Assembly: GCF_030824435.1 (NCBI RefSeq)
Contig: NZ_JAVBXS010000052.1
Coordinates: 1 to 63,795 of the forward strand
Source: Rheinheimera sp.
Lineage (GTDB): Bacteria > Pseudomonadota > Gammaproteobacteria > Enterobacterales > Alteromonadaceae
Direction of reading: 5' to 3'
DNA: 63,795 nucleotides
Within the stretch, counting starts at the first letter, position 1. Each line of letters opens with the position of its first letter. Of this stretch, positions 1 through 63,795 are shown piece after piece. The notes beneath the pieces were generated by a model. That model saw only the letters and a program-made list of their open reading frames with translations. It was not told the DNA's origin and did no database searches. The translations under genes were made by a program, and so were the position numbers.

Positions 1-68
1 CCGCCACCTGGGCCAGCTTGGCCAGTTGGTGCAGTTTGGGCGTAAGCGTTGGAAATAAATAAACTCAT
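1..68 (-). CDS. yajC: YajC, SecDF-associated preprotein translocase subunit (N-terminal fragment)
   Basis: Only the first 22 codons lie in the window. They read MSLFISNAYAQTAPTG, which resembles the start of E. coli YajC, a small inner-membrane partner of SecDF. An AAGGGGA ribosome binding site precedes the ATG. It follows tgt on the same strand after 33 bases, and queA-tgt-yajC-secDF is the usual order in gammaproteobacteria. That context supports the call more than the short sequence does. Confidence 0.85.
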   Translation of the reverse strand, partial: MSLFISNAYAQTAPTGQAGPGG

Positions 69-101
69 GGTTGTCCCCTTAAATTAAAAAACTTAAATTT
101 T

Positions 102-1328
<1,227 letters not shown>

Positions 1329-1384
1329 CTACCCTTGCAAGCGTCGATCTCTAAGGCTTTGCAGGCTAAGGTTTCGCCTGAAAA

Positions 1385-2419
1385 TTACAGAATGAGCATG
1401 GCATCGCCATAAGAATAAAAACGATATTGCTCTTTGATCGCAGTTTGATAGGCGTTCATTACAAAATCGCGGGAGCTAAATGCAGATACCAGCATAATCA
1501 GCGTAGATTCCGGCAAATGAAAGTTGGTGATCAAGCCATCCACTACAGCAAACTGATAACCGGGGTAAATAAAAATCCGGGTGTCCCCACTGTATGCTTC
1601 CAGTTCTTTGCCGTTGTTTTTGGCAATTTGTGCCGCAGACTCCAGCGAACGCACTGAAGTGGTGCCAACAGCAATCACTTTATTGCCACGCGCTTTACAG
1701 GCTTTTACCGCTGCAACAACGTCATCCGGCACTTCGATATATTCAGCATGCATCTGATGTTCAAGTACGTTATCGACCCGCACCGGCTGAAAAGTACCGG
1801 CGCCTACGTGCAAAGTGACAAAAGCAAACTCTACCCCTTTGGCTTTCAGTGCAGCCAAAAGCGGCTCATCAAAATGCAGGCCTGCTGTAGGCGCTGCTAC
1901 TGCTCCGGGTTTTTCGTTATACACCGTCTGATAACGCTCACGGTCAGCGGCGCTGTCCGGTCTGTCGATATAAGGTGGCAATGGCATATGACCCAGCCGT
2001 TCCAGCATGGCAAGCACAGGCTCTTCGCCTGTGACTCTGAGCTCAAACAATTCACCCTGACGTTGCACCATCTCTACTTCGGCGTCATTTTCCAGAATGA
2101 GTAAAGCTCCGGCTTTAGGTGCTTTGCTGGCACGCACATGGGCCAAAAAACGTTGTTCATCCAGAATACGCTCCACCAGCACTTCAATTTTGCCGCCAGA
2201 GGCTTTTTGACCAAACAGCCGCGCCGGGATCACCCGGGTGTTGTTAAATACCAGCAAATCGCCAGGATTTACCGCAGCAAGCATATCGCTGAATTTATGG
2301 TGGGACAGTTCACCACTGTGCCGGTTTAACCGCAGCAGCCGGCTGGCAGAACGTTCGGGTTGTGGGAAACGGGCAATCAACTGCTCTGGCAGCTCAAAAC
2401 TAAAATCGGTTCTTAACAT
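1385..2419 (-). CDS. queA: S-adenosylmethionine:tRNA ribosyltransferase-isomerase
   Basis: QueA transfers and isomerises the ribosyl group of SAM onto preQ1-modified tRNA, giving epoxyqueuosine. Tgt, the next gene on the same strand, makes its substrate. The open frame continues 39 codons upstream to 2536. The ATG at 2419 is chosen because the protein then begins [19 protein letters not shown], matching the family N-terminus, and gives the usual 344 residues. Typical segments include AAPTAGLHF and the C-terminal [17 protein letters not shown]. Confidence 0.96.
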
Positions 2420-2651
2420 GGGCTTAGTCCGCTTTACTGACAAACTATAAAAAAGGGGCGCCATTGTACTGAGCTTTGCCGCTGAACTCAAACCAGCCAT
2501 TTGCCCCGATAAATGTGACAAAAAACCGAACAACATCAGCGTTTATCAGTAAATGCTTATTTTTTGTTATTTTTATTTTTCAGCGGTGCAAAGCCAGACT
2601 ATACTGGCGACAGTTAAAAAAACGGCAGGATGCCGGTGATTGAGGGTAAAA

Positions 2652-2876
2652 ATGGAACTTTGGTTTACTATCTGGTTATTTGGTTGCAGTTTATTAATTT
2701 TAAGCTGGTATTGCCATCAGCTGGCGCAGGAGAAAGGTTATCTGCCCTGGTTGTTTGCGTTGTTGGGTCTGGTGCCACTGCTGAACTTTTTCTCTTTAAT
2801 ACTGCTGTATTTGTTACCGGATAAAAATGCCCATCTGCACCAGGTGTATTTTAGTAAACACCGGCAACGCCCCTGA
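2652..2876 (+). CDS. Small membrane protein of unknown function (74 aa)
   Basis: The ATG at 2652 follows a GAGGG ribosome binding site. The product starts MELWFTIWLFGCSLLILSW and has two hydrophobic segments, about residues 4-19 and 33-56, separated by a short polar loop (HQLAQEKGY). It ends in a basic tail, so it is probably a two-pass inner-membrane protein. I do not recognise a family. It is convergent with oxyR and shares the hairpin terminator at 2902-2928. Confidence 0.6.
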   Translation: MELWFTIWLFGCSLLILSWYCHQLAQEKGYLPWLFALLGLVPLLNFFSLILLYLLPDKNAHLHQVYFSKHRQRP

Positions 2877-2901
2877 CATCGTTTATACCATTAGATTAAC
2901 A

Positions 2902-2928
2902 ATGTGCTGAGCTTAATGCTCAGCACAT
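2902..2928 (+). terminator. Hairpin terminator between the small membrane gene and oxyR
   Basis: The arms ATGTGCTGAGC and GCTCAGCACAT form a perfect 11-bp stem. On the plus strand it runs into TTTTTG, which suits termination of the upstream small gene. The oxyR stop codon lies in the loop, so the hairpin also sits at the oxyR transcript end. Confidence 0.7.
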
Positions 2929-3830
2929 TTTTGTTGTAACACTTCAGCAATTAAGGTTGCCATCATACGATAACTACGTGCTTTGGTAGATGTCGGCCGC
3001 CAGGCCACACCAATATCACGATAAGCCCCTGCTGCAGAAGGCGCCTGACTGATGAGTTCAGTGCCATCAAGCAAACCACTGTTAATGGCCATTTGTGGCA
3101 TAAAAGTGACACCCAGTTTGTTATTCACCATCTGCGTCAGGGTATGCAGGCTGGTGGCAAAAAATGGGTTCACTTTGCGCGAATCCTCCAGCTCACAGGC
3201 TTTTACCGCATGGTTGGTCAGGCAATGTTCGCGCTCCAGTAAAAAAATACTTTCATCCGGCCACTGACTGATATCGTTTTGAAAGCCGCGATCCAACCAG
3301 TCTTTATGCAAAACCAGCTTAAAACTATCCTGCCCCAGCACTTCAGTATGCAAAGCGCCTGTTTCATAAGGCAAAGCCAGCAATACCATATCCAGCCGGC
3401 CTTCAGCCAGCGCATGTAAAGAATTATCTGAGGTGTCTTCCCGCAACAGCAGCTGTAAATCCGGGTAACGCTCGCGGCACAAAGCCATCACTTCACTTAA
3501 TACAAAAGGGGCAATAGTTGGAATACAACCCAGCCGGAACGGCCCTGTCATAGGTTTACCCTGATGACGGGCAAAATCGGTAAGTTCTTCACATTGTTCA
3601 ATAATGTAACGGGCCTGACGCACTACATCTTCACCCAAAGGGGTGAAAATAAAGGTTTTATGGTCGCGCTCCAGCAACTGCGCATTCATGGTTTCTTCCA
3701 GATTGGCAATGGCGGCACTTAAGGTAGATTGCCCTATATAACAGGCGTCAGCGGCGCGGCCAAAATGCTGATGTTCGTGCAAAGCGAGCAGGTATTGCAG
3801 TTGTTTAATACTGGGCAATCGTTTCATCAT
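2913..3830 (-). CDS. oxyR: OxyR, LysR-family hydrogen-peroxide sensor and regulator
   Basis: OxyR is a LysR-type DNA-binding protein that activates peroxide-defence genes after forming an intramolecular disulfide. The N-terminal winged helix (about residues 4-63, with FGRAADACYIGQSTLSAAI) is followed by a LysR substrate domain. Two cysteines in EHCLTNHAVKAC, at about 203 and 212, are nine residues apart. That matches the Cys199/Cys208 redox pair of E. coli OxyR, so the specific call is well supported. It is 305 residues, a normal length. No katG, ahp or dps gene is next to it here. Confidence 0.93.
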   Translation of the reverse strand: MMKRLPSIKQLQYLLALHEHQHFGRAADACYIGQSTLSAAIANLEETMNAQLLERDHKTFIFTPLGEDVVRQARYIIEQCEELTDFARHQGKPMTGPFRLGCIPTIAPFVLSEVMALCRERYPDLQLLLREDTSDNSLHALAEGRLDMVLLALPYETGALHTEVLGQDSFKLVLHKDWLDRGFQNDISQWPDESIFLLEREHCLTNHAVKACELEDSRKVNPFFATSLHTLTQMVNNKLGVTFMPQMAINSGLLDGTELISQAPSAAGAYRDIGVAWRPTSTKARSYRMMATLIAEVLQQKCAEH

Positions 3831-3963
3831 TAAATCCGTTAAAAAGAAAGATTCTTACCTGTAATTACGATGAAATGATGCTAGTGGATAAGCGCGATGG
3901 CAGCAAGTGAAAGTTCAGCTTTTGCTAAAGCAATGATGATCTGAGTGCCATGCCACCAAAAAT

Positions 3964-3987
3964 AAAAACCCGCCTAAGCGGGTTTTT
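3964..3987 (-). terminator. Rho-independent terminator after pit
   Basis: The arms AAAAACCCGC and GCGGGTTTTT form a perfect 10-bp stem with a CTAA loop. On the minus strand the stem ends in a U-run, about 60 bases past the pit stop. The symmetry would also stop plus-strand transcripts. The oxyR promoter must lie between here and 3831. Confidence 0.85.
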
Positions 3988-4044
3988 ATAGTCAGGAAAA
4001 CCACTTTGCCAAAAAGGCAGCGGCAATTTTGGCAAGGACTTAAA

Positions 4045-5316
4045 TTACAGCATGCCCATAATGGTTTTGATGATGTAGAAAAACACAATCGACAGGAAAG
4101 CGCCAATTGGTAAAGTCACTACCCAGGAAATAAAGATGTTACGGATCACACCTAAATTCAGTGCGGCAATACCACGAGCCAAACCCACACCTAACACGGC
4201 ACCAACCAGCGTTTGAGTGGTAGAAATTGGTAAACCTAAACCTGAAGAAATAACCACAGTGCTGGCCGCGGCAATTTCAGCAGCAAAACCACGGCTTGGT
4301 GTCAGGTGGGTAATATTTTCACCGATGGTTTGAATAACCTTGGCACCTAAAGTCGCCAGACCAATCACAATACCTATTGCACCCAAAGGTAAAATCCACC
4401 AGTCCAGCGCCACTTTATCCAGGATCTGACCACCAGACTGGATAATACCAACCACTGCAGCCAGAGGACCAATAGCGTTAGCCACATCGTTAGAGCCGTG
4501 GGCAAAAGCCATACAACAAGCAGTGAAAATCATCAGAATACCGAAGATTTTTTCCACGTTGTTAAAATGCATCTCTTTGTCGGCATCCGGATCAATTTTC
4601 AGCCGGCTAATGGCAATTTTACCAATCACTGCAACAGTAACGGCAATAGCAACACACAACCACAAACCTTCAGATGAAGTTAAAGTAAGACCAACGTGTT
4701 TCAGACCTTTTGAAACTGTCACATAAGCCATAATAAAAGCGGCAAAAAACATGTAAAAAGGCACATACTTTTTGGCAGCGGCTAACGGGTTTTCAGTATC
4801 AAATATCAGCCTCTGTGCACTCATAAAGATTAAAAACGCCAGAATACCGGATAACATGGGGGTGACCACCCAGCTACCGACAATACCGCCGACTTCATCC
4901 CAGTGCACATACTCCATACCAACACCCACAGCAGCAAAACCAATAATGGCGCCAACAATGGAGTGAGTGGTCGACACAGGCCAACCAAAATACGAAGCCA
5001 CTAACAGCCAGGTACCAGCCGCCAACAATGAGGCTATCATGCCGTACACCAGCAGTTCGGGCACAGGTGCAAAAGCAGCTGCGTCTACAATGCCACTGCG
5101 GATAGTGGACGTAACTTCACCGCCTGCTAACCAGGCACCTGCCGCTTCAAACACAGCAGCAACAATTAACGCTTGTTTTAAAGTTAAAGCTTTAGAGCCA
5201 ACTGAAGTACCCATTGCATTGGCAACATCGTTTGCACCAACACCATAAGCCATAAAAAAGCCGAATAAAGCGGCTGCAATCAGCAAATAAAAGCCGTATT
5301 GAGACAATAATTCCAT
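4045..5316 (-). CDS. Low-affinity inorganic phosphate transporter, PiT family
   Basis: A 423-residue inner-membrane carrier, predicted to import phosphate, probably as a metal-phosphate complex. The paired family signature appears twice: GVGANDVANAMGTSVGS near residue 26 and AHGSNDVANAIGPLAAVVG in the second half. About ten hydrophobic segments surround them. It is the downstream partner of the DUF47 gene (19-base gap), the usual Pit accessory arrangement. Unlike the pst genes, I find no Pho box upstream of this pair, consistent with housekeeping uptake. The family is certain; orthology with E. coli pitA or pitB is not established. Confidence 0.93.
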   Translation of the reverse strand: MELLSQYGFYLLIAAALFGFFMAYGVGANDVANAMGTSVGSKALTLKQALIVAAVFEAAGAWLAGGEVTSTIRSGIVDAAAFAPVPELLVYGMIASLLAAGTWLLVASYFGWPVSTTHSIVGAIIGFAAVGVGMEYVHWDEVGGIVGSWVVTPMLSGILAFLIFMSAQRLIFDTENPLAAAKKYVPFYMFFAAFIMAYVTVSKGLKHVGLTLTSSEGLWLCVAIAVTVAVIGKIAISRLKIDPDADKEMHFNNVEKIFGILMIFTACCMAFAHGSNDVANAIGPLAAVVGIIQSGGQILDKVALDWWILPLGAIGIVIGLATLGAKVIQTIGENITHLTPSRGFAAEIAAASTVVISSGLGLPISTTQTLVGAVLGVGLARGIAALNLGVIRNIFISWVVTLPIGAFLSIVFFYIIKTIMGML

Positions 5317-5335
5317 GATTTAACTACCCTGAGAA

Positions 5336-6010
5336 TTAACGAGCTAACATGATTTCAAGACGTGAACCAACACGCAGTGCAGTGTCGGCTAAGTCGCCAA
5401 CCCATTCCAGAGTGCGGTACAGGAACATCACATCAACCGGGTTTAACTCAGTTTCTGCTTTGCGGACGAATTTACGCAGACTGATCTGCATCTGGTCAGT
5501 GTCGTGTTCAATCTCGTCGATTTTTTCGACCATTTTGATCACCAAATCCACTTCACGGCCACGGAAACCGGTTTCCAGCAGTTCGTCTAATTCGTTGATG
5601 GCTTCACAAGCCAGCGCCACTGCGTCGATACAACGTTGCAGATAAGCGTGAAATTCGGCCTGAATAGGCGCAGGAATTTCTAACTCACGGCCTAATACCC
5701 GACCTGTGATGTCTTTGGCTTTGTTGGCAATTTTATCTTGTTGTGACACCAGCTCCAGAATATCGGTGCGATCCACAGGTAAAAACAAACCACGTGGCAA
5801 ATGAATACGAATATCCCGTTTTAATTTGTCGGCGTCTTTTTCCAGCGCCACTATCGTCTTCCTGACTTCCGCTGCTTTATCCCAGTCTTTGTTATATACA
5901 GCAGCAAAAAAGGGTAATAATTGCTCGCTTGCTAATAATACTTTGCGAATATGCTCTTCGATCGGTTTGATCGGTGATTTAGCAAAAACAGCTAAAAATG
6001 CACTTGGCAT
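5336..6010 (-). CDS. DUF47 / PhoU-like accessory protein of the Pit transporter
   Basis: DUF47 proteins are PhoU-like helical proteins usually encoded just before a pit gene and thought to modulate it. The open frame extends to 6064. The ATG at 6010 is preferred because it has AGAGG upstream and gives MPSAFLAVFAKSPIKPIEEH, matching the family N-terminus. The 224-residue product is helix-rich, with the typical segments LEKDADKLKRDIRIHLPRGL and EIEHDTDQMQ. It forms a two-gene unit with pit. The exact biochemical role is not known from sequence. Confidence 0.9.
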   Translation of the reverse strand: MPSAFLAVFAKSPIKPIEEHIRKVLLASEQLLPFFAAVYNKDWDKAAEVRKTIVALEKDADKLKRDIRIHLPRGLFLPVDRTDILELVSQQDKIANKAKDITGRVLGRELEIPAPIQAEFHAYLQRCIDAVALACEAINELDELLETGFRGREVDLVIKMVEKIDEIEHDTDQMQISLRKFVRKAETELNPVDVMFLYRTLEWVGDLADTALRVGSRLEIMLAR

Positions 6011-6105
6011 AAGTTTGCCTCTTGGTTTTTGAATGGACGAAAGTCGGCGCGCATTGTACTGCATCAGGTCGTGAATAAAAACGAATTCTGCTGCAAAAAT
6101 ACAAA

Positions 6106-6135
6106 AGCCAGCCTGAATATTAGTCAGGACTGGCT
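6106..6135 (-). terminator. Rho-independent terminator after phoU
   Basis: Read on the minus strand, AGCCAGTCCTGA pairs with TCAGGCTGGCT and is followed by TTTGTATTTTT. It closes the pstC-pstA-pstB-phoU transcript before the DUF47-pit unit. Confidence 0.8.
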
Positions 6136-6188
6136 GATTTGCCGTGTATTTTTCTGATTAAGCGACAAAGCTTCTCAACCCCTGCCAC

Positions 6189-6899
6189 TTAACTACGGGC
6201 GTTTTGCTCCAGACTGTCTTCGTCGCTGTGACGTACATCTTTGCCTTTGACAAAAGAAATCACATATTCAGCCACGTTTTTGCAGCGATCACCAATACGT
6301 TCCAGCGAACGGGCCGACCATAAAACGTTCATAATTTTGGGAATAGAACGTGGGTCTTCCATCATATAAGTCATCAGCTGACGGGTAATGGCTTCATATT
6401 CACGGTCTACTTTTTTATCTTCTTTATAAACAGCCAGTGCCGCTTCCACGTCCATCCGGGCAAAAGCATCCAGCACGTCGTGTAACATCTGCGCGACATG
6501 GCGGCCCATATTTTCCAGATTCACCAGCAAATCCTGCTGGGCACTGCTAAATGATTCCAGCGCCACTTTGGCAATACGCTCGGCTTCATCACCAATACGT
6601 TCTAAGTCAGAAATGGCTTTGATAATGGCCATAATCAAGCGTAAATCGCTGGCTGCCGGCTGGCGTTTGGCAATAATACGGGTGCATTCACCGTCAATAC
6701 GGATTTCCCACTCATTCACTTTTAAGTCGGTGGCAATCACCTGCTGCGCCAGCTCTGCATTGTTTTGTGCTATAGCGGTCAGAGCGTCTGACAGCTGTTG
6801 TTCAATCAAGCCACCCATCGCCATCACATGGTTACGAATTTGTTCAATTTCTTCATTAAACTGGCTGGAGATGTGTTTTGTCAGATTTAACTTATCCAT
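6189..6899 (-). CDS. phoU: PhoU, phosphate signalling adaptor
   Basis: PhoU links the Pst transporter to PhoR and keeps PhoR inactive when phosphate is plentiful. The 236-residue protein has two PhoU three-helix domains, with characteristic [11 protein letters not shown] and [14 protein letters not shown] motifs and the segment [11 protein letters not shown]. Three in-frame starts lie close together. The ATG at 6899 is preferred because it is seven bases from a GAGGA site and gives [17 protein letters not shown], matching E. coli PhoU. It is the last gene of the pstCAB-phoU operon. Confidence 0.96.
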
Positions 6900-6931
6900 C
6901 ATCAATTCCTCTTTATCAAAACCCTGAACGC

Positions 6932-7738
6932 TTAACCAAAACGACCTGTGATGTAATCTTCAGTCTGCTGTTGCGATGGATTGGTAAACATCTTGTTGGT
7001 GGCATCAAATTCAATTAAATCACCCATATACATAAAGGCAGTATAGTCCGACACCCGGGCCGCCTGCTGCATATTGTGGGTAACAATGACGATGGTGTAT
7101 TTGTCTTTCAGCTCGTAAATCAGCTCTTCAATTTTTAAGGTTGAAATAGGGTCAAGTGCTGAAGCAGGTTCATCCAGCAATAACACTTCAGGTTCAATGG
7201 CAATAGCACGGGCAATCACCAGACGTTGTTGCTGACCACCGGACAAACCAAAAGCGTTGTCATGCAGACGGTCTTTTACTTCGTTCCAAAGGGCGGCGCC
7301 TTTCAGTGAAGTTTCTACCACTTCATCCAGCACACGGCGATCTTTGACACCTTGCAGGCGCAGGCCATAAGCGACGTTTTCATAAATGGTTTTTGGGAAT
7401 GGGTTAGGTTTTTGAAACACCATACCCACCTGACGGCGCAGCTCTGCGACATCGACATTTTTGTCATAAATGTTCTGGCCATCCATCAGGATTTTGCCTT
7501 CAATACGGCAAATATCCACCAGGTCGTTCATGCGGTTAAAACAACGTAACAAAGTGGATTTACCACAACCTGAAGGGCCGATAAAAGCGGTGACGCGTTT
7601 TTCCGGGATTTGCAGGTTAATGTTTTTCAGTGCCAGCGAATCGCCGTAATACAAGCGTAAATCGTTGACTTCTAATTTGATTTTTTCATCTGCCAAATTC
7701 AGTTCGGCATCATTCATTTGCATCTGCTGTTGACTCAT
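6932..7738 (-). CDS. pstB: Phosphate ABC transporter ATP-binding protein PstB
   Basis: PstB is the cytoplasmic ATPase that drives phosphate import through PstC and PstA. Walker A (GPSGCGKST), a Q-loop segment ([22 protein letters not shown]), the signature LSGGQQQRL, Walker B ([14 protein letters not shown]) and the switch histidine ([13 protein letters not shown]) are all present. At 268 residues it is slightly longer than E. coli PstB because of a polar Gln- and Met-rich N-terminal extension of about 20 residues. It sits between pstA and phoU in the operon. Confidence 0.98.
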
Positions 7739-7836
7739 AACCCGCTACTCTTATGCTGCAAAAATTCTGTGTTTGGGCGGTTTCACCGCCAGCTGCGGCA
7801 GCGTGAAACGCTGCCAACTCTGTTGTTAAATGTTTT

Positions 7837-9498
7837 CTAGTCCGACTCGCTGCGGTATTTCTCCCGCAATTTATTGCGAAGGTGAATAGCCGCCATATTC
7901 AGCACCACAATCAGCAGCACCAGCACCAAAGCAGTTGCATACAGCAAGGGTCTTGAGGCTTCAACGTTCGGGCTCTGGAAACCTACATCATAAACATGGA
8001 AGCCTAAGTGCATGATTTTTTGATCTAAATGCACAAATGGGAAGTTACCGTCTACCGGTAAAGTCGGCGCAAGTTTGACAACACCCACCAGCATTAAAGG
8101 GGCAACTTCACCGGCAGCACGGGCGATAGATAAAATAAGTCCCGTCATCATGGCCGGTGTTGCCAGCGGCACTACCACTTTCCATAAAGTTTCAGACTTA
8201 GTGGCGCCAAGTGCCAGACTGCCCATGCGGATAGTGCTTGGAATACGCGACAAACCTTCTTCGGTCGACACTATCACCACTGGCAAGGTTAATAACGCCA
8301 GTGTTAATGAAGCCCAGAATAAACCAGGGGTACCAAAGGTTGGTGAAGGTAAAGACTCGGCATAAAACAGCTGGTCGATATTGCCGCCCAGAATGTAGAC
8401 AAAAAAGCCCAGACCAAAAACGCCATACACTATCGAAGGTACACCAGCTAAGTTGTACACCGAAATCCGGATAATACGCAGCAGCGGGCCGTCTTTGGCA
8501 TATTCACGCAGGTAAATGGCCGCCAGCACACCAAAAGGCGTGACAATAATCGACATCAGGATCACCATAGTGATGGTGCCGAAAATAGCCGGGAAAATAC
8601 CGCCTTCAGTGTTGGCTTCGCGTGGATCTTCGGTTAAGAAGCTCCAGACAGCACCAACATAATGCACAGACTTATCCAGCAACGACATGGCGTTCGGCTG
8701 ATGGGCATGCACTATATTGCCCAGACTGATTTTCAGTTCTTTGCCTTCAGCTGAAGTGGCCACCAGGGTGTCGCGTTTAGCTTCGGCATAAAGTTGCTCC
8801 AGCTGCTTTTGCAGCTCGGCATATTCAGCATCCAGCGCAGCACGGTCCGCCGCAGATTGTGCGCGGTAAGCTTCGATAGCGGCTTTATCAGCACCGTCAA
8901 TTTCCAGCCTGCGCTCGTTTAACCGCAGTTGCTCCAGGCCTTTGTTGATACGGCCAATATCACCTTTTTCAATATCGCTGATTTGCTCAAAAATAGCGTT
9001 GGCACGGGCGATACGCTTAACCAGCTCTGGCCAAACTGCCGCACCTTCAGCGACCACTTTGTCAGCTTCCAGCAGCTGCTGCGGGAAACCATAAAAGTTA
9101 CCCCACTCGCGCCTTTCAATCACAGTGGCATTGTTGTCCACTGTCCAGCCGCTTAAATCATCGGCCAGATACCAGGCAAAATCACGGCCATAAATATCGC
9201 GGTTGCCCACTTTCAGTAAATGCCGTTGTAAATATTCGGCTTTGCTGTCCAGAGTTAAACCCGACTCGCGCAGCACCACTGCACTGACTTCTTCAGTGCG
9301 TACCAGCTCTGCCAATAAAGTCTGTGGTTCACCCTCAGCCTTTTTCAGCTGTACTGTCTGTAAATCGGCTGGCCAAAAATGACTGCCACCCTGCACCGCT
9401 ATCAGACTCAGCACGCCAATCACCATCACCAGACATAAGGCGATGGCACCGGCGTTTAACCAAATCCACGGGGTTCCTGTTTTAAACCATGCTCTCAT
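7837..9498 (-). CDS. pstA: Phosphate ABC transporter permease PstA, extended form
   Basis: PstA forms half of the membrane channel for phosphate import. At 553 residues it is nearly twice the length of E. coli PstA. One membrane segment near residues 15-35 is followed by a large predicted periplasmic insertion, about residues 36-300. Part of the insertion (about 165-245) is charged and heptad-like and probably a coiled coil. The C-terminal half is the conventional permease, with the transmission-loop segment RMGSLALGATKSETLWKVVVPLATP. It overlaps no neighbour; pstC ends 14 bases upstream. Similar long PstA proteins occur in Vibrio and Shewanella relatives. Confidence 0.93.
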   Translation of the reverse strand: MRAWFKTGTPWIWLNAGAIALCLVMVIGVLSLIAVQGGSHFWPADLQTVQLKKAEGEPQTLLAELVRTEEVSAVVLRESGLTLDSKAEYLQRHLLKVGNRDIYGRDFAWYLADDLSGWTVDNNATVIERREWGNFYGFPQQLLEADKVVAEGAAVWPELVKRIARANAIFEQISDIEKGDIGRINKGLEQLRLNERRLEIDGADKAAIEAYRAQSAADRAALDAEYAELQKQLEQLYAEAKRDTLVATSAEGKELKISLGNIVHAHQPNAMSLLDKSVHYVGAVWSFLTEDPREANTEGGIFPAIFGTITMVILMSIIVTPFGVLAAIYLREYAKDGPLLRIIRISVYNLAGVPSIVYGVFGLGFFVYILGGNIDQLFYAESLPSPTFGTPGLFWASLTLALLTLPVVIVSTEEGLSRIPSTIRMGSLALGATKSETLWKVVVPLATPAMMTGLILSIARAAGEVAPLMLVGVVKLAPTLPVDGNFPFVHLDQKIMHLGFHVYDVGFQSPNVEASRPLLYATALVLVLLIVVLNMAAIHLRNKLREKYRSESD

Positions 9499-9512
9499 TG
9501 TAAAAATCCCCG

Positions 9513-11804
9513 TTACAGATTACTGAAGCGTTGACGCAGACGTTGGCGTATCACTTCGGCCAGCGTATTAAACATAAAAGTGAACACAAACAGCACCAGA
9601 GCCGCCAGGAACAACACCCTGAAATGTGTGCTGCCGACTGCGGTTTCTGGCAATTCAACCGCGATATTGGCCGACAAGGTGCGCATGCCTTCAAACAGGT
9701 TAAAGTTCACCACAGGGCTGTTGCCTGTAGCCATTAGCACTATCATGGTTTCACCCACTGCGCGGCCAAAACCCACCATTACAGCAGCAAAAATACCCGG
9801 GCTTGCCGTTGGCAATACCACACCAAGCATGGTTTGCCATGGGGTAGCACCCAGCGCCAGACTGCCCTGGGTTAAATGACGTGGCACGTTAAATACCGCA
9901 TCTTCGGCAATAGAAAAGATATTCGGAATCACGGCAAAACCCATGGCGATACCGACCACCAGTGCGTTCCGTTGATCATAAGTAATGCCGTTGTCGGTAA
10001 ACCACTGGCGCAGGCTGCCATTAAAAAACATCGCGTCCACTGCCGGGCTTAAACTCACACATAACCAGATAAAGAGCACAATCACCGGAATTAAAATGGC
10101 CACTTCCCAGCCAAGGCCTAATTTGTTGCGCACAGCCGCAGGCATAAAACGCCATAAATAAGCGGCAACAATCATTAAAGGCGGCAATAACAACAGAATG
10201 GCAAAAATGGCGCTTAAGTAATTTTCAATAAAAGGTGCCAGCCATAAACCAGCCAGGAAACCAAGAATTACTGTAGGTAAAGCCGCCATAATTTCGATGG
10301 TGGGTTTGACCTTACCGCGCAGTGCTGGCGTCATAAAATAAGCGGTATATAACGCACTCATCACCGCCAGCGGCGTGGCAAATAACATGGCAAAAAGCGC
10401 TGCTTTTAACGTGCCCAAAGCCAGCGGCACTAAACTCATTTTTGCTTCAAATTCATCAGAGCCTGATGAAGCCTGCCAGATATAATCTTTTTCACCACGG
10501 CCTTCGTACCAGACTTCATTCCACATCGCTTTCCAGCTGACGTCCGGATGGGCATTATCGAGCGCAAAATGCACAATGCTGCCGTTTTTATCAAAAGCCA
10601 GAAAACTCTGGTTAATAGGTGAAATGGCAATACGCGCAGGTTGCAGCTCATCACCCAAAGGCTCCAGCATTAAAGTACGGGCAGAAGTACCGTAGTGAAT
10701 GCCAACAAAACCTTTAGCATCAATGGCCATAAAACCTTTACGTGAATATTCAGGTTCAATCTGCACAATGGCCGCCGGATGCTGCTCAAAATCACGGATA
10801 TGTTTTAAGTGAAAGTTATTGTGTTCGTCCCGCACTAAAAACCACTGGCTTAAAGCGCCGTCACTGCTGCCGGCAATCAGCGACACTGAGCCAACGAGGA
10901 ACTCTAAAGCTGTGACTGTCTGGCCTGATTTGGCCGCGCTGATGGCTTCGACATAACGTGCAGACGCTGGGTCGCGAATATCGTAATAATGAATATTGCC
11001 TTGGGTGTCAGCCACAAACAGATTTTGTAATGTGGTATCGACCAGCATTTTTAACACTGTTTTTGGCGCATCCGGCAGCTGATATTCACTACGTTCCAGC
11101 GTGGTTTCACCGGTTAAAAACTCGGTTTTGGCTTCAAACAGGTTGTAAGACAAACGGCCATCGGCAGTAAAAGCGGTAATAGCAGTGCCCGATGGGCCTT
11201 CCTGCACCGCCAGCGATAAAATGGCCTGCTGTTTGGCGTCCAGCTGCAGCGGCGCTTCACCCAGTGGATAAGTCACCACCGGCACTATTTGCCTTTTATC
11301 ATTAGGGTAACTTAAGTTGTATTCGTGTTTTGCCACCAGCACCTGACCATTGGACAAACCAAAAGCAATAATGCCTGAGCGGGGTTCACCACGGGAGAAG
11401 CTGCTGATGCTGGCGCCTTCTGGCAAGGCCAGTTGCAGTTTTTGATTTACCACCCCGGTTTGTGCATTAAAAAACTGCAGTTCGCCGTTTTTGTTTGCAA
11501 CCAGACCCACTTCACCATAACGCTCAAGATTGGCAAAAAGCGGTTCTTTTTCAGGGCTTTGATAAGACTGTTGCTGTTCGGTGGACGCCGATGAAAAAAT
11601 CGGTCCCACTTCAGAAAACAGGTAAACAAAAATAGTGGCAAAGGCCAGTACCACACTGATACCGGCAAAAGCGATGCCATAACGGGACATTTTATCTTTC
11701 AGACTACGCCAACGGCGTAACCGGGCGCGGCGTTCACCACTGGGCAGCAAAGAACGAATATCGGACTGCGCCGCTGTAGTTGAACTGGCTTGGTTAGGTT
11801 GCAT
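9513..11804 (-). CDS. pstC: Phosphate ABC transporter permease PstC, extended form with propeller-like periplasmic region
   Basis: PstC is the other half of the Pst channel. The ATG at 11804 is preferred over an upstream TTG at 11840 and gives 763 residues, more than twice E. coli PstC. After a membrane segment near residues 45-65, about 390 residues show repeated beta-strand patterns with Gly/Asp turns (for example VGLVANKNGELQFFNAQTG and LFVADTQGNIHYYDIRDP), suggesting a WD40-like propeller in the periplasm. The C-terminal portion is a normal permease with GSLALGATPWQTMLGVVLPTA. It is first in the pstC-pstA-pstB-phoU operon, with a Pho box upstream at 11884-11912. Confidence 0.92.
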   Translation of the reverse strand: MQPNQASSTTAAQSDIRSLLPSGERRARLRRWRSLKDKMSRYGIAFAGISVVLAFATIFVYLFSEVGPIFSSASTEQQQSYQSPEKEPLFANLERYGEVGLVANKNGELQFFNAQTGVVNQKLQLALPEGASISSFSRGEPRSGIIAFGLSNGQVLVAKHEYNLSYPNDKRQIVPVVTYPLGEAPLQLDAKQQAILSLAVQEGPSGTAITAFTADGRLSYNLFEAKTEFLTGETTLERSEYQLPDAPKTVLKMLVDTTLQNLFVADTQGNIHYYDIRDPASARYVEAISAAKSGQTVTALEFLVGSVSLIAGSSDGALSQWFLVRDEHNNFHLKHIRDFEQHPAAIVQIEPEYSRKGFMAIDAKGFVGIHYGTSARTLMLEPLGDELQPARIAISPINQSFLAFDKNGSIVHFALDNAHPDVSWKAMWNEVWYEGRGEKDYIWQASSGSDEFEAKMSLVPLALGTLKAALFAMLFATPLAVMSALYTAYFMTPALRGKVKPTIEIMAALPTVILGFLAGLWLAPFIENYLSAIFAILLLLPPLMIVAAYLWRFMPAAVRNKLGLGWEVAILIPVIVLFIWLCVSLSPAVDAMFFNGSLRQWFTDNGITYDQRNALVVGIAMGFAVIPNIFSIAEDAVFNVPRHLTQGSLALGATPWQTMLGVVLPTASPGIFAAVMVGFGRAVGETMIVLMATGNSPVVNFNLFEGMRTLSANIAVELPETAVGSTHFRVLFLAALVLFVFTFMFNTLAEVIRQRLRQRFSNL

Positions 11805-11867
11805 TGTTGCACATCCACTTCTGACTTTAGGATGCTGCAAACTATAGAGTAGAAATATGTCAGAAAT

Positions 11868-11912
11868 ATTACATAGTGCACTTTTGTCATACTACTGACA
11901 CAAAAATGTCAG
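11868..11912 (-). promoter_or_regulatory. Pho box array and -10 of the pstC operon
   Basis: On the minus strand three 7-mers with 11-bp phasing read CTGACAT (11912), GTGTCAG (11901) and ATGACAA (11890). They resemble the PhoB repeat CTGTCAT, each separated by four bases. Taking the last two as the 19-bp box, a -10 hexamer TGTAAT (11873-11868) begins after a 9-bp spacer. The same spacing is seen upstream of pstS and phoB. Confidence 0.7.
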
Positions 11913-12054
11913 AAACCCTGATAAAAGTTGGGGATATTTTTGCGAAAGCCAAAGTTTGAAAAAACACTTTAACCCTATTAAAGCAAAGACATAGAGCAAG
12001 ATTAAGGTTGATAACAGCGCCACGTCACTCAGTGATGTAGGCTCCCCCCACAAC

Positions 12055-12084
12055 CAACAAAGGCACCTGAAGGCGCCTTTGTTG
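12055..12084 (+). terminator. Hairpin between pstS and pstC promoter
   Basis: CAACAAAGGC pairs with GCCTTTGTTG. The T-run (TTTTT) follows on the plus strand, so the U-tract is on the wrong side for pstS. It may still end pstS transcripts as a bidirectional hairpin. No plus-strand gene nearby needs it. Confidence 0.4.
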
Positions 12085-12140
12085 TTTTTCATCTGCAGTT
12101 TATTGTGACAAAGGCGGTAGCGCCCGGCACAAGGTGCTGT

Positions 12141-13118
12141 TTATTTAATGCCGAGGTCGGCCAGCACTTTAGCTGCAACTTTGTTTGGCACTGGTACATA
12201 ACCGTCACGTACCACAATTTCCTGACCACGTTTTGACAACACCATCTTGACAAACTCACGCTCCATTGGCGCTAACTCTTTGTTTGGATGTTTGTTTACA
12301 TAAACGTAGAGGAAACGCGACAGCGGGTATTTACCGTCTAAAGCATGATCTGCAGTCGCTTCAACAAAAGGCTCGCCGGCTTTTTTCGCCAGAGGTAAAG
12401 CACGTACACCAGAGGTGATATAACCAATGCCTGAATAACCAATACCGTTAATCGACTCACTGACACCCTGCACTACCGAAGCAGAACCTGGCTGTTCGTT
12501 GATGCTGGCTTTAAAGTCACCGTTACATAAAGCGTGCTCTTTAAAATAACCGTAAGTACCAGACACTGCGTTACGGCTGTACACAGTAAAATCACGGTTG
12601 GCCCATGCACCTGTTAAACCCAGCTGACCCCAACGTGTCACGTCTTCTTTATAAGCACAACGACGGGTTGCAGAGAAAATGGCGTCCACCTCAGCAATGG
12701 TTAAACCTTTGATTGGGTTATCTTTATTGACATAAACAGCCAATAAGTCGATAGCAACAGGCACCGCTGTTGGTTTGTAACCATATTTAGCTTCAAAAGC
12801 CTGAATTTCAGAAGGTTTCATCGAACGGCTCATAGGGCCGAAGTTGGCCGTGCCTTCAGTTAAAGCAGTTGGTGCTGTAGAAGAGCCTGCACCCTGAATT
12901 TGAATATTGACGTTTGGATACACCTTGCGGTAATCCTCTGCCCATAAAGTCATCAGGTTATTTAAAGTGTCAGAACCAATGCTGGAAATATTACCCGACA
13001 CACCGCTGGCTTTCTGATATTCAGGCAGCAACGGGTCAACCTTGCTATTGGCGGCAACACTAAAAGATAAAGTAGCTGCAACCAAAGTTGCGGTAGTTAA
13101 CATATTCAAAGCTTTCAC
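12141..13118 (-). CDS. pstS: Periplasmic phosphate-binding protein PstS
   Basis: PstS binds inorganic phosphate in the periplasm and delivers it to PstCAB. It starts at a GTG preceded by GAGGA. A signal peptide (about residues 1-22, ending SVAAN) precedes the mature domain. Phosphate-contact segments such as [30 protein letters not shown] and [12 protein letters not shown] are recognisable. Length is 325 residues. It is transcribed separately from pstC, with a strong Pho box of its own and about 340 bases between the units. The divergent neighbour is the GcvR-like gene. Confidence 0.96.
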
Positions 13119-13195
13119 TATGTTGTCCTCTGTTGGCGAAATCAGGCATTGGCCTTAGGTTCGAATCGATATCATCTTAAGAACTGAATGTGACA

Positions 13196-13229
13196 ATCAT
13201 AAGAATCTAATATGACACTATTATGACTA
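13196..13229 (-). promoter_or_regulatory. Pho box and -10 of pstS
   Basis: The minus strand at 13229-13211 reads TAGTCATAATAGTGTCATA, matching the consensus CTGTCATAAAACTGTCATA at about 15 of 19 positions. A 9-bp spacer leads to TATGAT (13201-13196) as the -10. The box takes the place of a -35, as in known PhoB-dependent promoters. This is one of the clearest sites in the window. Confidence 0.85.
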
Positions 13230-13426
13230 ATTGCCGATTTTCTGCTTTTTGTTCCCTTTGGTTATATTGTGTTTTTATGCCGAGGGTCTATAGTTTCCGC
13301 TGGCTGAAAATCAGCGGCTGTTTGCGACTAATGCCGCTCCAGGCGCTGGACATACCAGCGCTAAGCAGTTAAAACTACAACAACAAGTTTGTGAATGATG
13401 TACGACTTAAAACAAGGAATTGCGCT

Positions 13427-13933
13427 ATGAAGCAGTTGGTTCTGACACTGATTGGTAAAGATAAAGCAGGTTTGGTTGAACAGTTAGCCACTATTATTAA
13501 CGGCCACCACGGCAACTGGACCGCCAGCAACCTCAGCCATCTGGGCGGTTATTTTGCCGGTATTCTGCAGGTTGAAGTGGCAGAGGAGCATGCCGCTGCC
13601 TTAACTCAGGCCCTGGAAACCATGCAGGAACTGGATGTCAAAATCCATCAGGGCATAGAATCTAAAGTGAATGAACACAAGCTGCTGAAATTTGTCATCA
13701 CCGGCAACGATAGGCCAGGCATAGTAAGGGAACTATCATCGGTGATTAAACACAAAGGCACCAACATTATTCATTTTGAAAGTTCAAAACAAAGTGCACC
13801 GAACTGGGGTGTGCCACTGTTTAACGCCATTGCCACTGTTGAACTGCCGGAAGGTCTGAATAAAGACGAAGTGGTGCGGGCTTTAGAAGCCATCGCTTCA
13901 GATGTGGTGGTTGACGTCGAAAATCTGCATTAA
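13427..13933 (+). CDS. GcvR-like protein with two ACT domains
   Basis: The ATG at 13427 follows AAGGAA and gives a 168-residue protein beginning MKQLVLTLIGKDKAGLVEQL. Two ACT-type halves are visible: about residues 1-75 (LIGKDKAGLVEQLATII) and 80-165 (VITGNDRPGIVRELSSVIKHKG). This is the architecture of GcvR, the glycine-cleavage regulator that binds GcvA in E. coli. No gcv genes are near, so the regulatory target is unproven. It is divergent from pstS and just upstream of ppk1, which has its own Pho-type promoter. Annotation as an ACT-domain amino-acid-binding regulator is safe. Confidence 0.8.
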   Translation: MKQLVLTLIGKDKAGLVEQLATIINGHHGNWTASNLSHLGGYFAGILQVEVAEEHAAALTQALETMQELDVKIHQGIESKVNEHKLLKFVITGNDRPGIVRELSSVIKHKGTNIIHFESSKQSAPNWGVPLFNAIATVELPEGLNKDEVVRALEAIASDVVVDVENLH

Positions 13934-13974
13934 TACAACAATATAAAGGACAAGGTAGCCCGGCGCGGCTATCT

Positions 13975-14008
13975 TGTTCATAAAACTTTCATCAAACTGC
14001 CATAGAGT
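13975..14008 (+). promoter_or_regulatory. Pho box array upstream of ppk1
   Basis: Three 11-bp-phased 7-mers read TGTTCAT (13975), CTTTCAT (13986) and CTGCCAT (13997), separated by AAAA and CAAA. They resemble CTGTCAT repeats. A weak -10 (TAGAGT, 14003-14008) lies 9 bp after the first pair. E. coli ppk is also PhoB-regulated, which supports the reading. The start codon is at 14039. Confidence 0.65.
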
Positions 14009-14038
14009 GCCGCTACCCCTGCGGATGATGGTCACCTT

Positions 14039-16156
14039 ATGAATGCACAACAACAGACAGTAACTGAATTGCATTATTTCCCCAAAGAACTGAGCTGGTT
14101 AGCCTTTAATGAACGTGTGCTGCAGGAAGCAGCTGACGAACGCAATCCGCTGATTGAACGGCTGAGGTTTTTGGGTATTTATTCCAATAACATGGACGAG
14201 TTCTACCGGGTACGGGTGGCAGACGTTAAAAGACGGATCTTATTAAAAAAATACCAGGCTGATGAAGAAGATGCCGAACAACTGATGCTGGATATTCAGC
14301 GCCATGTGTTGCGCCTTGGCGACAAATTTAATGGTATTTATCAAACTTTGTTGCTGGAACTGCGCAAACACAATATTGAGTTTATCGACCAGCATAAACT
14401 GAACGAATCCCAGTCGGCCTGGGTACGCACTTATTTCCGTGAGCGGGTGCTTCGGCATATTTCGCCTATTTTGTTGTCGAATGAAGATTTAAAGCTGTCC
14501 AAAAGGTTAGAAGACAACGCCACTTATCTGATGGTGGAAATGACAGGCGCCAATAAAGCTGAATACGCCATAGTGCAGGTGCCCACTGAAGAAGTGTCAC
14601 GTTTTATTGAACTGCCGATTTATTTAAATAAAACCAAAAAGCGCGGCCGTTACCGCCATCAGTTTATGATGCTGGATGATTTAATCATTCATTGCCTGCA
14701 CGACTTATTTCGTGGTTTTTTTGAATTTTGTGATATTCAGGCTTTTTCACTCAAACTAACCAAAGACGCCGAATACAATTTAAGTGACACCCTGGATCAA
14801 AGCCTGTTAGATAAAATGTCCAGAGGCATTCGTCAGCGGCTGGAATCTGAACCGGTACGGCTGGTGTATGACGCCACTATGCCGGAACATATGCTGAAAA
14901 TTCTGAAAAAGCAGCTGGGCGCCAGCTCTTTTGACTCCCTTATTCCGGGTTCACGTTACCGCAATTTTAAAGACTTTATCAGCTTCCCGAATATTGGCCA
15001 CGCCAGCCTGGAATATCCACCGCTGCCGCCTTTGCCAAGCCCGGATTTTGAACAACACACCACCACTTTTGATGCCATTCGCAGCAACGATGTGCTGCTG
15101 CATTACCCTTATCACAATTTTACTTATTTTACTGAATGGGTAAGGCAGGCATCTTTTGACCCTAAAGTGACCGCCATCAAAATGACCATGTACCGGGTGG
15201 CCAAAAACTCCCGCGTGATTCATTCGTTGCTGGATGCGGTGCGCAACGGCAAAAAAGTGACAGTGGTGGTGGAACTGAAAGCCCGTTTTGATGAAGAAAA
15301 CAATATTCATTGGGCAAGAAGAATGACTCAGGCCGGCATTCAGGTGGTGTTTGGCCTGACCACCTTAAAAATTCACTCCAAACTTTGTTTAATCAACCGG
15401 CAGGAAAAAGGCAAAATTGTTAAATACGCCCATATTGGCACCGGCAACTTTAATGAAAAAACCGCCCGTATTTATACCGATATGAGTTTGTTTACCTGTC
15501 ACCCGGAAATTTGTGATGAAGTGGATCAGGTCTTTGAGTTTATTGAATACAGCTATAAACCCTTCCAATTTAACCACTTAATCGTCTCCCCTACCTGGAG
15601 CCGTACTAAGTTAACGGCGCTGATTCAACGGGAAATCAACTTTGCCGTCAGTGGTCGCAAAGCGGAAATTCTGCTGAAAATTAATAATCTGGTCGATAAC
15701 GAGATAGTAGATTTACTCTACAAAGCCAGTCAGGCCGGGGTGAAAATCCGCATGATCATCCGGGGTATGTGTTCGTTAGTGCCCGGCATTGCGGGTAAAA
15801 GTCACAATATTAAAGTGATCAGTGTGCTCGACAGATACCTTGAACATGCTCGGGTGTATCAGTTCCACAATGGTGGAGACATCGATTTATACCTGTCGTC
15901 AGCCGACTGGATGACCCGTAATATTGACCAGCGGGTTGAAGTAGGTGTGCCTATTTACGACTCCCGTATTAAACAGCAAATAATGACAATCCTTGATTTG
16001 CAATGGCACGACAACGTGAAAGCCCGTATCATTGACCAGTCACAACAGAATGCCTACGTCAAACGGGGCAATAAAAAGAACATCCGCTCGCAACAGGCCA
16101 TTTATGATTATCTGGCCAGTCAGCAGTTTGGTCCGACGATTCAGGCAGAACCATGA
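14039..16156 (+). CDS. ppk1: Polyphosphate kinase 1
   Basis: PPK1 reversibly polymerises the gamma-phosphate of ATP into polyphosphate. The 705-residue protein has the usual N-terminal (ELSWLAFNERVLQEA), head, and two phospholipase-D-like C-terminal domains. The autophosphorylated histidine is in KIHSKLCLI (about residue 446), and the second conserved histidine is in LEHARVYQF (about 603). The segment YAHIGTGNFNEKTARIYTD is diagnostic. Its stop overlaps the ppx start by 4 bases (ATGA), so synthesis and degradation of the polymer are translationally coupled. A Pho box array lies upstream. Confidence 0.97.
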   Translation: MNAQQQTVTELHYFPKELSWLAFNERVLQEAADERNPLIERLRFLGIYSNNMDEFYRVRVADVKRRILLKKYQADEEDAEQLMLDIQRHVLRLGDKFNGIYQTLLLELRKHNIEFIDQHKLNESQSAWVRTYFRERVLRHISPILLSNEDLKLSKRLEDNATYLMVEMTGANKAEYAIVQVPTEEVSRFIELPIYLNKTKKRGRYRHQFMMLDDLIIHCLHDLFRGFFEFCDIQAFSLKLTKDAEYNLSDTLDQSLLDKMSRGIRQRLESEPVRLVYDATMPEHMLKILKKQLGASSFDSLIPGSRYRNFKDFISFPNIGHASLEYPPLPPLPSPDFEQHTTTFDAIRSNDVLLHYPYHNFTYFTEWVRQASFDPKVTAIKMTMYRVAKNSRVIHSLLDAVRNGKKVTVVVELKARFDEENNIHWARRMTQAGIQVVFGLTTLKIHSKLCLINRQEKGKIVKYAHIGTGNFNEKTARIYTDMSLFTCHPEICDEVDQVFEFIEYSYKPFQFNHLIVSPTWSRTKLTALIQREINFAVSGRKAEILLKINNLVDNEIVDLLYKASQAGVKIRMIIRGMCSLVPGIAGKSHNIKVISVLDRYLEHARVYQFHNGGDIDLYLSSADWMTRNIDQRVEVGVPIYDSRIKQQIMTILDLQWHDNVKARIIDQSQQNAYVKRGNKKNIRSQQAIYDYLASQQFGPTIQAEP

Positions 16157-17688
16157 CCCAGTTAACACCCAGTGCAATTGCTGCAGCCGAACTTATTGCT
16201 GCAGTTGACTTAGGCTCCAACAGTTTCCATCTGGTGATAGCACGTATCATGGATGGCGCTTTGCAGTTATTGCACCGGGAAAAACAAAAAGTACAGCTGG
16301 CAGATGGTCTGGATGAACATTTGCTGCTGAGTGAAGAGGCGATGAACCGTGGCCTGCTGGTGTTGAAACAATTTGCCGACACTTTACAGGGCGTGCCGCC
16401 GGCTTCGGTGCGGGTTATAGCTACTTACACTTTGCGCCGCGCCAAAAATGCCAACAACTTTTTACACAAAGCCAAAGCGGTATTCCCCTTTCCAATTGAA
16501 GTGATTTCAGGTCAGGAAGAAGCCCGTTTTATTTATCAGGGTGTGGCGCATTTTGAACATTATGCCGGTCAGCGTCTGGTGATGGACATTGGTGGTGGCA
16601 GTACCGAATTTGCCATAGGGTTAGACTTTCAGCCACTGCGTCTGGCCAGCCGTAATATGGGTTGCGTCAGTTATGCCAGACAGTTTTTTGCCAAAGGTAA
16701 AATCAGCGAAAAACGTTTTGAACGCGCCATTATTCAGGCCGAACAAGAGCTGGAAAACATTGTTAACAATTACAAAAGCACCGGCTGGCAGCAGGTGGTG
16801 GGCACTTCAGGCACCATCAAAACCATTAAAGACATTATCAGCGGCCTTGGCTGGCATCCACATTGTATTGAGCTTGTGCATCTGGAAAAAATCAAACAGC
16901 TGGCACTGGCGCATGAAAACTGTGATGAACTGGATTTACCAGGCCTGACCGAAGACCGCAAACAACTGCTGTGCCCCGGCCTCGCTATTTTAATTGCCGC
17001 TTTTAATATGCTGAATATTGACCAGATGTTGTATGTGGATGCCGCACTTCGCGAAGGGGTGTTGTACGAGATGAGCGACCGGCTGCAGCATCAGGATATC
17101 CGCAGCCATACCGTAGCCAGTTTAGTGAAACGTTATGCCATAGACACAGAACAAGCCGAACGGGTGAAAAACACAGTGTTGATGTTGCACGCTCAGGTGC
17201 AACAAGACTGGCAGCTTGACGGTGAATGGCCACAATTGCTTGGCTGGGCCGCCACTTTGTATGAAACTGGCCTGCAAATTAATTCGTCCAGTGTGCAGCG
17301 CCACAGTGCTTATATTCTGTCAAACACCAGCCTGCCCGGTTTTAATCAGGAACAACAACAGTTGTTGGCTTGCCTGGTGCGGTTTCACAGACGCAAAATT
17401 AAAAGTGATAAATTCCCGCCTTTTTATTTATTCCAGAGCCAACAGGTGTATCAGGCGCTGGCGTTATTTCGTCTTGCCATTTTATTTAATCAAAAACGCC
17501 GGGATGATGTGGTGCCTGAATTCAAACTCAGTGCCAGAGCAAATCAGCTGGAGCTACAAATTCCGCAGCAATGGTATCTGCAACAAAGTGTGCTGGCGGC
17601 GGATTTACTGGCAGAAAAAGAACATTTAGCCACGCTTGGCATTGAACTGCAGTGCCCTGGCCTTAGACAAACCTTGCTGGAAGAATAA
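16153..17688 (+). CDS. ppx: Exopolyphosphatase / guanosine pentaphosphatase family protein
   Basis: Ppx removes terminal phosphates from polyphosphate; relatives also hydrolyse pppGpp. The N-terminal ASKHA fold shows AVDLGSNSFHLVIARI (phosphate-1 loop) and MDIGGGSTEFAIG (phosphate-2 loop), with GTSGTIKTI as a further conserved loop. The C-terminal HD-like helical region follows from about residue 310. Length is 511 residues, as in E. coli. It overlaps ppk1 by 4 bases and ends at a strong terminator. Position after ppk1 favours Ppx over GppA. Confidence 0.94.
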   Translation: MTQLTPSAIAAAELIAAVDLGSNSFHLVIARIMDGALQLLHREKQKVQLADGLDEHLLLSEEAMNRGLLVLKQFADTLQGVPPASVRVIATYTLRRAKNANNFLHKAKAVFPFPIEVISGQEEARFIYQGVAHFEHYAGQRLVMDIGGGSTEFAIGLDFQPLRLASRNMGCVSYARQFFAKGKISEKRFERAIIQAEQELENIVNNYKSTGWQQVVGTSGTIKTIKDIISGLGWHPHCIELVHLEKIKQLALAHENCDELDLPGLTEDRKQLLCPGLAILIAAFNMLNIDQMLYVDAALREGVLYEMSDRLQHQDIRSHTVASLVKRYAIDTEQAERVKNTVLMLHAQVQQDWQLDGEWPQLLGWAATLYETGLQINSSSVQRHSAYILSNTSLPGFNQEQQQLLACLVRFHRRKIKSDKFPPFYLFQSQQVYQALALFRLAILFNQKRRDDVVPEFKLSARANQLELQIPQQWYLQQSVLAADLLAEKEHLATLGIELQCPGLRQTLLEE

Positions 17689-17711
17689 CAGGGCAACGCT
17701 GTTGCCCTGTT
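17687..17711 (+). terminator. Bidirectional terminator between ppx and the first DUF547 gene
   Basis: AACAGGGCAAC and GTTGCCCTGTT make a perfect 11-bp stem with a three-base loop, between two convergent genes. It overlaps the last bases of ppx. Confidence 0.75.
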
Positions 17712-17725
17712 CAAACTGCCTTATA

Positions 17726-18907
17726 TTATTCTTTGTTTTCGTCTTTTTTCTGCTCTTCTGATCCCAGATCTGTCACAGTCACTGCACCTGCCTGATTGGC
17801 GCGGCGCAGTTGTAACTCTTTAATTTTTAACACCTGATCCGGTGCAAAGCGGCCATAATCTGCGGATTTGTCCATCACCGATTCTGCCAACATACCCACA
17901 TTTGCCACTTCGCCCCCGCCTGCCGAAGTAAAGGCATCCAACAAGGCGGCCGTGTTGGTCGCTGCACCACCACCAAACCTGCGGGTGGTACCAAAAATAT
18001 CAGTCACACTCCAATCTTCAATACTGGCAATCAGCTCTGAGTTTCGTTCCAGTGCAGCTTTGTCTTCAGCATTCAGATACTTCAGTAAATGTTCTTTTAA
18101 ATCCTGTTGAAAATCAGGGAAATAGCTGGCACTACGCTGATAAAAACCGGCAACCCTGAACCCATCTTTCCCAACAGGATAAGTACCACGGTTTGAGTTG
18201 ATAAATTCATGAGCGTTCATATTCAACATACGCGACACATTGGCTGCGCTATAAGCGCGGGCACGAATACTGGGGCTACCAATATAACCCTGATACAGGC
18301 CATAGATGATCTGTGGTTGATCCGGAAATTTTTTCTGCAGAATTTCAAACTGGATATCATTTAAACTCAGCTCAACACCGGCAACTTTCAATAACTTCCG
18401 TTGTAATAAACCGCCCTCACCGACAACAAAATCTTGCAGATTTTTAAGTGGATACACTTGAATAATTTCGTCGATCACTGTGATGTTATACAGGTTCAGC
18501 CAATAGGCCAGTTGCTCTTTATTGGAAAAATCTGACAGCTGGGCTTCGGACGGCAGTTTCTGCAAACTGTTGCGGATATTGCTGACAATCTGCCGCATTT
18601 GGGCATTATTTTTATACTCTTCAAACGAAAATCTGTTGCCAGCCATTGCGGTTAGCGGATTATGATTGTTTTTTAGCAGAGTACCGATAGACGCATTAGT
18701 GATTGCGGCCTTTTTCCTGCTGGGTAAGCCAGCGGATAACACCGAAGTTTGCAGCACCGCATCTAAATCATCGTAATTAATAGTCAAAACAGAATCTGCA
18801 GTTTCAGTAAAAAACGACGCTGGTAAAGCGGCCGGTTGAGCAAAGGCTGGGGCTGTCAGCATGGAGCACAAAGCCACAGCAATCAGTGTTTTTCTAAGAT
18901 TAAACAT
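17726..18907 (-). CDS. Exported DUF547 protein, copy A
   Basis: A 393-residue secreted protein with signal peptide (about 1-23, cleavage after APAFA). A DUF547 domain spans about 120-260, shown by AYWLNLYNITVIDEIIQVYP, GLYQGYIGSPSIRARAY and FINSNRGTYP. The C-terminus is charged (KKDENKE). It is the last of three tandem paralogues on this strand and is very close in sequence to copy B, including long identical stretches through the DUF547 core. The family has no firmly established activity. Position beside ppk1-ppx is suggestive only. Confidence 0.85.
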   Translation of the reverse strand: MFNLRKTLIAVALCSMLTAPAFAQPAALPASFFTETADSVLTINYDDLDAVLQTSVLSAGLPSRKKAAITNASIGTLLKNNHNPLTAMAGNRFSFEEYKNNAQMRQIVSNIRNSLQKLPSEAQLSDFSNKEQLAYWLNLYNITVIDEIIQVYPLKNLQDFVVGEGGLLQRKLLKVAGVELSLNDIQFEILQKKFPDQPQIIYGLYQGYIGSPSIRARAYSAANVSRMLNMNAHEFINSNRGTYPVGKDGFRVAGFYQRSASYFPDFQQDLKEHLLKYLNAEDKAALERNSELIASIEDWSVTDIFGTTRRFGGGAATNTAALLDAFTSAGGGEVANVGMLAESVMDKSADYGRFAPDQVLKIKELQLRRANQAGAVTVTDLGSEEQKKDENKE

Positions 18908-19024
18908 TAAATCTGTCCCTGTATTTGTTGTTTTTTTTTATTACCCAGCCACTGTTCAACGACATTAGGCCTATCTGAGTCTTTATGCACCAGCCATTTT
19001 AAGCGGCAGTTTCCCTTTAAAAAA
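18907..19024. other. Intergenic spacer between DUF547 copies A and B
   Basis: Holds the leader of copy A, including a T-rich stretch on the plus strand near 18930-18940. I see no gene or clear promoter in it. Confidence 0.3.
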
Positions 19025-19051
19025 TCAAAGGGCAGCGATGCTGCCCTTTGA
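19025..19051 (-). terminator. Terminator after DUF547 copy B
   Basis: TCAAAGGGCAGC and GCTGCCCTTTGA form a perfect 12-bp stem with a GAT loop. On the minus strand it runs into TTTTTAAA. It separates copy B from copy A, implying that A needs its own promoter. Confidence 0.85.
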
Positions 19052-19064
19052 ACTTTACTTCTTG

Positions 19065-20261
19065 TTATTCTTTGTTTTCGTCTTTTTTCTTCTCGTCTGA
19101 TTCCAGATCCGTCACAGTCACAGCACCTGCCTGATTGGCACGGCGCAGTTGTAACTCTTTAATTTTTAACGCCTGATCCGGTGCAAAGCGGCCATAAGTA
19201 ACAGAGCGGCTGGCCAGAGTGTCAGCCATTAAACCAATATTGGCCACTTCATTGTTGTCTGGTCCTCTATCCGGCCCCTGGGCAAAAGCATCCAATAACG
19301 CAGCTGAGTTATTGGCAGCACCACCACCAAAATTACGGGTGGTACCGTAAATATCGGTAATGCTCCAGTCTTCAATATTGGCGGTCAGTTCAGCCGTTTG
19401 TTCCAACGCTGCTTTGTCGTCTTCGTGCAGATATTCCAGCAAATGGTTTTTTAAATCCTGATGAAAATTCGGGAAATAACTGGCATTACGCTGATAAAAA
19501 CCAGCCACCCTGAACCCATCTTTCCCAACAGGATAAGTACCACGGTTGGAGTTGATAAATTCATTGGCGTTCATATTTAACATACGCGACACATTGGCTG
19601 CGGTATAAGCGCGGGCACGAATGCTGGGGCTACCAATATAACCCTGATACAGGCCATAGATGATCTGTGGTTGATCAGGAAATTTTTTCTGCAGAATTTC
19701 AAACTGAATATCATTTAAACTCAGCTCAACACCGGCAACTTTCAATAACTTCCGCTGTAATAAACCGTCTTCGCCCACAACAAAATCTTGCAGATTTTTA
19801 CGTGGATACACTTGAATAATTTCGTCTATCACTGTGATGTTATACAGGTTCAGCCAATAGGCCAGTTGCTCTTTGTTGGAAAAATCTGACAGCTGGGCTT
19901 CGGACGGCAGGTTCTGCAAACTGTTGCGGATATTGCTGACAATCTGCCGCATTTGGGCGTTATTTTTATACTCTTCAAACGAAAATCTGTTACCGGACGC
20001 TGCGGTTAACGTATTGCTGTTGTTTTTCATCCGGGTGCCCGTTGCCGCCGAGCTGGCCGTAGCTTTTTTCCGGCTTGGTAAACCACTGGATAACACTGAA
20101 GCCTGCAGCACAGCGTCTAAATCATCATAATTAATGCTAAAAGTTGAATCTGCCGTTTCTGCAAAAAAGGACTCTGGCAAAGGGGCTGTCTGCGCCCAGA
20201 CCGGTGTTGCCAACAAGGCACTGAAGCCAACGGCAATCAGCGTTTTGGTGAACTTGTGCAT
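19065..20261 (-). CDS. Exported DUF547 protein, copy B
   Basis: A 398-residue paralogue of copy A. The signal peptide ends near TPVWA-QTAPLP. The DUF547 core has the same landmarks (NLYNITVIDEIIQVYP, YQGYIGSPSIRARAY, FINSNRGTYP), and the tail is again DEKKKDENKE. Differences cluster in the signal peptide, at residues 65-80 and near 330-360, so the two copies are a recent duplication whose exposed segments have drifted. A terminator follows it, so it is probably monocistronic. Function unknown. Confidence 0.85.
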   Translation of the reverse strand: MHKFTKTLIAVGFSALLATPVWAQTAPLPESFFAETADSTFSINYDDLDAVLQASVLSSGLPSRKKATASSAATGTRMKNNSNTLTAASGNRFSFEEYKNNAQMRQIVSNIRNSLQNLPSEAQLSDFSNKEQLAYWLNLYNITVIDEIIQVYPRKNLQDFVVGEDGLLQRKLLKVAGVELSLNDIQFEILQKKFPDQPQIIYGLYQGYIGSPSIRARAYTAANVSRMLNMNANEFINSNRGTYPVGKDGFRVAGFYQRNASYFPNFHQDLKNHLLEYLHEDDKAALEQTAELTANIEDWSITDIYGTTRNFGGGAANNSAALLDAFAQGPDRGPDNNEVANIGLMADTLASRSVTYGRFAPDQALKIKELQLRRANQAGAVTVTDLESDEKKKDENKE

Positions 20262-20437
20262 AAAAAGTCTCCCCGTATTTTCTGGTGTTTGATCATCTTG
20301 TATACGGCGACCTCAACACTGCCGTTTATACTTTCCCGCCAGACTCCCCGACAGTGGGCACTTTTGCCCCCGTCAGGTTGTTAACTGTACCAACAACAGA
20401 AAATATCAACAGCAGCACAGCATCGCAAGTGCTGTTG

Positions 20438-21595
20438 TTATTTCCGGGTTTTGTTGTCTGTTTCTGCATTGGTTTTTTGTTGTGTTTCAGGCAAATCTGT
20501 CACTGTGACATTTCCACCCTCTTTTAAACGTCGCAAATTCAGCTGTTGCAGCTGTTTAATTTGCGCTGGCGACAGATGGCTGACTGCACGCTGCGAGCCG
20601 GCAATTTCAATAGTACTTGCTGCAGAATCTAACAAAGCCGCATCCGAAGTTGCAGCGCCACCACCGGCCTGCCGCAGCGTGCCATATAAATCCGTCACCG
20701 AATAATCGGTAATATCGGCTTTGAGTTCAGTCGCCTGCTGCAGTTGTTCTTTTTCTGTTGCCGGTAAAAAAGCCGCAAGATGCGCCGTTAAATCAGCCTG
20801 AAAATCCGGAAAATAAGACGCTGAACGCTGATAAAAACCCGACACCCTGAAACTGCCGCCAATACCCGGATAAGTACCTCGGTTCGACTGAATAAACTCA
20901 GTCGCCTGTTGTTGCAATAAGGCCTGCACATTGGCACCGGTATAAGCACGGCTGCTGATACTGGGGCTGCCAATATATCCCTGATACAAACCGTACAACA
21001 GTTTTGGCTCCAGACCAAACTGGGCCGGCAGCACTTTAAACTGAATGTCATCAAGGCTGAGCTTGATACCGCTAATAGTTAACAATGGCTGCTGTAACAG
21101 GCCATCTTCTGCCAGCATCAGTTGTTGCAGGTTACGTTGTGGGTAACGCTGGATCAGTTCATCCAGTACAGTGATATTGTATAAATTCAGCCAGTAGGCC
21201 AGTTGTTCATCTTTGGTCAGTTCATTCAGGGCTATTTCGTCCGGAATGGCACTGAGTTCAGCACGGATACGCTTTACCAACTGACGCATTTTTTCGTTAT
21301 GACGAAATCCTTCATACTGAAACCGTGCAGCACTCATATGAGTCAGAACGTTGCGCTGATTTCTGATCCTGCTATTGACTCCTGGCTCATCAGCGGCAGC
21401 AAAATCGCGGTTGGCAGGGCCAGCCGGTAATACTGCTGCACGCAACAATGCATCCAGATCGTCATAGCTGATTTGTATTTTTGATTCTGCAGTTGCACCG
21501 ATAAAACTGGCTGGTAAAGGGCTTGCGGCAACAGGTGCCTGCATCCATAACAATAAGCCAAGTACCAGAGTGCCGCTGATTTTGTGGTGTTCCAT
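20438..21595 (-). CDS. Exported DUF547 protein, copy C
   Basis: The start at 21595 follows AGGAG and begins MEHHKISGTLVLGLLLWMQ, a signal peptide; the open frame extends 21 codons further without signal-like sequence. The 385-residue product has the same layout as copies A and B (AYWLNLYNITVLDELIQRYP, GLYQGYIGSPSISSRAY, FIQSNRGTYP) but is clearly more divergent, so it is the older branch of the triplet. The C-terminal conserved LNLRRLKEGGNVTVTDL is shared with A and B. Confidence 0.85.
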   Translation of the reverse strand: MEHHKISGTLVLGLLLWMQAPVAASPLPASFIGATAESKIQISYDDLDALLRAAVLPAGPANRDFAAADEPGVNSRIRNQRNVLTHMSAARFQYEGFRHNEKMRQLVKRIRAELSAIPDEIALNELTKDEQLAYWLNLYNITVLDELIQRYPQRNLQQLMLAEDGLLQQPLLTISGIKLSLDDIQFKVLPAQFGLEPKLLYGLYQGYIGSPSISSRAYTGANVQALLQQQATEFIQSNRGTYPGIGGSFRVSGFYQRSASYFPDFQADLTAHLAAFLPATEKEQLQQATELKADITDYSVTDLYGTLRQAGGGAATSDAALLDSAASTIEIAGSQRAVSHLSPAQIKQLQQLNLRRLKEGGNVTVTDLPETQQKTNAETDNKTRK

Positions 21596-21876
21596 ACCTT
21601 CTCCTGAAATATCTGTGATCCATGCCTGCCATCCCATAGCCCGGGTGAGGCCCGCCAAAACACCAACATATTGTTATGAAAACGTAAAGTCAACCCAAAG
21701 TCTGGCAACAAAGTTAAAACGAATATCTTCTTTTCTGATAAACAACAGCAAGTTAGAACAGCAGCACTGCAACTGATCATTGGCTTTTGGCAGAAAGATA
21801 GGTACCTTAAAGTTTATCCAACCCACAAGATGCCTGCGCCTGCTAACAGGTCATTGCAGCACCGGAGATATTCATC

Positions 21877-23172
21877 ATGCGTTTTTGCCTGCCATTTGTG
21901 TTGACCCTTTGTGCTTTTCACAGCCAGCTTGCGCTGGCCACAGATGTAAAACCTGCGCTGGAACGCGAAATTACCACAGTGATGCCCAAGGTCATTGCCT
22001 GGCGCCGCGACTTACACCAGCACCCTGAGCTGTCTAACCGCGAGTTTCGCACCAGTAAAATGGTGGCAGGCGAGCTGAAAAAGCTGGGTCTTGAGGTGCA
22101 AACCGGCATCGCCCATACCGGTGTGGTTGCTGTGCTCAAAGGCGGCAAACCAGGGCCAGTGGTGGCGCTGCGAGCCGATATGGACGCGCTGCCTGTGACA
22201 GAGCAGGTGGATTTACCTTTTGCTTCCAAAGCCAAAGCCGAATTTAATGGCCAGCAGGTGGGCGTGATGCATGCCTGTGGCCATGATGCCCATGTGGCTA
22301 TGTTATTGGGCGCGGCTACTGCGCTGACATCTTTGCAAAAAGAGCTCAAAGGCACTGTGATCTTTATTTTTCAGCCTGCTGAAGAAGGGGCGCCGGCCGG
22401 TGAAGAAGGTGGTGCTGCTTTAATGCTGAAACAAGGGTTATTCAGCAAACTCAAACCCGATGCCATTTTTGGCGTCCATGTCTGGCCTGGGCCAAGTGGC
22501 CAGCTGCAGGTGAAAGAAGAAGGCATTATGGCGGCTGCTGACAGCTTTGAAATTAAAGTCAAAGGCGTGCAGGTGCATGGCTCCAGCCCCTGGCGCGGAG
22601 TGGACCCTGTTGCAGTGACGGGTCAACTTATTACCGCCCTGCACCAAATTCCGGCGCGCCAGCTCGATGTCACCAAAGCGCCTGCGGTCATGTCGATAGG
22701 TCAGGTACATGGTGGTGTGCGCTGGAATATTATTCCGGACGAAGTCACGCTGGGCGGCACGGTCCGCACCTTTGACCCGCAGATGCGCGAGCAACTGCTG
22801 AGCAAAATGAAACACACAGCAGAACACGTAGCTGCCGCCAGCGGCGCGACTGCTGAATTTTCACAACATGGTTTTGCAGCTGTGACCTGGAATGATGTCA
22901 AACTGACCCAATGGGCTATGCCAAGCTTAGAATGGGCTGGGCGCGACGCTGGTGTGGCGCCGATTAAACCTATTACTGCTTCGGAAGATTTTTCCTTTTA
23001 TCAGCAGCAGGTGCCGGGGGTGTTTTTCTTTTTAGGTATTGCCGAACCCGGTGTCAGTGTTGAAAAAACCGCGCCTAACCATTCACCCTTTTTTAAAATT
23101 CATGAACCAGCCATGGAAAATGGTGTGCGCGCGCTGACAGCTTTAGCCGTTGATTTTCTGCAAAAAACCTAA
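21877..23172 (+). CDS. Exported M20-family amidohydrolase
   Basis: A 431-residue metallo-amidohydrolase with a signal peptide (about 1-21, ending QLALA), so it acts in the periplasm or outside. Family motifs are WRRDLHQHPELSNREF, MHACGHDAHVAMLLGAA (metal-binding Cys/His/Asp) and the EEGAPAGEEGG glutamate loop, with a dimerisation domain in the middle and a late SEDFSFY metal-ligand segment. Relatives remove acyl groups from amino acids (hippurate or indole-acetyl-amino-acid hydrolase types). The substrate cannot be told from sequence. It is monocistronic with a strong terminator. Confidence 0.9.
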   Translation: MRFCLPFVLTLCAFHSQLALATDVKPALEREITTVMPKVIAWRRDLHQHPELSNREFRTSKMVAGELKKLGLEVQTGIAHTGVVAVLKGGKPGPVVALRADMDALPVTEQVDLPFASKAKAEFNGQQVGVMHACGHDAHVAMLLGAATALTSLQKELKGTVIFIFQPAEEGAPAGEEGGAALMLKQGLFSKLKPDAIFGVHVWPGPSGQLQVKEEGIMAAADSFEIKVKGVQVHGSSPWRGVDPVAVTGQLITALHQIPARQLDVTKAPAVMSIGQVHGGVRWNIIPDEVTLGGTVRTFDPQMREQLLSKMKHTAEHVAAASGATAEFSQHGFAAVTWNDVKLTQWAMPSLEWAGRDAGVAPIKPITASEDFSFYQQQVPGVFFFLGIAEPGVSVEKTAPNHSPFFKIHEPAMENGVRALTALAVDFLQKT

Positions 23173-23196
23173 TAAGCCCCAGCTGTGTTTGTAGCT

Positions 23197-23224
23197 AAAC
23201 GCGGCTTATTGCCGCGTTTTTTTA
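23197..23224 (+). terminator. Rho-independent terminator after the M20 hydrolase
   Basis: AAACGCGGC pairs with GCCGCGTTT around a TTATT loop, followed by TTTTTT. Confidence 0.9.
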
Positions 23225-23433
23225 TGCCACTCTCCCGTGTTTTACCACTGCTCATGTCATGTAGAAGCACCACTTTTGTTGATGGTGGCCGCAACAACCA
23301 CAGACAACAGCACTGTTAAGCTGAGCTTCAACTGCGTCTGCTATGCTGTAAAAGTTCCGACAATAGTGACAACCGCCAACCGGAAGACAGGGCTTGTCAC
23401 TTAGATGCGACTCTCACAACAAGGACTTTTGTT

Positions 23434-24204
23434 ATGGTGCGCCTGTTGCTTATTAGCCTGTTATTTTGTCTTGCGCTTGGCGCCACCTCAGCTCAGGCGG
23501 CCAAGCCTGTGCTTGTGGTCGGCATTGGCTTTAGCGACCAGGTTAATATCAGCCGTAAAGGCAACAATTATCATCTGGATGTACTGCTGAGTTATCGCTT
23601 ATTTACCGAATTGGGTTATCAGGTGAAATTTATTGTGGCGCCTTACGCAAAACTCACCCAGCTGCTGCAACAAGGCCAGATTGATGTCGCAACCCGTCAG
23701 TCGGGACAGCCGGCGCCTGCGTTGTTTTATAGTTCAGTGTACCTGCGGGTGCATAATCTGGTTTTTGCCCGCAACGACTTTGCCGGCAACATCCAGCGCA
23801 TCAGCGATTTGCAGTTTTATCCGCTGGTTGGTTTTCAAAATGCCAGCCATGTACTTGGTCAGGAATTTGCTAAAGTCAGCCGTCAGGCGCCTTCTTACCG
23901 TGAAGTATTTGACCATATTCAGGCGGTGCAGTTGCTGCTCAAAGGTCGCACTGAACTTTTGGTACTGAATAAAAAAACCTTTTACCGCCGCCTTGCCGAG
24001 CTGCAACAACCGGCATCGCTGGTGCGTAGTTTTGATGTGTTACCTCAGGTGGAATACCAGCTGGCATTTTCCCGGGCGTCACTCAAAGACAAGGCCGAGC
24101 CGCTGTTGCTGAAATATCTGCAACAGGGTGCTATCGAAAATATTGAACAGGAAGCCGCCAAAGTGCCGCAGCAGGTGGAAAAACTGCTGCGTAAACATCG
24201 TTAA
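23434..24204 (+). CDS. Periplasmic solute-binding protein, family 3-like, without transporter genes
   Basis: A 256-residue exported protein (signal peptide about 1-22, ending AQA) after an AAGGA site. The mature part resembles amino-acid-type solute-binding proteins: LLSYRLFTELGYQVKFIVAPYAKLTQLLQQGQIDVATR is the typical first-lobe segment. No permease or ATPase is nearby. Such orphan binding proteins are common in this group and may serve sensing. It is convergent with phoR, with only 13 bases between stops. Confidence 0.75.
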   Translation: MVRLLLISLLFCLALGATSAQAAKPVLVVGIGFSDQVNISRKGNNYHLDVLLSYRLFTELGYQVKFIVAPYAKLTQLLQQGQIDVATRQSGQPAPALFYSSVYLRVHNLVFARNDFAGNIQRISDLQFYPLVGFQNASHVLGQEFAKVSRQAPSYREVFDHIQAVQLLLKGRTELLVLNKKTFYRRLAELQQPASLVRSFDVLPQVEYQLAFSRASLKDKAEPLLLKYLQQGAIENIEQEAAKVPQQVEKLLRKHR

Positions 24205-24217
24205 CTGCACTTGGGCG

Positions 24218-25549
24218 TTATGACTTGCGGGCCGTTTTGGCTTGCTGCCGTGCAGGCAACACCAGCTCAGGTGGCAAAGCAAAAGAAAAACTACTGCCCC
24301 TTTTGGGTTCACTAAAAATCATCAGCCTGCTGTGATGACGGGACAATACATGCTTCACAATAGCCAGGCCTAAACCTGTGCCGCCGGTACTGCGGGTGCG
24401 GGCTTCATCCACCCGGTAAAACCTTTCTGTCAAACGTTTGACATGGTGAGCCGCTATGCCCTCGCCATTGTCAGTCACGCTAAACAAAGCTTTTTGATGT
24501 TCGCGCTGCCAGCTCACTTCAATCTTGCCGCCATCCGGGGTGTATTTAATGGCATTGGTAATTAAATTGGAAAAGGCACTACGCAGCTCTTCAGTGATGC
24601 CAGTCACTCGCAGATTGGGGTCAATCTGAAACAACAACTGATGTTGTTTTTCCCGGTTTAAACTGTGCGCTTCCTGCTCTAATAAAGTCAGCATGGCAGG
24701 CACATCCACCACTTCATCAAAATGGACTTTGGCAGCGGCTTCAATCCGCGACAAGGTCAGCAGCTGTTGCACCAAAGCGTCCATCCTTTTGGTCTGATCC
24801 AACATCACACCATGGGCCTTTTGCCAGACGTTGTTGGCAGGCATATGGTCGGCGTCCATCATTTCCAGATAACCCTGCAATACCGTCAACGGTGTACGTA
24901 GTTCGTGTGACACATTGGCGACAAAGTCTTTGCGAATTTGCTCCAGCTGTTTGAGCTGGGTAATATCGCGGATGATCAGCAGCTGCTGTTTTTCGCCATA
25001 CTGCAACATGCGGTACTCCAGCGTCACTTCTTCGGTCAGAGGTGACACCAGCTCCAGCGCATTATCAAATTGTTTTTGTTGCAAAAACTGCTGAAATTCC
25101 GGATTACGAATCAGGTTATCAATACGCTGGCGTTCATCCATAGGCCAGCGTAAACCCGCCAGCTGTTGCGCCAGTTTGTTACACCAGACAATGGTCCAGT
25201 CGTTGCTGAGCACCACTATCGCATCAGGTAAAGCTTCAGCACCATCGCGGAATCTGCGCACTAGAGCGCGTAATTCTTTGTTTTTCTTACGGGATTTACG
25301 TTGGCGATAATAAATGCCATCAAACACCTGTTGCCAGCTGCCATCGCCGGCCGGCGGTGACAACTTTCTATCACGCCACAGCCACTTATCCAGTAAAAAC
25401 AAATGCTTGTAATGCCAGCCAATAATGCCAACACACAAAACCAATAAAAATTCTGTAGCCAGATCAAATAACCAGCCGAACAATAAAGCGCCGGCGGCCA
25501 GACCTAGAAGCCGCAGCGTTATAGTGCGTTTGGAGAGCAATAATCGCAT
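24218..25549 (-). CDS. phoR: PhoR, phosphate-regulon sensor histidine kinase
   Basis: PhoR phosphorylates PhoB when phosphate is scarce. The 443-residue protein has two N-terminal membrane segments (about 12-28 and 33-50), a basic linker, a PAS domain (about 100-195), a HisKA domain with the phosphorylated histidine in FVANVSHELRTPLTVLQGY (about residue 215), and a HATPase_c domain with ITNAIKYTPDGG, DNGEGI and GTGLGLAIVKHV. It lacks a large periplasmic sensor, as expected for a kinase that senses through PhoU and Pst. It follows phoB after 72 bases containing a terminator-like hairpin. Confidence 0.97.
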   Translation of the reverse strand: MRLLLSKRTITLRLLGLAAGALLFGWLFDLATEFLLVLCVGIIGWHYKHLFLLDKWLWRDRKLSPPAGDGSWQQVFDGIYYRQRKSRKKNKELRALVRRFRDGAEALPDAIVVLSNDWTIVWCNKLAQQLAGLRWPMDERQRIDNLIRNPEFQQFLQQKQFDNALELVSPLTEEVTLEYRMLQYGEKQQLLIIRDITQLKQLEQIRKDFVANVSHELRTPLTVLQGYLEMMDADHMPANNVWQKAHGVMLDQTKRMDALVQQLLTLSRIEAAAKVHFDEVVDVPAMLTLLEQEAHSLNREKQHQLLFQIDPNLRVTGITEELRSAFSNLITNAIKYTPDGGKIEVSWQREHQKALFSVTDNGEGIAAHHVKRLTERFYRVDEARTRSTGGTGLGLAIVKHVLSRHHSRLMIFSEPKRGSSFSFALPPELVLPARQQAKTARKS

Positions 25550-25566
25550 AACACCTGCTTTGGAAG

Positions 25567-25589
25567 AAAAAAGCCCGCAGTACCGGGCT
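25567..25589 (-). terminator. Intercistronic terminator or attenuator between phoB and phoR
   Basis: On the minus strand AGCCCG pairs with CGGGCT around a six-base loop and runs directly into TTTTTT, 18 bases before the phoR start. It has the full form of an intrinsic terminator inside an operon that is normally co-transcribed. Confidence 0.75.
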
Positions 25590-25621
25590 TATCGGCAGCC
25601 GCGCTGCCGGCAACAGCGACC

Positions 25622-26308
25622 TTACTTTACCGAAAAACGGTAGCCAGAGCCACGAACTGTTTGCACTAATCTGTCGTGCCCTGCCACCGAAATGGCTTTA
25701 CGCAAACGGCGGATATGTACGTCCACAGTACGGTCTTCGACATACACATTGGTGCCCCAGACATGGTCCAACAGCTGTTCACGGCTGTACACCCGCTCCG
25801 GATGCGTCATAAAAAAGTGGAGTAAACGAAATTCAGTTGGGCCCATTTCCAGCGGATTTTCCGCCGCCATCACCCGGTGTGACACCGGATCCAGCTTCAG
25901 GCCCTGCACTTCAATCACTTCATCCAGGCTGGTTGGCGCCACACGGCGGATCACCGCTTTAATACGTGCCATCAGCTCTTTGGGTGAAAATGGCTTAGTG
26001 ACATAATCGTCAGCGCCTACTTCCAGTCCACGCACCTTGTCTTCTTCTTCACCACGGGCGGTGATCATAATGATAGGAATGGCACGGGTTAACTCGTGTT
26101 GTTTCATCTTTTTTGCGATCTGAATACCACTGCCCCCCGGTAACATCCAGTCCAGCAACACTAAATCCGGATAAGGTTCTACCAGCTGATTCATGGCTGC
26201 GTCAAAGTCACCGGCCGTACTGGCCTGATAACCATTTTGCTCCAGCACAAAACACAGCATATCGCGGATTGGTGCTTCATCTTCCACAATCAAAATTCTT
26301 CTCGACAT
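25622..26308 (-). CDS. phoB: PhoB, phosphate-regulon response regulator
   Basis: PhoB binds Pho boxes and activates phosphate-starvation genes. The 228-residue protein has a receiver domain (phospho-acceptor Asp53 in [10 protein letters not shown], acidic pocket VEDE, Lys in YVTKPFSP) and an OmpR-type winged helix ([31 protein letters not shown] and [12 protein letters not shown]). The recognition-helix region is that of PhoB. A Pho box in its own promoter indicates autoregulation. Confidence 0.98.
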
Positions 26309-26343
26309 AACCTGTCACCCACCTGTCCTGTTGTATTGGACTT

Positions 26344-26377
26344 AGTATCTGCTGCCATTATGACAATTTTATGAAAC
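26344..26377 (-). promoter_or_regulatory. Pho box and -10 of phoB
   Basis: The minus strand at 26377-26359 reads GTTTCATAAAATTGTCATA, about 16 of 19 matches to the PhoB consensus. A 9-bp spacer leads to GATACT (26349-26344) as a -10. This fits autoregulation of phoBR. Confidence 0.8.
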
Positions 26378-26530
26378 AAAAGGCGGCTTTTTCCAAAACG
26401 GCGTCTTTTGTGAAATAAATGTCATGCATCTTAGCCGCCTGATCTGCCCCTTTTTTGCATTTTACAAGCCAGCCAAAGCTGATGGCGCTTTATTCTTCCC
26501 TGAAAAAGCACCAACAAACGCACCAGCGAC

Positions 26531-26549
26531 TGTGACAGTTTTATGAAGT
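26531..26549 (-). promoter_or_regulatory. Second Pho-box-like site in the phoB/lipoprotein intergenic region
   Basis: The minus strand reads ACTTCATAAAACTGTCACA, about 16 of 19 consensus matches, with a perfect downstream repeat. No -10 is found at the 9-bp spacing, so it may be an auxiliary PhoB site rather than a promoter. Confidence 0.55.
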
Positions 26550-26599
26550 TTTTTCTGCCAAATTGCCGCCAGCCCTTGGTTTTTGTTGCTGTTGTGTCG

Positions 26600-26640
26600 C
26601 TGTCATCTGCCTGTCGATTTTCTGTCATAAAAAAGTCACG
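26600..26640 (+). promoter_or_regulatory. Tandem Pho boxes upstream of the beta-helix lipoprotein
   Basis: Four 7-mers start exactly 11 bp apart on the plus strand: CTGTCAT (26600), CTGTCGA (26611), CTGTCAT (26622) and AAGTCAC (26633). The last pair, with the AAAA spacer, matches the full PhoB box at about 16 of 19 bases. Only a weak -10 (TACCTT at 26650) is visible at 9 bp. The array points at the gene starting at 26723. Confidence 0.75.
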
Positions 26641-26722
26641 GCCATCTTTTACCTTCAGCTCAGTTTTTTAATAGCTGATTTTAGTTCCTTGAGTTTTAAA
26701 CCCTGGCCCGATGGAGAATATG

Positions 26723-29422
26723 ATGGCTTTTGCAAAAATTTTAAAATTAAGCGCTATGGCTTCAGCGCTGGCGTTGGCCGGTTGTGGCGGTGGCGATATA
26801 GTCGTAAATACCGGTAGCAGCACCAGCCCGACCACACCAACCAACCCAACTACCCCAACAACTCCACCGCCGGCTTCCGTCTGCCCTGCTTTTGCCAAAC
26901 AAGGTGCAGCTTTAGGTGGCGTGACTAAACCAATTTGTGAAATCACCGGCACTTTAACCGCAGACGCCACTTTAACTGCCAATATCGCCTGGGCTTTAAG
27001 CGGTAAAGTTGCAGTGGGTAACGACAATGCCAATAGCGCAGTGCTGACCATTGAACCAGGCACCACCATTTTTGGTAAATCCGGTGCAGATTACCTGGTG
27101 ATTGCCCGTGGTTCACAAATCCGTGCTGTAGGCACCAGCGCCAGCCCAATCGTCTTTACTTCTGTCAACGACATGATTGGCTCTGTGAACGAAGACTCTA
27201 CCGCCCAATGGGGTGGTTTAGTGTTATTAGGTAAAGCCCCAAGCAACAAATGTGACGCTGCGGCCCTTGCCAGCTGCAAAATTGAAGCTGAAGGCAACGC
27301 CGGCCCATACGGCGGTGATAAACCGGAAGATAACAGCGGTATTTTAAAATTTGTGCAGGTGAAATATGCCGGTTTTGAAGTATTAACCGACAACGAATTA
27401 AATGGTATTACCTTTGCCGGTGTCGGCTCAGGCACCACTGTGGATTACATTCAGGTGCATAACAACCTGGACGACGGTGTGGAGTTTTTTGGTGGTAACG
27501 TCAATGCCAAACATGTGGTATTAACCGGTAACCGCGACGACTCATTAGACTGGGCAGATGGCTGGACAGGCAAAATGCAACATGTGCTGATTCAGCACAG
27601 CAAAACCGACGCCAAAGCCAACCGTGGTATTGAAGCCGATAACCAGTCCGGTAATTTTTCTGCTTCCCCTGTCAGTAAACCAAAAATTGCCAACATGACC
27701 ATTCTTGGCAACAACTACAAATCTGCCGACGCCGACTCTGAAGGTATTTTGCTGCGCGCCGGTACTGCAGGTGAAATTTACAACACCATTATTAAAGGCC
27801 CGGCCGCTATGGGCGAGTGTCTGGAAATTGAAACCGAGCAGTCAGTACAACAAGCACAAAACGGTGCTTTGTTAATGCGTAACTCCATTATTGACTGTAA
27901 AGAGCCGTTTAAAAATCCAAAAGACGCTGCCGGCAACACCCTGCTGGACGTGAAAAACTGGTTTATGGCGCAAACAGGCAATATGACAACTGACGCGCTG
28001 CTGGGCGGTTATATGCCAGCTTCAACTTCTCCAGCGCTGAAAAACGGTTACAACGTGTCGAACTTTGTGGATGCCTGGTTTGACGATGTTGACTACATCG
28101 GCGCCTTTGATGGTGTGTCGGACTGGACCAAAGGCTGGACCTTCGGCCTGCATGCTTCTACTGCTATTGCAGCCTGCCCTGCCGGCACCGCAGAAGTTGC
28201 CTCTTTAACAGGTAAATTAAACTGTGAACTCAAAGGTGATATCACCAGCAACGTCACTTTAGTGGCAGGTGCTGATTATGTGTTAAACGGCCGGGTGCGT
28301 ATTGGTGTGGACAACACCACAGCAGCCACTTTAACAGTACAACCTGGTGTCACAGTATACGGCCGCTCAGGTGCTGACTTCCTGGTGGTCACCCGCGGTT
28401 CAAAAATTAACGCCGAAGGCACACAACAAAACCCTATTACCTTCACTTCACTGCAAGACGTGATTGGCGCGCCAACAGCGGCCGGTCAATGGGGCGGTAT
28501 GGTGTTATTGGGTAAAGCCCCAAGCAACAAGTGTGACCAGGCCAACCTGGCTGCCTGTAAAATTGAAGCTGAAGGCAACGCCGGCCCTTATGGTGGTGCT
28601 GATGTGAACGACAACTCAGGCGTGCTGAAATATGTGCGGGTGAAACACGCAGGTTATGAAGTACTGCAGGACAACGAATTAAACGGCATTACCTTCGCCG
28701 GTGTGGGCGCAGGCACAACCGTCAGCCATATTCAGGTACACCAGAACCTGGACGACGGTGTTGAGTTCTTTGGTGGTACTGTCAACGTCAAATATGTCGT
28801 TTTAACCAGCAATGGCGACGACTCACTGGACTGGGCTGATGGCTGGACAGGTAAAGGCCAGTATTTCCTGGTAAAACACGCTGCCAACAATGCTGAAGCC
28901 AACCGTGGTATCGAAGCCGACAACCAGTCGTCTAAGTTCGATGCAACACCAATTTCGAACCCAACCATCGCCAATATGACCATTATCGGTAACACCTATA
29001 AGTCTGCCGAAAAAGACTCTGAAGGTGTGTTGTTACGTGCCGGTACCAATGCCCAACTGCATAACTTCCTGATCACAGGCCCAACAGGTATGGGTGAGTG
29101 TCTGGAAATTGAAACTGCCCAGTCTCAGGCGCTGGCCGCTTCGGGTGCACTGGTGATGACTCACTCTGTGATTGGTTGCCCTGAACCATTTAAAGGCACA
29201 GTGTCTGCCACTCAAACTGTTAAACAGTGGTTTGAAGGTCAGACCGGCAATAAAACTGCTGCTGATCAGGCTGCAGTGTTGAATGGCATTTACACCATCG
29301 ACACCACAACACCAAAAGACATGTCAGCTGTAAACAGCTTTTTCAGCAAGTCCGCCACTGTGGGCGCTGTAGATGCCAGCAGCGACTGGACCAAAGGCTG
29401 GACTGTTGGTTTAGGTCAATAA
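26723..29422 (+). CDS. Surface lipoprotein with two tandem right-handed beta-helix-like halves
   Basis: The ATG at 26723 is chosen because GGAG lies just upstream; an ATG at 26711 would place this site inside the gene. The product is 899 residues. It has a lipoprotein signal (ALALAGC, Cys near residue 20) and a Thr/Pro-rich linker (SPTTPTNPTTPTTPPP). Two homologous domains follow, about 55-435 and 480-890, each with AQWGG or GQWGG, LGKAPSNKCD, KIEAEGNAGPYGG, DNELNGITFAGVG, LDDGVEFFGG and DDSLDWADGWTGK. The Asn/Asp/Gly-rich turns suggest a solenoid. Tandem Pho boxes precede it and a TonB receptor follows. A role in binding a phosphorus source is inferred. Confidence 0.8.
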   Translation: MAFAKILKLSAMASALALAGCGGGDIVVNTGSSTSPTTPTNPTTPTTPPPASVCPAFAKQGAALGGVTKPICEITGTLTADATLTANIAWALSGKVAVGNDNANSAVLTIEPGTTIFGKSGADYLVIARGSQIRAVGTSASPIVFTSVNDMIGSVNEDSTAQWGGLVLLGKAPSNKCDAAALASCKIEAEGNAGPYGGDKPEDNSGILKFVQVKYAGFEVLTDNELNGITFAGVGSGTTVDYIQVHNNLDDGVEFFGGNVNAKHVVLTGNRDDSLDWADGWTGKMQHVLIQHSKTDAKANRGIEADNQSGNFSASPVSKPKIANMTILGNNYKSADADSEGILLRAGTAGEIYNTIIKGPAAMGECLEIETEQSVQQAQNGALLMRNSIIDCKEPFKNPKDAAGNTLLDVKNWFMAQTGNMTTDALLGGYMPASTSPALKNGYNVSNFVDAWFDDVDYIGAFDGVSDWTKGWTFGLHASTAIAACPAGTAEVASLTGKLNCELKGDITSNVTLVAGADYVLNGRVRIGVDNTTAATLTVQPGVTVYGRSGADFLVVTRGSKINAEGTQQNPITFTSLQDVIGAPTAAGQWGGMVLLGKAPSNKCDQANLAACKIEAEGNAGPYGGADVNDNSGVLKYVRVKHAGYEVLQDNELNGITFAGVGAGTTVSHIQVHQNLDDGVEFFGGTVNVKYVVLTSNGDDSLDWADGWTGKGQYFLVKHAANNAEANRGIEADNQSSKFDATPISNPTIANMTIIGNTYKSAEKDSEGVLLRAGTNAQLHNFLITGPTGMGECLEIETAQSQALAASGALVMTHSVIGCPEPFKGTVSATQTVKQWFEGQTGNKTAADQAAVLNGIYTIDTTTPKDMSAVNSFFSKSATVGAVDASSDWTKGWTVGLGQ

Positions 29423-29428
29423 CAACAC

Positions 29429-29462
29429 AAGCCGCCGGCGTTATGGCCGGCGGCTTTGTTTT
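29429..29462 (+). terminator. Terminator after the beta-helix lipoprotein
   Basis: AAGCCGCCGGC pairs with GCCGGCGGCTT (11 bp), followed by TTGTTTTT. It sits before the TonB-receptor gene, so that gene depends on read-through or its own promoter. Confidence 0.85.
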
Positions 29463-29589
29463 TGCCACTGTCCTATGACAACAGCAAGACAAACACAAGA
29501 CAGCAATAAGACAACGGTTCGACACATTTGACGCGGCTGCCCTGCACCTGATGCACAGCCACCAAGTTAGCCCACAGGAATGAATAAAG

Positions 29590-32277
29590 ATGAGCAGCAA
29601 GCATAGTTTTCAATACAACCGCGTGAATCTGGGTGTGCTTTTGGCTTTAGCCACCAGCGCTGCCGTAGTTTTTATGCCCGCCTCTGCTAAAGAAACCCAA
29701 ACCCCCGATGCCGCGCCTGTTGCCCTGCAACCGCTGGCTGAACAGGTTGAACGTATTAATGTTTCAGGCCGTTTATTAAGCTCTGCCGCCGCTACTGCCG
29801 AAGAGCGCCGCCAGCAACCTTATGTGGCTGAACTTTTGGGCATGGAACAAATTTCCCGTGCCGGTGACAGCAATGCCGCCAGCGCCCTGCGCCGCGTCAC
29901 AGGTCTGACGCTGGTCAAAGACAAATTTATATATGTGCGTGGTTTAGGTGAACGTTATTCGTCCACATTGCTAAACGGCGCTCAGGTGCCAAGCCCGGAT
30001 CCAACCCGCAACGTGGTACCGCTGGATATGTTCCCGGCCGGCATTATTGAAAGTATGGTGGTACAAAAAGCCTATTCACCGGAATTACCTGCCGCCTTTG
30101 GTGGTGGTAACGTCAATATCCGCACCGTCAGTATTCCGCGTGAAGAAATTTTTAACTTTTCTATTGGCACCGGTTACAACAGCTTAAGTTCAGACGACGG
30201 CCTTGATTATCAGGGTGGCTCTGATGACTGGCGTGGTAAAGACGATGGTTCGCGCGGTTTGTCCTCAGGCCTGCAACAAGCGCTGGACCAGTATGGTTCG
30301 CTGGATGTGGTGAAAATTGCCCAGGGTCTGGGTGGTGTCAGCGCAGAAAATCTGGCCAAAGCCGAAGCCATTAACCGCAGTCTTGGCCTTGAGCTGAACC
30401 GCAATATGGATTTTCGCAAAAAAAGCATCGGCCCTGAATACGACGGCAGCATGTCTTATGGCAACAGATTTGACATAGGCCAGACGGTTTTTGGTCTGAT
30501 GGCTGGCGTGAGTTACGACAAATCTTCGGAAAACTTTAAAGAGCAGGAACGTTATTATTCCATCAGCTCGGGCAGTAATTTAACGCCACTGAACCGTTAC
30601 GACGATATCCGCGGCACCGAACATCAGGTGAAAATGTCGGGCATGCTGAACTTTGGTCTGGAATGGGATGAAAACCACAGATTTGAAACCTCCAGCATTT
30701 ATCTGGCCGACACCAAAGACGAGCTGAAAATCAAAACCGGTGATTCGATTGAAACCATCAACGAACAAAACCGCGAAAACGAAGATTATTCAGTGTTGTA
30801 TGAAGAACGCACCATGCTGACCAATCAGATCCGCGGCCGTCATACCCTGAATTTCCTCAATGATTTAGCGCTGGACTGGCAATACACAGACGCCAAAGCC
30901 GAACGTTATGCGCCAAACGAAGTGGAATACCGTTATGTGCGCCAGCTGGCCAATGACGGCAGCCTGGAAAACCGCACCATGCGCCGCAGCGACAACGCCG
31001 CTATTTATCAGTTTGGTACTTTGGAAGACAACACCGAAAACGCCAGCTGGAACGCCAAATACCCTATGACCCTGGGCGACACTGAGCTGAGCCTGAGCGC
31101 AGGTTATGCCTATTTTGAGCGCCAGCGTAACGCCAGCACCAACAGATTTAAAATGGATACCCGCGGTTTTAGCAACGAAGAGTTAAGCCAGGCTTATTCG
31201 GCGATTTTCTCCGATGCCAATATCAGCAACCCTGCGAAGAAGTTTTTATTATCTGACGTGACAGCCCAGGCCGACGATTATGTGGCGGCCCAGCAAACAG
31301 ACGCTGCTTATGCCGGTGTAGAAGCCACTTACGACATGACCTGGCGGGTGAATGCCGGTGTGCGTTATGAAGACTTCCGTCAGGTGTCTATTCCGCTGAA
31401 CCCGGCCACAGGCGCTATTGAAGGCAACCTGAGCGACTTCCCACGCCAGGAAGACGACCTCTACCCTTCTCTGGCAGTGACCTGGATGCAGTCGGAAGAA
31501 AACCAATACCGTTTTGGTTTTTCTGAAACCGTAGTGCGGCCGGATTTACGCGAAGTGACGCCAGTGCTCTTTATCGACCCTATCACCGACTTTAAAGTCA
31601 TTGGTTTTTCCGGTTTAAAAAGCACCAGCATCAGCGCTTACGACTTACGCTGGGAGCAATACCTGGACAGCGGCAGCAACTACAGTCTGGGTTTGTTTTA
31701 TAAAGACTTAACCAACCCTATTGAAGCGGTTGAACTCAAAGGTTCTGACGGTAACCTGCTGATGTCATTCAGAAATGCGCTCGGCGGTGAAGTCTATGGT
31801 GTAGAAGCCGAAGCCCTGCAAAAACTGGATATGTTTGAAGGCAGTGTTGGCGAAGTGCTGGATAACTTCTTTGTGGTGAGTAATTTCACATACAGCGAAT
31901 CCGAAATTGAAATTGAATCGCTGGGTGAAACCAACCTGACTAACTTAAAACGCCCGCTTACCGGCCACAGCAAATATGTGGTGAATATGCAGCTGGGTTT
32001 TGACTCCGACAACGAAGCGCACACCGCCACTTTAACCTACAACGTCTTTGGTAAACGTATTGCTTTTGCCGGCATCGACGGTAAAGACGACGCTTACGAG
32101 CAGCCATTCCACTCACTGGATTTTGTGTACTCTTACAATGTGTTGCCAGAAGGCACCATTAAAGTATCCGCAAAAAACCTGCTGAATAAAGACGTGGAAA
32201 TTCTGCAACAAGGCGAAATTTTACAGCGCCGCGAGCAAGGCCGCAGTGTGGGCTTAAGTTATAGCCAGCGGTTTTGA
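29590..32277 (+). CDS. TonB-dependent outer-membrane receptor
   Basis: An 895-residue outer-membrane receptor for energised import. After a signal peptide (about 1-33) the plug domain (about 70-185) shows ISRAGDSNAASALRRVTGL, FIYVRGLGERYSSTLLNGA and PDPTRNVVPLDMFPAGIIES. The remainder has alternating beta-strand character and ends in an aromatic residue (YSQRF), as outer-membrane barrels do. No TonB box is obvious. It is of the RGLGERY type often encoded beside surface lipoproteins that capture the ligand, so pairing with the upstream Pho-controlled lipoprotein is plausible. Ligand unknown. Confidence 0.92.
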   Translation: MSSKHSFQYNRVNLGVLLALATSAAVVFMPASAKETQTPDAAPVALQPLAEQVERINVSGRLLSSAAATAEERRQQPYVAELLGMEQISRAGDSNAASALRRVTGLTLVKDKFIYVRGLGERYSSTLLNGAQVPSPDPTRNVVPLDMFPAGIIESMVVQKAYSPELPAAFGGGNVNIRTVSIPREEIFNFSIGTGYNSLSSDDGLDYQGGSDDWRGKDDGSRGLSSGLQQALDQYGSLDVVKIAQGLGGVSAENLAKAEAINRSLGLELNRNMDFRKKSIGPEYDGSMSYGNRFDIGQTVFGLMAGVSYDKSSENFKEQERYYSISSGSNLTPLNRYDDIRGTEHQVKMSGMLNFGLEWDENHRFETSSIYLADTKDELKIKTGDSIETINEQNRENEDYSVLYEERTMLTNQIRGRHTLNFLNDLALDWQYTDAKAERYAPNEVEYRYVRQLANDGSLENRTMRRSDNAAIYQFGTLEDNTENASWNAKYPMTLGDTELSLSAGYAYFERQRNASTNRFKMDTRGFSNEELSQAYSAIFSDANISNPAKKFLLSDVTAQADDYVAAQQTDAAYAGVEATYDMTWRVNAGVRYEDFRQVSIPLNPATGAIEGNLSDFPRQEDDLYPSLAVTWMQSEENQYRFGFSETVVRPDLREVTPVLFIDPITDFKVIGFSGLKSTSISAYDLRWEQYLDSGSNYSLGLFYKDLTNPIEAVELKGSDGNLLMSFRNALGGEVYGVEAEALQKLDMFEGSVGEVLDNFFVVSNFTYSESEIEIESLGETNLTNLKRPLTGHSKYVVNMQLGFDSDNEAHTATLTYNVFGKRIAFAGIDGKDDAYEQPFHSLDFVYSYNVLPEGTIKVSAKNLLNKDVEILQQGEILQRREQGRSVGLSYSQRF

Positions 32278-32368
32278 TGCTGCGTTAGGCTGCGTTGAGC
32301 GGCTGTTATTAACCACCGCAGCCTTTGCCGTGTTTAGCGACAGTGGCTGCACACTGTTGATAGAGAAC

Positions 32369-32396
32369 AAGCCCTGGTAAAAACCGGGGCTTTTTT
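32369..32396 (+). terminator. Terminator after the TonB receptor
   Basis: AAGCCCTGG pairs with CCGGGGCTT with one mismatch and is followed by TTTTTT. Confidence 0.85.
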
Positions 32397-32445
32397 ATTG
32401 CTGACACCGTAAATTGTGCTCAGCTGCCCCTCAACTGCTGACGTT

Positions 32446-32805
32446 GTTTTGTGATGCCTGCGGCATGGCTTAAAAAGCACGGCTGCCACTTAAACCACCA
32501 CCGGCAACTACGCCGTTCGCCCGTTCGCGCTCACTCTTGAATGCTCACTCTGCAGTTCCCGCTGTTGGTTTTTGCGATTGATGCTATTGGCAAGAGTCAA
32601 GACTTGACCCTATGGGTTTTGTTTTGTTATGCCTGCGGCGTGGCGTAAAAAAGCATGACTGGCACTTAAACCACCACCGGCAACTACGCCGTTCGCCCGT
32701 TCGCGCCTCCCGCGCTCACTCTTGAATGCTCACTCTGCAGTTCCCGGTGTTGGTTTTTCCTATCGGTACTATTGACAAGAGTCAAGGCTTGGCCCTAAGG
32801 GTTCT
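32446..32805 (+). repeat. Tandem duplication, two copies of about 175-185 bp
   Basis: Copy 1 (32446-32620) and copy 2 (32621-32805) share an ordered set of segments: GTTTTGTKATGCCTGCGGC, a block from ACTTAAACCACCACC through CTACGCCGTTCGCCCGTTCG, then CTTGAATGCTCACTCTGCAG and a GACAAGAGTCAAG-like 3' part. Copy 2 has a small insertion (CCTCCCGC) after the TTCGCG. No open frame is conserved. It borders the attC-like region to the right. Confidence 0.85.
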
Positions 32806-32857
32806 TGCGATAAATTCTGTTCACTGGAGCAAAGCGGAACGAGGTTTGACCGCTTTG

Positions 32858-33301
32858 TTATTTATGTTTTTTAACAAAGGCCTCCATATGAGCCGACAAT
32901 GGTTTAGTAAGCGTAAAATTCGGGAATTTTTGTTTAAGCTCAGGCCAATGTCGTTTCAGAATTTTCCGGTTTCTTGCAAATGGATGAAACCACACCCAAT
33001 CCAAGAAATACTCTCCAGTTGATTTTTGCCTAAAGCACGCACCGCCAATAACTCTGTTAGGAAAATGGTTTTCATTCTTTACAAGATCCATTGCAGTCTC
33101 GGTAAAAATAATACCTGTGCAGTCACTGCCATGATTCTCTTTAGAATATTGTACATAGTCGTATTTAAACTCTCGCCTAAAATACACAGCCATTTTTTCT
33201 AAGGCTTCCTTCTGTTTCTTAGGCGAGGAAGGCTTTATATATATGAGCGGCTTGTAACCATCTAAATCACTTAAAATTGGCAGTTTTATTTCATAATTCA
33301 T
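32858..33301 (-). CDS. Small GNAT-like protein in a putative integron cassette
   Basis: About 147 residues from the ATG at 33301; an alternative ATG at 33313 lacks a ribosome site. The C-terminal half (GGACFRQKSTGEYFLDWVWF, then HPFARNRKIL, then PLSAHMEAFVKKH) resembles acetyltransferase-like proteins common in integron cassettes. The call is by eye and not secure. The stop codon TAA merges into an AATAAC sequence followed by a hairpin (CAAAGCGG/CCGCTTTG), as seen where a cassette gene runs into a degraded attC. Base composition is more AT-rich than in the neighbours. Confidence 0.55.
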   Translation of the reverse strand: MNYEIKLPILSDLDGYKPLIYIKPSSPKKQKEALEKMAVYFRREFKYDYVQYSKENHGSDCTGIIFTETAMDLVKNENHFPNRVIGGACFRQKSTGEYFLDWVWFHPFARNRKILKRHWPELKQKFPNFTLTKPLSAHMEAFVKKHK

Positions 33302-33315
33302 AGACAAATCCATTT

Positions 33316-33389
33316 ACATAACGCCGAAAACAGGAGCGCGCGCTCAGTGCGTCCCGGCCGCAAGCCCATACTGATTCCCCTTGTTAGGC
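33316..33389 (-). other. attC-like site 1
   Basis: On the minus strand this 74-bp stretch begins with GCCTAAC (fits RYYYAAC) two bases past the lipoprotein stop and ends with GTTATGT (near GTTRRRY). GC-rich imperfect inverted repeats lie between. The next gene starts just after it, the spacing expected of a cassette junction. Confidence 0.55.
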
Positions 33390-33390
33390 T

Positions 33391-33669
33391 CTACTTGAAT
33401 GAATCTGGAATTGTTGGGACAGAGATAACCTTTCCATCCTTCATAACAAAAGAGATCGATTTACTTGCGCCAGACATTCCATTTGCATAGCTCCAAACCC
33501 AAATTTGCTCCTCACCTTTAGTTGTAACCAAATATGGAGAGCCCATTAGGTTTGTGACTTCAGACTCAACCATGCCAACTTTAACTTGGCGAGCATTTTC
33601 AAAATTGAACGGCGTGCCTGCGCAAGCGATCAACGTCAATGTAAGAAACACTGCAATAACATACTTCAT
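33391..33669 (-). CDS. Small lipoprotein, SmpA/BamE-like fold
   Basis: A 92-residue lipoprotein: signal MKYVIAVFLTLTLIACAG with lipobox LIAC. It is followed by NARQVKVGMVESEVTNLMGSP, the pattern of SmpA/OmlA (BamE-like) domains, and EEQIWVWSYA as a central strand. An AAGGAGC site precedes the ATG. Flanked by attC-like sequences on both sides, it looks like a mobile cassette rather than the housekeeping BamE of the outer-membrane assembly complex. Confidence 0.7.
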   Translation of the reverse strand: MKYVIAVFLTLTLIACAGTPFNFENARQVKVGMVESEVTNLMGSPYLVTTKGEEQIWVWSYANGMSGASKSISFVMKDGKVISVPTIPDSFK

Positions 33670-33686
33670 CTATAGCTCCTTCTATT

Positions 33687-33800
33687 GCCTAACAACTTAA
33701 TCAACGAGACAAACGTCGCTTAAATCATGGTTCGTCCCTTTTTTCTCTTGACGATGCTTTGACGTTACACAGAAATACGATTCACGACAAGTTGTTATAA
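33687..33800 (-). other. attC-like site 2
   Basis: Read on the minus strand, the segment opens with TTATAACAACTT and closes with AAGTTGTTAGGC. The arms TAACAACTT and AAGTTGTTA are exact complements, and GTTAGGC fits the GTTRRRY core. The length of 114 bp is in the range of long chromosomal attC sites. The lipoprotein gene starts 18 bases further on. Confidence 0.55.
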
Positions 33801-33958
33801 CAGCAGCGATTTTGGGTTGGGGGTGAAAACGTGGATAACCCCGCATAGTTAATTTGAAATTAATCACTTACGACAAAATACGTGACGTGTTGCTGGCTAA
33901 ATAAGGAACAGACCAAGCACCCAGCCAGCGCTTTTCCTCCCCGTTTTGCCGAGCCGAT

Positions 33959-34056
33959 AAAAATTGAAAGTTTGAGGTTTTAAGACGCCAACTGTTTGAG
34001 GCAAGCGACGCATAGCGCTTGCCGAGTTTTGGCGGCGCCTCAAACTTTTGATTTTT
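33959..34056. repeat. 98-bp inverted-repeat element
   Basis: The 19-base ends AAAAATTGAAAGTTTGAGG and CCTCAAACTTTTGATTTTT are complementary at 17 of 19 positions. The interior also contains GAGGC/GCCTC and GCAAGCG/CGCTTGC pairs. It codes for nothing convincing and could be a REP- or MITE-like palindrome. Confidence 0.6.
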
Positions 34057-34094
34057 AGCGGGCTTTCGAAGGCACACCGGGGTGATTTCTTTGT

Positions 34095-34124
34095 GTCCCT
34101 TTCTTTGTCAGCAAAGAAAGGGAC
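34095..34124. repeat. Perfect 13-bp hairpin
   Basis: GTCCCTTTCTTTG and CAAAGAAAGGGAC pair fully around TCAG. No T-run follows. It looks like part of a dispersed intergenic repeat rather than a terminator. Confidence 0.6.
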
Positions 34125-34531
34125 TCGCCTGCCGGGGCGAAACCCGGCATAGCAACCTCAGCTGCAAGCTGACAACCAAGCCATGCCGCAGACATCCACA
34201 AAACCGGCCAGAGTGTTACCTATGTGGTTGAATTGCAGTGTCTCCTATGCAACAGCCCTCAGGAAAGCCCAAGCAAATACGGCTTAACAAGCGCCACCAA
34301 CCACCCGCTGGTATTTCCAGCTTGACGGCAGCAAGCCGCCTTCTTATGATCGCCGCAACTTTTTATTCAGAGACCCATGCCTTGGACATACCCAGTCGAA
34401 TTTTCTGGTTTTAACTGACTCCTGTCCGAGCCATTACGCGGCCTGACCGGGGCGCGTGAGTTTTTTTCCTCTCACATCAAAATCAGTACCGGGTTTGCTC
34501 AGCTGAGTCTGCTTTTTCGCAGGAGAACCCC

Positions 34532-35476
34532 ATGCTCAGAATATTTAACCTGCAACAACAACGGTTACAACGGCTGGAATTACAACAACATGCCGATGTT
34601 TCACAGGCGATATGGCTGGACTTACAAGAGCCGGATCAGCAGGAGCGACAGTTTGTCACCGACCAGTTTGGTCAGCAGCTGGCCGAAAGGCTGGAGCTTG
34701 ATGATATTGAAGCTTCGGCGCGTTTTTTTGAAGATGAAGACGGCCTGCATATTCACTCGTTGTTTTTTTTCCAGGAAACCCTGGCCAGCACCACCACTGT
34801 GGCTTTTACCATTCGGGATGGCCGGCTTTTTACCTTGCGCGAGCGTGAGCTGCCGGTATTCAGGTTGTACCGGATGAGAGCACGCAACCATTTATTGTCG
34901 GTGGGCAATGCTTACGAGCTGTTACTGGATTTATTTGAAGTAAAAATTGAGCAACTGGCTGATACCATAGAAGAAATTTCGCTGGCGCTTGAAGTGATCA
35001 GCCAGGTGATTTTAAAAGGCAAACAGGACGAAGCTTTTAAACACAGTTTGTCACGCTTAACAGAACTGGAAGATATGAGCTGGAAAGTACGGCTTTGTTT
35101 AATGGACACCCAACGTGCTATTGGTTTTTTGCTGCGCAAGGCCCGCTTGCCTGTTGATCAGCTGGAGCAGGCGCGTGATGTCTTGCGCGACGTCGAGTCG
35201 TTATTGCCACACAACGAGTCGTTTTCACAAAGGGTGAACTTTTTACTGCAGTCGGCCATGGGTTTTATCAATATTGAACAAAACCGCATTATTAAAATTT
35301 TCTCGGTGGTATCGGTAATTTTCCTGCCGCCAACCCTGGTGGCCAGCAGTTATGGCATGAATTTTCAGTTGATGCCGGAGCTAAACTGGCGATTTGGTTA
35401 TCCGCTGGCGATTGGCTTAATGTTATTGGCGGGTTTAGCGCCTTATTGGTTTTTTAAACGCAAAGGCTGGTTATAA
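34532..35476 (+). CDS. corA: CorA-family magnesium/cobalt/nickel channel
   Basis: A 314-residue pentameric ion channel subunit of the inner membrane. The large N-terminal cytoplasmic domain ends in a long stalk helix. Two membrane helices follow at about 255-275 and 288-308, with the family signature YGMNF at the end of the first and MPEL in the loop. The C-terminus is short and basic (FKRKGWL), as usual. It starts after AGGAGAACCCC. Monocistronic; shares a bidirectional terminator with the porin. Confidence 0.94.
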
Positions 35477-35567
35477 ACTGCTATTGGCTGATAGCTACTG
35501 ACTAATGACTAATGGCTATTGGCTGACAGCTTGCTGTCTTTACAAGCCGAAAAGCAGCCCGGCAATA

Positions 35568-35604
35568 ACAAAAAACCCACGGTTTAACGTGGGGTTTTGT
35601 TTTA
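35568..35604. terminator. Bidirectional terminator between corA and the porin
   Basis: AAAACCCACG pairs with CGTGGGGTTTT, with A-runs on one side and T-runs on the other, so both converging transcripts meet a U-tract. Just upstream (35480-35530) lies a patch of degenerate short repeats of the type TGACTAATGGCTATTGGCTG. Confidence 0.8.
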
Positions 35605-35623
35605 TCGGGCCAGCAGAGTGCTG

Positions 35624-36559
35624 TTAGAACTTATGTTCTAAACCAATGGCCAGATAGTCGCTGTCTACTTTGTTATCAAAATCAAAGCTGGAATACCAGG
35701 CGAATAATTTGGTGTCTTTGCCCAGTTTATAGTCGGCGCCCAGGCTGTAACCATCGTGCTCTTCCAACGTCTGGAACTGTGCTTTTAATTCATATTTTTC
35801 AATTGGGTAAGCCACGTTTGCCAGCCAGCCGTCATCTTTGGCACCACCGGCCATAGGTTCCTGTTGCTGCACACCGGCACCCAGTTTAAAACCAGCTAAT
35901 TTGGTTTGCACAAAAGCACGGCTGGTGTCATAACCGCTGATATCGTTGTCCATCGCAATAGAAGCGTAAATGGCGCTGTCTTTTAAACCATCATCACCAT
36001 ACATCAGCGCCACTGACTGGCCGTCCTGACCTTTGGCTGAGTCTTCCATCACATGGCTGACCAACACTGAAAAACCGTTAAAAGACGGGCTGATATAGGC
36101 CAGAGAATTACTCATCCGGTTTTCACCTTTCCACAAGGTTTTAATATCCGCTTCGTAATCGTTAAATAAATCCATTTTGCCTTGTGACAGCTTCAGTGCA
36201 GTGTCGTTGCGGCCGGCTTTAATAGTACCAAAGCTGCCTTTAATACCAATAAACTGGTCACGGGCTTTAATATTTTTTTCGTTGGCTTCATCTGAAGGGT
36301 CAACTTCCCATTCCAGCTGATACACCAGCGTCAGTTCGCCATCCAGCGCATAATCGCCTTTTAAGCCAAAGCGGGAAGCATTACTTTTTAACTCGCTGAA
36401 CGAACCTTCACCTTCGTCAGATTGTTGTGCCGTCACGTTAATTTTACCGTAGACAGTCAAAGGGTCGGCCTGTAACGGTAAAGACAAGCCGGATAACAGC
36501 GCAAGCAACAAGGTGTTTTTAACAAAGGTATTCTTTACGAACATATTCTTGGCGAACAT
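35624..36559 (-). CDS. Outer-membrane porin, Gram-negative porin family
   Basis: A 311-residue 16-strand-type porin. The signal peptide follows an odd N-terminus in which a five-residue unit (MFAKN, MFVKN, TFVKN) repeats three times; the DNA is a 15-bp tandem repeat. The mature protein begins near DPLTVYGKINVTAQQ and ends LEHKF with the terminal phenylalanine. Loop 3 holds the ELEWEVD- and DQFIGIKGSFGTIKAGR-type segments of the family. AAGGATT precedes the ATG. An upstream Pho box suggests induction by phosphate starvation, perhaps for anion or phosphate passage. Pore selectivity cannot be read from sequence. Confidence 0.88.
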   Translation of the reverse strand: MFAKNMFVKNTFVKNTLLLALLSGLSLPLQADPLTVYGKINVTAQQSDEGEGSFSELKSNASRFGLKGDYALDGELTLVYQLEWEVDPSDEANEKNIKARDQFIGIKGSFGTIKAGRNDTALKLSQGKMDLFNDYEADIKTLWKGENRMSNSLAYISPSFNGFSVLVSHVMEDSAKGQDGQSVALMYGDDGLKDSAIYASIAMDNDISGYDTSRAFVQTKLAGFKLGAGVQQQEPMAGGAKDDGWLANVAYPIEKYELKAQFQTLEEHDGYSLGADYKLGKDTKLFAWYSSFDFDNKVDSDYLAIGLEHKF

Positions 36560-36737
36560 AGGTAAATCCTTCTCAGCATTGAGGAAAAAGGTTCGACAGC
36601 TTAAGCCCGTTGAGTATAACCGCTTCAGTTAAAATTCAAGGGCGAAACCGGCAACAGCGCGGAAATTTTCCGCTTTATCACAGTTAAGTGTCTGTTAAAT
36701 GACAATTTAGCGTCATTTTCATGGCGTTCGGGTGGCT

Positions 36738-36771
36738 ATTTTATGGCTGTTATATGACAAGAATATGACAG
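36738..36771 (-). promoter_or_regulatory. Pho box and -10 upstream of the porin
   Basis: The minus strand at 36771-36753 reads CTGTCATATTCTTGTCATA, about 17 of 19 matches to the PhoB box. A 9-bp spacer leads to TAAAAT (36743-36738). Start of transcription would be near 36731, giving a leader of about 170 bases. A second, weaker array of CTGTCAT-like repeats lies inside the leader near 36680-36720. Confidence 0.75.
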
Positions 36772-36838
36772 CACAACACCGACCAGTGGCCGCTGCTGTG
36801 TTGTTATTGTTCGTGGGGTTGTTTTACGGGCTGCTTGT

Positions 36839-38581
36839 TCAGTGGCTTACCGGTGATGGCAATAGCTTGCAGGCGCCGCTGCGTTTTGCCGTATCAAAGT
36901 CGATGCCTGATGCCAGCACACGGCGTTGTGGCTGAAACAGTGCCGACGCAAAACTTTGTGGCAAACGTTCATCCGGATAACGGATTTGCGCCAGATCCAA
37001 CATGGTGTGAAAGGTTTGGCTGGTGAGTAAAGGTGCATCACGGCGTTCTGTTAACAGCTGCACCTGGGCCTGATATTGGCTGCGGAATTTGGTTGAGCCC
37101 CACCACAAAGCAGCTACCCGGTAGTCAAACTCGGTATTGTGGCCATGCCCACTTTTATCACAAGCACCGTCAAACAAATTTTCGCCATGATCCGAGACCA
37201 GCAGCAGGCTGCTCAGTGCATTCTGTTCTTCCAACTGACGGATCAGGTTAAATAACAGGTAATCGGTATAAGCCACTGTATTGTCATAAGCATTATTTAG
37301 TTTTTCTTTATTGGCCCTTTGGTGCATGCCAAGGGTTTCGCCTTTGCCCGAAGGCTGAAATAAATCAAAACTGTCGGGGTAACGGTCGGCATAACTAAAG
37401 TGACTGCCAAGGGTATGCAGCACTATCAGTTGTTTTTGTGTACCTTTTGCCAAAACCCGCGAAAATGCACCAACCAGCACATCGTCGTAAAAACCTTCTT
37501 TTTTATAACCCACAGGGTTTAAATATTGCACTTCATCCGCTTCGCTGGCATGCAATGCTACAGAACTGTCATGCACCCCCAGCGGGCTTTGTGTCGATAA
37601 CCAGGCTGTGGCAAAACCCGCTTCTTTAAAAGCCGCCACTATGGAAGTTTCACGGGAAAAATAACTGTGATCCTGCGCTGATTTACGCGACAAAATCACC
37701 GGCACCGACATCCGGGTCCAGGCCCAGGGGCTTATCATATTGCTAAAACTCACCACATTGCCCAAACCTGCCAACCTGGGTGTGGTGGCGCGTGGGTAAC
37801 CATTCAGCTGCAATCTGTCTGGCCTCAGTGTTTCGCCAATCACCAACACATAAATTTGCCGCTCAGCGCTTGCTACAGGCTGACTGGTACCAAACCGAAA
37901 ATCGGCAACAGTCGCGGCCACTTCAGCCAAAGCGGCTTTTTGTAGTCTGAATTCGTTGGCCGCCAGCACTAAATTCAGCGGGTAACTCTGATGATACAAA
38001 TTGTGGGTATTGGGCAAAGGCCTTTGTGCCAGCGCTGTTTCAGTGGCATTACGCCCTTGTTTTACCGGATAGAGTTCACGGTAAACCAGCTCCTGTTGAT
38101 ACAACCAGCCACATAACACAATACTTGCCAGCCACACCACAGGCCTGCCAAAACGTGGCCAATGCAATTCTTGTACTTTACACACTGCACTGCTCAAGGC
38201 CACCAGCAACAACACCAACAAAATGGCCGGTAAAATCAACCAGCCAAGGCCGGATAAATAACCGGCCGCTTCGGCCAAATCGGTTTCGGCAATAATGGCC
38301 ATGGCATGGGCGTCTGTCACTTTCTGATAAGTGGACAGATAAAACAACTCCTGCGGTGCCAGCAAGGCAAAAGGCAGCAAAAGCCAGATGCTGTTACTGA
38401 GCTTGTGACTGACCGACAATAACAATAACAACAGCAGCAATGCCGGCAAAATGCCATGCTGCAAAAAAGCCTGCAGGTCGGTTTTTTGCGGCAACAGATA
38501 CAGCTGCGGCGACAAAATCAGCAGCAACAATAACATCACCGACAACGGCAGCGTGATCCGATGTTTTAACAATGGTTTCAT
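36839..38581 (-). CDS. Phosphoethanolamine transferase, EptA/sulfatase-fold family
   Basis: A 580-residue inner-membrane enzyme. Four or five membrane helices fill the first 165 residues. A periplasmic alkaline-phosphatase-fold domain follows, with the nucleophile in VIGETLRPDRLQLNGY (Thr about 251) and metal ligands in VSDHGENLFDG and HGHNTEFD. Such enzymes move phosphoethanolamine from phosphatidylethanolamine to lipid A, core sugars or glucans, and some give polymyxin resistance. The substrate here is not determinable. It lies upstream of the porin on the same strand but is separated by the porin's own promoter. Confidence 0.88.
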   Translation of the reverse strand: MKPLLKHRITLPLSVMLLLLLILSPQLYLLPQKTDLQAFLQHGILPALLLLLLLLSVSHKLSNSIWLLLPFALLAPQELFYLSTYQKVTDAHAMAIIAETDLAEAAGYLSGLGWLILPAILLVLLLVALSSAVCKVQELHWPRFGRPVVWLASIVLCGWLYQQELVYRELYPVKQGRNATETALAQRPLPNTHNLYHQSYPLNLVLAANEFRLQKAALAEVAATVADFRFGTSQPVASAERQIYVLVIGETLRPDRLQLNGYPRATTPRLAGLGNVVSFSNMISPWAWTRMSVPVILSRKSAQDHSYFSRETSIVAAFKEAGFATAWLSTQSPLGVHDSSVALHASEADEVQYLNPVGYKKEGFYDDVLVGAFSRVLAKGTQKQLIVLHTLGSHFSYADRYPDSFDLFQPSGKGETLGMHQRANKEKLNNAYDNTVAYTDYLLFNLIRQLEEQNALSSLLLVSDHGENLFDGACDKSGHGHNTEFDYRVAALWWGSTKFRSQYQAQVQLLTERRDAPLLTSQTFHTMLDLAQIRYPDERLPQSFASALFQPQRRVLASGIDFDTAKRSGACKLLPSPVSH

Positions 38582-38921
38582 ACACTCTTCTGGTTATTTC
38601 AGGCGAAACACAACAAGGGCCAAGCCAGCTTTTTACCTTGTGGTCGGGCATTTGCAGACAATAAAACAAGGCACCTGGACACTAAATGTGCAGTCAGATT
38701 TGGCTTTCATTTGTGAATTCAAATCTTTAGTCGTGGGCTTGCTTATAAAAGCCAGCATAATGCCATTTTGGGTAGCATATTTCTGCAAAACTGCACTGGT
38801 ATTTTGTCATATTTTTATAGTATGGTGCTGCGGTATCTTAAAAAAGGCCGGCTTTTTCTCTGGCGTGTTGTTGCACAATACGCCATCTGCCAGGCCACCG
38901 ACATTTATCTGAGGAATTATT
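38582..38921. other. Divergent intergenic region between the transferase and sapC
   Basis: About 340 bases with no gene. A TATAGT hexamer near 38816 could be a -10 for sapC. Nothing else is recognisable. Confidence 0.3.
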
Positions 38922-39629
38922 ATGCTCGCCAAGCCAGTCGCATTAAGCAACGAAACTCATAAAGACTTAAAAATAGTACCAAAATTCTCATTAGAAGCAG
39001 TGAATGGCCGTCATCTGGCACCGCTGATGCTGCAAGAATTTGTTGCTGCAGCCCCATATTTCCCGATTTTCTTTTTAAAAGCTCAGGACAACAGCGGTTA
39101 TAACGCAGTTGCCGTTTATGGTTTAAAAGAAGAACAAAACCTGTTTGTAGAAAATGACAGCTACACAGGTGGTTATCTGCCGGCATCTATCCGCACTTAC
39201 CCTTTTACCCTGGCTCAGTCTGGTGATGATCAACTGGTGTTATGTGTAAATGAACAGGCCGACAACGTCAGCCGCGCTGAAGGCCAGCCGCTGTTTAACG
39301 AAGATGGCAGCAACACTGAGTTTTTCGACGGTGTGAATAAGTTCTTCCGCGATTATATCGACGCTAACACCGTCAGCCGCAATATTGTGAAACAGATTGA
39401 AGAGATGGATTTATTTAAAGCCGATGGCCTGCAATACACTGATGCCGCTGGCAAAGATCACCGTTTAAATGGTTTTTATGTGATTAACCGCGAAAAGTTT
39501 GACGCCCTGAGCGATGAACAATTCCTGTCACTGCGCAAATTTGGTGTATTACCAGCCATTTACGCTCATTTAAGCTCGCTGGACCGTATTGGCACTTTAA
39601 TCAAAAAACTGCCGGTTGACGCTGCTTAA
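38922..39629 (+). CDS. SapC-family protein
   Basis: A 235-residue soluble protein beginning after a GAGGAATT site. It matches the SapC pattern seen in Alteromonadales and Caulobacterales: APLMLQEFVAAAPYFPIFF near the start, PASIRTYPFTL, LFNEDGSNTEFFDGVNKFF, and a C-terminal DGFYVINREKFDAL-type segment (here NGFYVINREKFDAL). No signal peptide. These genes are often near TonB receptors, but the function is not established. It ends at a bidirectional terminator. Confidence 0.85.
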   Translation: MLAKPVALSNETHKDLKIVPKFSLEAVNGRHLAPLMLQEFVAAAPYFPIFFLKAQDNSGYNAVAVYGLKEEQNLFVENDSYTGGYLPASIRTYPFTLAQSGDDQLVLCVNEQADNVSRAEGQPLFNEDGSNTEFFDGVNKFFRDYIDANTVSRNIVKQIEEMDLFKADGLQYTDAAGKDHRLNGFYVINREKFDALSDEQFLSLRKFGVLPAIYAHLSSLDRIGTLIKKLPVDAA

Positions 39630-39651
39630 GCTTTTACACTTATTACAGCCG

Positions 39652-39683
39652 AAAAAAAGCGAAGCATCAGCTTCGCTTTTTTA
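39652..39683. terminator. Bidirectional terminator between sapC and the GGDEF gene
   Basis: AAAAAAAGCGAAGC pairs with GCTTCGCTTTTTT around ATCA. Both strands end in U-runs. Confidence 0.9.
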
Positions 39684-39700
39684 TTGTACAACAACGGACA

Positions 39701-40666
39701 TCAGCACAACCTTTGGCCTTGCTGGCGCTGATACATCAGCTGATCGGCACGGCTTAATAAATGCTCCAGACTGGGACCTTGATCCGGCAAATAATGCACA
39801 GCAGCCACACTAAACTGCAGTGGGCTCGACCAGGATTCCTGACTTTGCTGCATCAGCGTACTCTGCCTTAACCTTTCCACTATCTGCTCGGCCTGCATCG
39901 CATTGCTGTTAGCCACCAAGACGGCAAATTCATCATCACCCAGCCGCCCTATCACATCACTGCCCCTGAAAGTTTGCCTTAACAACCGGGCAAAACGCAT
40001 CAGAGCCCTGTCACCTTCGGCTTCACCATAAGCGTGATTGAGTGTGGCAAAACCATCGAGATCAAAATATAACAACACAGCGGGCAACCCCTGCCGTTCA
40101 CTGCTGCTTAACAACAACCTGGCCATAGTTTCAAAACCCCTTCTGTTCACCAGACTGGTTAAATCGTCAATAATGGCCAGCTGACAGGCCGCCAGTTCTT
40201 GTTCTGTTAACAAAGCTAAATCACGCAAAGCGGCCAAATCATCGGCCGATATGTCTCTGGGCACTTTGTCCATCAGGCACAAGGTGCCAATTTTGCAGCC
40301 ATTAAAAGCGCGTAAAGGTACACCGACATAACAGCGGATCCCTTCAGGGCCTTGCACCAGCGGATGATCAAAAAAGTAAGGATGATGCCGGGTGTCCTGA
40401 ATCACCAAAGCATCGTCTCCCAGAATGGTATGGCCACAAAACGAACTTTGCCGGTCGCTGCCGGTTAAATTACAACCCTGAGCGGCCAGTACGCGGATTT
40501 GCTCAGCGTCGACCAGATGCAAAGCACAAATCGGCATTTGTAATAAACGCCGCCCTAAACGAATGAGCCGGTTAAACTGCTCATTACCACGACAATTCAG
40601 TAATTGTGACGTATGCAGGGTAGCGAGCCGCATAGGCTCATTATCGGGAATAGTGGCTTGATACAT
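39701..40666 (-). CDS. GAF-GGDEF protein, possible diguanylate cyclase
   Basis: A 321-residue cytoplasmic protein. The GAF-like domain (about 15-160) shows MPICALHLVDAEQIRVLAAQG, SFCGHTIL and GVPLRAFNGCKIGTLCLMD. The GGDEF domain follows (about 165-320, starting DDLTSLVNRRGFE). The active-site loop reads GDDEF instead of GGDEF. The inhibitory RxxD site is intact (RGSD, five residues before it). c-di-GMP synthesis is plausible, but the altered glycine makes it uncertain. An AAAAGGAG site precedes the ATG. Confidence 0.88.
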   Translation of the reverse strand: MYQATIPDNEPMRLATLHTSQLLNCRGNEQFNRLIRLGRRLLQMPICALHLVDAEQIRVLAAQGCNLTGSDRQSSFCGHTILGDDALVIQDTRHHPYFFDHPLVQGPEGIRCYVGVPLRAFNGCKIGTLCLMDKVPRDISADDLAALRDLALLTEQELAACQLAIIDDLTSLVNRRGFETMARLLLSSSERQGLPAVLLYFDLDGFATLNHAYGEAEGDRALMRFARLLRQTFRGSDVIGRLGDDEFAVLVANSNAMQAEQIVERLRQSTLMQQSQESWSSPLQFSVAAVHYLPDQGPSLEHLLSRADQLMYQRQQGQRLC

Positions 40667-41064
40667 AGCGTGTGACTCCTTTTGCTGATCTCAGGTGTCA
40701 CGCGTGCAATCAGGTCTTCCTTACCGCAGCTGAAAACCACCGCTGAACTGACGCATGTCTTCATCTGACTGCCACTAACGGCTTTGGGTTCAATCAACAA
40801 CAGCATCAGCACCACAACAAACGGCAGCAAGGCTTGACAAAATCTGGCCTTGAACTGGTTTTTATGCTTAAAAACAAAAGTTTGACGCCAACAGCTGGCA
40901 TTTACTTTGCTTTAATTTTTTTTATGTACAGGATGTACGGTACACCGGCGTTGCAGGAGCAAAAAGCCGGTGATGTACAGGATGTACGGTACACCGGCGT
41001 TGCAGCAGCAAAAAGCCGGAAGCAACCAGTGGTTTTATTAAGTTTCAGATAAAAAGGAGCTGTG
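40667..41064. other. Intergenic region with a 49-bp tandem repeat
   Basis: About 400 bases. The only structure I see is the repeat at 40925-41021. A frame open across the repeat (from 40834) has no ribosome site and is dismissed. Confidence 0.5.
40925..41021 (+). repeat. Two tandem copies of a 49-bp unit
   Basis: Each copy holds TGTACAGGATGTACGGTACA followed by CCGGCGTTGCAGSAGCAAAA and AGCCGG. The two differ by one G/C change and the last bases. GTAC palindromes recur within the unit, and CCGGC/GCCGG can form a stem, so each copy resembles a REP-like palindromic unit. Confidence 0.85.
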
Positions 41065-41274
41065 ATGCGTGATGCAATGATCCTGTTGTTATTGCTGCTC
41101 TGTACCACCAGCATGGCAGAACAGGCGCCCTGGTATCAGTGGCAAAGTAAAATAACAGGTGGTTTGATTTGTGCCCAACACTCGCCCGGGCAAGGCTGGG
41201 TAAAGCAGGCGGCGCACTTCAGAACTGCCGGTCATTGCAAACAGGCGTTGCCACAAAACCGCAAAAAACCTTAG
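41065..41274 (+). CDS. Small exported protein of unknown function (69 aa)
   Basis: The ATG at 41065 follows AAGGAG with good spacing. A signal peptide (MRDAMILLLLLLCTTSMA) leaves a mature part of about 50 residues with two cysteines (GLICAQH and TAGHCKQ), which could form a disulfide. Tryptophan is frequent. I recognise no family. It stands alone between the 49-bp repeats and tetR. Confidence 0.6.
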   Translation: MRDAMILLLLLLCTTSMAEQAPWYQWQSKITGGLICAQHSPGQGWVKQAAHFRTAGHCKQALPQNRKKP

Positions 41275-41409
41275 TTTTCAAAGCGGTTTTTGTCTGTTTT
41301 CTGCGAGGTTTTTTAAAGCGTTTTCTAAAAGGCTTTTGAAAGTTTTTTTGCAGTAATTTTTAAACATAACCAGACTGCGCCGTACAGACGCAGCCCAATC
41401 AATAACACT

Positions 41410-42027
41410 TTATTCTTTTTGTAACAAGGCCTTAAACGCCGACAACGCAATAGCGGCCACTTGTTGTAAACGCTCAGCGCTGGCGCCATTGGCGGCCTGA
41501 ATCGACATACCCTGAATTTGCACCACAATAAAACCCGCCAGCGCACCACAGTCGGCGTCGGGAGGAATTTCACCGGCGGCCTGGGCTTGTTCTAAACGCT
41601 GTTGCAGCTGCAACTCACCTTTTTGCCGTTTTTCAATCAAAGCCTGTTTGACATTATTGGCGCTGTCGCTGCATGACAAAGCGCCCTGCACCACCACACA
41701 ACCTTTTGGATGGCTTGGATCTGCATTGGCCGCTGCGGCGCCAAACAACATATGTTCCGCCACCTGATAAGCGGTAGGTTGTAATAAAGCCGGTTGAAAA
41801 AAAGCACAAGGGCGGTTTTCATAAAGCTCAATGGCTTTTAAAAACAACTGCTCTTTATTGCCAAAAGCTGCATACAAACTGGGTTTATTAATGCCCATAG
41901 CTTCGGTTAAATCCGGCAAAGACGCGCCTTCGTAACCCTTGGCCCAGAACACTTCGAGGGCTTTTTGCAAAGCTTTATCCATGTCAAATGCACGCGGGCG
42001 ACCTACCTGAGCCTGGTTTTCTGACAT
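41410..42027 (-). CDS. TetR-family repressor of the adjacent RND efflux operon
   Basis: The ATG at 42027 follows GAGGAG; the frame extends upstream without a ribosome site. The 205-residue protein has the TetR helix-turn-helix at about 12-58 (ALEVFWAKGYEGASLPDLTEAMGINKPSLYAAFGNKEQLF) and a ligand domain ending in FKALLQKE. It is divergent from the RND operon with TAC-N6-GTA operators in between, the classic layout of a local repressor. Confidence 0.9.
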   Translation of the reverse strand: MSENQAQVGRPRAFDMDKALQKALEVFWAKGYEGASLPDLTEAMGINKPSLYAAFGNKEQLFLKAIELYENRPCAFFQPALLQPTAYQVAEHMLFGAAAANADPSHPKGCVVVQGALSCSDSANNVKQALIEKRQKGELQLQQRLEQAQAAGEIPPDADCGALAGFIVVQIQGMSIQAANGASAERLQQVAAIALSAFKALLQKE

Positions 42028-42312
42028 CACAAAACTCCTCAATAACCATAACTGCAACAGGGTAATTCTATGGCGACAGAGTAATCAGCTTTGCAAGCCT
42101 TGTAAAGCACGCCATACCTACCGAGCGGTACAGAAATCTTGCCAGCAGCATTTTTCCGACTGCAACAGCTCTGACCAGAACGATGCCAATTCAACCACTT
42201 AAGCAGCCACAACCAGCGACAAAAAAGCTCACTAACTACAGCCCTTTTGCCAACAAATTTTTTGATATAGCCAAAGCCTGTTTTGCTTAGCACAAAATGT
42301 TCTTTAGTTTTT

Positions 42313-42391
42313 TACCGATTGGTACAGAAAAACATTGACTCCGTTTTCACATCCTATATATTTACCGACCAGTACAATATACCAGTCAGTA
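42313..42391 (+). promoter_or_regulatory. Promoter and three operator-like sites of the efflux operon
   Basis: A sigma-70 promoter is visible: TTGACT (42335-42340) and TATATT (42357-42362), 16 bp apart. Three sites of the form TAC-N6-GTA surround it: TACCGATTGGTA (42313), TACCGACCAGTA (42363) and TACCAGTCAGTA (42380). The last two overlap or follow the -10, so repressor binding would block transcription of the operon. Confidence 0.7.
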
Positions 42392-42447
42392 CATAACGCA
42401 GCAACCACAAAAGATTGCTGCCAGCTCAACCCTAAAAGGACCTTGTT

Positions 42448-43761
42448 ATGCGCCAAACACATACTGTCAAAAACTTTATACTCGCCAGCATTGCCGCAGT
42501 TGTGCTTGCCGCATGTAGCCAACCAGAAGCAGCCCCGCCAGCCGCCGGTGCTCAGACAGGACCAACAGTAGATGTTGCCACTGTGGTTGAACAACGTATT
42601 ACCGAATGGGACCACTTTACCGGTCGATTGCAGGCGCCTGAAACTGTGGCTTTGGTGCCTCGCGTTTCGGGTTACCTGACGCAGGTGCTGTTTTCGGAAG
42701 GTCAGCTGGTCCAAAAAGGCGATTTGTTGTTTCAGATTGACGACCGTGCTTTTCAGGCTGAAGTCAAACGGCTGCAAGCCGAGTTAATTGCTGCCAAAAG
42801 TAACCAGCAACTGGCGAAAAACGACTTTGAACGGGCCGAAAAACTGCGCAAGCAAAAAGCGATAGCCGAAGAGTTACTGGACGCCCGTCGCGCCAGAATG
42901 GAGCAAAGTGCAGCTCAGGTGGCAGCAGTCAGTGCAGCCCTTGATAAAGCGCAACTCGATTTATCCCATAGCCGGGTGACTGCTCCTATCAGCGGCCGCA
43001 TTTCCAATGCGCTGATCACCAGCGGCAACTTTGTGCACGCCGGCCAAAGCCAGCTGACCAGCATAGTGTCTACCGAAAAAATCTACGCTTATTTTGACGC
43101 TGACGAACAAACTTACCTGAAATATGTGGCGCTTGCCGCCAAAGGTGAACGTGCTGACAGCCGCGAACAAAGCCCGGTGTTGATGGCGCTAAGTTCAGAC
43201 CAGGACTACCGCTTTGCCGGCGAGCTGGATTTTCTCGATAACAGCGTTAACCCACAAACCGGCACCATCCGCGCCAGAGCTGTGTTTGATAACAAAGATA
43301 ACCTGTTGATCCCTGGCCTTTTTGCCAATATCAAACTAACCGGCAGCGCAAGCTACCAGGGCATTCTGATTGATGACAAAGCTGTTGGCACCGACCTTAA
43401 CAACAAGTTTGTGCTGGTGCTGGACGACAAACAGCAGCTGCAATACCGCGCTGTCACTTTAGGTGAAAAAGTCGGTGGCCTGCGCATTATCAAACAAGGG
43501 CTGAAGGCCAACGAAACTATTGTGGTGAATGGCCTGCAGCGGGTACGCCCGACTATGCAAATCACGCCAAACCCTGTGGCTATGACCTCTGCTGAAACTT
43601 TGCAGGCGCTTAAAACCACCCAGCAACAACTGGACGAAGCAGCAGCAAAACTTGTTGCAAAACAACCTGTAATCAAAGCACAACCTGTTAAAGCGGTAGT
43701 CGACATTAGTCAAAACAGCAGCCAGCAACTCAGCAACACCACTGGCAACAGCCGCGGTTAA
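42448..43761 (+). CDS. RND efflux periplasmic adaptor (membrane fusion lipoprotein)
   Basis: A 437-residue adaptor joining the inner-membrane pump to the outer-membrane channel. It has a lipoprotein signal (VVLAACSQ, Cys 23). The lipoyl halves are PRVSGYLTQVLFSEGQLVQKGDLLFQID and SRVTAPISGRISNALITSGNFV, with a coiled-coil hairpin between them (about 110-175). A beta-barrel and membrane-proximal domain follow, then a Gln/Lys/Ala-rich tail that is longer than usual. It is the first gene of a three-gene efflux operon, nine bases before the pump. Confidence 0.94.
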   Translation: MRQTHTVKNFILASIAAVVLAACSQPEAAPPAAGAQTGPTVDVATVVEQRITEWDHFTGRLQAPETVALVPRVSGYLTQVLFSEGQLVQKGDLLFQIDDRAFQAEVKRLQAELIAAKSNQQLAKNDFERAEKLRKQKAIAEELLDARRARMEQSAAQVAAVSAALDKAQLDLSHSRVTAPISGRISNALITSGNFVHAGQSQLTSIVSTEKIYAYFDADEQTYLKYVALAAKGERADSREQSPVLMALSSDQDYRFAGELDFLDNSVNPQTGTIRARAVFDNKDNLLIPGLFANIKLTGSASYQGILIDDKAVGTDLNNKFVLVLDDKQQLQYRAVTLGEKVGGLRIIKQGLKANETIVVNGLQRVRPTMQITPNPVAMTSAETLQALKTTQQQLDEAAAKLVAKQPVIKAQPVKAVVDISQNSSQQLSNTTGNSRG

Positions 43762-43770
43762 GGAGCCCTT

Positions 43771-46700
43771 ATGCTTTCGCAATTTTTTATTAAAAGACCC
43801 ATTTTTGCCGCTGTGTTGTCGCTGCTGTTTTTAATCAGTGGCGCCATAGCTGTGTGGCAACTGCCGATAACCGAATATCCGGAAGTAGTGCCGCCAACAG
43901 TAGTGGTGACCGCCAACTACCCTGGCGCCAACCCTAAAGTCATAGCCGACACTGTGGCTTCGCCGCTGGAGCAGGAAATTAACGGTGTGGAAAATATGTT
44001 GTATATGTCATCCCAGGCCACTTCTGATGGCCGTATGACGTTGACCATTACTTTTGCCATAGGCACAGATGTTGACCGCGCCCAGACTCAGGTACAAAGC
44101 CGGGTCGACCGTGCCAAACCCCGTTTGCCACAAGAAGTGCAGCGCCTGGGTATTGTCACCGAAAAATCCTCACCGGATTTAACCATGGTGGTGCATTTAA
44201 CCTCGCCGGATAACCGCTACGACATGCTGTATTTGTCTAACTATGCGGCGCAAAACGTCAAAGACGAGCTGGCGCGTATTGAAGGTGTAGGTGCTGTGCG
44301 GTTATTTGGTGCCGGTGAATACAGCCTGCGGGTGTGGCTGGACCCACATAAAGTGTCGGCGCTGAACCTGACCCCACAACATATAGTGGCCGCCATTCGT
44401 GAACAAAACCAACAGGCAGCAGCCGGTAGTTTAGGTGCGCAGCCTTCGGGCGAAAGCGATTTTCAGTTATTGATCAACGTCAAAGGCCGGCTCAGCTCAG
44501 TAGAAGAATTTGGCGACATTATTATTAAAGTGGGTGCACAAGGTGAAATCAGCCGGTTAAAAGACGTGGCCAGGTTAGAACTGGGTGCCAGCACTTATGC
44601 ACTGAAATCTCTGCTCGATAACAAAGACGCTGTGGCTATTCCGGTGTTTCAGGCCTCTGGCTCTAATGCCATTCAAATCTCTGATGATGTGCGGGCCAAA
44701 ATGGCGGAACTGTCAAAAAGTTTCCCACAGGGTTTAAGTTACGACATCGTCTACGACCCCACAGTTTTTGTGCGTGGTTCTATTGAAGCTGTAGTGAAAA
44801 CCCTGCTGGAAGCTGTGCTGTTGGTGGTGCTGGTGGTGGTGTTATTCCTGCAAACCTGGCGCGCTTCTATTATTCCACTGGTGGCAGTGCCGGTGTCTTT
44901 GGTCGGTACCTTTGCTTTTATGCACTTAATGGGTTTTTCGCTCAACGCCTTGAGTTTATTTGGTTTAGTACTGGCCATTGGCATAGTTGTAGACGACGCC
45001 ATAGTAGTAGTGGAAAACGTTGAGCGTAATATTGCCGATGGTTTAAGCCCGCTGGCAGCCACGCAAAAAGCCATGAAAGAAGTGACAGGCCCAATTGTTG
45101 CCACCACTTTGGTATTGGCAGCTGTGTTTATTCCCACTGCTTTTATGACAGGTTTAACAGGTCAGTTTTATAAGCAGTTTGCGCTGACTATTACTATTTC
45201 TACCTTTATCTCAGCCATTAACTCTTTAACCTTAAGCCCGGCGCTGTCGGCCTTGTTGTTAAAAGCACATGGCGCGCCTAAAGATAAACTGACCCGCGTG
45301 ATGGACAAAGCCTTAGGTGGCTGGTTATTTCAGCCATTTAACCGATTGTTTAATAAAGCCTCTTTAGGTTATGGCCTGCTGGTGCGTAAGGTGATTCGTT
45401 TTGGCGCTCTGGTTGGCATTATTTATATTGGTATGTTGGGTTTAACCGCCGGGTTATTCCAAAGCACACCCACAGGTTATGTGCCGGGTCAGGACAAACA
45501 ATATCTGGTGGCTTTTGCCCAGTTGCCGGACGCAGCTTCGTTAGAGCGCACTGAAGCTGTCATCAAAGAAATGTCACGTATTGCGCTGGAGCACCCTGGT
45601 GTTGCCAACTCAGTGGCCTTCCCTGGTCTTAGCATCAATGGTTTTACCAATAGCCCCAATAGCGGCATTGTGTTTACGCCATTAAAAAGTTTTGACGAGC
45701 GCCAAGGCCCGGAGCTTTCAGCCAATGCCATAGCCGCTGATTTAAATGCCAAATTTGCCGGTATTCAGGACGCTTTTATTGCCATATTCCCACCTCCACC
45801 GGTACAGGGTTTAGGCACCATAGGTGGTTTCCGTTTGCAAATTCAGGACAGAGCCAACTTAGGTTATGTTGAACTTGCCAAAGTAACGCAACAAGTGATG
45901 ATGAAAGCCTGGCAAACGCCTGAATTGGCTGGGGTATTCTCAAGTTATCAGGTAAACGTGCCACAGCTGGATTTAGACGTAGACCGCACCAAAGCTTTAG
46001 CACAGGGCGTTTCTTTAGACACGCTGTTCCAGACGTTACAAGGTTATTTAGGTACCACTTATGCCAACGACTTTAACCAGTTTGGCCGCACCTATCAGGT
46101 CAATGTGCAGGCCGACGAAAGCTTCCGGCAAGATCCTTCGCAAATTGCTGCACTTAAAGTGGTCAATAATCAAGGCGATATGATACCGCTGGGTTCCTTT
46201 GTGAAGGTATCTCACAGTGCAGGCCCAGACCGTGTGATGCACTACAACGGTTACACCACAGCCGAAATTAACGGTGGCCCGGCGCCTGGTTTTAGCTCTG
46301 GCGAAGCCCAGGCCGCTATTGAAAAAATTCTGGCCGAGACTCTGCCAGCCGGCATGACCTACGAGTGGACAGAACTTTCTTATCAGCAAATTCTGGCCGG
46401 TAACGCCGAATATCTGGTGTTCCCGCTGGTGGTGCTGCTGGTGTTTATGGTGCTGGCCGCCCAATACGAAAGTTTAAGCCTGCCTTTGGCCATTATTTTA
46501 ATAGTGCCTATGACCTTACTTTCAGCCATCAGCGGTGTGTTGTTATACGGTGGTGACAACAATATTTTCACCCAGATTGGCCTCATCGTATTGGTTGGTC
46601 TTGCCACCAAAAACGCCATTCTGATGGTGGAATTTGCCAAGGAAAAACAAGACCACGGCATGGCGCCACTGGCCGCCATTTTAGAAGCGGCCCGTTTAAG

Positions 46701-46932
46701 ACTGCGCCCCATTTTGATGACGTCGATTGCTTTTATTATGGGTGTGGTACCTATGGTGTTCTCCACCGGCGCTGGTGCTGAAATGCGTCAGGCCATGGGG
46801 GTGGCGGTATTTGCCGGCATGATTGGTGTCACCATTTTTGGTCTGATTTTAACCCCACTGTTTTATTATGTGCTGGCCAAAAGAGCTGCCCGCACCAGTG
46901 CTGCCACCTCGCAGGAGCTGACTCATGGTTAA
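43771..46932 (+). CDS. RND multidrug efflux pump, HAE1 family
   Basis: A 1053-residue AcrB-type proton-driven pump. It starts MLSQFFIKRPIFAAVLSLLF, the family N-terminus, with twelve membrane helices in two halves. The proton-relay aspartates lie in GIVVDDAIVVVENVERN, and the second-half relay region includes GLATKNAILMVEFAKE. Its closest look is to the MexF/OqxB/BpeF-type pumps rather than AcrB itself, judging from the adaptor pairing, but substrates are unknown. It overlaps the outer-membrane gene by eight bases. Confidence 0.95.
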   Translation: MLSQFFIKRPIFAAVLSLLFLISGAIAVWQLPITEYPEVVPPTVVVTANYPGANPKVIADTVASPLEQEINGVENMLYMSSQATSDGRMTLTITFAIGTDVDRAQTQVQSRVDRAKPRLPQEVQRLGIVTEKSSPDLTMVVHLTSPDNRYDMLYLSNYAAQNVKDELARIEGVGAVRLFGAGEYSLRVWLDPHKVSALNLTPQHIVAAIREQNQQAAAGSLGAQPSGESDFQLLINVKGRLSSVEEFGDIIIKVGAQGEISRLKDVARLELGASTYALKSLLDNKDAVAIPVFQASGSNAIQISDDVRAKMAELSKSFPQGLSYDIVYDPTVFVRGSIEAVVKTLLEAVLLVVLVVVLFLQTWRASIIPLVAVPVSLVGTFAFMHLMGFSLNALSLFGLVLAIGIVVDDAIVVVENVERNIADGLSPLAATQKAMKEVTGPIVATTLVLAAVFIPTAFMTGLTGQFYKQFALTITISTFISAINSLTLSPALSALLLKAHGAPKDKLTRVMDKALGGWLFQPFNRLFNKASLGYGLLVRKVIRFGALVGIIYIGMLGLTAGLFQSTPTGYVPGQDKQYLVAFAQLPDAASLERTEAVIKEMSRIALEHPGVANSVAFPGLSINGFTNSPNSGIVFTPLKSFDERQGPELSANAIAADLNAKFAGIQDAFIAIFPPPPVQGLGTIGGFRLQIQDRANLGYVELAKVTQQVMMKAWQTPELAGVFSSYQVNVPQLDLDVDRTKALAQGVSLDTLFQTLQGYLGTTYANDFNQFGRTYQVNVQADESFRQDPSQIAALKVVNNQGDMIPLGSFVKVSHSAGPDRVMHYNGYTTAEINGGPAPGFSSGEAQAAIEKILAETLPAGMTYEWTELSYQQILAGNAEYLVFPLVVLLVFMVLAAQYESLSLPLAIILIVPMTLLSAISGVLLYGGDNNIFTQIGLIVLVGLATKNAILMVEFAKEKQDHGMAPLAAILEAARLRLRPILMTSIAFIMGVVPMVFSTGAGAEMRQAMGVAVFAGMIGVTIFGLILTPLFYYVLAKRAARTSAATSQELTHG

Positions 46933-48460
46933 GTTATTGAATATAAGATTAAATCTGACTGCAAACACTCAGATTTCCGGGCAATCTCTGAGGGCTGCCA
47001 ACAACAACGCCAGCCGTCAAAGCCGGTTGCCAAAAACCCGTTTAGCAGTACTGGCGCTTTTCACCAGCGCGCTACTTGGTTGTGCCGCCGTTGGCCCTGA
47101 TTATCAGGCGCCAACCTCACTCAACACCACCATGGCCATGCCGGCGATAGCTGAAACAGCTGGCAATATGACGCTTCCTGATAACGCCACTTTATGGTGG
47201 CAAAAGTTTCAGGACGCCGAGCTGAACCGGCTTATTCAAACTGCACTTGAGCAAAACCAGCAGCTGGCTAAAGCACAAGCGAATGTGGCCAGGGCTTATG
47301 CGGTATTTGCCGACAGCGACGACAATCTCTGGCCCAAAGTTGCACTGGATAGCAGCTATCAAACAAGCCGCACACCGGCCGAAGTAGCAGGCGCTGTAAA
47401 TAGTGTTGATGGCAACGCACTATATAACCGCCAATCACAACTGCGCGGCACTTTAAGCTGGGATTTAGATTTAGCCGGCAAATTAAAACGTGCCAGCGAA
47501 GCGGCCAATGCCAGGGCAGAAAGTGCGGTATTTGCCTGGCAGGACGCGCAAATCGGCATTATTGCCCAGGTGGCACAAAGTTATGGTGATTACCGCGGTG
47601 CAGAGCTGCGTCTGGCGGTTGCGCAGCAAAACCTCGCCAATATGCAACAAACTGAGCAGTTGATTCTGGCAAGACGGGACGCTGGTATGGCATCAGATTT
47701 AGAGCTGGCGCGTATTAAAGCCCAGCTCTATCAACTCGAAGCCAGCTTGCCGCAATTTGAAACCAATAAAAGCCGGGCTTTCACTACGCTGGCGGCACTG
47801 TTGGGTTTTAGCCCCGAACAGCTGCAATTACAACAAACTGAAGCAGGCAAACAAGCTTTGCCAGAGCTGAAACAACCTCAGGCCATCGCAATCACCAAAG
47901 ATCTGTTGCGCCACAGGCCAGATATAGCCCAGGCCGAGCGGCAACTGGCCGCCAGCACTGCCGATATTGGCGTAGCCACCGCAGATTTATATCCCAATGT
48001 CTCGGTGAGTGGCTTTTTGGGTTTTATCTCAGCGCCCGGTTTAACTTTGGGCAGCGATCAACGCGCCTGGGCTCTGGCCCCGAGTTTAAGCTGGCAAGGT
48101 GCTGACTGGACTTCGGTACAAGCCCGCATTAAAGGCGCCAAAGCCAGTGAACAAATGGCGCTGGCCGATTTTCGCCAGCAAGTGCTGGATGCACTCAGCA
48201 ACATGCAATACAGCCTCGAAAGTTACAACTTAAGCCGGCGCCAGCAGCTCATTCAGCAACAACAAGTGGCCGCCACCAGCACAGCGGTTGCACTTTCCAA
48301 AGCCCGGTTTGAAGCTGGTAATGCCGATTTTCTGGAGTTATTGGATGCAGAGCGGGAACTACTGGCCGCCCGTGATGAACAAGCCAGATTAAGTCAGCAG
48401 AATTTTCAGTTATTGGTGTTGTTGTACCGCAATTTTGCCGGGGGACTCAACCTGAGCTAA
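46925..48460 (+). CDS. Outer-membrane efflux channel lipoprotein, NodT/OprM family
   Basis: A 511-residue TolC-like channel completing the tripartite pump. A lipobox (SALLGC, Cys about 52) is followed by AAVGPDYQAP, the usual family opening, then two outer-membrane-factor repeats with long helices and WWQKFQDAELNRLIQTAL. The N-terminal part before the lipobox is about 30 residues longer than usual. No internal ATG offers a better start, and GGAG lies well placed before the chosen one. It overlaps the end of the pump gene. Confidence 0.93.
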   Translation: MVKLLNIRLNLTANTQISGQSLRAANNNASRQSRLPKTRLAVLALFTSALLGCAAVGPDYQAPTSLNTTMAMPAIAETAGNMTLPDNATLWWQKFQDAELNRLIQTALEQNQQLAKAQANVARAYAVFADSDDNLWPKVALDSSYQTSRTPAEVAGAVNSVDGNALYNRQSQLRGTLSWDLDLAGKLKRASEAANARAESAVFAWQDAQIGIIAQVAQSYGDYRGAELRLAVAQQNLANMQQTEQLILARRDAGMASDLELARIKAQLYQLEASLPQFETNKSRAFTTLAALLGFSPEQLQLQQTEAGKQALPELKQPQAIAITKDLLRHRPDIAQAERQLAASTADIGVATADLYPNVSVSGFLGFISAPGLTLGSDQRAWALAPSLSWQGADWTSVQARIKGAKASEQMALADFRQQVLDALSNMQYSLESYNLSRRQQLIQQQQVAATSTAVALSKARFEAGNADFLELLDAERELLAARDEQARLSQQNFQLLVLLYRNFAGGLNLS

Positions 48461-48625
48461 GGCTTTCCTGCTTGGGAAAATATCAGTGTGATTGACTGCC
48501 AGCGGCTCCTGTCCCGCCGCTGGTAGTGATGCAGATTTTTATATCTGCAGATGCTGGTGTTTTCCCTTTTTTCCTCTGCTTTCCACGCTTTGGCAAGTGC
48601 AAAGATAGCAAGCGTCAGGCAAAAA

Positions 48626-48970
48626 TCAGGCAAATTGTAAACTGGCGCCCGCTGTATGACGGCGACGATAAGAAGGATGCACCAGAGCTGATGCCGCTGA
48701 AACCTGATATCTGTGGCTGAAAAAATCCAGCACTGAGTCTGCACTTAAACGACGATATGCCAGTTTATGTTCCAGCACCACAGCTTCAGCCAGTTGTTGC
48801 AAAGTTTCCTGTAATGAAACTCCGCTTGGTTTTGGCATTTTATACAAACTAAACAAGTAGTTAATAGCAAGTGATGCATAAGAAGTTTCAGCTTTTTTGC
48901 TGACAAGGCCAAGTTCATGCAAACGAATGCCAATTTCGCGAATTTTTTGCAGGCGTTGATGTTCTTGCAT
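48626..48970 (-). CDS. Hypothetical protein (about 114 aa)
   Basis: From the ATG at 48970 the product starts MQEHQRLQKIREIGIRLHEL. It is predicted helical, with a central YASLAINYLFSLYK segment, and has a basic C-terminus (HPSYRRRHTAG). I recognise no family. The ribosome site is weak, and the reverse strand also carries a short frame, so it may not be a gene. It lies alone between the efflux operon and the RDD gene. Confidence 0.4.
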   Translation of the reverse strand: MQEHQRLQKIREIGIRLHELGLVSKKAETSYASLAINYLFSLYKMPKPSGVSLQETLQQLAEAVVLEHKLAYRRLSADSVLDFFSHRYQVSAASALVHPSYRRRHTAGASLQFA

Positions 48971-48982
48971 GATGTTGTCCAC

Positions 48983-49429
48983 TTGGTGATCCCTGATACT
49001 TTTATATCGGAACCTAAAGGGAAAACTTGAGGCTGTTCTGCTGAAAATAAGTGCTGTGACAACAGCGGTAACATCAGATGATGTGTTGTTTTTATTCTGC
49101 CCCCCTTATCCAGCATGGGCTGCAGCCATTTCGCGCGCAGATAAATGCCGGCAAAAATTATTTGATACCAAAGCTGATGATGCCATTTGATGTTCTGACT
49201 CACTGCTGCTTTTTTCAGCTGCATCACAAAAATAACAGGGTTACAAAGGCCGGAACATCACAGATCAATACTGATTTTGCCCTTTTCGCCGCAAAATCAG
49301 TATAAAAGACCAAAAAGGGCTGGTTAGACGGGGCAAACAACAGCAAAGCCGCCCGCTGTGCTTATTGCGTAACTGCTATTGCGTCACTGCTATTGCAAAA
49401 CTGCGGCCTGCCCTCTTTGATAAAAGCAA
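48983..49429. other. Intergenic region without recognised features
   Basis: About 450 bases. Short repeated words (TGCGTAACTGCTATTGCGTC) occur near 49365-49400. No convincing gene or promoter is seen. Confidence 0.4.
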
Positions 49430-49942
49430 TTAACGCGCCTGACGGTGCAAATTTAACTGCTGACTTTGTTCTTTACTCAGCACTAAAACCATAGTGCCGG
49501 ACAGCTGGTCTTGCAGCGCCAGTTTTTGTTTCCAGCGCACCAACAACCATAAATTGCCAAGTCCACCTAACGAGGTAAATAAGCGGATAAGTGCTTGTTT
49601 TAACGTCACTGGCGCACCATTTTGCTGCACCAGCAATAAACGCCAGGCCCGCATGCCCAGGGTTTGCCCGGCTTTACACCAGAAATACAGATAAAACCAC
49701 AACACCCAAACCAGCAGATACAACTGAAACCACAAAGCATGACGCTGAATATATTCAGCTGCGTCCTGATAACCCACCAGCGACAACAAACCGGCTTTTT
49801 CCAGCCCAGCCACCAGCGCCAGCGCCAGCAACATCGCCAGCATTAATAACGCAATCAAAGTCATAAAATCATACAGCAGCACGCCTAATCTGCGTACCAG
49901 TCCCGCCCGCGGCGTTTCTGCAAACATAAAATCCACTCTCAT
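49430..49942 (-). CDS. RDD-family membrane protein
   Basis: A protein of about 170 residues from the ATG at 49942; ATGs at 49963 and 49927 are also possible and none has a strong ribosome site. The family hallmark GLVRRLGVLLYDFMTLIALL opens it (Arg-Arg and Asp), followed by further membrane helices near 80-105 and the conserved GMRAWRLLLVQQNG segment. RDD proteins are small inner-membrane proteins, some linked to ion exchange, mostly uncharacterised. It is divergent from the tRNA-Leu gene. Confidence 0.8.
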   Translation of the reverse strand: MRVDFMFAETPRAGLVRRLGVLLYDFMTLIALLMLAMLLALALVAGLEKAGLLSLVGYQDAAEYIQRHALWFQLYLLVWVLWFYLYFWCKAGQTLGMRAWRLLLVQQNGAPVTLKQALIRLFTSLGGLGNLWLLVRWKQKLALQDQLSGTMVLVLSKEQSQQLNLHRQAR

Positions 49943-50077
49943 TCCGGCAAATTCCGCCCGCATACACTATGCAGAAAAAAACGCAGTTTAGCATGCAAGC
50001 CCAGAGCGGCAACAGCCAAAGGCCAAAGCCGGAGCGCTTAAAAATTACGCAATTAACTGTTGCCATTGATTTTTTGC

Positions 50078-50105
50078 TTGCGAAGCCAGCCAAGCTTTGT
50101 ATAAT
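50078..50105 (+). promoter_or_regulatory. Promoter upstream of the tRNA-Leu region
   Basis: TTGCGA (50078-50083) and a perfect TATAAT (50100-50105) are separated by 16 bp. It would start transcription near 50112, before the tRNA fragment at 50139 and about 185 bases before the intact tRNA. Confidence 0.7.
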
Positions 50106-50138
50106 CACGGCTGTTTACCACGCAAGACCCCCCTCAAT

Positions 50139-50178
50139 GCCTGGGTGGCGAAATCGGTAGACGCAGCGGATTCAAAAT
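50139..50178 (+). pseudogene. 5' half of tRNA-Leu(CAA), duplicated fragment
   Basis: Forty bases are identical to the first 40 of the intact gene at 50297, from the acceptor 5' strand through the anticodon loop. The sequence then diverges (GCAACGCGTC), so no mature tRNA can form. The break is at the anticodon stem-loop, a known crossover position for tRNA-targeting integrases. Confidence 0.9.
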
Positions 50179-50296
50179 GCAACGCGTCAACGATGAATTT
50201 AGGCTTAAGTGGTTGATTAGTAAGTGAATAAAAAGACTAGATAAGTAAACCGAGCTTGTAAAGTCTTGTAAAGTTTTAGAAATGCCCCTTCTATAT

Positions 50297-50383
50297 GCCT
50301 GGGTGGCGAAATCGGTAGACGCAGCGGATTCAAAATCCGCCGAGGGAAACTTCGTGTCGGTTCGAGTCCGACCCTAGGCACCA
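50297..50383 (+). tRNA. tRNA-Leu, anticodon CAA
   Basis: A class II tRNA of 87 bases including an encoded CCA. The acceptor strands GCCTGGG and CCTAGGC pair with one G-T. The anticodon arm GCGGA-TTCAAAA-TCCGC gives anticodon CAA (codon UUG). A long variable arm and TTCGAGTCC in the T-arm are as in E. coli leuX. It marks the left edge of the AT-rich island; leuX-type genes are frequent integration targets. Confidence 0.97.
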
Positions 50384-50512
50384 ATACTATTAATATTAAT
50401 TTCAAAATAAAATGCCATTTAGTGGTTTTACTAAATGCATTAACAAATGAATCTTAGTAAAAACTCCTAGTCATTAATAAATAGCATTCTGCTTTTGCCT
50501 TTTGCGCCAAAA

Positions 50513-51160
50513 TTATTCAGTGGCGATTTCGGCCATAATTCCCAATGTAGCTATGCACGTCATCCCAAGAAAATCTTTGCTTGTATTATCTGTCCAAAAC
50601 AGAGCTTCACATGGATGTTGAATTTTGAAAGACGTGAATAGAGATGCATAATCATAGATGCTCTGTATTGTCTCGGTATTTGTATGGGCTGAAGAATTTC
50701 TAATTGATTGTAAAATTTTGGGGTATATATCTAAAGTGAGTCCTGAACTAAGCTTGGATTTGTTCGTTAGCGTACTTGCGTTAACTATGGTGTGAAGAAC
50801 GTCAATATCTCCCCATGTGGGCTCTTTTCTTTTTTCAAGGTTGGTGAGAAGAGGGTCTATTCTGTTTCCCTTTGCTAATCTAATTGCAATATATGAAATT
50901 CGCGATTCACTATTAGTTATAGGGTCTATAGGGTGAGTTACGCTACCACTTCTGGTGGTAGCTCCCATTGCTGATTTTAAAAAAATTGACCGACTAAACC
51001 GCCCCCAACTCTGCCATAAATTGGACAGTAATCCTTCTAAAAACATCAATTGCTCAAAATTAAGCTCCCTGACATTATGGGTAGCTGCAAAGTCACCCAA
51101 CTGCCCCTCAAAATATCTAAGCCGCTTCATGAACTTTCGATGTTCAGCTTCTAGATGCAT
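50513..51160 (-). CDS. HEPN-like protein paired with DUF262 (possible RNase)
   Basis: A predominantly helical 215-residue protein. The segment ILQSIRNSSAHTN contains Arg154 and His159 in the RX4H arrangement of HEPN nucleases, whose members cut RNA in many defence and toxin systems. The call is by motif only; MAE_28990-type HEPN proteins paired with DUF262 are a possible match. The start is two bases past the DUF262 stop, so the two are translated together. It is last of the MTase-DUF262-HEPN operon. Confidence 0.55.
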   Translation of the reverse strand: MHLEAEHRKFMKRLRYFEGQLGDFAATHNVRELNFEQLMFLEGLLSNLWQSWGRFSRSIFLKSAMGATTRSGSVTHPIDPITNSESRISYIAIRLAKGNRIDPLLTNLEKRKEPTWGDIDVLHTIVNASTLTNKSKLSSGLTLDIYPKILQSIRNSSAHTNTETIQSIYDYASLFTSFKIQHPCEALFWTDNTSKDFLGMTCIATLGIMAEIATE

Positions 51161-51162
51161 TA

Positions 51163-52227
51163 TCAGATCTCGTCTAATAGGGCTCTAGATATGTATGCTA
51201 CCCTTACCAGTCGTTGCTTTTCCCTATTGGCGCCCTCTGAACAGGCTGCAACGTATTCTTTGTGTTTACTTAAATCTTTCATTTCATGAGCCGCAGCAAG
51301 TTCAAGTAAGTTTGCCACTGCTTTGGTTTTATCTTGGAAAAACAAGCCTTTGGGTTCGATTCCCAACTTATCAGCCAAATGCGGAATGCCCCATTTCAAA
51401 TGGTACATCGAGACTATTAAAGACAGAAACACGTAGTGTTTTGTCATAAACGATGACTGAATTTCTGACAAGGACGTTTGAATCTCGTGGAAAATTTCTG
51501 CAAGTTTAGTAGAGAAATCATCAGCCTCATCAAATGATGCATCTTTGACTTCGTATAAGTCCTTTAGCTTTTTAGGACTGGAGCTTACTACCCCATGAGT
51601 TATTGCTAAAGCGATCTCTGTAATTAGTTCGGCATCAGCCATTCTTACGATTTGTCTATTAGATAAAATGCCCCAGTTTGAGAAAATTTCACCAAATCCA
51701 TCTAGTTGTCTATTTACCCAATCTTTAAATTCACCGAAATACTCAGCATGACGTTTCTCAGCTTCATTCAGTGGCAGTGTATAAGCATTCATCCGTCTAA
51801 ACATTTGCAATATTTCAGCACGTTGAGCACCTCGAATTACATCAACTGATACCGTGTAGGATAAAAATTTTGTTTGTAAATCTTCCTCTAACTGCGAGAA
51901 ATAAAGACCTTGGTAAATTTTAGAGTTTCTTCCTAGAGCAAATTTGTCGTCAACGAAGTCAAATATAGATAGTAATCGTTGTTGGCCGTCGACCAGTTCA
52001 CGCCTTGGTCTTCTACTATTTCGATCAATCATTTCGTTAAAGAAAATTTTAGGGAATGGGTAATCGTTTAAAATCGTATCGATAAAGTAACTTCTTGCGC
52101 TGGATGGCCAAAGTCTAGGTGCTCTTTGGTATTCTTCATTAACGAACAAATCTTTACGTTTATGCATGTCGATTAGTTCTGCAATTGAATATCTAGACTC
52201 TTCTATTCGCACGTTGACCTCATTCAA
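51163..52227 (-). CDS. DUF262 (GmrS-N / ParB-like) protein
   Basis: A 354-residue protein whose N-terminal region carries the DUF262 hallmark ELVDGQQRLLSIFDFV (DGQQR at residues 80-84), a ParB-like fold tied to NTP hydrolysis in the GmrSD restriction enzymes. EEYQRAPRLW and YPFPKIFF are also family-typical. The C-terminal DUF1524 nuclease of GmrD is absent, and the HEPN-like partner may supply the toxic activity. It lies 84 bases after the methyltransferase and directly before the HEPN-like gene. Confidence 0.85.
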   Translation of the reverse strand: MNEVNVRIEESRYSIAELIDMHKRKDLFVNEEYQRAPRLWPSSARSYFIDTILNDYPFPKIFFNEMIDRNSRRPRRELVDGQQRLLSIFDFVDDKFALGRNSKIYQGLYFSQLEEDLQTKFLSYTVSVDVIRGAQRAEILQMFRRMNAYTLPLNEAEKRHAEYFGEFKDWVNRQLDGFGEIFSNWGILSNRQIVRMADAELITEIALAITHGVVSSSPKKLKDLYEVKDASFDEADDFSTKLAEIFHEIQTSLSEIQSSFMTKHYVFLSLIVSMYHLKWGIPHLADKLGIEPKGLFFQDKTKAVANLLELAAAHEMKDLSKHKEYVAACSEGANREKQRLVRVAYISRALLDEI

Positions 52228-52311
52228 AGTTATTACCTAAGGGTATTAATTCAGTAAAGATACATCACTTAATTCATTCATTACAAAACATCTTCGATAT
52301 GATAAATATAG

Positions 52312-53526
52312 TTATGCTCGGATATATTTAAACTTGTGGACTTTAACAAGCCAATCTAGCCTCCTCTGAGTAATATCACTAATCACTCTGAACCCGTTCT
52401 CATAAGCAACATGCGATGGATCAATAGCTGCATCTTGCTCAACTAAAATGGTCTTCCGATTACCATTGTCTTTTTTATTGAGATTAAATGCAGCGTGAGC
52501 CGTTGTCCCTGTGCCTGCAAAAAAGTCCAATATCAAGGCGTTTTCTGATGTGTGGCTATCAATTAGATCTTCTAACAGTTCAACTGGTTTTGGTGTCTCA
52601 AACACCTTTGAACCAAAAATTTCTTTTATCTGGTTTGTCGCCCTTTCTGTAAGGTAACGATTATCAACCCATAAGCTTTTTGGTTTAATACGTTTAGAAC
52701 GGTCAAAGTAGTTTTTTACGTAGACAACGCCTTTAGGGCTTGAGTAGAGCTTCCATGATTCAGCAGTAGCTTTATCTTTGCCCCAAAGCCAACGACGCTC
52801 TATACCTTGGCTATCTACAGGATATACTTCTTTGAGTCCTGGAATCACATTTTCTGTGAACACCCGCCCTAGGTCATCAAAGTACAGTGGGTAAAACATA
52901 TTAGGTCTATCTGTTCTGAGGCTCGCGTCACCTTTCTTCCTAAACAGACCATCAATCCGATACTCGCCGTGCTCATCAAATTTATTGTATGACTCTAAAT
53001 CCAAGTCTGGTAGACCACGGACTTTGGCCGATTTACTTTTACTATAAACAACAATGTACTCATGGTTAGTAGCAATATTGCCACGCGCACCCTTACCATT
53101 ATTGCTTCGGCAGGTAGTTATACAGCTTATGAAATTCGTTTCGCCAAATATCTGGTCGAGTAAAATTCTGAGGTATGGCTGTTCATAGTCATCAATGCTG
53201 ACTGCAATAATTCCGTCGTCAGCTAAAAGAGTCTTTGCCAATTCCAGCCGTGGCCGCATGAACTCCATCCAAGCAAAATGACTACCCCATACAGGATCGT
53301 TCGTTGAGTATCTACGGTCGTTGTAAATGAACTTGCTACCTGTGTTGTATGGTGGGTCGATGTAGCAAAAGTTTACCGAGCCAGATAAGAAGCCTGACAA
53401 TTGATTCATAACCGAAAGGTTATCACCGACGTAAAGAGCACAGTCATCGTCTGTATTTCTGATGTCTGGAATCTCGCTAACAGCAGGTGTTTCAGAATAA
53501 TCTATCTGTTTGATTTTTAGTGACAT
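52312..53526 (-). CDS. DNA N6-adenine or N4-cytosine methyltransferase, beta class
   Basis: A 404-residue SAM-dependent DNA methyltransferase. The catalytic motif DPPYNTG (about 57-63) comes before the SAM-binding motif ILDFFAGTGTTAHAAF (about 333-347), the beta-class order shared with type III Mod enzymes and several type II enzymes. Adenine-N6 is the usual product of DPPY enzymes of this group, but the base is inferred. It is divergent (56 bases) from an HNH nuclease, the arrangement of a type II restriction-modification pair, and upstream of DUF262 on its own strand. Confidence 0.9.
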   Translation of the reverse strand: MSLKIKQIDYSETPAVSEIPDIRNTDDDCALYVGDNLSVMNQLSGFLSGSVNFCYIDPPYNTGSKFIYNDRRYSTNDPVWGSHFAWMEFMRPRLELAKTLLADDGIIAVSIDDYEQPYLRILLDQIFGETNFISCITTCRSNNGKGARGNIATNHEYIVVYSKSKSAKVRGLPDLDLESYNKFDEHGEYRIDGLFRKKGDASLRTDRPNMFYPLYFDDLGRVFTENVIPGLKEVYPVDSQGIERRWLWGKDKATAESWKLYSSPKGVVYVKNYFDRSKRIKPKSLWVDNRYLTERATNQIKEIFGSKVFETPKPVELLEDLIDSHTSENALILDFFAGTGTTAHAAFNLNKKDNGNRKTILVEQDAAIDPSHVAYENGFRVISDITQRRLDWLVKVHKFKYIRA

Positions 53527-53594
53527 CTTTCTTTTACTCTTATTTTATGGTGGTATGATAACAGAGAGCTAAGCCGCTATATATGGAGAACTGG

Positions 53595-54251
53595 ATGAAA
53601 GGACAAAACCCATATCCAATGGGGTCGTTGACTAAAAACTACGAACAAAAAGCAATTAAAAAGCGTTTAGAAGCCTTCCTGATTGATAACGTAGGTAAAG
53701 TTGTTACCCGACAAATGCTTATAGAAGTTTCAAAAGATCCGATAACAGGGAAGGAACCAGAGAACTGGCACCAACGATTATCAGAATTGCGAACTGATGA
53801 TGGTTATACGATTTTGTCGAAAAGAGATCGTAGTTATCTGTCTGTCGAAGAGTATGTGCTGGATTCACTGGAGAAACGTGCGTCTGCTGGAAAAAGAGTT
53901 CTTCCAACTAAAGATACGTGGGGCTTAGTGCTTGCTCGTGCAAATAACAGGTGTGAGTGGACAGAAGGCGGGCATCATTGCTGCTTGGCCGAAGGTGATA
54001 TTGACCCTATTGGCGGAGGCACGGTCAAATTAACTCCTGACCATATGCAGCCGCATTCGGTCAACCCTAATTCTGACCCTAATGACCCTGCACAATGGCA
54101 AGCCCTTTGTGGTCGTCATCAGGTCGTTAAGAAAAACTTTTGGGATTCGACATCGGGAAAAATTAATACTATTGCGGTAATTCAGGCTTTACCAAATGCT
54201 GACAAAGCCTTGGCATACCAGTTTCTAAAAACTTACTTTGGTGACGATTAG
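53595..54251 (+). CDS. HNH-type restriction endonuclease candidate
   Basis: The ATG at 53595 is preferred over 53583 because GGAG lies six bases before it; the product is then 218 residues. The C-terminal half has a treble-clef HNH layout: NNRCEWTEGGHHCC, LTPDHMQPHSVNPNS (Asp149-His150) and LCGRHQVVKKNF, with Cys120, Cys129/130, Cys172 and His175 as likely zinc ligands. The N-terminal part (LEAFLIDNVGKVVTRQMLIE) looks like a winged helix for DNA binding. Divergent position next to the methyltransferase supports a cognate restriction enzyme. Specificity unknown. Confidence 0.75.
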   Translation: MKGQNPYPMGSLTKNYEQKAIKKRLEAFLIDNVGKVVTRQMLIEVSKDPITGKEPENWHQRLSELRTDDGYTILSKRDRSYLSVEEYVLDSLEKRASAGKRVLPTKDTWGLVLARANNRCEWTEGGHHCCLAEGDIDPIGGGTVKLTPDHMQPHSVNPNSDPNDPAQWQALCGRHQVVKKNFWDSTSGKINTIAVIQALPNADKALAYQFLKTYFGDD

Positions 54252-54661
54252 TTATTGGTTATTGTGACTACAAACACTCCAATACTTTGCCAGTAACAGC
54301 AAAAGTTATCCTCCCACACCGGATAGATGTCTAACCCTTCTTCTATCCGGTAATACCCATACAATGTCTGAAACACCCCCGCCTGAAAGTCAAAATCCAA
54401 ATCTTTTGCAAGTTCAACGTCTTGCCCTTGGCCGACATATTTAAAGTCGGTAATGTAGGCAAAGTGCCACGTATCACCTTTACGAAATAACATGATCTCA
54501 ACCGGATGGTAGCCACGTTTTTCAGCGCTGTAGTCTGGATCTCTGAAGTTGATGGTGACTGTGCTGGCATTGCTAAAGTCATGGTCTTTGAGTAACTTAA
54601 TCAGGTGGTTTACCAGTGTGCTACTTACAGGCAAAGCAAGGCCCTCGTACTGAATACGCAT
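54248..54661 (-). CDS. DUF2787-family protein
   Basis: The ATG at 54661 follows AGAAGGA and gives 137 residues starting MRIQYEGLALPVSSTL. NFRDPDYSAEKRGYHPVEIML and WHFAYITDFKYVGQG are the family landmarks. DUF2787 proteins recur in Vibrio and Shewanella genomic islands and integrative elements beside radC. Their function is unknown. It converges with the HNH gene, overlapping its last four bases, and starts 23 bases past the end of radC. Confidence 0.8.
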   Translation of the reverse strand: MRIQYEGLALPVSSTLVNHLIKLLKDHDFSNASTVTINFRDPDYSAEKRGYHPVEIMLFRKGDTWHFAYITDFKYVGQGQDVELAKDLDFDFQAGVFQTLYGYYRIEEGLDIYPVWEDNFCCYWQSIGVFVVTITNN

Positions 54662-54683
54662 CGTTAAATTCCTTCTGGTGGTG

Positions 54684-55130
54684 TTAGTTGAATATGTGGG
54701 AGTGGGTTTGTTGCAGGCTGGTGAAGGTATCAAGGCCGATGATCACATGATCCAGTATGTTGATATCCATCACCTTGGCGGCTTCACAGACCCGCTTTGT
54801 AAAATTAATGTCGGCCTGACTGGGTTTTGATTTCCCTGATGGGTGGTTATGAATCAGCAGCACTGCTTTAAGATTTAATATTATGGCCGTGCGCATTATC
54901 TCTGCCGGACGCATACAGACTGAATCTGTGCTGCCTGTTGCCACCACCTCAAAACAGTTAATGTCATGCTGGCTGGTCAGGTTGACGACGATAAACTGCT
55001 CCTTGGTTTCGTGTTTCAGGTAGTCAAAGAGCTTGGCCACAACCTCTGGCTCAGTCACTGATTGACCAATGATGTTGCATTCCACTTCTTTAAAGCGGTA
55101 CTTCACATCAATTTCACGTAGGGTTGCCAT
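54684..55130 (-). CDS. RadC-like JAB/MPN domain protein of the island type
   Basis: The ATG at 55130 follows AGGAGG and gives 148 residues. The metalloprotease-type MPN+ motif is intact: LIHNHPSGKSKPSQADI (His-x-His...Ser..Asp). Short RadC paralogues like this one are typical of mobile elements and lack the helix-hairpin-helix domain of chromosomal RadC. The biochemical role is not established. It lies between the DUF6641-like gene and DUF2787 on one strand. Confidence 0.85.
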   Translation of the reverse strand: MATLREIDVKYRFKEVECNIIGQSVTEPEVVAKLFDYLKHETKEQFIVVNLTSQHDINCFEVVATGSTDSVCMRPAEIMRTAIILNLKAVLLIHNHPSGKSKPSQADINFTKRVCEAAKVMDINILDHVIIGLDTFTSLQQTHSHIFN

Positions 55131-55201
55131 AAAGCCTCCTAAAGATATAAAAAGGCCGGAACTGATGTCCGGCCTGTGGTGGTTTTGAAATAGATTGCAC
55201 A

Positions 55202-55669
55202 TTACGCTTTGGCGAGTTCTGCTTTGCTGGTGCGTCTTACCTTCGGTGCTTTGGGCGGTGATACCTGTAAAATCTGCTGGTCTAACTCACCACGTTCAAC
55301 CGCCTGAATGATGATGCCTATCACCTCCAGCAGTTTCTCTTTTGGCCCTACATCAATAGCCGTTTTACCCTTCGCCAGCTCCATGGTTTTTAACCCCACC
55401 TTGATTTCAAAGTAGTAGTGGTTATCGCTGTCGTAATACCAAGGCCGGACGGCTTTGCGTTTTCTAACGATTTTGCGCTCACCAGTTTCAGGGTCTTTGA
55501 TGCTTTTGTCTTTAAACGCCTCAAAGGCTTGGTTTTGTAACATGCACTGCGCCATAGCAAGCTGTTCATCCAGCTTTTCAATCAACTTCATACGCTTGCC
55601 TAAAATCGGTGGCTTCGGCTCGATTTTTGGACGGTCGATCACCTTGAGAGAACTCAATAATGTAGTCAT
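55202..55669 (-). CDS. DUF6641-like island protein
   Basis: A 155-residue basic protein beginning after a CGAGG site: MTTLLSSLKVIDRPKIEPKP. The pattern NKLI/MKLIEKLDEQLAMAQ, then RKAVRPWYYDSDNHYYFEIKVGLKTMELAKGKTAIDVG, and an Ala/Lys-rich tail recalls DUF6641 proteins of integrative elements. The match is from memory and moderate. It lies between the AAA+ gene and radC. Confidence 0.55.
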   Translation of the reverse strand: MTTLLSSLKVIDRPKIEPKPPILGKRMKLIEKLDEQLAMAQCMLQNQAFEAFKDKSIKDPETGERKIVRKRKAVRPWYYDSDNHYYFEIKVGLKTMELAKGKTAIDVGPKEKLLEVIGIIIQAVERGELDQQILQVSPPKAPKVRRTSKAELAKA

Positions 55670-55699
55670 AGATACCTCGGAGTTTTGGTTAATCAGAGC

Positions 55700-57721
55700 C
55701 TAATGGACAAAGCCAATGGTTCTGTTGGGTTGCTTGCGGTTGTTTTCGCCTTTCAGCAGCTCGAGTGCCGAAGTGCGATGGTTTTGCTTGGGTTGAAACA
55801 TCATGCGACGAGCAAGGATTGCAAAATCGCCTGGGGTCAGCAGCTTGAGCTGAGCTAGTGCGCTAAGCTCTTCATCTGCCAGCGTTTTAACGCTCAGAGC
55901 GCGCTTGTAGAGCGCTATCACTTGCGGTGCAGTCAAGTAGTCACAGTCGAGCTTAAAATCGAATCTACGCAGTACAGCTTTGTCTAATAGCGTCTCGTAG
56001 TTTGTTGCTGCGAACAGCGGCTGAGTGAAGCACTCCATCTGTGCTAGCAGTTCGTTAACAAGCGTCAGTTCATGGTGTGATTTCAGTCGCTCCCTGCTGG
56101 TGAGCAGGCTGTCCACTTCATCGAGCAGCAGGATTTTCTGTTCGTGGTGGGCGGTTTCAAATAACCGAGCCACCTGCTTTTCACTATCTCCCACGTATTT
56201 ACTTAAGATGTCTGAGCATTTCACCCGAAACAGGTCATGGTCGTTCTGCTCGGCCAGATAATGCGCAAAGGCGGTTTTACCCGTGCCAGGCGGTCCACAT
56301 AACAGCACCCGTACGGGCTGTTGGTGTTCCACCGCATAGGCAATTTCATTCAGTACCTCTGGCCCTTGTTTCAGGTTCAGTAAGGTTGGGTCGAATGCCA
56401 TTTGTTGTTTGTACGTCAGGCCATCTTTCCACAGCATGCACGCCCGTAATGTTCCTTCCACCACATCACCAATCACTTGCTGCGCTTCACTACTGGCAAC
56501 CGCCATGGTGTTGGCGATATAGCCTGCATTTTGCAATATGGCAGGGGTTATACTTGGCGTATTGACCAGTGATTTCGCGTATTTCTCACTGACCGATAAG
56601 CCCTTAAACGACTGTTTTGCAATCGACAGCAGGGTTTTCTTATCCGGCTGGCGCACTTCTTCGCAGAGCTTAAAGCGCCTGATGTAGCTGTTTTCCAGCT
56701 CATAGACATGGTTGGTGATCCAGATACAAGGCACTTCGGATTGCTCAATCATCCGGTGTAGTGTCTCTTTGCTATAACCCCCATCAGCCTGACGAAACAA
56801 GCTTTCACATTCATCTATCAATAAGATGGCATCCGATGAACCCGCCAGTAGGCGCTGCAACAAGGCCAAGTGTTCAAGACGCTGACCACTGGCATTTTTG
56901 GCACTGAACTCGTTGCTGGGCTTACCTTCATCCATTTTCAGGTTGCGCACTTCAAACAGTATGCGGCCACTGTAGTCAGCCAAGGTTCGCGCTAACTCGG
57001 TTTTGCCGTTGCCTGCATCACCATAGAGTAAAATGCTAACCCCCCCATGCTGCTCCGCACAGGCTTGATGCAGGTACTGACTTAACAGGTCGGTATTCAC
57101 ATGCGGGAAGTGTTTGAGCCTAAACTTTGGCTCAGGGCTTGGGTGCAGCATGGTATGCAATAGCATTTCTTTGCTATCCACCTCTTCACGCATCAGAGTT
57201 TGTAACATGGGGCGTGGTATGCCCATGGTATGAATTTCACCACAGTCATAGCCCTCTAAAAACAGCCCCTGTGCCACCAAAACCATCAAGTATTCCAACA
57301 CTTCAGCACGGCTTAACCCTGCTTGCTGCGCAATAAGGTCAGTAAAATCCTGCTCTAACAGGGTGAGTTCAGTCGCCTGAACCAAGTGGTGTAAGCCTGT
57401 ATTAGCGTTATGCACCAGCACGAATTCAATCACCTTTGCCATGGTGTCTGGGACACCAAATAGTCCACACAGATTCAGGCAGTTTTGCTGCATCAGCTTG
57501 GTTTGTGCTGGGTAGCGGTCATCTGTATTGAGCAGGTCTAATAGCTCTGAGTGGCTGCGCTGGACTGGCCCCAATTCACGCCTGCAGATGATGCGATTCA
57601 CCGTGGATGGGGTTAACACTTCTTCGTCGTGTTGCTCCAGCAGTTCATTCACAATAAGCATGGCAAACTGCGCTGCCAGATAAGGGCTTTGCTGCGCAGC
57701 ATTAGAAGCGCGGCGGCTCAT
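55700..57721 (-). CDS. Protein with two tandem AAA+ ATPase domains
   Basis: A 673-residue protein. A helical N-terminal region (1-200) precedes AAA+ domain 1 (Walker A GDAGNGKT at 234-241, Walker B LLIDECESL near 300, sensor ITNHVYELENSYIRRF) and AAA+ domain 2 (Walker A GPPGTGKT at 476-483, Walker B ILLLDEVDSLLTSRE, arginine-finger region LDKAVLRRFDFKL). The layout resembles Cdc48/p97-type double AAA+ machines, but the N-terminus is not a known adaptor fold. The start overlaps the integrase stop by four bases (ATGA), implying coupled synthesis. No protease or nuclease domain is seen. Confidence 0.8.
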   Translation of the reverse strand: MSRRASNAAQQSPYLAAQFAMLIVNELLEQHDEEVLTPSTVNRIICRRELGPVQRSHSELLDLLNTDDRYPAQTKLMQQNCLNLCGLFGVPDTMAKVIEFVLVHNANTGLHHLVQATELTLLEQDFTDLIAQQAGLSRAEVLEYLMVLVAQGLFLEGYDCGEIHTMGIPRPMLQTLMREEVDSKEMLLHTMLHPSPEPKFRLKHFPHVNTDLLSQYLHQACAEQHGGVSILLYGDAGNGKTELARTLADYSGRILFEVRNLKMDEGKPSNEFSAKNASGQRLEHLALLQRLLAGSSDAILLIDECESLFRQADGGYSKETLHRMIEQSEVPCIWITNHVYELENSYIRRFKLCEEVRQPDKKTLLSIAKQSFKGLSVSEKYAKSLVNTPSITPAILQNAGYIANTMAVASSEAQQVIGDVVEGTLRACMLWKDGLTYKQQMAFDPTLLNLKQGPEVLNEIAYAVEHQQPVRVLLCGPPGTGKTAFAHYLAEQNDHDLFRVKCSDILSKYVGDSEKQVARLFETAHHEQKILLLDEVDSLLTSRERLKSHHELTLVNELLAQMECFTQPLFAATNYETLLDKAVLRRFDFKLDCDYLTAPQVIALYKRALSVKTLADEELSALAQLKLLTPGDFAILARRMMFQPKQNHRTSALELLKGENNRKQPNRTIGFVH

Positions 57722-58623
57722 GGCTTGCTCCGATAACTTAAGTTCAACGCTGCATTTTGCATAAACTGGTGGTCGCGTTTGTCGTAAATGGTGGTGGTGC
57801 TGATATCCGAATGGCCTGCCATTTGACGCACGGTATTGAGGTCTACATTCTGCTCTAACAGCTGGGTAATGAAAGTGCGCCGTAAGTCATGCGGGGAAGC
57901 GTTCTTAACGCCAATCAGTTCCAGCTTTTGCTTAATCAACCGATAGATGGTGGACACATTCATGCTGTCCATAGGCTTCACGCTGCCATTGGCATAGACA
58001 GAGCACAGCAAATAGCCGGTGTCTTTACCCCGAAAGCGCGACCAAGAAGTGAAGTATTCCTGTGTCCATGGGGGTAAAAACAGGGTTCTGCTTTTGTTAC
58101 CCTTGCCACTTCGTACAAACAAGGTCTGTGCCTGGCGGTTGTGATCTGCAAGCTCTAACGCTGCCAGCTCACTGCGACGAAGACCCGTACCGAGCAAAAG
58201 CGCAAACACCAACTGATTGCGAATGCCAATGGGTGACATATCATCCCGCAGCAAGCGAAACAGCTTTTCAACCTGCTTTACGGTCAACGGGTTGCCCTGA
58301 TGCTGACCATGCTTAACCTGTGTAATGGTTTCTAAGTGCGCAGACTGTTGCTGCTCTGCAAGGTCTGTCAGAACAGCTACTTTCACGATGCCACGAATAG
58401 CAATAATGGCTCGGTTGATAGAGCGGGCTGACCAGCCTGCATGCGTCAACACAGAGCGAATATGTAGCGCTTGCTGATAATCTACTTTATGCAATCGCTC
58501 TGCTCGTTCTTCTTCCGGCCAGTTCATTAACTTGCCAACGCTATTGAGCTGTGACGCTATTGAGCGCTGACTATTGGGCGACAAACGGCTGATATACAGC
58601 GCATACGGGCTAGCTGTAGACAT
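57718..58623 (-). CDS. Tyrosine site-specific integrase
   Basis: The ATG at 58623 is preceded by CGGAG and gives 301 residues. An N-terminal SAM-like core-binding domain (about 1-95) precedes the catalytic domain. The conserved residues are Arg149 in TGTGLRRSELAAL (written GTGLRRSE here), Lys in GKGNKSRTLFLP, His245 and Arg248 in SPHDLRRTF, His271 in GHSDISTT, and the nucleophile Tyr280 in TTIYDKRD. All appear intact. Unlike most island integrases it is not next to the tRNA and is translationally coupled to the AAA+ gene. Confidence 0.92.
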   Translation of the reverse strand: MSTASPYALYISRLSPNSQRSIASQLNSVGKLMNWPEEERAERLHKVDYQQALHIRSVLTHAGWSARSINRAIIAIRGIVKVAVLTDLAEQQQSAHLETITQVKHGQHQGNPLTVKQVEKLFRLLRDDMSPIGIRNQLVFALLLGTGLRRSELAALELADHNRQAQTLFVRSGKGNKSRTLFLPPWTQEYFTSWSRFRGKDTGYLLCSVYANGSVKPMDSMNVSTIYRLIKQKLELIGVKNASPHDLRRTFITQLLEQNVDLNTVRQMAGHSDISTTTIYDKRDHQFMQNAALNLSYRSKP

Positions 58624-58684
58624 AGCGTATCTCCGGTGTGTTTTTGTATGTAATTGAGTCTTAAAAGGGGGGAACACAGAAAAG

Positions 58685-58708
58685 CAGTGCTACACCAAGG
58701 TAGCACTG
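58685..58708. repeat. Perfect 9-bp inverted repeat upstream of the integrase
   Basis: CAGTGCTAC and GTAGCACTG pair fully around ACCAAG, 60 bases before the integrase start. It has no U-run, so it may be an operator or a binding site for the integrase or its accessory factor instead of a terminator. Confidence 0.6.
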
Positions 58709-58754
58709 GTTGCCGGACGATTTGAAGGGGTATTTTTGCTACGGATAAGCGACC

Positions 58755-60392
58755 CTAACATTGTAGCTCTTGGTTTATAACACCTTGAATATACTCATAA
58801 GCGAAACAGAGTTCTTCTACATTTAGATCTTGGGCCAATGCTAAAAAGAATGCTCTTTTTGCATCTGTTTTACTTAGATTTTTACGTGCTTTCGATGCAA
58901 CTTTTTGGCTTATTTCATTAAGTTCTCTGTGATTATTTTTTGTGCGAAGTGGCTCTAATCTCTCGACTTTTTTAATGTCATAACCGTTTTTTTCGATTTC
59001 CTTAATCAGCTCAATATCTTGCTCTGTTAGTTTCGATTGAACTGCGACTCCTACCTTAAATAGCATTAAATATTTTTGTGGATCCACTTCTTTGACTGGT
59101 TCGTCGTCATCCTCGTCATCCTCGTCATCCTCGTCGTCCTCGCCGTCCTCGTCGTCCTCGCCGTCCTCGTCGTCCTCGTCGTCCTCGCCGTCCTCGTCGT
59201 CCTCGTCGTCCTCGTCGTCCTCGTCGTCCTCGTCGTCCTCGTCGTCCTCGTCCTTAACTTTATTACTACTGTCTTCCTCGCTACTTTCCTCTTCTTCCTC
59301 TTTAGGAAACAATTCACAGTTATCAACGATAAATTGAATTTGTTCTTCATCTTTTAAAACAGGGACTGCCTCTAATAGCATGCCAATGTTGCCTGAGTCG
59401 CTGATTAAGCCGCGCTCATTCATAAGTTCTAAGAATGCATCTAAGGTTTCTCTGGACAGTGTTTGGAGAAACTTTCTAGCGCATTCTTCACTTTCAAACA
59501 TCTGGTTATATTGGTTTCCATTTAATGCTTCAGCAATTGCATCTTCATTTTTATTACCCTCAGCCAAAGAAAGGAGTGCGAACTTAAGTTGCTGATAGTT
59601 AAAGTATCTTCTGTTCATGTGTTCATGAAAGAACTGAGGAAAATCTTTTTGAATTATTGCCCGCATTTCCATGGGGGTATATTCAAAGCCCAGTTTCCAC
59701 TTGAATTCTGAGTCGTTGTAGTCAATGCTGCTATTTATTACAGATACACCATCACTTCCTTGCAAGGTCGGTTCATCTGATGTTTTGCCATAGATCGTAA
59801 ATTCATCATCTAGGAACCTTGTTGAGGTAGAAACATAGTCTTCATCATAGACTTCTCTGTTCATGCAATTTTCTTTGAAGTCCTCGTTGAAGTAGTTCCT
59901 ACCTGTTACTAGGGAAGTGGCTTCCTGCACTTTTTTTGATGTCATTTTTTTTGTGTCAAGATTGTTCCTGTCGGTATTGTTATCGGCACAAATCCTGTTG
60001 ATGATCCTTTCACGCGTTGAGCTGTCAGTAATTTTTGCAAGTGTTCTCATGGAGCTGTCACTAAAATACCCAATCTTTTCAATGCCAAAATGTTCAGCGC
60101 AAATTCTTGCTGCTTCAAGTTGTTTGATAGCACTGTCATACGTCAGTGAGGTCTCTTTAATAACAAATTGCTTCATATTGCTGTATCCCAGCTTTAAATA
60201 AGACTTGGTATACCAGACAATGAATAAAGCCATTTTGACAAGTGCTTCTCCGACTTTAATAGCTGTTCTGCACTGAATAGCTAACTCTTCAGATCCCTGT
60301 CCGTCGTTTTCGTTGTACATTTCCAGTAAATTTTGGTTTATTTCTTCAAGATTGACCGATTTTTCATTTGCAACACGATTTTCATTTTTCAT
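58755..60392 (-). CDS. Large acidic-repeat protein of unknown function
   Basis: A 545-residue protein. An N-terminal helical region (about 35-130, AIQCRTAIKVGEALVKMALF and IKQLEAARICAEHFGIEKIGYFS) recalls DUF3102-like or ParB-type regulators; this is a weak impression. Residues 381-432 are an almost unbroken Asp/Glu repeat built from DED or DGE triplets. A short C-terminal domain (440-545) ends in a helix with FFLALAQDLNVEELCFAYEYI. The start has only a weak AAGG site. It lies upstream of the integrase on the same strand. No known family. Confidence 0.7.
   Translation of the reverse strand: MKNENRVANEKSVNLEEINQNLLEMYNENDGQGSEELAIQCRTAIKVGEALVKMALFIVWYTKSYLKLGYSNMKQFVIKETSLTYDSAIKQLEAARICAEHFGIEKIGYFSDSSMRTLAKITDSSTRERIINRICADNNTDRNNLDTKKMTSKKVQEATSLVTGRNYFNEDFKENCMNREVYDEDYVSTSTRFLDDEFTIYGKTSDEPTLQGSDGVSVINSSIDYNDSEFKWKLGFEYTPMEMRAIIQKDFPQFFHEHMNRRYFNYQQLKFALLSLAEGNKNEDAIAEALNGNQYNQMFESEECARKFLQTLSRETLDAFLELMNERGLISDSGNIGMLLEAVPVLKDEEQIQFIVDNCELFPKEEEEESSEEDSSNKVKDEDDEDDEDDEDDEDDEDDEDGEDDEDDEDGEDDEDGEDDEDDEDDEDDDEPVKEVDPQKYLMLFKVGVAVQSKLTEQDIELIKEIEKNGYDIKKVERLEPLRTKNNHRELNEISQKVASKARKNLSKTDAKRAFFLALAQDLNVEELCFAYEYIQGVINQELQC
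59097..59252 (-). repeat. Nine-base microsatellite encoding Asp-Glu-Asp
   Basis: The unit is a 9-mer such as GTCGTCCTC on the plus strand, encoding DED on the minus strand, with about 17 tandem copies and scattered changes (GCC for GTC gives Gly). Repeats of a 9-mer keep the frame whatever their number, so copy number could vary without breaking the gene. Confidence 0.9.
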
Positions 60393-60488
60393 GATTTTAA
60401 GACCTTAATTTAGCTTTTGATTTTCAAAATTCAGCTACCCATTTGCACTTGTATGGCTTCTAAAGTCGCCACTTTGCAGGTGTTGCTT

Positions 60489-60716
60489 TTATTGTGTTTT
60501 GAATGGCGCGCTATTCAGTGTTAGGCTATTATTCGAATCCTTAACCAACAGCCCACTGTCTGCTTGAGCAGGTTGTGATGTAAGAATGGAATTTTCGGGT
60601 ATTGAGGCGCTCGGTTTCTGCGAATCCAATGCAGTTGAGTCTTTTATAAGTTCAACTTTATGAATACTTATGCTGGTGCCTTCCCAAGTTTTTTGCGTAA
60701 TCTGTTTTGGTTTCAT
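60489..60716 (-). CDS. Small hypothetical protein (75 aa)
   Basis: Starts after a GAGGATG site. The product is hydrophilic and Ser/Lys/Gln-rich (MKPKQITQKTWEGTSISIHK...), with no membrane segment and no recognised domain. It lies 96 bases upstream of the acidic-repeat gene on the same strand, so the two may share a transcript. Confidence 0.5.
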   Translation of the reverse strand: MKPKQITQKTWEGTSISIHKVELIKDSTALDSQKPSASIPENSILTSQPAQADSGLLVKDSNNSLTLNSAPFKTQ

Positions 60717-60988
60717 TTCAATACATCCTCATTAAATACCTGCCTCTCAGGTACAGACGCATTATTCACTCATAAGCCAAGTAAAATTTACTGAAAGCGT
60801 TTTTGAAGACCTATGCCCTGCAAGCTATGTCCTGCAAGGCTTTCAGACCTGCCTGTGAGATTTTGTTGAATGAATTTAAAACCCTTATTTTGCACATGCC
60901 CGCAGCCCCTTATTTTTAAGCTGTTCAGGTGTGCTTGATTTTTCATGCTACATTTAAGAATCATTAAAAGTTCTTAAGTGGCGTAAAA

Positions 60989-61660
60989 ATGAGAATTGGT
61001 ACGAAAAAGAACCCGATAAAGCTAGTAAATGAGTCGATCTCGCGTCGATTGTTATTAGCTCATTGTAAAAATACATCGTCTAAACACTTCGATTTCCACT
61101 CTTTACCCAATTTTGGGGAAGATTGTTTTATAGAAAACGTGTTATTTAACCCGCATCTCACTTTGCCTGAGGTCAAACTAGCCATTTATTTTTTTGGGGA
61201 ACTTGCTGACGGTGGCCAGATTTTCACAACGTCTTTTGCTGAGGATTTCCGGCCTGCACTGCTATATGGTGATGTCTTTGAAGTTGATGAGGAATTTATA
61301 GATGGGATGGCGATAGGCTCTGATGAGTCATTGCGCTCTGAGGTAGCATACTCAAATGAGGGGTATTATACCTCATTGCCTCTTATTACTTCTCGCATGG
61401 GCATGAAACTGACATCCCAAAGACTTATCAATTTGTTACGTAGACTGCATGATTTTGGTTATGTAACAGTTACGGACATAACTCCGGATAACAGTTACGA
61501 ACCTCCGAATAAAGCAGATAAAAAAGTCAGTCGTGCCAGATTAAGGCATATAAGATTACATAATGGTATGCGCAAGAAAGATTTGACTGGTAGGTGGCTT
61601 TCTAAACGCCTCAAACCAAAAAAGCCTAAACAAGCGTTAACCAATCAGAAGCCTGTATGA
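60989..61660 (+). CDS. Hypothetical protein (223 aa) upstream of the helicase gene
   Basis: A basic protein without a recognised family. The middle (SLPLITSRMGMKLTSQRLINLLRRLHDFGYVTVTDI, about 128-163) has the shape of a winged helix, and the C-terminus is strongly basic (RWLSKRLKPKKPKQA), suggesting nucleic-acid binding. It is divergent from the 75-residue gene and followed 123 bases later by the helicase gene on the same strand, so it may be a replication or regulatory partner. Confidence 0.65.
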   Translation: MRIGTKKNPIKLVNESISRRLLLAHCKNTSSKHFDFHSLPNFGEDCFIENVLFNPHLTLPEVKLAIYFFGELADGGQIFTTSFAEDFRPALLYGDVFEVDEEFIDGMAIGSDESLRSEVAYSNEGYYTSLPLITSRMGMKLTSQRLINLLRRLHDFGYVTVTDITPDNSYEPPNKADKKVSRARLRHIRLHNGMRKKDLTGRWLSKRLKPKKPKQALTNQKPV

Positions 61661-61783
61661 CCGAAGCATTTGATGGATAAAAGTGTAAATTCTTAACAAT
61701 GTTATCTAAACGATTGCTCTTTAAGGTCAGAAGAGTATGTAATTCAGTTGTTTAGTGTTTATTAGTAGCCTGGAGTGTAAACC

Positions 61784-63795
61784 GTGCCCAATTCGAGCGA
61801 ATCTGCTCAACCATCATTCATAGAAATGGTAGTGCCTAATAAAATTTTTGAAATTACACGATTTGAGTCGGCACATATTGAGCATAATTGCTCAATTACG
61901 GCACTAATAGACCCTGTTACTATCGGGTATATCTATGATTTAGACCGGATAGTAAGTGTTCTAACAGACCCTGATATCATTAAGTACCAAGACAAATTGC
62001 TTCAGGAAGCAGTGAAGGGTATCAGTGATAAAACGGTCGATATTGATCACATACAAATTGGTCTAAAGCTTACAGAGCAAGATTACGATGTTCTAATGGA
62101 TAAAAAGACAGGTCTTACTAATGTTAAAACCAAGAATCGTATGGCAAGGCTGCATGTCACCCGTAAGGGGTTAGGTGCAGTCAATCGAGGGTTTAAAAAA
62201 TCAGATAGGAGGCCGTTTTTCTCACATAAGTACCGGATGTTCATGGATGCCGATCTGTACAGGTACATAGACGTATTGATCGCTGATCCTAGACACCCCC
62301 GAAATCAGCGGAAATTGGCTTATAACTGCCTGATCGAATGCATCCCCACACGGCTTACGCCGCAGCACATCTCCCTGATGTTATTCCACATTAAGTCAGC
62401 TCTGAAACCCGGCAGATACGATCAACTAGTAGAGTATGGATTACTACTGCGTATAGATACCGGATATATAATGCATGGGGTGTCCCAGTTATTCGCTTTC
62501 ACAATGCGTAACGACACAAATGTTAAAAAGGGTTCCTGCATTCCTGATGATGGTCGTGCTGTTGAGACCACTTATATTGGTCATAGAGACTACAAGCATG
62601 TCATAGCCTATGACAAAGTGCTTAAAGAAAATAAGCTGTTTATTGAAAAGGTATTTGGATGGCAACGTATAGATTTTGAACGTATAGCCGATCAGATTGA
62701 AGGACTTGAACAGTGGTTTCCTAATCAAGCGGCTAGCCTTCGTATTGAATCACGCGAGCTGCTGGCTAAGGAACCTTTGCTGTTGCGTGAAATGAATGAC
62801 AGCTCTTCATTATTACAAGATGTGGTGTTTGTGCGTCCTGAGGCCTTGTTGGATATCGAATCGGAGAAGCTAAAAGATCTTTTAAAAAACAAATCACTAT
62901 ATAAAGTTCGGTCGTTACGTAAGCGCTTAGCAGCTGCTCACAAATATATGTCAAACAAGTACCTAATTAAGTTTGATGCTGAACAAGTTCATGCCGCATT
63001 TACTCCGATTGTTAACCAACTAAAGCAGAAGATCCTTCACCCAAGTAATAGGCTACCGGAGCCATTTCCTATCAACTACTCTGCTCAAGTCATCGCTGCC
63101 AGACAGTTGGTTAAACCTCTAATAGAAAAGTTACGAAGTAAGCATGATTCGCCTAACAAAATTGTGAGATCTGCCAAATCTGCTATTTACGTTGAAGGTT
63201 GTCCTGGCTCTGGTAAAACAAAGCTGATTATTAAACGGGTGAAGCACCTTCTGAATTCAGGTGTTGATGCAGCGAATATTTGTGTACTGGCATTTACGAG
63301 GGAGGCCAGCAATGAATTTAAAACACGGTTGAGTGAAAAAGGCTTATTGCGGCCTGAAATGTTCGTAGGCACGTTTAGTTCTTGGTGTAACCAAGAGTTG
63401 CTTAATCGACCCCATGGCAAGGTGCTCAATCAAGAAAAATGTGTTGAAGCAATCAAACAGCTGTTGCCTAAAAAAGGCAAACTAGTTCGCAAGTTTGATA
63501 ACGAGGATTTAGCGCGAACTATTTTCAGTATATTGAGTTATGCCGCCAACTTTGATCAGCCCAAGTATGACACCTGTATAGACAAAATCGCGCCACAGTT
63601 AGAGGATTTGAAAAAGGAAGTTATTGGCGTTATCAGTGAATTTGCCGAATGGAAAAAGGAGGGCGAGATAGTCGATTTCAACGACTTACTGGTTAAATCG
63701 CGTAACCGACTAACTGAGAAGAAAAAAGCTGACAAAACTGCCAATCGATTTGAGCATATTATTCTGGATGAGGTTCAGGATACTAACTCTGTTCA
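61784..63795 (+). CDS. UvrD/PcrA-type SF1 helicase with a large N-terminal extension (truncated by the window)
   Basis: A GTG start at 61784 follows TGGAG with eight-base spacing; an in-frame TAA lies just before. The frame stays open for 670 codons to the window end. Residues 1-470 match no family I know. From there the SF1 motifs appear in order: Walker A GCPGSGKT (472-479), VLAFTREASNEFKTRL, FVGTFSSWC, and motif II ILDEVQD (660-666). The C-terminal half of the helicase is missing. An unusually large N-terminal domain placed before motif I is atypical for UvrD, so this may be a fusion protein. YDK and a charged RIESREL element there recall replication initiators only faintly. Confidence 0.75.
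   Translation, partial: MPNSSESAQPSFIEMVVPNKIFEITRFESAHIEHNCSITALIDPVTIGYIYDLDRIVSVLTDPDIIKYQDKLLQEAVKGISDKTVDIDHIQIGLKLTEQDYDVLMDKKTGLTNVKTKNRMARLHVTRKGLGAVNRGFKKSDRRPFFSHKYRMFMDADLYRYIDVLIADPRHPRNQRKLAYNCLIECIPTRLTPQHISLMLFHIKSALKPGRYDQLVEYGLLLRIDTGYIMHGVSQLFAFTMRNDTNVKKGSCIPDDGRAVETTYIGHRDYKHVIAYDKVLKENKLFIEKVFGWQRIDFERIADQIEGLEQWFPNQAASLRIESRELLAKEPLLLREMNDSSSLLQDVVFVRPEALLDIESEKLKDLLKNKSLYKVRSLRKRLAAAHKYMSNKYLIKFDAEQVHAAFTPIVNQLKQKILHPSNRLPEPFPINYSAQVIAARQLVKPLIEKLRSKHDSPNKIVRSAKSAIYVEGCPGSGKTKLIIKRVKHLLNSGVDAANICVLAFTREASNEFKTRLSEKGLLRPEMFVGTFSSWCNQELLNRPHGKVLNQEKCVEAIKQLLPKKGKLVRKFDNEDLARTIFSILSYAANFDQPKYDTCIDKIAPQLEDLKKEVIGVISEFAEWKKEGEIVDFNDLLVKSRNRLTEKKKADKTANRFEHIILDEVQDTNSV

Follow-up and report, generated by a model that had tools for sequence, protein, structure and literature searches.

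In Caulobacter crescentus, the lipoprotein ElpS (CC0170) is made on phosphate starvation, displayed at the surface and then released; its secretion is reported to accompany extracellular phosphatase activity, and its release to be helped by type II secretion (PMC2996285). The same study places elpS with the gene for a TonB-dependent receptor (TBDT), CC0171, adjoining type II secretion genes, describes CC0171 as constitutive and ElpS production as continuing after CC0171 was deleted, and mentions Shewanella homologs of ElpS. According to a second paper, the C. crescentus PhoB regulon includes the type II secretion system (T2SS), PstSCAB and various TBDTs (PMC11208175). Flavobacterium johnsoniae has the lipoproteins FI-FIII, kin of the Caulobacter one, which are polygalacturonase-like, 31-36% identical to the Caulobacter lipoprotein over 50-54% coverage and strongly induced in low phosphate; the FII lipoprotein and a TBDT are reported to lie in the phoBR operon, and the low-phosphate loci, lipoprotein kin included, to be repressed under nitrogen and iron limitation (PMC8115612).

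Here we describe a locus in a 63,795-nucleotide stretch of Rheinheimera sp. DNA (the window). An earlier note, made from the sequence alone, had read it as a PhoB-controlled surface lipoprotein and TBDT forming a candidate phosphorus-scavenging system. Its observation is sound and its regulatory reading largely right, and a system of this kind is already in print. The features discussed below are:

24218-25549, minus strand: phoR (over the NF008235 and TIGR02966 cut-offs)
25622-26308, minus strand: phoB (over the TIGR02154 cut-off)
26360-26377, minus strand: box pair GTTTCAT-AAAA-TTGTCAT before phoB, candidate for phoB autoregulation (box scan)
26532-26549, minus strand: box pair ACTTCAT-AAAA-CTGTCAC on the phoB side (resampling)
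26589-26639, plus strand: array of five PhoB-box-like 7-mers in 11-bp steps (sequence read, shuffles, genome pattern scan, genus alignment)
26711-29422, plus strand: two-domain ElpS-type beta-helix lipoprotein (ORF, lipobox, alignments, model, fold search)
29423-29589, plus strand: 167-bp gap holding a hairpin that resembles a terminator, GCCGCCGGC...GCCGGCGGC followed by T-rich sequence (by eye)
29475-29525, minus strand: TTGTCTT-like 7-mers in 11-bp steps, forming a reversed array in the lipoprotein-TBDT gap (pattern scan, eye)
29590-32277, plus strand: TBDT with Plug and barrel, the lipoprotein's partner (domain search, alignment, model)

A doubled ElpS-type lipoprotein and its receptor

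For comparison with ElpS we used L095 of Caulobacter vibrioides T5M6 in place of the CC0170 sequence. Its locus runs lipoprotein, TBDT, gspD, gspE, gspF, gspG, with an unnamed small ORF at the gspC place, and since this is the published elpS order, we took L095 to be the ElpS ortholog. The Rheinheimera lipoprotein aligns to L095 twice (36% over 448 columns and 39% over 441 columns), and the two TBDTs align at 29% over 928 columns. Homologous lipoprotein and TBDT genes in a shared order thus make it almost certain that the pair is of the ElpS/CC0171 kind, and the suggestion of a new candidate system was not borne out.

As at the elpS locus, a homologous lipoprotein with a lipobox is followed by a homologous TBDT, but the Rheinheimera protein has two tandem domains whereas ElpS has a single beta-helix domain (about 50 kDa). 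Its neighbours are phoBR rather than gspC-N, and no T2SS gene adjoins the pair; a type II secretion neighbourhood is frequent, not universal, among ElpS/TBDT pairs. A strong PhoB-box array precedes the gene, unlike at the Caulobacter loci tested, where no significant box pair was found. With FI-FIII of F. johnsoniae, which belong to another phylum and are likened here by description, not by sequence, the locus shares TBDT neighbours, phoBR linkage and low-phosphate induction, reported there and predicted here; two of those lipoproteins are reported to lie downstream of the TBDT, unlike the lipoprotein-first order seen here. In working, the pair would resemble SusCD/PusCD and TbpA-TbpB, each a TBDT with a surface lipoprotein, yet its beta-helix lipoprotein has neither the SusD nor the TbpB fold, and we claim no membership of these groups. 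Three things set the locus apart from known pairs: the form with two domains, its phoBR-pstS neighbourhood and, in three species, a second box array that is reversed. Among the matches listed in our literature search, none dealt with the doubled form or with such a phoBR-pstS neighbourhood in Gammaproteobacteria; the passages of the P. tunicata genome paper that name PhoR/PhoB do so without mention of such a pair.

Translation of the lipoprotein ORF likely begins at 26720 or 26723. The protein (P0001) carries the lipobox LAGC, with similar ones visible by eye in relatives, and its two domains (residues ~57-486 and ~488-903) share 58% identity over 427 residues. Neither Pfam nor NCBIfam has a family that claimed it; Pfam gave sub-threshold Beta_helix and Methyltransf_18 matches and no SusD family, PDB sequence searches returned nothing useful, and no catalytic family was detected by any of these searches. 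There is no second copy in the same genome at E<=0.001. The N half was modelled as a strand-rich fold (pLDDT 85, pTM 0.89); among solved folds it comes closest to beta-helix lyases, glycosidases and tailspikes, a general likeness with a best E of 6.5e-3. The duplication noted earlier is confirmed by the alignment of the halves; the fold matches that point to a beta-helix are weak. As Foldseek with the domain gave no match at E<=0.001 (TM 0.16-0.36 by query length in the best 50 rows), we claim no enzyme class. The two-domain protein was left unfolded because the conserved columns of its full-length alignment cover the N half, to which the copy in the C half was aligned as well (60%). Many of the domain's invariant residues are Asp or Glu, a composition that does not favour a bare polyanion as ligand; DDG-x-E and DDS-x-D are conserved acidic motifs.

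How the doubled form arose was approached with a domain tree of 60 rows (59 different) chosen from 116. N and C halves fall in separate clades within several lineages, and in some proteins they stand side by side. On this tree each of the labels N and C takes 9 changes, 9 of them forced by well-supported branches, compared with 17.9 in shuffles, and we rejected a single duplication for all two-domain proteins on this ground. Either the doubling arose repeatedly or the halves were homogenised in place; gene conversion between the halves within a protein would yield the same picture.

The TBDT lies where the earlier note put it, after the lipoprotein. Its model is fair (pLDDT 75), and its structural matches are general to the fold, the nearest solved structures being mostly siderophore, haem and metal receptors. 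A PDB sequence search with the TBDT matched colicin I receptor chains alone, in the plug region, and a single-sequence PDB search found nothing. Hairpin-like inverted repeats are visible by eye in the same lipoprotein-TBDT gap of genus relatives; the two genes are presumably co-transcribed. Downstream of the TBDT, at about 32440-32780, we noted by eye an imperfect direct repeat of ~150 bases.

PhoB boxes before the lipoprotein gene

The PhoB-box consensus is CTGTCAT, as the earlier note also gave it. Direct repeats of this type at 11-bp spacing, a feature of the PhoB regulon, lie upstream of the lipoprotein. The four boxes described earlier, at 26600 (CTGTCAT, 7/7 matches to the consensus), 26611 (CTGTCGA, 5/7), 26622 (CTGTCAT, 7/7) and 26633 (AAGTCAC, 4/7 and weak), are all present, and we add a fifth at 26589 (CTGTTGT, 5/7) in the same 11-bp register. 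In 5000 dinucleotide shuffles of the 402-bp gap between phoB and the lipoprotein (26309-26710), the observed score for three, four or five boxes was never reached and that for two boxes was reached nine times; within this gap, the box score at spacing 11 exceeds those at spacings 8-10 and 12-15. Across the 3,920,935-base genome, CTGTC-N6-CTGTC-N6-CTGTC occurs without mismatch at one site, which is this array. With up to two mismatches the pattern has 12 places, as does its backwards control, so only the exact and one-mismatch matches are informative, and both of these fall in the array. As a single pair the site is unremarkable, with two mismatches to the 18-bp pair pattern, to which six genome places have one mismatch and many others two.

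The array is not the only one in the window, where 14 positions reach a four-box score of at least 19: at the array itself, in the lipoprotein-TBDT gap, at a porin gene, at pstS and in ORF 58755-60392. The high-scoring boxes of pstS, a Pho gene, serve as a positive control. The reversed gap array ranks second in the window by score; by eye, among the 21 genus loci, it is found only here and in the two closest relatives. Two box arrays on the minus strand (36666-36782) lie upstream of the porin gene (35624-36559), which suggests PhoB control of the porin. Box-like arrays at 60022-60161, scoring 19 and 20 of 28, lie within the minus-strand ORF 58755-60392, which is without a known Pho link; positions 60022 and 60122 there reach the threshold of 19.

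The boxes are also conserved in relatives. A plus-strand box pair (P<=0.045) is present at each of the 21 genus loci, though these are close relatives and not independent; the piece they conserve most is the proximal pair, some 60-100 bp ahead of the start, made up of a CTGT(A/C)A-type box, an AAAA-type spacer and an AGTCA-type box. From other genera and families came 14 upstream regions (12 family context genomes plus G040 and G050), and 12 of them hold a box pair at 11-bp spacing with P<=0.05; the two without a significant pair, G025 (P 0.098) and G032 (P 0.52), both adjoin phoB. Among named Alphaproteobacteria and Xanthomonadales, 18 of 57 loci reach P<=0.05, another 23 of the 80 having been skipped for want of a motif, lipobox, start or upstream sequence. 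By the CTGTCAT-type motif, no significant pair was found at nine Caulobacter loci (L081, L082, L084, L088, L089, L090, L095, L096 and L151; P 0.25-0.88) or at 13 Xanthomonas loci (P 0.09-0.53). Averaged over loci, the best score among spacings 7-16 is that of spacing 11 in each of the three sets (genus: 11.86, next best 10.38; other genera: 11.0, next best 10.79; named loci: 9.75, next best 9.11); a backwards-motif control also peaks at 11, because it shares CTGTC.

Shuffle statistics, box pairs in other genera, phoBR/pstS linkage and ElpS homology all support the reading of PhoB control, and we predict from boxes, linkage and homology that the lipoprotein is very probably regulated by PhoB. 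A pair under joint control, as the earlier note had it, is another matter: PhoB control of the lipoprotein is well supported, but its extension to the TBDT is not, since CC0171 was reported constitutive and a hairpin that looks terminator-like by eye lies between the genes. That the array serves phoB autoregulation alone, with the pair outside PhoB control, would fit its position between divergent genes. The array is oriented towards the lipoprotein, however, and phoB has its own minus-strand pairs closer to its start; pairs like that at 26360-26377 are present in many genus loci, and the pair at 26532-26549 is the top minus-strand one in the 350 bp that lead up to the lipoprotein (P 0.03, 200 resamples). 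The boxes are also kept at loci with no phoB in the stretch (L167, L168, L169, L170, L171, L176, L177 and L178), and we regard this explanation as very improbable.

Linkage to phosphate genes across relatives

The lipoprotein gene is divergent from phoB, as originally described; the phoB product passes the TIGR02154 cut-off but is below that of the stricter NF007546. Elsewhere in the window, a phosphate island (4045-17688) holds a PHO4-family transporter, DUF47, phoU-pstB-pstA-pstC-pstS, ppk1 (polyphosphate kinase) and a Ppx/GppA-family gene (phosphatase), and three consecutive DUF547 paralogs (17726-21658) lie between the ppx-like gene and the phoBR region.

A homolog of the lipoprotein is present in 36 of 60 genomes, own included. 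The long form occurs in 21 of 22 genus genomes (again counting our own); in the other, G020, the sole match, at 38%, lies in a 571-aa frame. The co-occurrence of the pair with phoBR is seen at 20 of the 21 genus loci, where phoB is divergent (the contig of L024, the exception, has only 142 bp before the match), and in 6 of 13 genomes of other family genera, where the pair lies within 5 kb of phoB-phoR (G023, G025, G027, G030, G032 and G369). This family count leaves out G028 and eight further family genomes with lipoprotein matches. Context stretches cover 12 of the 13 other-genus genomes in which phoB was placed. Five of them (G023, G025, G027, G030 and G032) have the order phoB-phoR-(pstS)-lipoprotein-TBDT on one strand, with pstS seen in four, and in G369 the pair is divergent from porin-phoB-phoR-pstS; phoB is absent from the stretch in G022, G026, G031, G033, G034 and G035, and on a different contig from the pair in G337.

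Farther afield, a phylum scan found lipoprotein matches at E<=1e-15 in 51 of 398 genomes, and single-domain relatives of ~500-600 residues occur in Alphaproteobacteria and elsewhere. A scan of named taxa gave 152 relatives, of which 80 were kept, from groups that include Caulobacter, Phenylobacterium, Brevundimonas, Hyphomonas, Sphingomonas, Lysobacter and Xanthomonas. A TBDT lies immediately downstream at 71 of these 80 loci; of the nine others, five stop shortly past the lipoprotein, and the remaining four (L111, L116, L148 and L156) have room downstream with no match to the TBDT motif. The same arrangement holds in 16 of 18 context stretches, the exceptions being the two of G157, with the TBDT upstream of the lipoprotein, 0.6 and 7 kb away. 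These two (L174 and L175) hold two lipoprotein/TBDT sets, each with a phoB-like gene in the same 20-kb stretch.

As to type II secretion, 14 of 39 genomes checked have gspD no more than 4.5 kb from the lipoprotein. Among the 80 named loci, 58 include gspD in the stretch retrieved (43 of 54 stretches of at least 15 kb), and none of the 80 stretches has phoB at E<=1e-30. In the stretches of 12 family genomes, gspC-gspG had no match around the pair. In our genome, the best gspD is on contig C54 and the pair is inside contig C55.

What the pair may do

We suggest the following model. In low phosphate, PhoR would activate PhoB, which would bind the array at 26589-26639 and drive transcription of the lipoprotein gene. 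The TBDT gene would be transcribed by read-through, if the terminator-like hairpin leaks, or from a promoter that is weaker, and the lipoprotein should therefore outnumber the receptor. Anchored in the outer membrane, the lipoprotein would be displayed at the surface, as reported for ElpS, from which its exposure here is inferred by analogy. A phosphorus-bearing macromolecule would be held by its two beta-helix domains; since polysaccharides are the substrates of the nearest solved folds, a glycan-like one is most likely. The domains would pass on this molecule, whole or in fragments, to the TBDT, which would import it with the help of TonB, and phosphatases and PstSCAB would then take over.

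In our judgement the best explanation, and a probable one, is an ElpS/TBDT pair that scavenges at the outer membrane as part of the Pho regulon. ElpS homology and phoBR/pstS linkage support a phosphorus-scavenging pair; the ligands first proposed for it, DNA, polyphosphate or teichoic material, did not find support. We hold the import role to be somewhat favoured too, while a glycan-type cargo is a tentative suggestion. Counted against the best explanation are the constitutive CC0171 and the making of ElpS without it, and the release of ElpS fits an enzyme or helper as well as it fits a receptor lid.

The chief rival is a surface or released helper or enzyme: an ElpS-type lipoprotein that works on the cell surface or once it has been released. 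It might, for instance, bind or carry a phosphatase or open phosphorylated polysaccharides, with the TBDT taking only the products or serving a separate use. The reported link of ElpS secretion to extracellular phosphatase activity and the reported aid of type II secretion in its release speak for this rival, as do the lyases and glycosidases among the nearest folds and the conserved DDG-x-E and DDS-x-D motifs. Yet the lipoprotein is closely paired with a TBDT, gspC-gspG had no match in the stretches of the 12 family genomes, gspD does not adjoin the pair here, and the searches detected no catalytic family; we consider this rival a real but distinctly less likely possibility. The many invariant acidic residues, together with solved receptors for siderophores, haem and metals nearest to the TBDT, could instead point to import of a metal or cofactor for starvation enzymes, such as the Ca or Fe that phosphatases may need. 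Matches of that sort are general to the TBDT fold, though, the lipoprotein fold is of the polysaccharide type, and the Flavobacterium low-phosphate loci are reported as repressed under nitrogen and iron limitation, which leaves metal or cofactor import improbable.

The scavenging pair could be taken further, to a TonB-linked importer of a phosphorus-bearing polymer that has a polysaccharide-lyase-like beta-helix as its binder at the surface. Independent, repeated doubling of the domain would let a long ligand made of repeats be bound at two points, and the reversed second array ahead of the TBDT gene would set how much binder is made relative to receptor. We offer this as speculation and think it rather unlikely as a whole. 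Lipoproteins of the ElpS type are widespread, with strong induction on starvation reported for two species, and the phoB-phoR-pstS-lipoprotein-TBDT linkage found in several genera, together with the doubled domain, makes this a compact system for testing what such pairs carry.
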